IMG/VR virus record: IMGVR_UViG_3300038696_000498
Location: 1-25,579 of that record
Length of the DNA: 25,579 bases
Strand: one strand, 5' to 3'
DNA from: a virus
Shown: piece after piece, positions 1 to 25,579 of the stretch
How the letters are laid out: each line of letters starts with the position of its first letter
Position numbering within the stretch: position 1 is the first letter of the stretch
Notes under the pieces: generated by a model
Databases searched by the model: none
What the model was told of the DNA's origin: nothing
What the model saw: the letters and a program-made list of their open reading frames with translations, nothing else
Made by a program: the position numbers and the translations under genes

Positions 1-32
1 GGCCGAAAGCAACGGGCGTGGTCAGGTCATGA

Positions 33-75
33 GGTAATCCCCCCCGAAAGTAAGGGGCTGCAAAAGTAGAATTTT
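33..75 (+). repeat. Left terminal inverted repeat of the IS
   Basis: The first bases are GGTAATCCCCCCC. The block ends with a GGGGCTGCA core and GTAGAATTTT. Each part has a counterpart in the reverse complement of the right end. The repeat is imperfect in the middle, as is usual for IS3-family ends. Confidence 0.85.
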
Positions 76-103
76 CTCGGCAAGATGAACGAGGAGAATT
101 CGA

Positions 104-367
104 ATGAAGACAAGCAGATACACTGAGGCGCAGATCATCGCGATCCTGCGCCAAGCCGAAGGCGGATTGCCGGTGGCCGAGCTGTGCCGTGAACACGGGA
201 TGAGCAATGCGTCGTTCTACAAGTGGCGGGCGAAGTATGGTGGGATGGATGCGTCCATGGTCAGCCAGATGAAGGCGATTGAGGACGAGAACCGCCGCCT
301 GAAGCGGATGTATGCTGACCTGAGCATGCAGAACGATCTGCTCAAGGAAGCCCTTGGAAAAAAGTAG
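104..367 (+). CDS. IS3-family transposase OrfA (helix-turn-helix, leucine zipper)
   Basis: This 87-aa protein is the DNA-binding subunit of an IS3-family transposase. Residues 8-43 form the usual HTH_Tnp_1 helix-turn-helix ([14 protein letters not shown], then [24 protein letters not shown]). Residues 55-84 form a heptad-rich segment ([20 protein letters not shown]) that serves as leucine zipper for multimerisation in this family. An AGGAG ribosome binding site (92-96) lies 7 bp before the ATG. The reading frame ends directly after the A-rich slippery site, so most ribosomes give OrfA, a regulator of transposition, and a minority give the OrfAB transposase. The length is normal for the family. 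Confidence 0.95.
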
Positions 368-399
368 TTCGGCCATCTCAGCGCCGCGAGATGGCCGAA
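358..399 (+). promoter_or_regulatory. Programmed -1 frameshift site (A AAA AAG plus hairpin)
   Basis: The heptamer A AAA AAG occupies 358-364 in the correct phase of the orfA frame (GGA AAA AAG TAG). Three bases downstream is a perfect 12-bp stem: 368-379 (TTCGGCCATCTC) pairs with 388-399 (GAGATGGCCGAA) around an 8-base loop. A -1 slip enters the orfB frame with no stop codon and reads [12 protein letters not shown], the expected OrfAB junction. The ATG at 391 sits inside the stem, so separate initiation of OrfB is unlikely. Confidence 0.93.
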
Positions 400-1191
400 A
401 CGGCGGTGGAACGACGGGGCGTCAGCATTGCCCTGGCATGCCGGGCCTTCGGTGTCAGCGAGACCTGCTATCGTTATAGTCCAAAGCTGAAGGACGAGAA
501 CGAGGTGATCGCCGACCTGCTGATGGGGCTGACGGATGCACGCAAGACCTGGGGGTTTGGCCTGTGCTTTCTGCATCTGCGCAACGTGAAAGGGCATCCA
601 TGGAACCACAAGAGGGTCTATCGGATCTACTGCCAGCTGGAGCTGAACCTGCGGATCAAGCCCCGCAAGCGGCTGAAACGCGAGAAACCTGATGTCCTGG
701 CGGTGCCGGACGGGCCCAATGTGACCTGGTCCATGGATTTCATGGCCGACCGTCTCGGCGATGGCCGCGCGTTTCGGCTTTTGAACGTGTTGGATGACTT
801 CAACCGCGAAGGGCTGGGGATCGAGGTTGATTTCTCGCTCCCTGCCGAACGGGTCATCCGTAGCTTGGACAGGATCATAGAATGGCGTGGAAAGCCCGGG
901 ACGATCAGGGTCGACAACGTCCCCGAATATATCAGCGAAACGCTGAGAAAATGGGCAGAGAAACATGCTGTTACGATCCAGCACATCCAACCCGGCCAGC
1001 CCCAGCAAAACGCTTATGTCGAGCGCTATAACCGGACGGTTCGGCATGAATGGCTGGACCAATACATCATCGAAAGCATCGAGGAGGCTCAGGATCAAGC
1101 CACGCAATGGCTATGGACTTACAACAACGACCGCCCCAACATGGGCATCGGCGGCATCACACCCGTAATGAAATTGAATATGGCTGCGTAA
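391..1191 (+). CDS. IS3-family transposase OrfB (DDE integrase domain)
   Basis: This is the catalytic half of the transposase, made as OrfAB by frameshifting, so the annotated ATG at 391 is probably not a true start. An HTH_21-like segment ([38 protein letters not shown]) precedes an rve-type integrase core. The three acidic residues are visible in TWSMDFMAD (first D), [11 protein letters not shown] (second D) and [15 protein letters not shown] (E, with the family R/K seven residues later). The second motif in close relatives is DNGPEY; here the glycine is valine. That substitution is next to the catalytic aspartate and may lower activity. The reading frame is otherwise intact to the right inverted repeat. 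Confidence 0.94.
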
Positions 1192-1230
1192 ATTCTACAG
1201 ATGCACCCCGTTAAAAAGGGGGAGATTACC
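1188..1230 (-). repeat. Right terminal inverted repeat of the IS
   Basis: Read on the minus strand it begins GGTAATCTCCCCC and later contains GGGGTGCA and GTAGAATTTA, matching the left end with a few mismatches. The stop codon of orfB lies inside it, the usual arrangement in compact IS3 elements. Confidence 0.85.
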
Positions 1231-1294
1231 ATGACACTATTAGGAGAAATCGGCGATCAGTTGCTGTTGCCAAGGCTTCGGACAGGTCAATTAC

Positions 1295-4249
1295 TTAGTT
1301 GCCGCGTCTGGAAATCCCATTTGATAATTTCTTCGGCCTCTGCTTGGTCGACGCCGGACGGGACTTTCCTGTGCAGGCTGGGTAGCGGACACAGCCCAGA
1401 AACTGCCCATAGCGGCTTTTGCGTTCAACCAGCCAGCCATCGCTGCATTCAGGGCAGTCCGCATAGCTGGCCCCGCAGCTGCACCGCACCTCCGACAATT
1501 CGGGCGCCAAACGCGGCAGGGCTGACCCGCAGGATGCGCAGGCAGGCAGCAAGTTTCCGCAATGCTGGACATGTTCGCAACGGTACCAGACACGACCGTC
1601 CTTGCCGGTAACGCCAACCAACCTGCCGCCGCATTCTCCGCATTCATGTTCTTCCTGATCCGCACCGGGTGGTGTGACCACACCGTAGGCGGGGTCTTTG
1701 CGCAGTTCTGTGACAAAAGCAGATGGACGGGCATTCGACGCAATGAGTGTGAGCGTGAAGCGTGCGCGCGTCATCGCGACATACATCACGCGTCGCTCCT
1801 CAGCGTTCTCGAACACCTCTTCTTCCGGAGAGACCAAAGTCAGTAACGGGTCATCGACCATTTCCGAGGGGAACCCCGTGCGGCCACTGTCGGCGTTCAA
1901 CAGAACTACATGATCAGCCTGCAGCCCTTTGGAAGCATGGATAGTCTTGAAGTTGAGCTGCAAGCGCGGAAACTGCCTCTTTACCGCGCTCATATCCGGT
2001 TCGACAAAACGGTATCGACCCAACAGAAGGACGCTCGGTGGTTTTCCAGAGCTATCGGACTGCGCCGACAGGTTGGCTAGAACTTCCGTGAGTTTGCCCT
2101 GCCCATCGTTGCGCGACGCTGTCACGATCCTGATCGCTGGTTCAGTTGCTATGCCCGCAGGAACAATCTGCTTTTCCAACTGGGCAGGGTTTTTAAGAAC
2201 AAATGTCTTGGCGGCAAAGGCGATCTGGTCAACCGAGCGGAACGTACGACCGAGATCAACTGTCCTATGAATACCAGCTTCGCTATCAAATTTTCCACCA
2301 AACTCTCCTCCGAAATGGCGCATCAAATGGATGTCAGAACCGGCAAAGCGAAAAATAGACTGCCAGTCGTCACCCACGGCAAACATTCGTACGTCCGGAT
2401 GCTGCGATTTCAGCGCCTTCACCAACCTTGCGCGGCTTTGCGAGATGTCCTGAAATTCGTCAACGAGGATATGGCGAAAGGGACTGACATACTCTCCCGT
2501 CTCTGTGTAGTGGGCGGCCCTGAGGATCATGTCCTCAAAGTCGATCCGCCCGTCGAGCCGTTTCTCATATTCCGCAAACACGGGCGCAAAGACATCCAGA
2601 AAAGCCTTGGCCCTCTTACCAAGCTTCATTCGTTTTGATTTTGCTTCACAATCGGCGAGGCTGTAGCCACCACTTTTGTACTTGCGGAGAAACGTCCCGA
2701 GAAGCTGCGAGAATGTATCCACCTGCTTTAAATCGATCACGCGATCATAGATTGTTTCGACCGGACGAGGGTTGATGGTCACATGGGGTGCCAGCTTTTC
2801 GGCAAGCGCAGTCAGAAGCCGACCTTCCTGACGTTCATAGCTGAAAGTTTCGACGAGGATGGTTTCGTGCGTCGCGTGAACCTCCCGTTTCCATTCCATG
2901 CCTGCCAGATAGCTTTCGCGGTCTACAAAGGGGGCAGTTGTCAGCCTTTCGCTGCCATCGGCCAGCTCCTGACGCCGGACCCCGAAATGCTCGATGTAGA
3001 CGCCGCTTTCGGTCAGCCGAAAATCAGGGCAATAGTCCCGCCGTCCAGTGCCCGGGAGCTTATGCTCATAGTTGGGTTCATACGTGTACTCGATACCATT
3101 TTCGTAGAGCCAGTTGGCGATTTGCAGCTCTTCATAGCTCTTGACCTTCTCGCCCTGCAACGTGCGCAGATCCTGCTGTTCCATATGGGTATAGAAGGCA
3201 TGCTTGGTGGCAAAATCCCATTCAGTCTTAGGCTCGACAAGAAAATGGGCAAACCATCGGATAATAGCCTTGGAGACATCTGACAGCGTTTTGATGAGAT
3301 CCTTCAGGATTTGCTTAATTAGGGCGGTGAATGCTTTATCGTCAGTGGCATGGTCGGCCAATGCTGGCTTAGAACCTTCAACTAGACCAATAATATCATA
3401 GGCGATCGCGTGGAAGGTCCGCGCCACAATTGGTACGCCCGATCGCGCCTCAACCCGCTCAGACATTTCTGCCGCTGCATTTTTGGCAAAAGCCAATAGC
3501 AGGATTTCATCCGGTTGCCTGATGCCAGCCTTCACAAGATAAGCAGCCTTCGCAGTAATGACGCTTGTCTTGCCTGACCCCGCCCCTGCGAGGACCAGTG
3601 TAGCATCCTCGTCCACCACTAGAGACAATCGCTGCTCGGGCGTCAGCGGCATGCTCTCAACGGTATCGAAGAACGCCTTCCAGCGTTCGAGTTCGGCAGT
3701 CACGAACGTCGAAATTGCCTCGGCTCTGGCGGCGCGCGGGTCGGCGACGAATTTCCTGACGCGATCAATGCGCACCATTCTTTCAGAACCGATGGCTTGG
3801 CGCTGCAGCTTAGACAAGAGCGTTACATCGAGATCGCGCGCGTCGACCAGCAGTGGCTCGATATTGCAAGCGGCAGGATATTGGTCCGGTTTCTTCAAGG
3901 CAGAAACGGCAGCATCAAGGCGGTCAAACAGGTCTGCTTCTCGCTCAAAGGCTGCCACATTGAAGTCGACCCAAGCGCGCGTCAATTTGTCGGAAAAATC
4001 CACCGCATCGGCATAGCGGGCACCACGCAAAATTGCGTTGGCATGAGCGCCTGTGGGCACAGTCATGGTTGAGCCTAGGGCGCTCTTTCTAACGGTCGGC
4101 GACTTGCAAACATCCGCAAGGGACAGGCGCGCTGTCTGGCCACGCTTAATTGCCCGAAGCTCAATACCATCAAGTTCGAAAACCTGGGCGGTTGTGCCAA
4201 ATGGGTTCACGATCAATCCGAGTAGTAGTCCCTGATGCAGTTGAATCAA
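1295..4249 (-). CDS. UvrD/HelD-like superfamily 1 helicase with nuclease-like insert and C-terminal zinc ribbons
   Basis: This 984-aa ATP-dependent DNA helicase is related to E. coli helicase IV. Walker A is AGAGSGKTS (221-229), Walker B ILVDEFQDIS (594-603), motif III GDDWQSIFRFAG (626-637), motif V HASKGLQADHVV (771-782) and motif VI YVAMTRAR (823-830). An insert at about 370-425 contains EELQIANWLYENGI, then CPDF and VYIEHFG, the spacing of a PD-(D/E)XK fold with D409 and E420, although the usual lysine is not evident. Residues 865-960 hold three zinc-ribbon pairs of CxxC type like those of topoisomerase I. It is longer than HelD (about 680 aa) because of the insert and the tail. The start is TTG with a weak ribosome site; an in-frame GTG lies 15 codons later. 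It stands alone on the minus strand. A role in repair or phage defence is possible; the helicase family is certain, the biological role is not. Confidence 0.9.
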   Translation of the reverse strand: MIQLHQGLLLGLIVNPFGTTAQVFELDGIELRAIKRGQTARLSLADVCKSPTVRKSALGSTMTVPTGAHANAILRGARYADAVDFSDKLTRAWVDFNVAAFEREADLFDRLDAAVSALKKPDQYPAACNIEPLLVDARDLDVTLLSKLQRQAIGSERMVRIDRVRKFVADPRAARAEAISTFVTAELERWKAFFDTVESMPLTPEQRLSLVVDEDATLVLAGAGSGKTSVITAKAAYLVKAGIRQPDEILLLAFAKNAAAEMSERVEARSGVPIVARTFHAIAYDIIGLVEGSKPALADHATDDKAFTALIKQILKDLIKTLSDVSKAIIRWFAHFLVEPKTEWDFATKHAFYTHMEQQDLRTLQGEKVKSYEELQIANWLYENGIEYTYEPNYEHKLPGTGRRDYCPDFRLTESGVYIEHFGVRRQELADGSERLTTAPFVDRESYLAGMEWKREVHATHETILVETFSYERQEGRLLTALAEKLAPHVTINPRPVETIYDRVIDLKQVDTFSQLLGTFLRKYKSGGYSLADCEAKSKRMKLGKRAKAFLDVFAPVFAEYEKRLDGRIDFEDMILRAAHYTETGEYVSPFRHILVDEFQDISQSRARLVKALKSQHPDVRMFAVGDDWQSIFRFAGSDIHLMRHFGGEFGGKFDSEAGIHRTVDLGRTFRSVDQIAFAAKTFVLKNPAQLEKQIVPAGIATEPAIRIVTASRNDGQGKLTEVLANLSAQSDSSGKPPSVLLLGRYRFVEPDMSAVKRQFPRLQLNFKTIHASKGLQADHVVLLNADSGRTGFPSEMVDDPLLTLVSPEEEVFENAEERRVMYVAMTRARFTLTLIASNARPSAFVTELRKDPAYGVVTPPGADQEEHECGECGGRLVGVTGKDGRVWYRCEHVQHCGNLLPACASCGSALPRLAPELSEVRCSCGASYADCPECSDGWLVERKSRYGQFLGCVRYPACTGKSRPASTKQRPKKLSNGISRRGN

Positions 4250-4314
4250 TACTTTAGCCCTGACCTATGCTTGCGTGACTGTGGGCCAAGTGGCCTCGTT
4301 CCGTATGGTGTTAC

Positions 4315-4947
4315 CTAATCAGCCATCAAATCAGAAAGGAACTCTGAGACAGGAGTAACCCCTGACATCAGAAGGTAGTCTCGCGCTCTGGTGGCAGCCA
4401 CGTAAAGCAAATGCCTCTCAGTTGACATGACCTCATCAAGTTGTGCTTCGTCTCTGGCTGCAAGAAGTCTCCCTTCATCCAGTAGGATCTGATGATCCAG
4501 AGCGACAACCGCTACAGCTTGAAATTCTGTTCCCTTGGATTCATGCATTGACAGAAAATTGATCCCGTTATTGGTTTCCCCAAATGCAGCGACATATTAT
4601 GCCAGCACTTCTTTCGTCCTGGCCAGCACTGCAATTTCGTCTTCCCCAACCCCAGCGGACAACAGCGTCTCTATCCAGCTAGTTAATTTTGACAGCTCTT
4701 GATCGCGGCTGCTGAATGCGCATAACTCTGGCTTTGGTCCTTCAAAGACTGATGTCACCCCGAGGCGGCTTTCCTCCGAACCGTCTGCTTCCACCAATGT
4801 TTCAGGTAAGAGACTTTGGCTACCAACCCTGATTTGGTGGGAAGTTCGGTAATTGACCTTCAAGCTGCGAGAACGTCCGCGAACTTCAACTTGAGCCGTA
4901 CTCCAAGGAAACGGGGCCCGAAAAATGCGCTGCGATTCTCTCGATCC
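4315..4947 (-). pseudogene. C-terminal remnant of a second UvrD-type helicase
   Basis: Read on the minus strand from about 4947, one frame gives ESQRIFRAPFPWS, then VEVRGRSRSLKVNYRTSHQIR, the motif III-IV region of UvrD-like helicases. It continues to KEVLA and a TAA stop at 4597-4599, and resumes in the same frame with LSMHESKGTEFQAVAV (motif V) and RHLLYVAATRARDYLLMS (motif VI), ending at 4315. Walker A and B are absent. The fragment therefore lacks the ATP-binding half and carries an internal nonsense codon, and cannot encode a working helicase. It is not part of the neighbouring intact helicase, which has its own copies of these motifs. Its upstream end is fused to the start of a different gene. 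Confidence 0.85.
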
Positions 4948-5294
4948 TCAAATCGACCATGCCGCGGGCACCAATACCCTAAGACGTACTCGATGAAATT
5001 CGCCATAAGATTTTCACCGAAGTCCCCCGCGCGTGTACTTGGGCCGGGCGCTGCCACCGAGTCCGAGAATTTGATATTGGTCATAAAATCGGCGTTAGAC
5101 AGACCCGTATCGGCAAACATATCCGGCAAGTCTTCATCGAGGCAGTAGTGCTGCCGGTAGTGGGTTGCCCAAGCTGAGAGGATCGAGGGATTATCTGCAT
5201 GCTGCAAAACCCAGATTTCAGCCTTGCGGCCATCTGCCGTTTCGATGACCTCGCCGGTATCCTCGAGCCATGCGACATGATCGGGTGTTACCAA
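4945..5294 (-). pseudogene. N-terminal remnant of a partner gene, fused to helicase remains
   Basis: A frame opens at a TTG (5294-5292) preceded by GAAGGA about 10 bases upstream, and reads MVTPDHVAWLEDTGEV and on to RAGDFGENLMANFIEYVLGYWCPRHGRF. The open frame runs to 4860, but from about 4945 onward the DNA encodes the UvrD helicase in another frame, so the last 25-30 residues are not native. The GDFGENL helix followed by a basic/aromatic stretch resembles the first helix of some PD-(D/E)XK or DUF1837-like nucleases, but the catalytic part would lie in the deleted section, so the family is not established. I infer one deletion that removed the end of this gene and the start of the helicase gene. 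Confidence 0.65.
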
Positions 5295-5763
5295 AATTCA
5301 AAAATCCTTCTTTTTTGCCGTTTTAATACTCAACGTTCACGTTCCTTAATCTTCAGACTTAGAACAAGGTTCTTAGATTGTCATGCTTCACCAACTCCCA
5401 GTGCATGTACTTTTCGCCAACCAGCTTGCTGTTTTGGTGATCTTCCAGAAGTCAGCCGCCGTGCGGACCTGCTCCGTTTAAAATCAATGTCGGTTCGCCA
5501 TGGTCTTCTCCTTGCTCGCAGCATCATGCCGTTGTTGCGCAGAAAATCCACTTATCCCAATTGTTCAGATTTCGGGAACCACCTTTCTATGCATGAATAA
5601 AGGCGTCGCTGAGGAAGAGAGCATTCAATCCATCAAGAATCCCGCTGCGTAAGTTAAACCTGAAATTGTGTAGAGTGTCAGGATTTTGGCAGAAAGCGCT
5701 TGTACTCTGTACTGACTTTGTCTTTTCTGCCGAGAATTTAGTGTCGTTGATTGTCGGCAGGCA
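5295..5763. other. Intergenic stretch with no supported gene
   Basis: Nothing in this 469-bp stretch reads as a convincing protein on either strand; the open frames are short and biased. It presumably contains the promoters of the leftward remnant and of the rightward ATPase operon. Near its right end an inverted repeat pairs 5688-5695 (GGCAGAAA) with 5724-5731 (TTTCTGCC), and a second one pairs 5728-5733 (TGCCGA) with 5754-5759 (TCGGCA). These overlap and could be alternative hairpins in the operon leader. Confidence 0.5.
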
Positions 5764-5778
5764 ACAGTTTCAAACTGT
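5764..5778. promoter_or_regulatory. 15-bp perfect palindrome, candidate operator
   Basis: ACAGTTTCAAACTGT is perfectly symmetrical around the central C and ends 36 bp before the ATPase start codon, where a repressor could block transcription. A related sequence at 15312-15326 matches at 11 of 15 positions and lies upstream of the methyltransferase gene. The methyltransferase has an N-terminal helix-turn-helix, so self-regulation of the whole island is a reasonable inference. No binding has been shown. Confidence 0.5.
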
Positions 5779-5814
5779 GGGATCGACTTAAAGTGCTGAC
5801 TGGGGCAACATCAA

Positions 5815-7293
5815 ATGAATTTGCGATTTGCCGATGCAACTCCTTTTGCTTCATCCTTGATCGAAGGACTTAGGGACTTCGGCTATAGTCTGGAAACGTC
5901 CCTTGCCGATGTGATTGATAACTCGATAACGGCAGGTGCAACCACGATTGAGGTTCTCGCAGACACCACTAGCGATGCCCCTTGGATAGCAATCATCGAT
6001 AACGGGTCCGGCATGACCGAGACCGATCTTGTCGATGCTATGCGACCAGGGTCAAGGAACCCCCTTGAAGAGAGAGCAGCAGGCGACTTGGGGCGGTTTG
6101 GCCTCGGGTTGAAGAGCGCGAGCTTTGCCCAATGCCGTAAACTGTCAGTCTTCTCGAAAATCGAAAATAAGGGGGTCTGCGCCACTTGGGATCTCGATGA
6201 GGTCGCCAAATCGAATGCGTGGCAAATATCACTCAGTGACGGGTTTGGGCACCCAGCTGTAGAAGCATTGGTCGAGGCGCATGGAACTGCCGTAATCTGG
6301 GAGAAGCTCGACCGTTTGGACGGAGGCTACCGGACAAATCATGCAGATCGCGCAAAAACAATCAACGCAGCGCTCTCGAAAGCAGAGCAGCATTTGCGAT
6401 TGGTCTTTCACCGGTTTCTGCAAGGAACCCGACCGCGCGTAAAATTAAGGCTGAACGGTCGTTCACTGGCGCCCATTGATCCTTTTGCCGAAACAAATGC
6501 GGCCACCCAATTTGACCAACCGGACGATCTGCTTCTTGCGCAGGGTATGGTGAAAATCCAGTGCGTTACACTTCCCCACAACAAGCGGATGACAAAAACA
6601 GCTTGGGAGGAGACCGGTGGTCCGGACGGTCACCTTAAATCCCAAGGTCTATACATTTACCGAGCTGACAGGCTCATCATCGCAGGTGGCTGGCTGGGCC
6701 TTGCGCGCCAGACAGAGCTGACCAAGCTTTGTCGTGTGAAGATCGATATTCCTAACTCGATGGATGCTGACTGGAAGATTGACGTCAAGAAAGCATCCGC
6801 ACAGCTGCCGCCAGTTGTCCGTGAACGGTTGAAAAAGGTGGTCGAACGATTTGTCGGGACGTCAAAAAGGACCTATCAGAAACGGGGACGCAAGCTGGTG
6901 GATGAGCAACGTGTACCCATGTGGAACAGGGTCAGAAAAGACGAGGATATCATTTTCCGGCCAAACCTCGACCACCCAGTATTTTCCGAGTTCCGAGACC
7001 TGCTGGGGAATGACCGCCTGGCAAAAACTTTTGACAACTGCATCGCGCTTTTAGGAGCGTCTCTACCAATTGAAAGTCTACATGCTGACTTGATGGGTGC
7101 TGCTGAAACTGTTGTTGCTGACCCTGTAGGTCTTGAAGCGCTACGGCAACAAATCGAAGCCCTCGTTGCGAAGTTCCTCGAACAAGGAATCCCCGAGGCA
7201 AATATCGCGGACACGCTGCGCAACATTGACCTGGTCAAGGCAAACTGGACAGTGGCAGAACCGATGATCGCGGAAATCTTGAAAGAGAGCTAA
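5815..7293 (+). CDS. MORC/MutL-type GHKL ATPase of a Z1 defence operon
   Basis: This 492-aa protein has a GHKL (gyrase, Hsp90, histidine kinase, MutL) ATPase domain in its first 200 residues. The N-box is SLADVIDNSITAGA (residues 29-42, with N36 for magnesium), motif II is IDNGSGM (61-67) and the lid/motif III is GRFGLGLKSASF (93-104). The position of the MutL catalytic glutamate holds D32. The remaining 290 residues contain a predicted transducer-like region and no recognised nuclease. Prokaryotic MORC-type ATPases of this kind were predicted to act as ATP-driven clamps in restriction-modification-like operons. It is the first gene of a four-gene unit and its stop is only 2 bp from the next ATG. 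Ribosome binding is weak (GGGG about 10 bases upstream), so expression may be kept low. Confidence 0.9.
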   Translation: MNLRFADATPFASSLIEGLRDFGYSLETSLADVIDNSITAGATTIEVLADTTSDAPWIAIIDNGSGMTETDLVDAMRPGSRNPLEERAAGDLGRFGLGLKSASFAQCRKLSVFSKIENKGVCATWDLDEVAKSNAWQISLSDGFGHPAVEALVEAHGTAVIWEKLDRLDGGYRTNHADRAKTINAALSKAEQHLRLVFHRFLQGTRPRVKLRLNGRSLAPIDPFAETNAATQFDQPDDLLLAQGMVKIQCVTLPHNKRMTKTAWEETGGPDGHLKSQGLYIYRADRLIIAGGWLGLARQTELTKLCRVKIDIPNSMDADWKIDVKKASAQLPPVVRERLKKVVERFVGTSKRTYQKRGRKLVDEQRVPMWNRVRKDEDIIFRPNLDHPVFSEFRDLLGNDRLAKTFDNCIALLGASLPIESLHADLMGAAETVVADPVGLEALRQQIEALVAKFLEQGIPEANIADTLRNIDLVKANWTVAEPMIAEILKES

Positions 7294-7295
7294 TC

Positions 7296-10013
7296 ATGTC
7301 AGAATTATACGAGAAGCTGGATGCGACTGTTTCCCAGGCAATCCTAGGCAGCGAGAAAAAATCTCCCGATGAGATCCGCGCCCTCATTTTCACCCTAAAT
7401 ACGGTAGTTGTGGGTGGCGCGTTAGGACATGATGACCTTGAAAAATTGGCTCGGAGCATAGAAACGCGCTATAGCGTCAGCATGGGTCTCGGGGCCATTG
7501 TGGATGACGGCTCGTTCGAGCCGTGGCTTGATGACGTGAAAAAGGATATCGATCCATTTTACTGGAAGCGGTACAAGAAGTTACTTGTAAAGACCGGCCT
7601 TCCACAAGATGTGGTCACAAAACTTGATCAAGTGACGGATCAAATCCTGAGCCGCCTCGGAAATCCTAACAAAAATGTACCGTGGGACAGACGCGGTATG
7701 GTCGTGGGACATGTTCAGAGCGGCAAGACCGCAAATTACACAGGTTTGATCTGCAAGGCGGCGGACGCTGGCTACAGACTGATAATCGTAATCGCAGGCA
7801 TTCATAACAATCTGAGAAACCAGACGCAGGAACGGATTGATGAAGGTTTCATCGGGCGTGACACGGGGCGCATGGCGGCGGCATCAAACAGAGCCAAGGT
7901 GATTGGCGTAGGTGAGTTCGAAGACGATCGGGTGCCGGTAAGTCTGACAACCGCACTGGCTGATTTCAACAAGGCCACAGCCAACAACAACAAGAGCCAG
8001 ATCGGCTCCTACAACGTACCTGTTGTTCTGGTAATCAAGAAAAACTACCGTACTCTTCGGAACTTAATCGACTGGTTAAAAGAGAATAGTGCCAAGGGTG
8101 ATGAAGCGATGATCGATCAGCCCATGTTGCTGATTGATGACGAGGCAGACAACGCTTCAATCAATACGAAGTTCGGCAAGCAAGCCGTTACAACCATCAA
8201 TGGCCAGATCCGCGACCTCCTGCAGACGTTTCATCGCAGTTGTTACATCGGATATACAGCCACACCCTTCGCAAACATTTTCATTGATCCTGAACAGGAT
8301 CACGAGATGCATGGCGAGGACCTCTTTCCAAAGCACTTCATTATCGGCCTCGATGCTCCTTCCAACTATTTTGGAGGACAGAAAGTATTCATCGACGGGA
8401 TGCCTGAAGAGGGCGAGCCGGAATTTCTCAGATTTATCGATGATAATGACGACTACCTTCCTATGGTTCATCCCATCGACCAAATCATAGACGAACTACC
8501 CCCCTCTTTGCATACCGCCCTACTTGCCTTTCTTCTTGCGCGTGCAGTCCGGAATCTAAGAGGGCAGTCCGATAAACATTCGTCCATGCTGGTAAATGCC
8601 AGCCGCTTTACCGGAGTTCAGGGGTTGATCAGGAACCGGCTGCACGAAGCGCTGGAAAGCATCCTGGACTCGTTGCGAGTGAACGGCTCGTTGGGGGACG
8701 GTGCATTGGCCGACCCCGAGATTGCAAGCCTGCATTCTGTCTGGAGCCAAGAATTCTCAGGGCTTGAATTTACTTGGCCCGAAGTTCTGTCAGCTTTGCT
8801 TGACGCGGCAGCAGCAGCGAAAGTAGTCGAGGTTAACAGTCGCAGTCAGGGCGCTCTCGATTACTCGTCCAAAGGTCAGACCGTTATTGCAGTGGGCGGG
8901 TTTTCACTTTCAAGGGGCCTGACACTCGAGGGTCTCACAACAACGTGGTTCCTGCGAAACACTGCTATGTATGACACACTAATGCAGATGGGGCGCTGGT
9001 TCGGGTATCGGATGGGATATGAGGATGTATGCCGCATCTGGATGCCTCGTGCTGCCATCGCATGGTATTCACATATCGCCGAAGCAACAGATGAGCTTCA
9101 CGTTGAGTTGCGCAGGATGCAAAAAGCGAAATTGACGCCTGAACAATTCGGACTCGCCGTCAGAAGCCACCCTTCGTCATTACTAGTGACAGCGCGCAAC
9201 AAGATAGGAGCAGGCAAGAAAACAGTTTCAGTGGGGCTGTCCTCCCAATTTGTCGAAACCGCTCGAATCGATGTCTCTCGGAAAGCACTGGAAGGCAACA
9301 AGGAAGCCGCGCTGGCCCTCATCTCCGCAATCGACAGCAGCTATCTGGTTGAACATCCAGTTCCAGGAGGCACTCTCGTGAATGATGTCCCCGTATCCAT
9401 TATCGACGATTTTCTCAGATCTTGGCACAATGCTGAACAAGCGATTACTACACAGATCGAGCCATTGCGGAAATACATTGATGATCGAAGTGTTGACGAA
9501 CTCGGTTCATGGGACGTTCTGATAGGCTCATTGGCAAAGGGTGAAAAGATCGAAGGCTATAGCCGAATTATCTACCCAATGGAGCGCAAGATATTGGCCG
9601 AGGACTTACCTAAAGGCTTTCTTTCCATAGGTGGATCAAAGATGCGGGTGTCGTCGCGTGGCGTGGAGCGCGTCGGTATAATCGACGAAGATGCACTTGC
9701 AGTAGAGCAAAGGTATCGCGATGGAAAAGGTATACCCGACGGTGTTTCTGTGAACTACCCCGGCACAATATATCGCCCCGTCCGGCCGAGGCCGTTGTTG
9801 GCATTGTATCACGTCCAGATCAAGGAAGCTGAAGGGAAGGACGGGGCCAAAATCGATGGATTTCCCTATGGACCCATAATCGCATGGGCCATCAGTTTCC
9901 CGCAATCAGCGAGAGCTGATGAGAGAGTAGAATATATTATTAACACCCAGAAGCAGCGCGAGATCTTTGGAGATGAAGATGACGACGAAGACGCCAATGC
10001 CGAAGATGTCTGA
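7296..10013 (+). CDS. Z1-domain superfamily 2 helicase/ATPase
   Basis: At 905 aa this is the usual size for Z1 proteins. Walker A is GHVQSGKT (138-145), preceded by RRGMVV. Walker B is LLIDDEADNAS (278-288), followed by the motif III-like YTATPFANIFID (320-331). The Z1 region proper, at about 528-590, contains GGFSLSRGLTLEG and LMQMGRWFGYR with the arginine-finger motif. The C-terminal 300 residues have no recognised fold and end in an acidic tail (GDEDDDEDANAEDV). The family is found almost only beside GHKL ATPases, DUF4420 and AIPR genes, and is presumed to move along or remodel DNA for the associated nuclease. It starts 2 bp after the ATPase stop, with GAAAGAG just upstream, and its end overlaps the next gene. 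Confidence 0.92.
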   Translation: MSELYEKLDATVSQAILGSEKKSPDEIRALIFTLNTVVVGGALGHDDLEKLARSIETRYSVSMGLGAIVDDGSFEPWLDDVKKDIDPFYWKRYKKLLVKTGLPQDVVTKLDQVTDQILSRLGNPNKNVPWDRRGMVVGHVQSGKTANYTGLICKAADAGYRLIIVIAGIHNNLRNQTQERIDEGFIGRDTGRMAAASNRAKVIGVGEFEDDRVPVSLTTALADFNKATANNNKSQIGSYNVPVVLVIKKNYRTLRNLIDWLKENSAKGDEAMIDQPMLLIDDEADNASINTKFGKQAVTTINGQIRDLLQTFHRSCYIGYTATPFANIFIDPEQDHEMHGEDLFPKHFIIGLDAPSNYFGGQKVFIDGMPEEGEPEFLRFIDDNDDYLPMVHPIDQIIDELPPSLHTALLAFLLARAVRNLRGQSDKHSSMLVNASRFTGVQGLIRNRLHEALESILDSLRVNGSLGDGALADPEIASLHSVWSQEFSGLEFTWPEVLSALLDAAAAAKVVEVNSRSQGALDYSSKGQTVIAVGGFSLSRGLTLEGLTTTWFLRNTAMYDTLMQMGRWFGYRMGYEDVCRIWMPRAAIAWYSHIAEATDELHVELRRMQKAKLTPEQFGLAVRSHPSSLLVTARNKIGAGKKTVSVGLSSQFVETARIDVSRKALEGNKEAALALISAIDSSYLVEHPVPGGTLVNDVPVSIIDDFLRSWHNAEQAITTQIEPLRKYIDDRSVDELGSWDVLIGSLAKGEKIEGYSRIIYPMERKILAEDLPKGFLSIGGSKMRVSSRGVERVGIIDEDALAVEQRYRDGKGIPDGVSVNYPGTIYRPVRPRPLLALYHVQIKEAEGKDGAKIDGFPYGPIIAWAISFPQSARADERVEYIINTQKQREIFGDEDDDEDANAEDV

Positions 10014-10959
10014 TGTTTGGACGGCACTCACACCCGGAGAAGGAAAACGGGTAAATGCCGAAGGGAAATTTGATTTCTTTTGGGCGACACTCGAAGGAAA
10101 GTGCCCGTCATTGGTTCTTTTTCTGCCAGACGGTATTGAAGAGGCTGCCAGTCTTCCGAAGCTAAATCACATCGAGGTTGCCTTTCGGGATCTTAGCAAG
10201 CGGGCGTTCGTGCTACGCCTTCTAGACGAGGCACAGCGTGCGCTGTTTTTAACGCTGTGCCTCAATGTAGTGGAAGCAGCGGAAGGCGCAGATACACTTT
10301 CGAATGCTCTTAACCGTGCCATAAACAGAACACGCCGCTGGCATTTTTTCCTTAAAGCTGGAAGTACGCGGGGACTTTCCATCGAAGAACAACGTGGACT
10401 TGTCGGAGAACTGGCATTCTTGGACGAGCTTTGCGACATCATTGGACCAGCCGCCGCAATCGAGGCTTGGATGGGTCCTGAAGGATCTTCAAAGGATTTC
10501 GAATTTCCGCACTGCTGCATAGAGGTGAAGGCACGCCGAGGCGCGGCAAAACCCTATGTTCGAATATCGTCGGAAGACCAGTTGTCAGATGTAGACGGAG
10601 GAAAGCTCTTTTTGAAAGTCTATAACGTGGATAGTGCGATGGTCCCTGAGGGGGAGAACCTTCATGAACATGTTTCGAAGTTGGCTCTCCGGTTCGAAGA
10701 GTACGATCAGGCTTTCGGACAGTGGGAGGACCGTATTACAGCGACAGGATATGCGCCGCAAGACGACTATGCGGATCGGCGATGGATAGTTGGAACAGCA
10801 AAGACCTATACCGTAGTTGAGGGCTTCCCCAGGGTAGTTGCTCCTCTGCCAGAAGGTGTCGGCAACCTCGTCTATACCATCGCCCTTGAATCCTGCACGC
10901 CGTTTCTCACGAATGTGCAAACAGAGAAATTGATCAACAAGGCAACCATCAATGGATGA
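10006..10959 (+). CDS. PD-(D/E)XK motif protein, DUF4420 family nuclease
   Basis: This is a probable endonuclease of about 317 aa. The PD-(D/E)XK core reads RGLVGELAFLDEL (E135), then WMGPEGSSKDFEF (D164) and CCIEVKARRG (E173 and K175), a complete catalytic set. The start at ATG 10006 was chosen because MSDVWTAL resembles the N-termini of related proteins and gives the usual 8-bp overlap with the Z1 gene. In-frame ATGs at 9973, 9979 and 9997 and a TTG at 9967 are possible but lie within the acidic tail of the upstream gene. The gene overlaps the AIPR gene by 8 bp, indicating translational coupling. Within the system it is the best candidate for the DNA-cleaving subunit. Confidence 0.88.
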   Translation: MSDVWTALTPGEGKRVNAEGKFDFFWATLEGKCPSLVLFLPDGIEEAASLPKLNHIEVAFRDLSKRAFVLRLLDEAQRALFLTLCLNVVEAAEGADTLSNALNRAINRTRRWHFFLKAGSTRGLSIEEQRGLVGELAFLDELCDIIGPAAAIEAWMGPEGSSKDFEFPHCCIEVKARRGAAKPYVRISSEDQLSDVDGGKLFLKVYNVDSAMVPEGENLHEHVSKLALRFEEYDQAFGQWEDRITATGYAPQDDYADRRWIVGTAKTYTVVEGFPRVVAPLPEGVGNLVYTIALESCTPFLTNVQTEKLINKATING

Positions 10960-13048
10960 TCTTCTCGAATTTCACCAACAGCTTCTAGCAGATGTCCAAG
11001 GCGATGCAGATGCAGACGGAGTTTATACAGCAGAGGCATTCTTTGAGATCGTGTGCAGCTTACTGTCCGAAGCTGGCGAGATCGATGTGGGCACACGCGC
11101 ATATCATTCCGGAAAGGGTATCGGACCCGACAATAGGTCAATTATCCAGGTAGACGGCTATGGAGGAGACCCGCGTGATACAGAAACCCTGAGCCTGCTG
11201 ATTTGCGATTTCGCTGTCACTTCCGAAGTGCGGCGCAGGACGTCTACTGAACTCAAGGCGTTTTTTAGCAAGCTCGTTGGCTTCCTGCGGGCAAGCCGCA
11301 ACTTGGAGTTCCGTGAGGCAATCGAGGAGACCAGTGACGGCTTCGGGCTTGCGGATTTGATTTCGACGACATGGAAGCACATAGAGAAGATAAAACTCAT
11401 TCTGATCACCAACGCCGATAGTCGAGCAAAGGTCGACGCGTTTCCAGCGGGATCGATGGGCGATGTGCCCGTGACCTACAATGTGTGGGACCTGAAGCGG
11501 ATAAAGAAGTTCATGGAACAGGGCCAAGCGCGCGAGGACCTTTCCATAGATTTCGTGAGAGATTTTGGCGGTGCGATCCCTATACTCCGTGCATCTGGAA
11601 GCGATGCTGCATTGGAGAGTTATCTTGCCGTTATTCCTGGCGACCAGCTTTCCGCAATTTACGAAAAGTGGGGTTCGCGACTGCTCGAATCCAACGTCCG
11701 AAGCTTTCTCCAAGCACGAGGGAACGTGAACAAAGGCATTCGGAAGACGATTGTGGATGAGCCGCATATGTTTCTTGCGTACAATAACGGTATCGCCGCA
11801 ACGGCAGATTCCCTGAATGTGCAGCAAACACCAACCGGTCTTGAACTGGTTTCGGTCGAAAACCTACAAATTGTAAATGGCGGACAAACCACTGCGTCCC
11901 TCCATGCTGTCCGGAAAACTGCGGCGGAACAGCTGTCCGAAGTTTTTGTCCAGATGAAGCTCAATATCGTCCCACGAGAACTTTCCGAAAGCGTGGTGCC
12001 GCGAATATCCGAATATGCAAACAGCCAAAACAAGGTAAACGCGGCCGACTTTTTCGCCAATCATCCTTTTCATGTCCGTATGGAAGAGTTCTCAAGGAGG
12101 CTACTCGCTCCTGCCGGCAGTGGGGGCTACCGCGAGACAAAATGGTTCTATGAGCGTGCAAGAGGCCAATATGCAGATGAACGGTCGAAGTTCACTGATG
12201 CCGGTCGGAAAAAGTGGGATGCCGAGTTTCCAAGATCCCAGTTCTTCACGAAAACTGACCTCGCAAAGTATGAAAACTCGTTTCAGTGCAAGCCAGAGAT
12301 TGTCAGCCTAGGAGCACAGAAGAACTTCGGGAAATTTGCGGCGCAGATCGGCGGCCGGTGGGGCGAAAGTGGCCATGCATATGATGAAACATGGTTTCGC
12401 CGCCTTGTTGCTAAGGCCATCATTTTCCGCCGTTTGGAGAAGGCTATCTCGGCCTCTCAATGGTACGAAGGAGGATATCGTGCGAACATCGTGACATATG
12501 GTATTGCCAAACTGGTCCATGATTTGACACTGCAGGATAGAACAATCGATTTTGACCGTATATGGAAGTTACAGGAACTACCCGCAGAACTGGAAGCGGC
12601 ATTTATGGTTGCAGCCGCTGAGGCACAGTCTGTCGTTCTTGAACCTGTCGCAGTGAGAAACATCGGAGAATGGGCCAAGAAACAAGCCTGTTGGAAGTTA
12701 TTATCCGAACGGGAACTGGACTATCCGGATACTTTGGACTCTTGGGTCATTACTGTGGAAGAAGCCAATGCGGCGAAGCAGCAAGACCGCAGCGAAAGAG
12801 ATGCAGATAAAGGTGTCATCGAACAGACTCGGACCTTTGAATTGGGGCCTCGGTTTTGGTCGGAATGCTACGTTTGGGGTCGGCAAATGAAGGCGCTGTC
12901 TCCTCGCGAAGCCGGGGTGCTTGAGATATGTTCGAAGATCCCCGAGAAACTGCCGACAGAAAAACAATGTTACCTTGCAATGCGCGCCCTTGAAAAACTT
13001 GTCGGGCTTGGCTTCGTGCATGACTTGCTTCAAGAGCCAACAGAGTAG
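10952..13048 (+). CDS. AIPR-family protein (abortive infection phage resistance type)
   Basis: This 698-aa protein carries the AIPR hallmark segments FLAYNNGIAATA (274-285) and LQIVNGGQTTASL (305-317). The N-terminal 150 residues contain a predicted mixed alpha/beta domain (IIQVDGYGGDPRDTETLSLLICDF) that in some family members looks like a degraded restriction-enzyme fold; I see no complete catalytic triad. The family takes its name from a lactococcal abortive infection protein and recurs in MORC/Z1 operons. The ATG at 10952 overlaps the upstream stop in ATGGATGA. The gene ends the plus-strand operon and its stop lies 12 bp from the stop of the convergent minus-strand gene. Its biochemical activity is unknown. 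Confidence 0.9.
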   Translation: MDDLLEFHQQLLADVQGDADADGVYTAEAFFEIVCSLLSEAGEIDVGTRAYHSGKGIGPDNRSIIQVDGYGGDPRDTETLSLLICDFAVTSEVRRRTSTELKAFFSKLVGFLRASRNLEFREAIEETSDGFGLADLISTTWKHIEKIKLILITNADSRAKVDAFPAGSMGDVPVTYNVWDLKRIKKFMEQGQAREDLSIDFVRDFGGAIPILRASGSDAALESYLAVIPGDQLSAIYEKWGSRLLESNVRSFLQARGNVNKGIRKTIVDEPHMFLAYNNGIAATADSLNVQQTPTGLELVSVENLQIVNGGQTTASLHAVRKTAAEQLSEVFVQMKLNIVPRELSESVVPRISEYANSQNKVNAADFFANHPFHVRMEEFSRRLLAPAGSGGYRETKWFYERARGQYADERSKFTDAGRKKWDAEFPRSQFFTKTDLAKYENSFQCKPEIVSLGAQKNFGKFAAQIGGRWGESGHAYDETWFRRLVAKAIIFRRLEKAISASQWYEGGYRANIVTYGIAKLVHDLTLQDRTIDFDRIWKLQELPAELEAAFMVAAAEAQSVVLEPVAVRNIGEWAKKQACWKLLSERELDYPDTLDSWVITVEEANAAKQQDRSERDADKGVIEQTRTFELGPRFWSECYVWGRQMKALSPREAGVLEICSKIPEKLPTEKQCYLAMRALEKLVGLGFVHDLLQEPTE

Positions 13049-13060
13049 ACAAGGCCTTCT

Positions 13061-13471
13061 TCAGTGAGGTTGGTAACTCTGAAGCAGGGCGATTGCTTGG
13101 CGTATCCGAGCAGGCTCAAGGTTGATGCTCTTGAATGACCGTGGTCCGTCACCTGCGGAAAAATGGATTATTTTTGCCAGAATTTCGAACAAGGGGAGTG
13201 TCTGAACAGCCCCCATCGTTCTGGCAACATCATCATCCAGATTATCAGCAAAAAGTTGGCGCCATTTTTTTTCCTCATAGCGCGCAGGAAAATCGTCAGG
13301 GCTTCCGAGAATATCTTCTAGACAAGAAATCAGCTGGGTTCCGGTCATGGCAAACCAACTGCGATTGCCGCCTTTTCCGGTATTGCTGAACGTAAACACC
13401 AGCCCAGACGTTGGTCTGGCTACAAGAATTTGACTATTGTCGTTGAGCATATCTTCAATGAAATCAGTCAC
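13061..13471 (-). CDS. Unrecognised 136-aa protein coupled to vsr
   Basis: I do not recognise this protein. The open frame extends up to 13540, but the GTG at 13471 is the better start: it lies one base after the vsr stop and has an AAGGAAGA ribosome binding site 5 bases upstream, inside the end of vsr. The protein is acidic, has no membrane segment and no cysteine pair, and shows a beta-rich first half (SQILVARPTSGLVFTFSN) followed by helices. Its C-terminus (LEPARIRQAIALLQSYQPH) looks like a short helical tail. Being third in the methyltransferase-vsr unit, it probably works with the modification side or restrains the convergent ATPase operon. No catalytic motif can be identified. Confidence 0.75.
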   Translation of the reverse strand: MTDFIEDMLNDNSQILVARPTSGLVFTFSNTGKGGNRSWFAMTGTQLISCLEDILGSPDDFPARYEEKKWRQLFADNLDDDVARTMGAVQTLPLFEILAKIIHFSAGDGPRSFKSINLEPARIRQAIALLQSYQPH

Positions 13472-13472
13472 G

Positions 13473-13949
13473 TCAATCTTCCTTTGTCTGCTTATTCGCC
13501 CCGCGGATAGAATACTCTCGCCCGACACTACAGATTGCATTTCTCAACTCTTCTTCGAGTTCATGTTCTTTAAGTGCAGTTCGCCCTTTCAGACTGCATT
13601 CCCAGACAGTTGTGGTTCGCCATCCAAGTTCTTGTAATTCGGAATTCTTAACCATGTCGCGGGCCTTATTGGTGGCGATCTTTTTCCTCCAAAACTCCTC
13701 TCTGGATTTAGGAGGTCGGAAGAGCGGGCAATTTTCGTGCCCATGCCAGAAGCACCCATTTACAAAGATGATAGTTCTAAAGCGCGGAAGAGTAATGTCC
13801 GGCCGTCCAGGCAAATCTTTCCGGTGGAGCCTGAACCGGTATCCCATCCTATGAAGCAGTTTACGCACGGCAATTTCTGGACGGGTATCTTTTGAACGGA
13901 TACCACTCATCATAGTACTGCGCTTTGCAGGGGAAACTACGTCGGCCAT
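13473..13949 (-). CDS. vsr: Vsr-type very short patch mismatch endonuclease
   Basis: This 158-aa protein nicks DNA at T:G mismatches formed when 5-methylcytosine deaminates, and so repairs the side-effect of the adjacent methyltransferase. Seen here are the N-terminal MSGIRSKDTRPEIAVRKLLHRMGYRFRLH, the active-site PGRPDITLP with D51 in the same position as in the E. coli enzyme, and FVNGCFWHGHENC with H69 and H71. A GWRTTTVWEC segment follows. The length matches the family (about 150 aa). The ATG overlaps the end of the methyltransferase gene by 13 bp, so translation is coupled. Sequence specificity cannot be read from the sequence and should follow that of the methyltransferase. Confidence 0.95.
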   Translation of the reverse strand: MADVVSPAKRSTMMSGIRSKDTRPEIAVRKLLHRMGYRFRLHRKDLPGRPDITLPRFRTIIFVNGCFWHGHENCPLFRPPKSREEFWRKKIATNKARDMVKNSELQELGWRTTTVWECSLKGRTALKEHELEEELRNAICSVGREYSIRGANKQTKED

Positions 13950-15211
13950 AGACCGCTATGCTCTTTGGTAGGAACTCCGAGAATTGGCAGCATTTGACGA
14001 GCAATTGCATCGATAACTGGAACGGCGACCGAGTTCCCGAACTGCTTATAGACCTGTGCGCTACTCACCGATGAAATGTGAAAATTCTCAGGAAACCCCT
14101 GAATCCGGGCTGCTTCCCGAGGCGTGATTTTACGCGGGCGGCTATGGCCATGTTGCTGAACCAATATCTCGCTACCATCCTTGTAATAGCGCGCGCTGAT
14201 TGTATTGCAATACTCGGCATCTTCATCAAACAGAGTGTACCCGAAACCGTTGCCATTCTCCAAGTGGCGTTGCTTACGTCGCATGTGGCCTGCCCAGAGT
14301 TTCTCGGAGATTACAAAACGTTCGGTTTCATCATTCGTGGGTTCGAGAATTTCCCCAAACGTCCTTTTTGAATAACCTTCATCTCTTCTGTTAAAAACCT
14401 CAGCGAACATATCTTCAACTAAGCTTTCCTTGGATGCCTCGGGCACTTTTTTACGATTGAAACCAACAATATAAACACGCTCCCTGTTTTGCGGCACCCC
14501 GAAGTCCCGCGCTCGGAATACTGCAAAGTCAGCGTTGTAGTTCAATGGCTCTTCCAGCGCTATTCGTGCTTCGTCAGACATCGGCACATGAACAGGTATT
14601 TGCGGGATACCTTTACCATTAAGAATATTCATGATTGTGGTAAGTGTACGTCCACCATCATGTCCCTGTAATTGCTTCACATTTTCCAATAGAAAAGCCG
14701 CAGGCTTATGATGTGCAAGTATTCTCTGTATCTCGAAAAACATAGTTCCACGCGTATCGAGGAACCCAGCCTTCCTGCCAGCTTGGGAGAAGGTCTGACA
14801 AGGAAAACCGGCTAGCAAAACATCGTGAGTGGGAATTTTAGCAGCGCTGAACTTGGTTATATCTCCATCTAGCTTGGGAAAATCGCCGAAATTACTGGCG
14901 TACGTAATTTGCGCGTACTTGTCCCACTCAGCCGTGAAGGAGCAAAGCCCTCCCCTCATTTGGAAGGGGAGCCTCATCCCTCCAATTCCCGCAAAAAGGT
15001 CTATGAAACTGAAATTTGCAGCTTTCCCATGCGCGAAGATAAATTCCCTCGGCAACGCCATAATCCGCTTCCGGTAGCTGGGCGGAATATTTTCAGGGTT
15101 CCTGAGCCACTTCTCGATCGTTTGCGTGCGGTCTTTGTTGATACCCAAGAGGATAGCGAGTTCATCACTTCTCAGATCAAGCCGTTCCTGAACAGTTCGT
15201 AAGTCAAACAT
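13937..15211 (-). CDS. HTH-fused C5-cytosine DNA methyltransferase
   Basis: This 424-aa enzyme transfers a methyl group from S-adenosylmethionine to carbon 5 of cytosine. Motif I is FIDLFAGIGG (69-78), motif IV GFPCQTFSQAG with the nucleophile C138, motif VI LLENVKQ (175-181), motif VIII QNRERVYIVGF (241-251), and motif X YKQFGNSVAVPV near the C-terminus. The first 60 residues (VQERLDLRSDELAILLGINKDRTQTIEKWLRNP) form an XRE-like helix-turn-helix. In enzymes of the SsoII/EcoRII type a similar extension represses the promoter of the enzyme's own gene. It heads the minus-strand unit, with GAAGAAGAG before the ATG. No separate classical type II nuclease gene lies beside it, so it probably protects the host from the ATPase/nuclease operon opposite. 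Confidence 0.93.
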   Translation of the reverse strand: MFDLRTVQERLDLRSDELAILLGINKDRTQTIEKWLRNPENIPPSYRKRIMALPREFIFAHGKAANFSFIDLFAGIGGMRLPFQMRGGLCSFTAEWDKYAQITYASNFGDFPKLDGDITKFSAAKIPTHDVLLAGFPCQTFSQAGRKAGFLDTRGTMFFEIQRILAHHKPAAFLLENVKQLQGHDGGRTLTTIMNILNGKGIPQIPVHVPMSDEARIALEEPLNYNADFAVFRARDFGVPQNRERVYIVGFNRKKVPEASKESLVEDMFAEVFNRRDEGYSKRTFGEILEPTNDETERFVISEKLWAGHMRRKQRHLENGNGFGYTLFDEDAEYCNTISARYYKDGSEILVQQHGHSRPRKITPREAARIQGFPENFHISSVSSAQVYKQFGNSVAVPVIDAIARQMLPILGVPTKEHSGLWPT

Positions 15212-15311
15212 TTGCGCTCTTCTTCAATCAGATTTACTACATACCCCCACGCTAGTTCGACCACCAGGCAAAAACTGTGATGCGGCGGGCGTTAAGGAAA
15301 CTCGAGACGCA

Positions 15312-15326
15312 TCAGTTTGATACTAT
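15312..15326. promoter_or_regulatory. Degenerate second copy of the candidate operator
   Basis: TCAGTTTGATACTAT agrees at 11 of 15 positions with the perfect palindrome at 5764-5778 and lies about 100 bp upstream of the methyltransferase start. It is also part of a larger inverted repeat, in which AAACTGTGATGCG (15272-15284) faces CGCATCAGTTT (15308-15318) with a 2-base interruption. The match could be chance; it gains weight only from its position. Confidence 0.35.
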
Positions 15327-15865
15327 CTGCGTGCGACTTTGTAGAATTGGGCAATATCCGGCCCCCGCTCCTTCCCCCCGGTTTACAGGGGAAGGCCCTT
15401 CGGTTTCAGATCCGTATCCACACGATGCCTTTTATCGGAGGCCAGCCGCTTCCCCGCAGGCTTTTCACCTGCCCCGCCTTGACTGTCTCCAGCCGCAGCA
15501 GTCCCCGATCCGTCATATCGCGCCTTGGCATCGATTTGGGCGGCCGGTGGGTTTCGTAGTCGTGTTTCTGCGCCGGGCCAGAAGGAGCCGCATCGGCGCG
15601 GGGTGGGGGAGTCCCCGGATCGTGTTCCTGGCTTGGTGGCCGGTGCGCAGGCATACCGTGGTGGCAATTTTCGTGATGGTACACGCACGGAGAACAGCCG
15701 GACAAAACCATGCGCTGAGCACGACCGTTTCAAATTGTGATTAGTGAAGCTAAGTGTAGGCATCGGATATTTTTTTCAGACCGTTACACTTCGAGAAAGA
15801 GAGGATAACCGGAACATGGCCACGTGGATAGGACGCTGGTCTGCTTGCGTAGCAAAGGACAGCCA
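15327..15865. other. Gene-poor junction between defence island and prophage-side genes
   Basis: This stretch is visibly richer in G and C than the methyltransferase region. Several overlapping open frames exist on both strands (for example minus 15406-15711 and minus 15383-15763), but their products are rich in proline, arginine and alanine, share no recognisable domain and lack good ribosome sites, so none is called. A hairpin with a perfect 8-bp stem, CCTTCCCC (15370-15377) and GGGGAAGG (15388-15395), has no T-tract. No tRNA, integrase or attachment-site repeat was seen. Confidence 0.5.
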
Positions 15866-16579
15866 GTGCGGGTAGTAAAGCAAAATTGGGTAGTCAGATC
15901 GCGCGGGTCAGAGGGCGCATTAACTGATGCGCAAGTCTATAGGCTGGCCACGGAGTTCGGTCTCTCAGAGGATTGTCTTCGTTGCCTTTCCAAAGACATC
16001 GCACACCCACTTTCTCCAGAGTTTTTTGTCGGTGACATTGTCAAAGTATTGAAACAGCAAGACAAAAGTTCTGCAGAAATCGACAAACTGATAAAAAATA
16101 TCCGTCAGGCGGAAATTCGTCTCATAAAAGCCACGGCGCAAATCCGTGAGACCAGCATCCAGTTTCCAAATGTCGGGCAAGGCATCGAAGACCCTAATAT
16201 TTGGCTGACGACAGAACTCGGCATGTCGACCCAAAACGTCCAATTCATCAGGAGACTTTTGGAAAAAAGTACCAAAAAATACTCTGCGAGTTACTTTGGA
16301 GAGCCCGACAAAAGATCGAACCGTGACCATCGACAGGGGTCAGTTTTATTCGCCATTTTTGACGCTTGGAAGGCATCCGGCCGCAAAGTGACCATTTCCA
16401 CAAACGCGGTCACCTCAGAGCGCACCGGTCCATTGGTCGATTTCGCCGACGCGGTCATCTCATGTGTGACCAACCCAGTTATCCAGCTCAAAGGCGAAAC
16501 GGTCTGGCAAGCCATAAAGCGATGGCAGAAACTCAGGAAGCTAGAAGACAAAGTGGATCAATTCCCAAAAAATAGCTGA
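15866..16579 (+). CDS. Hypothetical protein, about 237 aa
   Basis: I do not recognise this protein. The open frame extends to a GTG at 15824, but the GTG at 15866 has AAAGGA 6 bases upstream and is preferred; no ATG is available near the start. The sequence is soluble and rich in charged residues. A helical middle part (VKVLKQQDKSSAEIDKLIKNIRQAEIRLIKATAQIRET, about 70-110) could form a short coiled coil. The C-terminal third (FAIFDAWKASGRKVTISTN, then SERTGPLVDFADAVISCVTNP) looks like a compact alpha/beta region. An ATG at 15816 in another frame has a good GAGGAT site but meets a stop after 19 codons, so a frameshift near the start cannot be excluded. It stands alone between the defence island and the phage genes. 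Confidence 0.65.
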   Translation: MRVVKQNWVVRSRGSEGALTDAQVYRLATEFGLSEDCLRCLSKDIAHPLSPEFFVGDIVKVLKQQDKSSAEIDKLIKNIRQAEIRLIKATAQIRETSIQFPNVGQGIEDPNIWLTTELGMSTQNVQFIRRLLEKSTKKYSASYFGEPDKRSNRDHRQGSVLFAIFDAWKASGRKVTISTNAVTSERTGPLVDFADAVISCVTNPVIQLKGETVWQAIKRWQKLRKLEDKVDQFPKNS

Positions 16580-16625
16580 TACTCACACTTTGTGACGTCA
16601 GGCCAGGCGAGTGCATGGTCACGCG

Positions 16626-16799
16626 ATGACACGCGTTCCCGCCCTTCCCTCTTCTGACCCGTCTGCTGATGCGCAGATCGACGCTGCGGTGATGCGGTTG
16701 GCTGATCTGTTTGCGCAGCAGGTGGCGCGGGAATTGGCGGCGGATGCTCCTGACGCGAAGGATACGCCCAATGCCAGCACAGCCCCACAAAAAGACTGA
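16626..16799 (+). CDS. Small hypothetical protein upstream of an excisionase-like gene
   Basis: This 57-aa protein (MTRVPALPSSDPSADAQIDAAVMRLADLFAQQVARELAADAPD and a short tail) has one predicted amphipathic helix and no known domain. A GTG at 16611 in the same frame is an alternative start. Its 3' end overlaps the next gene by 29 bp, so the two are probably translated together. I recall similar gene pairs in front of recombinases in Rhodobacterales, but no recombinase is present here. Confidence 0.55.
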   Translation: MTRVPALPSSDPSADAQIDAAVMRLADLFAQQVARELAADAPDAKDTPNASTAPQKD

Positions 16800-16980
16800 C
16801 AAACCCCGCACACTTCTGACTGTGAAGGACGTGGCGGAACTGGACAACTGCTCCGAGAAGACGGTGCGCCGCGCGATCTCTGCGGGGCTGTTGGAGGTGA
16901 TCCGCGTCGGCCCCGGCGGACGCTTGTTGCGTATCGATCCGGCCGCACACGCGGCCTATCGCGCAACTTCCGCCTGGTAG
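16771..16980 (+). CDS. Excisionase/MerR-like helix-turn-helix protein
   Basis: This is a 69-aa DNA-binding protein. The segment TLLTVKDVAELDNCSEKTVRRAISAGLLEVIRVGPGGRLLRIDPAAHAAY is a standard HTH_17 fold: a helix-turn-helix followed by a short beta wing. Proteins of this kind act as excisionases or small regulators in phages and integrative elements. The ATG at 16771 overlaps the upstream small gene; an in-frame start at 16711 would lie deep in that gene and is less likely. In a complete prophage one would expect recombinase or terminase genes nearby. Here the cut portal gene follows within 80 bp, so this gene sits at the edge of a deletion. Confidence 0.75.
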   Translation: MPAQPHKKTDKPRTLLTVKDVAELDNCSEKTVRRAISAGLLEVIRVGPGGRLLRIDPAAHAAYRATSAW

Positions 16981-17055
16981 GGCTTTGTGTCCACCAAAGT
17001 CCATTGATGACAACGCCTTACGCCCCTCTCGGGAAGACAGCCTCGCCAGAACTGA

Positions 17056-17538
17056 CTCTCGAACTCGCGCTTGGCCCTCATCGAATTCCGCCGCCGCGTC
17101 TCCGCCTGGCAGCATTCGGTAATGGTGTATCAACTCTGCCGTCCGGTATATGCGCGCTGGTTGGATTTGGCCGTGCTCTCAGGCGCGCTCACCCTGCCCG
17201 GCTATGAAAGGGCGCGCCCGCGCATGATGGCCGCCGACTGGCTGCCCACGAAATGGGATTGGGTCGATCCGCTCAAAGACGCCAATGCCGAAATCGCCCA
17301 GATCGAAGCTGGCCTCAAATCCCGCAGCCAGGCCATCGCCGAGCGGGGCTATGACGCAGAACAAGTTGATCGCGAAATTGCTGCAGAGCGGGAACGTGAG
17401 CGATCGCTAGGTCTTGATTTCCGCCGGCCAGGATCGCCTGCGCAGGGCGTGCAGGCCGTACCAACCGCGGAAGACATCATTGAAACAGAGAAACCTGATT
17501 CCCAAGATCGACCAACCACCGCAGCAGAGGAAGGATAA
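17056..17538 (+). pseudogene. Phage portal protein (lambda gpB-like), C-terminal fragment
   Basis: The frame reads LALIEFRRRVSAWQHSVMVYQLCRPVYARWLDLAVLSG, then RMMAADWLPTKWDWVDPLKDANAEIAQIEAGLKSRSQAIAERGYDAEQVDREIAAERERE. This is the C-terminal third of lambda-type portal proteins, which form the dodecameric DNA entry ring. Portal proteins are about 500 aa; only about 160 remain. A TGA at 17053-17055 precedes the homologous part, and no N-terminal portal or terminase sequence is found in the 75 bp back to the HTH gene. The fragment therefore results from a deletion and cannot form a portal. A TTG at 17071 could initiate a shortened product. Confidence 0.85.
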
Positions 17539-17544
17539 TAACGT

Positions 17545-17943
17545 TCATCCCTGAATGAGGCGGACACCGGGCAGGCGCGCGGCTTTTCGATCGAAGGTCA
17601 CCAATTCCACAGCGCCAAACCGCTTGGCGGCTGCGGCAATCATCAAGTCAGCAAAGCCAAAACCGTCACTGCGGTAGAGCTCTAGCGCAGGCGCAACCTC
17701 ATCAGCGCCTTCGATGTCCAGCTCGGTTGCCGATAACAAACCGTCGAAAGCAACAGCAATCTCAGCTCGACTGAACCGATAGGCACGCTCAAGCACCCAG
17801 ACAAGTTCGATCAAAACCTCGCGGCTGACAAAACCCCGCGCGTCATCGGTTAATTGGTCGATTATATTTGTGGCCAGTTGCGCCTGTGCAGGGTCGTCTT
17901 GCACGAGAAAGCGCACAAGAACATTGGTATCGAGCGCGATCAC
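17545..17943 (-). CDS. vapC: PIN-domain toxin, VapC type
   Basis: This 132-aa protein is a predicted magnesium-dependent ribonuclease of the PIN fold. The acidic residues are visible in MIALDTNVLVRFL (D5), EVLIELVWVLE, DGFGFADLMIAAAAKR and LVTFDRKAARLPGV. VapC toxins cut tRNA or rRNA and stop growth until neutralised by their antitoxin; the target here is unknown. It starts with GTG in a GTGA overlap with the antitoxin stop, the usual toxin-antitoxin layout. The pair is on the strand opposite to the phage genes and lies between the portal remnant (6 bp away) and the protease gene. Confidence 0.92.
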   Translation of the reverse strand: MIALDTNVLVRFLVQDDPAQAQLATNIIDQLTDDARGFVSREVLIELVWVLERAYRFSRAEIAVAFDGLLSATELDIEGADEVAPALELYRSDGFGFADLMIAAAAKRFGAVELVTFDRKAARLPGVRLIQG

Positions 17944-18191
17944 CGAACGAGAGCCGCGCTATCCGTTGCACCGGCTGCAATCGCCTCATTCATCTCCTCC
18001 AAGGAGACGGGCTTCTGACCAGACCTTGAAAGGATGCCCCGCAATTCCTTAACAGAGCGCGCCTTCAGGATCCGCACCTCACCGTCGAGGATCAGGTAGC
18101 GAACCTTGTCCCCGCTGGACAGGCCAAGCGTAGCCCGCACATCTCTCGGCAGGGTGGTCTGGCCTTTTACTGTCACTGTCGATTCATGCAT
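17940..18191 (-). CDS. vapB: AbrB/SpoVT-type antitoxin, VapB role
   Basis: This 83-aa protein begins with an AbrB/MazE swapped-hairpin DNA-binding domain (STVTVKGQTTLPRDVRATLGLSSGDKVRYLILDGEVRI). A C-terminal tail (SVKELRGILSRSGQKPVSLEEMNEAIAAGA) follows, of the kind that binds the toxin. In this family the antitoxin, alone or with toxin, represses its own promoter. An AAGGA site about 8 bases before the ATG supports the start. Its promoter must lie in the 51-bp gap shared with the divergent protease gene, so the antitoxin may also affect phage gene expression there; that is inference. Confidence 0.9.
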   Translation of the reverse strand: MHESTVTVKGQTTLPRDVRATLGLSSGDKVRYLILDGEVRILKARSVKELRGILSRSGQKPVSLEEMNEAIAAGATDSAALVR

Positions 18192-18242
18192 CGGCGCATT
18201 CCTTACATATTTCGGTGTCTCCTTACCATATGGAGATTAGAA

Positions 18243-19757
18243 ATGCAAAACCAAGGACCAGTCCTGATGCTTCATGCCCGCATTGCCGCACGCGCGTTCA
18301 ACACGCCACTGCTTATTGAACCTTCAAAAGCCACGGCGTTTCTGTCAGGGTTTGGGCCACGCATTCTTGGGCGACAGGTCGAGATGCTGCATGGCGAGGG
18401 CGAAGAGGAAACCCGCGCTGCTGCCCTGCCCGCCCGCGCCAGCATTCTTGCAGGGAACCTAGCCGAGCGCCTGCGCCAACATGGTGATGCCCCCTACCCG
18501 GTTGTAGACGGCATCGCCGTGATCGAAATCTCCGGCGTGCTGATCCACCGCGGCGGCTGGATCGGGCAGTCGTCGGGCCAGACCAGCTATGAGGGCATCG
18601 CTGCCCAGATCGATGCAGCGGGCAATGATCCGGCCGTGCGCGCAGTCGCGCTCGAGATCGACAGCTTTGGCGGCGAGGTTGCCGGTGTTTTTGACTTGGC
18701 AGATCGCATTCGTGCTATCCGGGGCAGCAAGCCGGTCTGGGCCTTTGTGGCCGAACACGCCTTCTCGGCCGGCTATGCGCTGGCCAGCCAGGCGGATCGG
18801 ATCTTGCTACCCCGCACTGGTGCGGTGGGCAGCATCGGTGTGGTTGTGATGCATGCCGATATGAGTGGCCAGCTTGATCAGGAAGGCATGCGTGTCACGC
18901 TGATCCACTCCGGTGCACACAAGGTCGATGGCAATCCTTACGCGCCTTTGCCTGACGGGGTTCGCGCCGACATCCAGGGCGAAATCGATGTGCTGCGGTT
19001 TCTTTTTGCCGAAACCGTCGCAGCAGGCCGCGGTGGGCCTCTGACCCAGGATGCGGCTCTTGCAACCGAAGCGGCCACATATCGCGGCGTCGATGCCGTT
19101 GCCGCAGGCCTTGCTGATGAGGTCACCGATCTGGCAGGCGGGTTGAACGCGTTCCGGCAGGTCATATCCGGCGGTTCAGCATCCACGATCGCACGCCGAA
19201 TTCCCGCATCAGCACGCCAGACCATCACCCACCAAACCAGCTCCCGAAAGGAATTAGCCATGGCCCAAGTGCCCGATACCGAAACCACCTCGCCGGAGGA
19301 TGCCGATGGTCTGCAAATGGATGAGACAAGCAACACTTCTGATGCTGCACCAGCACATGATGATGCCTCCACGGCCGCCGGCGCGCCCGCTGCATTGGTA
19401 CCGGAAGCAAGCTTACCCACGCCACCTGCGCCCTCCACTGAAGAGGCGCCCGCCCCAGCGGCAGCACAACCCGGCAATCTGGCCGAAATCTCGGCGCAGC
19501 TGCGCGAGGCGGCCGCGGAGGTCGCCGAAATAGCCGCACAAGCCGGACGGCTCGGCATCGCCATTGATGCCGCACAGGCGCTTCGCGACGGGACCACACC
19601 AGAGGCTTTGCGCTCACTTGTATTGCAGCGCGCTGCCGCAGCAGCTGATGCCCGCGACATTGTGGCAGCACCCGCCTCGCCTGTTCTGCCGCAAACCAAA
19701 GAAAGTCCGATCATTGCCGCCGCAAAACGCGCGGCCTCTGCAGGCGCAAAGGGCTGA
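18243..19757 (+). CDS. S49-family prohead protease with C-terminal scaffold domain (lambda gpC-like)
   Basis: This 504-aa protein combines a SppA/ClpP-fold serine protease (about residues 80-300) with a C-terminal scaffold region. The nucleophile serine is in AFVAEHAFSAGYALASQADRI, followed by GAVGSIGVVVMHADMS, and the catalytic lysine is in IHSGAHKVDGNPYAPLP. In lambda-like phages it processes the capsid during prohead maturation. The start ATG at 18243 has GGAG 9 bases upstream; the open frame extends to 18186 but that part lies in the shared promoter region. From residue 340 the sequence is alanine/proline-rich and then helical (LAEISAQLREAAAEVAEIAAQAGRLGIAID), as expected for a scaffold. 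An internal start for the scaffold alone is visible. Confidence 0.92.
   Translation: MQNQGPVLMLHARIAARAFNTPLLIEPSKATAFLSGFGPRILGRQVEMLHGEGEEETRAAALPARASILAGNLAERLRQHGDAPYPVVDGIAVIEISGVLIHRGGWIGQSSGQTSYEGIAAQIDAAGNDPAVRAVALEIDSFGGEVAGVFDLADRIRAIRGSKPVWAFVAEHAFSAGYALASQADRILLPRTGAVGSIGVVVMHADMSGQLDQEGMRVTLIHSGAHKVDGNPYAPLPDGVRADIQGEIDVLRFLFAETVAAGRGGPLTQDAALATEAATYRGVDAVAAGLADEVTDLAGGLNAFRQVISGGSASTIARRIPASARQTITHQTSSRKELAMAQVPDTETTSPEDADGLQMDETSNTSDAAPAHDDASTAAGAPAALVPEASLPTPPAPSTEEAPAPAAAQPGNLAEISAQLREAAAEVAEIAAQAGRLGIAIDAAQALRDGTTPEALRSLVLQRAAAAADARDIVAAPASPVLPQTKESPIIAAAKRAASAGAKG
19260..19757 (+). CDS. Nu3-like scaffold protein from an internal in-frame start
   Basis: An ATG at 19260 lies in the protease frame and is preceded by AAAGGA 7 bases upstream, a ribosome site better than that of the protease itself. 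Translation from it would give a 165-aa acidic, alanine/proline-rich protein with a helical C-terminal half. Lambda makes its scaffold Nu3 from exactly such an internal start within gene C. The internal start codon is seen directly; its use is inferred from the lambda precedent. Confidence 0.65.
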   Translation: MAQVPDTETTSPEDADGLQMDETSNTSDAAPAHDDASTAAGAPAALVPEASLPTPPAPSTEEAPAPAAAQPGNLAEISAQLREAAAEVAEIAAQAGRLGIAIDAAQALRDGTTPEALRSLVLQRAAAAADARDIVAAPASPVLPQTKESPIIAAAKRAASAGAKG

Positions 19758-19788
19758 GTCCCACCCCATCCTCTTGCCCTGCCACCTG

Positions 19789-19826
19789 ATCCCCTGCCGC
19801 ACCTTCCCGGCAGGGGATTTCTTTTT
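19789..19826 (+). terminator. Intrinsic terminator between protease/scaffold and capsid genes
   Basis: A perfect 11-bp GC-rich stem pairs ATCCCCTGCCG (19789-19799) with CGGCAGGGGAT (19808-19818) around an 8-base loop and is followed by TTCTTTTT. It stands 31 bp after the protease stop and 26 bp before the decoration gene. It should lower read-through into the capsid genes or mark a second promoter for them. Confidence 0.85.
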
Positions 19827-19852
19827 GACCACTGATCACAAGGATCCCCGAC

Positions 19853-20233
19853 ATGACCGTCCTGACCCAGCCGCCCACCATGGGCGATGTTCTCAAATAC
19901 GAACTGAACCCCAACTTTACCCGTGAAACAGTGACCCTGCTGGCGGGCACCGCCTATCCCGTCGGCGCGGTACTTGGCAAAATCACCGCCAGCGGCAAAT
20001 ACAAGCTTGCGACCTCCGGCGGATCGGACGGCGCCCAAACGGCCGCAGCCGTGCTGCTCTATGCGGTCGACGCGACGACAGCAGATGCCACAGCCATCAT
20101 TCTTGCCCGCGGCCCCGCCATCGTCTCCAAAGCAGCGCTGGTCTTTGATGCCACCGTCGATGACGCAGCGAAGATTGCCACCAAGCACGGCCAGCTTGCA
20201 GCCCTCGGCATCATCCCACGCGATACCGCCTGA
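19853..20233 (+). CDS. Head decoration protein (lambda gpD-like)
   Basis: This 126-aa protein would be a trimeric capsid-stabilising protein on the outside of the head. It shows the family's N-terminal pattern MTVLTQPPTMGDVLKYELNPNFTRETVTLLAGTAYPVGAVLGKIT, an extended arm followed by a beta-rich core, and the late segment AILARGPAIVSKAALVFD. The length fits the family (110-130 aa). AAGGAT lies about 9 bases before the ATG. Position between protease and major capsid protein is as in lambda. It directly follows the terminator, so it may be the first gene of a separately transcribed capsid unit. Confidence 0.9.
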   Translation: MTVLTQPPTMGDVLKYELNPNFTRETVTLLAGTAYPVGAVLGKITASGKYKLATSGGSDGAQTAAAVLLYAVDATTADATAIILARGPAIVSKAALVFDATVDDAAKIATKHGQLAALGIIPRDTA

Positions 20234-20302
20234 TCCAGCAGAGCACCCCTTCTCATCATCGCGTTTACGCGCATCACCCCCTCATTCCCCCGGAGTTTCC
20301 CC

Positions 20303-21325
20303 ATGACCATTACCCGCAACCCGTTTGACGCGGGCGGCTATTCGCTCGCTGAAATGACGCAGGCCATCAACATCCTGCCTAATCTCTACACCCGCCTGGG
20401 CCAGATCGGCCTGTTTCGCTTTGAGGGCGTCACGCAACGCTCCATCGTGATTGAACAGCGCGAGGGCGTGCTGAGCTTGCTCCCATCCGTGCCACTGGGC
20501 GCGCCCGCCACCGTGGGCAACCGCGAACAGCGCTCGATGCGGTCCTTTGCGCTGCCCTGGATCCCGCATGATGACGTGATCCTGCCTGCAGATATCCAGG
20601 GGATGCCAGCGCTGGGTGTGTCGGACGCAGCCGATCCTTTGGTCGAGGTTATGAACCGCAAGCTCACACTGATGCGCCGCAAGCATGCCCAGACCCGCGA
20701 ATACATGGAGATGAATGCGCTGCGTGGCATCGTGAAAGACGGCGCGGGCACCACACTTTATGACTATTTCACCGAGTTTGGCCTCGAGAAGATCTCGATC
20801 GACTTTGTGTTTGGCACTGCTGGCACCAACGTCCAGGGCAAAGTCCGCAGCGTGCTGCGCGCCATGGAAGACAACCTGCTTGGCGAGACCATGACCACAG
20901 CCCATGCGCTGGTGAGCTCGGAGTTCTTCGACAAGCTGATTAGCCACCCCAAGACCGAAGAGGCCTATAAGTTCTTCTCCGCCACAGGTGGCCAGCCGCT
21001 GCGCGAGGACATGCGCAGGGCGTTTCCTTTTGCGGGGATCTTGTTCGAGGAATACAACGGCTCTGTCACGCTCTCGAACGGAACGTCAGAGCGGCTGATC
21101 CCGGCTGGTGAAGGGATCGCTTTTCCCTTGGGCACTTTTGATACATTCACCACCTATGGTGGGCCGGCCAATCTGCTGGAAACGGCCAATACGACTGGCC
21201 TGCCGCTCTATGCGCGACAGATGATCGACGCCAAAGGTCGCTGGATTGATTTGATGACGGAAAGCTCGATCCTGCCCGTGAACAAGCGTCCGCGCATGGC
21301 GATCCGCCTGCACTCTGGCAACTGA
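20303..21325 (+). CDS. Major capsid protein (lambda gpE-like)
   Basis: At 340 aa this has the length of lambda gpE. It contains family segments such as NPFDAGGYSLAEMTQAINILPNLYTRLGQIGLFRFEGVTQRSIVIEQREGVLSLLPS, VPLGAPATVGNREQRSMRSFALPWIPHDDVILPADIQG and the late EEYNGSVTLSNGTSERLIPAGEGIAFPLGTFDTFTTYGGPANLLETANTTG, which belong to the HK97-like fold of the gpE superfamily. GGAG stands 8 bases before the ATG. A small hairpin, CGCG TTTA CGCG, lies in the 69-bp gap to the decoration gene. The gene looks intact. Confidence 0.95.
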   Translation: MTITRNPFDAGGYSLAEMTQAINILPNLYTRLGQIGLFRFEGVTQRSIVIEQREGVLSLLPSVPLGAPATVGNREQRSMRSFALPWIPHDDVILPADIQGMPALGVSDAADPLVEVMNRKLTLMRRKHAQTREYMEMNALRGIVKDGAGTTLYDYFTEFGLEKISIDFVFGTAGTNVQGKVRSVLRAMEDNLLGETMTTAHALVSSEFFDKLISHPKTEEAYKFFSATGGQPLREDMRRAFPFAGILFEEYNGSVTLSNGTSERLIPAGEGIAFPLGTFDTFTTYGGPANLLETANTTGLPLYARQMIDAKGRWIDLMTESSILPVNKRPRMAIRLHSGN

Positions 21326-21337
21326 GGCTGATCCGCA

Positions 21338-21682
21338 ATGACAGTGTTCACTGCAGCCCTCGACGTGCTGTTCATGGATCCGAACCTTGCGACCCCAGCG
21401 CTGTATCAGCAGATGGGCGTCGGGCCGGTGGTGGCGATCCGCGTGATGCGCCGCAGTCCGGATCGCATGGTCGAATTTGGGGCAGCGCGGCTGGTCAGTG
21501 ACAGCGTCATTCTGGATGTGCGGGTGTCTGACTGTCCGGCACTGGCGGCGGGCGACCGCTTCGAGATCGAGGCGGAGATCTTTGTGGTGCAGGGAACGCC
21601 ACAGCGTGATCGCGAGCGGCTGGTCTGGACAGTAGAACTCCTGCCATGGTGGCCCGATCCGCACGCAGACGTCACGATGTAA
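21338..21682 (+). CDS. Head-tail joining protein (lambda gpFII-like)
   Basis: This 114-aa protein lies directly after the major capsid gene, where lambda has FI/FII. The sequence begins MTVFTAALDVLFMDPNLATPALYQQMGVGPVVAIRVMRRSPDRMVEFG, and its second half is beta-rich (DRFEIEAEIFVVQGTPQRDRERLVWTVELLPW), as in gpFII, which caps the filled head and accepts the tail. Assignment rests on position, length and overall pattern rather than on a diagnostic motif. The gap to the capsid gene is 12 bp and to the next gene 15 bp, so they are co-transcribed. Confidence 0.75.
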   Translation: MTVFTAALDVLFMDPNLATPALYQQMGVGPVVAIRVMRRSPDRMVEFGAARLVSDSVILDVRVSDCPALAAGDRFEIEAEIFVVQGTPQRDRERLVWTVELLPWWPDPHADVTM

Positions 21683-21697
21683 CGCAAGGAAACCCAA

Positions 21698-22555
21698 ATG
21701 ATCCGCATGGATATCACGGGCGATATCGCAGATATGATGGCATCAGAAATCACCGCTGGCGAAAAGGCCGTCACCAAGGCGGTTGACGATGCCGGCACGG
21801 AGCTGAAGACCGCCTGGCGCGGCCAGATTACTGGTGCAGGACTTGGACAGCGTCTATCGCGCACGATCCGCTCAGCGCACTATCCCAAGGGCCAGCCCAG
21901 TCTGAATGCAGCAGCGCTCGTTTGGTCAAAAGCCCCGGTGATCATCGGCGCGCATGATACAGGCCCGCTAATTCGGTCAAAAGAGGGGTTTTGGCTGGCA
22001 ATCCCCACCGAAGCTGCGGGCAAGTCAACACGCCGCGGCCGCATCACCCCGGTGGAGTGGGAGCGACGGCGCGGTCTGCGACTGCGGTTTATCTACCGCC
22101 GCCGCGGACCGAGCCTGCTGGTCGCCGAAGGACGGCTCAACAACCGCGGGGTCGGTGTGGCATCGCGCTCAAAAACCGGACGCGGGCTAACCACCGTGCC
22201 GATCTTCCTGCTGGTCCCGCAAGTGAAGCTGCGCAAGCGGCTCGATCTCGATCGGGACGCAAAAGCAGCACAGGCGCGGATACCGCGGGCGATTGTGGCA
22301 AATTGGGTGGAGAGCAAAGTAAAAACGAGAGCCCAAACCTTGCCAGTGCGACCCCAAACGCGACTTCGCATTGCAATCTATTGCATCACCGATTGGCCGT
22401 GCATTGATCAATATCAACGCCAATCCCGTTTCCTGCGGCTGTACTGCAGACTGGGGTGTTTTACGATTCTCTTGTTTGTATGGCCCTTCGGGCCAGCCGT
22501 CGTCCTTCCCGAGACGCAGCAACGGCTGGCCCACTTCAAAGCCGGGCTCGGGTGA
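21698..22555 (+). CDS. Minor tail protein (gpZ position, DUF6441-like) with atypical C-terminus
   Basis: The first 205 residues resemble the DUF6441 phage proteins that occupy the place of lambda gpZ. They begin MIRMDITGDIADMMASEITAGEKAVTKAVDDAGTELKTAWRGQI, contain PVEWERRRGLRLRFIYRRRGPSLLVAEGRLN, and have a late IFLLVPQVKLRKRLDLDRDAKAAQARIPRAIVANWVESKVK. They help tail completion or head joining. Homologues usually end near NWVES; here 75-80 further residues follow, including a hydrophobic run (LGCFTILLFVWPFGPAVVLP) and several cysteines not typical of a tail protein. This tail may be read-through into unrelated DNA after a lost stop codon. The next gene starts 16 bp later. Confidence 0.8.
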   Translation: MIRMDITGDIADMMASEITAGEKAVTKAVDDAGTELKTAWRGQITGAGLGQRLSRTIRSAHYPKGQPSLNAAALVWSKAPVIIGAHDTGPLIRSKEGFWLAIPTEAAGKSTRRGRITPVEWERRRGLRLRFIYRRRGPSLLVAEGRLNNRGVGVASRSKTGRGLTTVPIFLLVPQVKLRKRLDLDRDAKAAQARIPRAIVANWVESKVKTRAQTLPVRPQTRLRIAIYCITDWPCIDQYQRQSRFLRLYCRLGCFTILLFVWPFGPAVVLPETQQRLAHFKAGLG

Positions 22556-22571
22556 GAGTAATGGGGTGAGT

Positions 22572-22760
22572 ATGCGTGAAATGACGCTAGAGAAGGTTGA
22601 TGGTGAGCATGTCTGCAACTGGTGTTTTGCCAGGGACGAAACCGTGCTGCATGATGCCGAGACCAATACCTACTGGCACCCCGATTGCATTGAGATCGCG
22701 GGCGACACGATCCACCACATGAAGGACTGGTTGCCGTTCAAAAAGAAGAAAAGCTCCTGA
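22572..22760 (+). CDS. Small zinc-finger-like protein, 62 aa
   Basis: The protein reads [62 protein letters not shown]. The CNWC pair followed by HPDC suggests one zinc site in a treble-clef-like fold. The open frame extends back to 22371, but the upstream part overlaps the tail gene; GGGGTGAG just before the ATG at 22572 favours the short form. The function is unknown. It lies on the plus strand just before two minus-strand tRNA genes, in an interruption of the tail gene order. Confidence 0.6.
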
Positions 22761-22792
22761 AAGCGTAGGTCGCGCATTATCAGATCGTGCCC

Positions 22793-22878
22793 TGGTGCCC
22801 CCTGCCGGACTCGAACCGGCACGGCCTTGCGGCCAAGGGATTTTAAGTCCCTGATGTCTACCATTCCACCAAGGGGGC
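22793..22878 (-). tRNA. tRNA-Leu (anticodon UAA)
   Basis: Read on the minus strand, the acceptor stem GCCCCCT pairs with AGGGGGC, followed by discriminator A and an encoded CCA. The anticodon loop is CTTAAAA between GGGA and TCCC, giving anticodon UAA. A long variable arm (GGCCGCAAGGCC region) marks it as a class II leucine tRNA, and the T-loop is GTTCGAGTC. It decodes UUA, a rare codon in GC-rich hosts. It is separated by 3 bp from the next tRNA gene. Confidence 0.95.
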
Positions 22879-22881
22879 ACG

Positions 22882-22958
22882 TGGTAGGCCCGGAGGGACT
22901 TGAACCCCCAACCAAAGCGTTATGAGCGCTCTGCTCTAACCAATTGAGCTACAGGCCC
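22882..22958 (-). tRNA. tRNA with CAU anticodon (probably Ile2, possibly elongator Met)
   Basis: Read on the minus strand it begins GGGCCTGTAGCTCAATTGG, has the anticodon loop CTCATAA and a GTTCAAGTC T-loop, and ends GGGCCTACCA with encoded CCA. It has 77 bases. A CAU anticodon fits elongator methionine or isoleucine tRNA 2, whose C34 becomes lysidine and reads AUA. The acceptor and D arms resemble the isoleucine tRNA body, so Ile2 is favoured. The sequence alone does not prove it. It does not have the C1:A72 mismatch of an initiator. Confidence 0.9.
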
Positions 22959-22996
22959 GATGCGCAGCTTTTGAAAGAAATTCGCAGAGAAGGCAA

Positions 22997-23212
22997 TCAG
23001 GACGTTTCATAAACGATCTCGCAGGATTGCACATCGCTCTGGCTACACCCCGTGCACCGCGCCTTCGCGACCACATCGCCAACGGTCACGGGAGGCGATT
23101 TAAGCGCCAGTAGTTCACTGACCCGCACAGATGCAGAGCGGCCACATGCGCAGTTAAGCCAGAGCACATGGCTATGGATTGTCGATAGCCTGGTCCCTTC
23201 TGTTTTTAACAT
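22997..23212 (-). CDS. Small zinc-ribbon protein, 71 aa
   Basis: The protein (MLKTEGTRLSTIHSHVLWLNCACGRSASVRVSELLALKSPPVTVGDVVAKARCTGCSQSDVQSCEIVYETS) has a CAC...CTGC arrangement typical of a four-cysteine zinc ribbon. A strong AAGGAAGA site 4-5 bases upstream of the ATG supports it as real. Similar short ribbons occur in Rhodobacterales prophages. It points toward the two tRNA genes, and the 38-bp gap to the first would allow one transcript. Function is unknown; DNA or RNA binding is the natural guess. Confidence 0.75.
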   Translation of the reverse strand: MLKTEGTRLSTIHSHVLWLNCACGRSASVRVSELLALKSPPVTVGDVVAKARCTGCSQSDVQSCEIVYETS

Positions 23213-23303
23213 GACTTCTTCCTTTGACTGACAAAGATCGGTTTCAGTCCTGTTTGCCAGCCTGCTGATAAATAATCTTGCAGGTCAAGACGGAGCTTTT
23301 CAA

Positions 23304-23729
23304 ATGCCCTCACCCCGAGAAACGATCCTCACCGCCCTGGCGGACCTGTTACGCACGGTACCGCATGTGCCAGTGCTGCGCGGCGAGGTCTTGCCGGAGC
23401 GGATTCCACCTTCTGGCCTGATGATCCTGCGCGATGGTAATCCGGGCGATGCCGGCGTGACGCTGTCCCCGCTGATGTATCACTACCAGCACCGCGCAGA
23501 GCTGGAGGTCATCGTGCAGACCAGCGAGGAGCGCGACGCGCGGTTTGACCGCCTGATCGCGCGCATTGGGGCAGCCATCGGGGCCGATCGCACCTTACGT
23601 GGGCGCTGCGACTGGGTTGAGGCGGAAGCACCCGAGCCGGTGGATCTGCCCGTTGAGGGTGGCGCTACACTGAAAGCCGCAATCGTGCCTATCATTCTAC
23701 ATTACGCGACGAGCGATCCGCTGGTCTGA
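23304..23729 (+). CDS. Tail terminator protein (lambda gpU-like position)
   Basis: This 141-aa protein (MPSPRETILTALADLLRTVPHVPVLRGEVLPERIPPSGLMILRDG, with later YHYQHRAELEVIVQTSEERDARFDRLIARIGAAIGADRTLRG) matches the small alpha/beta phage proteins encoded just before the tail tube gene. These cap the tail tube at its head-proximal end and stop its growth. Such proteins are often mislabelled acyl-CoA transferase. GGAG lies 8 bases before the ATG. The gap to the tail tube gene is 35 bp. Assignment is from position and pattern. Confidence 0.78.
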   Translation: MPSPRETILTALADLLRTVPHVPVLRGEVLPERIPPSGLMILRDGNPGDAGVTLSPLMYHYQHRAELEVIVQTSEERDARFDRLIARIGAAIGADRTLRGRCDWVEAEAPEPVDLPVEGGATLKAAIVPIILHYATSDPLV

Positions 23730-23764
23730 TCATACCAAATACCCGACATTCAAGGAGAGACACG

Positions 23765-24706
23765 ATGGCACGAGCCCAAGGGGCGCGCGCGCAGATGGCG
23801 CTAGCGTTCGAGACGACCTATGGCACACCGCCCGCGGGTGGCTTCACCCGCATTCCGTTTGCAAGTACCTCTCTGGGGGCCGAGCAGCCTTTGCTGGGAT
23901 CGGAGCTATTGGGCTACGGCCGCGATCCGCTGGCGCCAATCAAGGACGCTGTGACAGCAGACGGCGATGTGGTGATCCCGCTCGATGCATCCTCGATCGG
24001 CTTTTGGCTCAAGGCCGCCTTCGGGGCACCGGTCACCACCGGCGCAGAGGCCCCCTATAGCCATGAGTTCCGATCGGGCAATTGGACTTTGCCGTCGGTC
24101 TCGATCGAGACTGGCATGCCCGAGGTGCCGCGCTTTGCGATGTATTCCGGCTGCATGGTCGATAGCATCAACTGGCAGATGGCCCGCTCCGGGCTGCTGA
24201 CGGCGACCGTTAGCCTTGTGGCCCAAGGTGAGGCGCTTGGCACAAGCTCCACTGCAGGCAGTCTGGCCAGCCTCGATCTGATCCGCTTTGGTCACTTCAA
24301 TGGGGCGATCACCCGCAACGGTCAGTCGATCGGCAATGTCGTCTCCGCAGACATTGCCTATGCCAACAACCTTGACCGGATTGAGACCATCCGCGCGGAT
24401 GGGCGCATCGACGGGGCTGACCCTTCGGTGGCAGCCCTGACCGGCAATGTGCAGGTCCGCTTTGCCGATCAAACGCTGGTGACCCAGGCGATCAACGGTG
24501 AGGCCTGCGAGATGTCGTTTGCTTACGCGTTGGCAGGCGGCGTAGGCCTGACCTTCACCGCCCATGCTGTGTATCTGCCACGGCCGCGTATTGAGATCAG
24601 TGGCCCGCAAGGCGTGCAGGCAACCTTTGATTGGCAGGCCGCAGTTTCACCCGGCGTAGGGCGCATGTGCACCGTCACGCTCACAAACGCGCAGGAGGAG
24701 CTGTGA
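23765..24706 (+). CDS. Phage tail tube protein (gpV-like)
   Basis: This 313-aa protein forms stacked hexameric rings around the scaffold of the tape measure. It begins MARAQGARAQMALAFETTYGTPPAGGFTRIPFASTSLGAEQPLL, with repeated beta-rich segments such as GDVVIPLDASSIGFWLKAAFGAPVTTG and SVSIETGMPEVPRFAMYSGCMVDSINWQMARSGLLTATVSLVAQGEAL, all usual in Rhodobacterales tail tube proteins. AAGGAGAG lies 6 bases before the ATG. Its TGA stop overlaps the ATG of the chaperone gene by one base. It looks complete. Confidence 0.9.
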   Translation: MARAQGARAQMALAFETTYGTPPAGGFTRIPFASTSLGAEQPLLGSELLGYGRDPLAPIKDAVTADGDVVIPLDASSIGFWLKAAFGAPVTTGAEAPYSHEFRSGNWTLPSVSIETGMPEVPRFAMYSGCMVDSINWQMARSGLLTATVSLVAQGEALGTSSTAGSLASLDLIRFGHFNGAITRNGQSIGNVVSADIAYANNLDRIETIRADGRIDGADPSVAALTGNVQVRFADQTLVTQAINGEACEMSFAYALAGGVGLTFTAHAVYLPRPRIEISGPQGVQATFDWQAAVSPGVGRMCTVTLTNAQEEL

Positions 24707-25152
24707 TGCTGCGTCTGAACCTGTCGAACACACCCGACTGGCTTGATCTGGGCCACGGCGTCCGCGTGCTAGTGGAACCGATGAGCACTGCGGTGATGAT
24801 TGCCGCACGGCGCGATCCGCAGATCACAGACCTTGGTGACAGCATGGAGACGCTGACCAACGATGATCTCGCACTGATAATGGCCAAGGCGGTGGCACGC
24901 ATTGCCATCACGGATTGGGAGGGTGTCGGAGACGCTAAGGGCAAACCCGCCGCGGTGACGCCCGCAGGCATTGACGCGCTGCTTGAGGTCTGGCCGATCT
25001 TTGAAGCGTTCCAAACCAAATACGTCAATTCCGGCTTTCTGCTGGAGCAGGAAAAAAACGTCTCTGCGCCCTTGCCGACTGGGAGTTCGGCGGGGGCGCA
25101 GCCTATTGCCAAGCCTGCACGGGGCCGTGCCCGGACTGCCCGCAAACCCTAA
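24706..25152 (+). CDS. Tail assembly chaperone G
   Basis: This 148-aa protein lies between tail tube and tape measure, where lambda has gene G. It begins MLRLNLSNTPDWLDLGHGVRVLVEPMSTAVMIAARRDPQI and has a helical middle (NDDLALIMAKAVARIAITDWEGV) with the segment LLEVWPIFEAFQTKYVNSGFLLEQEKN. The last 30 residues are low complexity (AGAQPIAKPARGRARTARKP) because they are the product of the unshifted frame. GGAGGAG lies 5-10 bases upstream. The frame contains an A AAA AAC slippery site, from which the longer GT product arises. Confidence 0.85.
   Translation: MLRLNLSNTPDWLDLGHGVRVLVEPMSTAVMIAARRDPQITDLGDSMETLTNDDLALIMAKAVARIAITDWEGVGDAKGKPAAVTPAGIDALLEVWPIFEAFQTKYVNSGFLLEQEKNVSAPLPTGSSAGAQPIAKPARGRARTARKP
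25053..25101 (+). promoter_or_regulatory. Programmed -1 frameshift site for the G/GT tail chaperones
   Basis: A AAA AAC occupies 25053-25059 in the correct phase (GAA AAA AAC). Four bases downstream starts a two-part hairpin: CTGCGCCC (25064-25071) pairs with GGGCGCAG (25094-25101), and inside it GCCGA (25074-25078) pairs with TCGGC (25087-25091). A -1 slip enters a frame without stop codons down to 25379. This is the expected arrangement of slippery site, short spacer and stimulatory stem. Confidence 0.9.
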
Positions 25153-25379
25153 ACGCTCCGCACACGTTTGAAGGCGTGCAGGTCTGGGATGTTGTGGACC
25201 GGTTGGGTGGGCAGATGCGCATCGCTGGCAGGTCAGTCACCGGCTGGGACATGAGTGCAGCACTTCACCTGGGTGCGGCCTTGGGCGTTTCCGCCAAAGC
25301 GCTGGCCGAGCTTTTGCCATCTGTTGAGGCGGTGATGGTGCGCAAAATCAACCAGCAAATCGAGGCCAGCCATGAGTGA
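25059..25379 (+). CDS. T domain of the frameshifted tail chaperone GT
   Basis: This segment has no convincing start of its own and is read after the -1 slip at 25053-25059, as the C-terminal part of a fusion that begins at 24706. The joined sequence runs LLEQEKK, RLCALADWEFGGGAAYCQACTGPCPDCPQTL, then VQVWDVVDRLGGQMRIAGRSVTGWDMSAALHLGAALGVSAKALAELLPSVEAVMVRKINQQIEASHE. The four cysteines (CQAC and CPDC) could bind zinc. In lambda, the T part contacts the tail tube protein while G binds the tape measure. A GTG at 25176 could be called as a separate small gene, but the frameshift signal explains the layout better. It overlaps the tape measure start by 8 bp. Confidence 0.82.
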   Translation, partial: RLCALADWEFGGGAAYCQACTGPCPDCPQTLNAPHTFEGVQVWDVVDRLGGQMRIAGRSVTGWDMSAALHLGAALGVSAKALAELLPSVEAVMVRKINQQIEASHE

Positions 25380-25579
25380 GAAACGCGTTTCTGTTCGTCT
25401 GTCCGCAACGGGTGGCAAGCAGGTCAAAGCAGCGCTGACAGGCGTCGGCGAGGCTGGCGCCAAGGGCATGGGGCGGCTCGCACGCGAGACCGAGATCGCC
25501 AATGCCAAGCTGGCGGCCTTCGCGCGCCGTGCAAAGGTGTTTGCTGCGGCAACTGCGGTCGCCGCGGTAGCAGCCGGTG
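25372..25579 (+). CDS. Tail tape measure protein, N-terminal part (cut by window edge)
   Basis: The frame starts at ATG 25372, overlapping the chaperone stop in ATGAGTGA, and is open to the edge. The 69 visible residues read MSEKRVSVRLSATGGKQVKAALTGVGEAGAKGMGRLARETEIANAKL, followed by an alanine-rich segment. The opening is typical of lambda-type tape measure proteins in Rhodobacterales phages, which fix tail length and help DNA ejection. The rest lies outside the window. Confidence 0.85.
   Translation, partial: MSEKRVSVRLSATGGKQVKAALTGVGEAGAKGMGRLARETEIANAKLAAFARRAKVFAAATAVAAVAAG

Follow-up and report, generated by a model that had tools for sequence, protein, structure and literature searches.

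The way in which MORC/Z1 systems distinguish self DNA from foreign DNA has been an open question since these systems were predicted in 2008. The prophage-borne island analyzed here, in which a methyltransferase and a lone specificity-type domain have been exchanged on a constant core, is a natural experiment that makes this question testable. The window is the entire 25,579-bp virus contig IMGVR_UViG_3300038696_000498, and the locus is probably a restriction-like phage-defence system that combines a constant four-protein engine with an exchangeable specificity cassette.

The families, order, and coupling of the seven-gene island described in the initial annotation were borne out. None of the seven ORFs is interrupted, and the Pfam families found at the locus are HATPase_c_3, Z1, DUF4420, AIPR_N with AIPR, Vsr, and DNA_methylase, with no Pfam family for the seventh protein of 136 residues. 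The plus strand encodes a MORC-type GHKL ATPase (positions 5815 to 7293, 492 aa; HATPase_c_3, 1.9e-30), a Z1-domain superfamily II helicase/translocase (7296 to 10013, 905 aa; PF10593, 1.3e-76), a predicted DUF4420 PD-(D/E)XK nuclease (10006 to 10959, 317 aa; PF14390, 1.2e-62), and an AIPR protein (10952 to 13048, 698 aa; PF22879, 4.7e-35, and PF10592, 2.9e-100). The MORC stop codon at 7293 lies 2 bp before the Z1 ATG at 7296, the Z1 stop at 10013 overlaps the DUF4420 ATG at 10006 by 8 bp, and the DUF4420 stop at 10959 overlaps the AIPR ATG at 10952 by another 8 bp; the start of DUF4420 is most likely this ATG at 10006 and not the listed TTG at 9967. The minus strand encodes a 5-methylcytosine DNA methyltransferase with an N-terminal extension (13937 to 15211, 424 aa; PF00145, 5.2e-88), a Vsr mismatch endonuclease (13473 to 13949, 158 aa), whose gene overlaps the methyltransferase gene by 13 bp, and the 136-residue protein (13061 to 13471). 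The latter most likely starts at GTG 13471, 1 bp past the Vsr stop, and not at ATG 13540, and the domain boundary in relatives agrees with this start. The HTH initially ascribed to the methyltransferase receives no Pfam call in the window protein and is called in the related methyltransferase of locus L064. No near-identical DNA was found in the plasmid and phage collections, and a search of viral contigs with the stretch to the left of the portal junction gave no second copy of this junction.

All 85 loci that carry the complete core have MORC, Z1, DUF4420, and AIPR in the same order and on the same strand, and the core arrangement is therefore far beyond chance; the engine is conserved as a unit. 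In all 58 loci with complete flanks, meaning at least 3.5 kb to either side of the core, a 5mC methyltransferase lies beside the core, and a Vsr gene is present too in 53 of these 58. The co-occurrence of the gene set across genomes, on which the initial annotation had made its reading of one conserved MORC/Z1 system depend, is thus clearly conserved. To our knowledge, the four-gene machine is of a known type that has never been studied biochemically. A seventh gene common to most relatives was sought and not found, the recurrent neighbors being mainly recombinases and integrases.

The motifs of the engine are likewise kept. Across the aligned loci, the MORC N-box (D32-x2-D35-N36), D62-x-G64-x-G66, and the G-box are invariant. 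The Z1 Walker A motif GHVQSGKT, DDEAD, and Q-x-GRWFGYR do not vary among 10 diverse relatives and hardly vary across all aligned loci; no solved relative of Z1 was found by sequence. The DUF4420 residues E135, D164, E173-x-K175, and Q192 are present in 100% of the aligned loci, and this full conservation of E-D-ExK-Q supports the earlier prediction of a nuclease.

The minus-strand genes have a different history. The methyltransferase motifs PCQ, ENV, QNRERVYIVGF, and QFGNSVAVPV are intact, and the methyltransferase tree places the proteins of L044, L128, and the window in a clade of 23 rows (support of 97), most of them restriction-modification (RM) system methyltransferases. A fully supported split divides this clade from that of the usual core methyltransferases, which has 65 rows. 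By its place in the tree, the window methyltransferase is thus of the LlaJI/LlaMI-system type and not the core's usual one. In the core tree, the window, L044, and L128 form one clade nested among loci with the usual methyltransferase, and L059, L064, and L069 fall in three other places; the tree thus shows at least four independent methyltransferase exchanges. L059 and L064 carry a Dcm-like methyltransferase together with Vsr and an EcoRII-C endonuclease, which is another imported cassette. The window Vsr (TIGR00632, 149.9 bits, above the cut-off of 97.85) and the Vsr encoded in the MTase-Vsr-R1-R2-like operon of L014 share 70% identity over 124 aa. The homologies and trees identify the minus-strand trio as a cassette with a methyltransferase from another kind of restriction system, here replacing the core's usual methyltransferase. 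The proposal of one conserved system is supported, but the methyltransferase and core trees show that the trio is not the usual partner set of the core.

The same data could describe two independent neighbors, the MORC-Z1-DUF4420-AIPR system and the remains of a LlaJI-like type II RM system (methyltransferase, Vsr, and a fragment of R1) that are kept as a methylation antidote. The gene order of methyltransferase, Vsr, and third gene equals that of the L014 operon, and the nearest methyltransferases and Vsr proteins come from such RM systems. However, a 5mC methyltransferase accompanies the core in every complete locus, the RM-type methyltransferase is the only one seen in the window clade, the AIPR stop and the stop of the 136-residue protein are only 12 bp apart, and four loci keep the domain trimmed in the same way despite synonymous changes at saturation, unlike a decaying remnant. 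We consider such a pair of neighbors unlikely.

The 136-residue protein, initially labeled unknown, has a recognizable origin. It is 29 to 42% identical to about the first 145 residues of AAA_5/McrB-like proteins of 446 to 501 aa, which adjoin the same methyltransferase type as that of the window; for six AAA+ proteins, the E values over this region range from 4e-24 to 1e-7. This homology identifies it as the domain that LlaJI.R1/McrB-like AAA+ subunits carry at their N-terminus, in the specificity position, but here encoded as a separate gene. Standalone copies are found in the window, L044, L128, and L162, and all four adjoin the MORC-Z1 core with the seven genes arranged alike, compared with none of the eight fused copies examined (Fisher P of 0.002, which ignores kinship, three of the four standalone copies being close kin of each other). 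Between the window and L044, the domain shares 62% amino acid identity with synonymous sites saturated, and with a pN of 0.26 against a pS of 0.88 it is under purifying selection. Given the boundary conserved in four loci and the saturated synonymous divergence, a reading of the third gene as a decaying R1 pseudogene was rejected. The standalone domain was found only via methyltransferase neighborhoods: searches with the domain by itself gave no copy in viral contigs or plasmids, nor was one detected in a sample of 274 Gammaproteobacteria genomes, a set that had no positive control.

LlaJI has R1 as its only specificity subunit (PMC1459862), and in McrB homologues the N-terminal domain binds DNA and confers specificity (PMC7680126, PMC11090510). 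By analogy, the standalone domain may read DNA sites for the core. It might instead act as an adaptor to another protein, such as the methyltransferase or Vsr, or control the expression of the cassette. The domain is mildly acidic (pI 5.1), its confident structure model matches no solved DNA-binding fold (fold-search Z scores of at most 4.2, to unrelated proteins), and its conserved motifs FSNTG and VQTLPLF could equally be interaction surfaces, all of which would fit an adaptor or controller. The fused homologues, on the other hand, hold the domain at the very position from which LlaJI.R1 and McrB obtain their DNA specificity, and we regard a role other than DNA reading as doubtful. A profile of the domain gave no match to PDB sequences; weak PDB sequence matches to designed Armadillo repeats were judged spurious. 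Most core relatives have no recognizable separate reader gene, and the core can therefore presumably work without one.

The structure model of AIPR (AF2 pLDDT 86) predicts a degenerate PD-(D/E)XK fold for residues 1 to 192 and a ParB/Srx (DUF262-like) fold for residues from about 217 to 362. The VIA-align Z scores are 9.0 to 5.2 against PD-(D/E)XK enzymes and 6.8 to 4.1 against ParB, Srx, SspE, and BrxU, being moderate scores with many mutually related rows, from a second look at weak Foldseek candidates only, with Foldseek E values no better than 0.58. No solved relative of AIPR was found by sequence. The NG-x-QT motif is invariant in the aligned loci; the N-terminal domain does not preserve the lysine, and its D68 and D86 are conserved in only 85% and 79%, respectively. 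This structural hypothesis differs from the earlier reading by Makarova (2012; PMC3506569), which assigned a HEPN toxin domain to the AIPR N-terminus. That assignment, and the name AIPR, which derives from abortive infection, would suit a mechanism in which an AIPR toxin is released by MORC/Z1 sensing and the methyltransferase is merely protective. Against this stand the match of the AIPR N-terminal region to PD-(D/E)XK folds with the lysine lost and the fact that the fully conserved nuclease is DUF4420, making abortive infection distinctly improbable. SspE provides an example of a nuclease that is licensed by a DUF262-type NTPase (PMC10952713, PMC13251355).

In the restriction-like system that we favor, the methyltransferase would mark its own motif in the host genome, and Vsr would repair the T:G mismatches that arise when 5mC deaminates. 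The standalone domain or, failing that, the methyltransferase itself would find this motif on incoming DNA. The ParB/DUF262-like domain of AIPR could act as a licensing NTPase switch, MORC would close as an ATP-driven clamp or loop, Z1 would translocate along the DNA, and DUF4420 would cut when the motif is unmethylated. More tentatively, MORC-Z1-DUF4420-AIPR may possibly be a general DNA-targeting engine that takes specificity modules from unrelated type II restriction systems, with the window clade being steered by the standalone McrB/LlaJI-type domain, so that a change of methyltransferase and reader would reprogram the target.

This kind of system is not new, as it fits both the third MORC operon type of Iyer et al. 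(2008; PMC2292703) and the predicted "Type II" defence system of Miller (2022; PMC9523054). The initially noted match to the operons of Iyer et al. is confirmed by their two hallmarks, a superfamily II helicase with DThhQXuRhFG, here D560-T-L-M-Q-M-G-R-W-F-G570, and a restriction endonuclease-fold protein with E-D-ExK, which are shared along with MORC. In the text of that paper available to us, the associated genes include a cytosine methylase, Vsr, and AIPR, as at our locus, whereas cassette exchange and a separate specificity-type domain are not described. The Type II of Miller, an in silico prediction, shares with the locus a Z1 protein of about 925 aa, a PD-(D/E)XK DUF protein (printed there as DUF4220), a 5mC methyltransferase, and AIPR, with MORC associated; the text on Type II does not include the methyltransferase cassette exchange, the standalone LlaJI.R1-type domain, or Vsr, and repair endonucleases are associated there with Type I. 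The initial interpretation needs amending in that the system had already been predicted to be defensive and that a distant relative, mzaABCDE, is described as validated (PMC9523054).

The mzaABCDE (MZA) system, antiphage according to Gao et al. (2020) as cited in PMC9523054, shares MORC, Z1, PD-(D/E)XK, and AIPR in the same order. The best NCBIfam/PADLOC families of our core are MzaB to MzaE, in order, scoring 330.8 of 850 bits (MORC, NF041932), 543.2 of 1500 (Z1, NF041933), 104.5 of 420, and 372 of 1050, none above its equivalog cut-off and in all 25 to 40% of it. Unlike mzaABCDE, the locus has a methyltransferase, Vsr, and the extra domain, and the MzaA sigma factor found no match among the window ORFs scanned, the upstream stretch from 5199 to 5600 having no family. 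A sigma-factor version of the core is seen in Thalassospira (L038).

Z1 helicases are known to work in real restriction enzymes from CglI/NgoAVII (PMC4267653), which pair the Z1 N-protein with a PLD-B3 R-protein, whereas the nuclease of our locus is a DUF4420 PD-(D/E)XK protein and the Pfam scan found no PLD or B3 family at the locus. The Corynebacterium diphtheriae BH8 island (Puigbo et al. 2017; PMC5379612) shares the Z1 helicase, DUF4420, and the HTH-fused Dcm-like methyltransferase and carries an EcoRII-like REase, as in L059 and L064; AIPR, MORC, and Vsr are not named there, and three proteins were left unclassified. LlaJI (PMC1459862) shares the methyltransferase type and the homology of the 136-aa protein to the N-terminal domain of LlaJI.R1-like McrB homologues. 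At our locus, the protein ends after this domain, lacking the AAA+ GTPase part of R1, and the window contains no R2. A relative annotated as LlaJI adjoins the same methyltransferase type. What is new, compared with these systems, is the minus-strand trio, with its exchanged methyltransferase cassette and its standalone LlaJI.R1-type domain.

The window is an entire virus contig of 25,579 bp, and all seven ORFs between 5815 and 15211 are intact. In order, their Pfam assignments are HATPase_c_3, Z1, DUF4420, AIPR_N/AIPR, none, Vsr, and DNA_methylase, the first four belonging to a plus-strand MORC-Z1-DUF4420-AIPR core and the last three to a minus-strand methyltransferase cassette. The 2-bp gap and 8-bp overlaps reported in the initial annotation are exact if the DUF4420 gene starts at ATG 10006, and for the third minus-strand gene (13061 to 13471) the most likely start codon is GTG 13471, immediately past the Vsr stop codon.

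Relatives were collected by searching the Z1 protein against virus contigs and a Z1 alignment (A1) against one genome per species. All four core genes are present in 85 of 92 loci, with identical order and strand in 85/85 and median intergenic distances of -4, -35, and -11 bp (with starts taken from the longest ORFs). A 5mC methyltransferase is found in each of the 58 loci flanked by 3.5 kb or more on either side, and a Vsr gene as well in 53 of them, at variable positions and orientations. The loci come from Proteobacteria, Chloroflexi, Planctomycetes, Firmicutes, Verrucomicrobia, Nitrospira, and others. Because core organization and the methyltransferase and Vsr association are conserved across these loci, the earlier proposal that the genes form one system is sound. 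A Devosia plasmid copy of the core (locus L037, 4810 to 12074) is split into many frames, representing a decayed instance, with a VapBC-like pair close by.

More than 20 related phage contigs share homology with the window; in every one that extends far enough, it sets in at about 17,057, and the sequence left of that point has no counterpart in those phages. Since the point falls within a portal gene of the lambda type that retains only its C-terminal part (17057 to 17538, portal_lambda model positions 339 to 454 only), the island abuts a broken gene, reflecting either insertion of the island or an assembly joining that produced a chimeric contig; the left junction lies outside the contig. 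Just within the right boundary of the island, a short ORF (16711 to 16980) encodes an HTH that resembles those of excisionases and also of terminase small subunits, which would fit an integrative element. Farther left, a UvrD/helicase-IV-like protein of 984 residues (1295 to 4249), with a resolvase/endonuclease-like insert (about residues 363 to 423) and a topoisomerase-type zinc ribbon, is perhaps encoded in the same island, and an IS3-type transposase gene (rve, 391 to 1191) occupies the left end of the contig. In the phage part, a PIN toxin and AbrB-like antitoxin pair (17545 to 18191), located between the portal fragment and the head protease, is shared by a subset of the related phages (97% in L138) and missing from others such as L130, and adjacent minus-strand tRNA-Leu(taa) and tRNA-Met(cat) genes (22793 to 22958) lie between the head and tail genes.

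Close relatives share about 43 to 67% identity with the window in their core proteins, yet usually only about 30%, over part of the length, in their methyltransferases. The window methyltransferase is about 48 to 56% identical to enzymes adjoining LlaJI- or LlaMI-type restriction genes without a Z1 core beside them. In the methyltransferase tree, the window and the related loci L044 and L128 are nested among these LlaJI/LlaMI-type systems, and 65 methyltransferases of the kind usually adjoining the core form a separate, fully supported clade. In the core tree, the same three loci form one clade within the loci carrying the usual methyltransferases, and L059, L064, and L069, with other Dcm-like methyltransferases, fall at three separate positions. 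Judged by these trees, the cassette is foreign to the core, and the one clade and the three separate placements imply a minimum of four exchanges. Vsr seems to move along with the cassette: the window copy is 70% identical over 124 residues to its counterpart in L014, where the operon reads methyltransferase, Vsr, R1-like, and R2-like (LlaJI-type restriction subunits). The third gene in L059 and L064 encodes an EcoRII-C endonuclease. A different hybrid, L030 (2267 to 11290), combines a SNF2-type helicase, a MORC protein (30% identity), and further proteins, one resembling an LlaJI.R2-type protein, with the same methyltransferase type, which suggests that MORC and LlaJI-type modules are mixed more widely.

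The 136-residue product of the third minus-strand gene aligns with the N-terminal 145 residues or so of 446- to 501-residue proteins (best match 35% identity, E 4e-24) that are encoded next to, and divergently from, methyltransferases of the same type. Both of those scanned contain an AAA_5/McrB-like domain, and this AAA+ part is missing in the window protein. Alphaproteobacteria were searched three times with a domain profile (A2), and these searches combined with the Z1 scan added three standalone copies, at L044/G001, L128/G221, and L162/G817, all of which share the window's seven-gene layout exactly. One clear fused copy (L129) adjoins a methyltransferase without the core, which is also absent at two weaker, longer matches (L163 and L164); the core lies beside 4/4 standalone copies and beside none of the fused ones examined. 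Between the window and L044, the domain retains 62% identity (pN 0.26) with saturated synonymous sites (pS 0.88), a pattern similar to that of the other six genes. Because identity is kept despite this saturation, the comparison identifies the standalone domain as a maintained gene rather than a decaying fragment. Tempering a DNA-reading role, its predicted model (pLDDT 84) found no convincing counterpart among solved folds, and the protein is mildly acidic. The sole specificity subunit of LlaJI is R1 (PMC1459862), and McrB homologues carry variable DNA-recognition domains at their N termini (PMC7680126, PMC11090510); by analogy, we infer that the standalone domain may read DNA for the MORC-Z1 core.

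In every aligned locus, DUF4420 retains E135, D164, E173-x-K175, and Q192; Z1 keeps its Walker A/B and Q-x-GRWFGYR motifs. The MORC protein (5815 to 7293) retains the GHKL motifs, and its N-box Asp (D32) is invariant in all aligned relatives. MutL/GyrB-type ATPases have their catalytic Glu at this position, and the Asp may indicate slow hydrolysis and a long-lived clamp.

The AlphaFold2 model of AIPR (10952 to 13048; pLDDT 86, pTM 0.51) matches, by VIA-align, over residues 1 to 192 PD-(D/E)XK proteins (AF1548, Z 9.0; AspBHI, 8.2; MspJI and FokI, 7.6; HamA, 7.1) and over residues 217 to 362, approximately, ParB/Srx-fold proteins (pNOB8 ParB, 6.8; sulfiredoxin, 5.2; SspE, 4.4; BrxU, 4.2). The PD-(D/E)XK site looks degenerate, with D68 and D86 conserved in 85% and 79% and no lysine. 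One invariant motif, NG-x-QT (IVNGGQT in the window), is reminiscent of the (I/V)DGQQR motif of DUF262 (PMC10952713). AIPR has been read as a HEPN protein (PMC3506569); the fold matches and the degenerate site disfavour this, with moderate confidence, for the present branch, in which the N-terminal domain looks like a degenerate PD-(D/E)XK fold and the middle one like ParB/DUF262.

Alongside the observed composition, conservation, exchange, and selection of the system, the best-supported model, each biochemical step of which we infer, is that the methyltransferase would mark a motif and a reader would engage unmarked sites, this being the standalone domain in the window and perhaps the methyltransferase itself elsewhere; AIPR would be the licensing component, MORC would clamp or loop DNA, Z1 would move along it, and DUF4420 would cut. 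Precedents are CglI/NgoAVII, in which a Z1 helicase with a nuclease partner hydrolyses nucleotide on unmethylated sites (PMC4267653), and the recognise-hydrolyse-activate switch of SspE (PMC13251355).

The literature searched contained no experimental work on this MORC-Z1 branch. NCBIfam and PADLOC name the core proteins MzaB-E, with scores of 25 to 40% of the equivalog cut-offs, and the window locus lacks the sigma factor that belongs to the mza system. Iyer et al. 2008 (PMC2292703) reported operons in which MORC, a helicase, and an RE-fold protein are associated with methylases, Vsr, and AIPR, and the motif DThhQXuRhFG of their third operon type occurs in the window Z1 protein. The predicted Type II defence system of Miller et al. 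2022 (PMC9523054), with about 20% identity to mzaBCDE, comprises Z1, a PD-(D/E)XK DUF protein, a 5mC methyltransferase, AIPR, and MORC, and the gene combination in the window is that very one.
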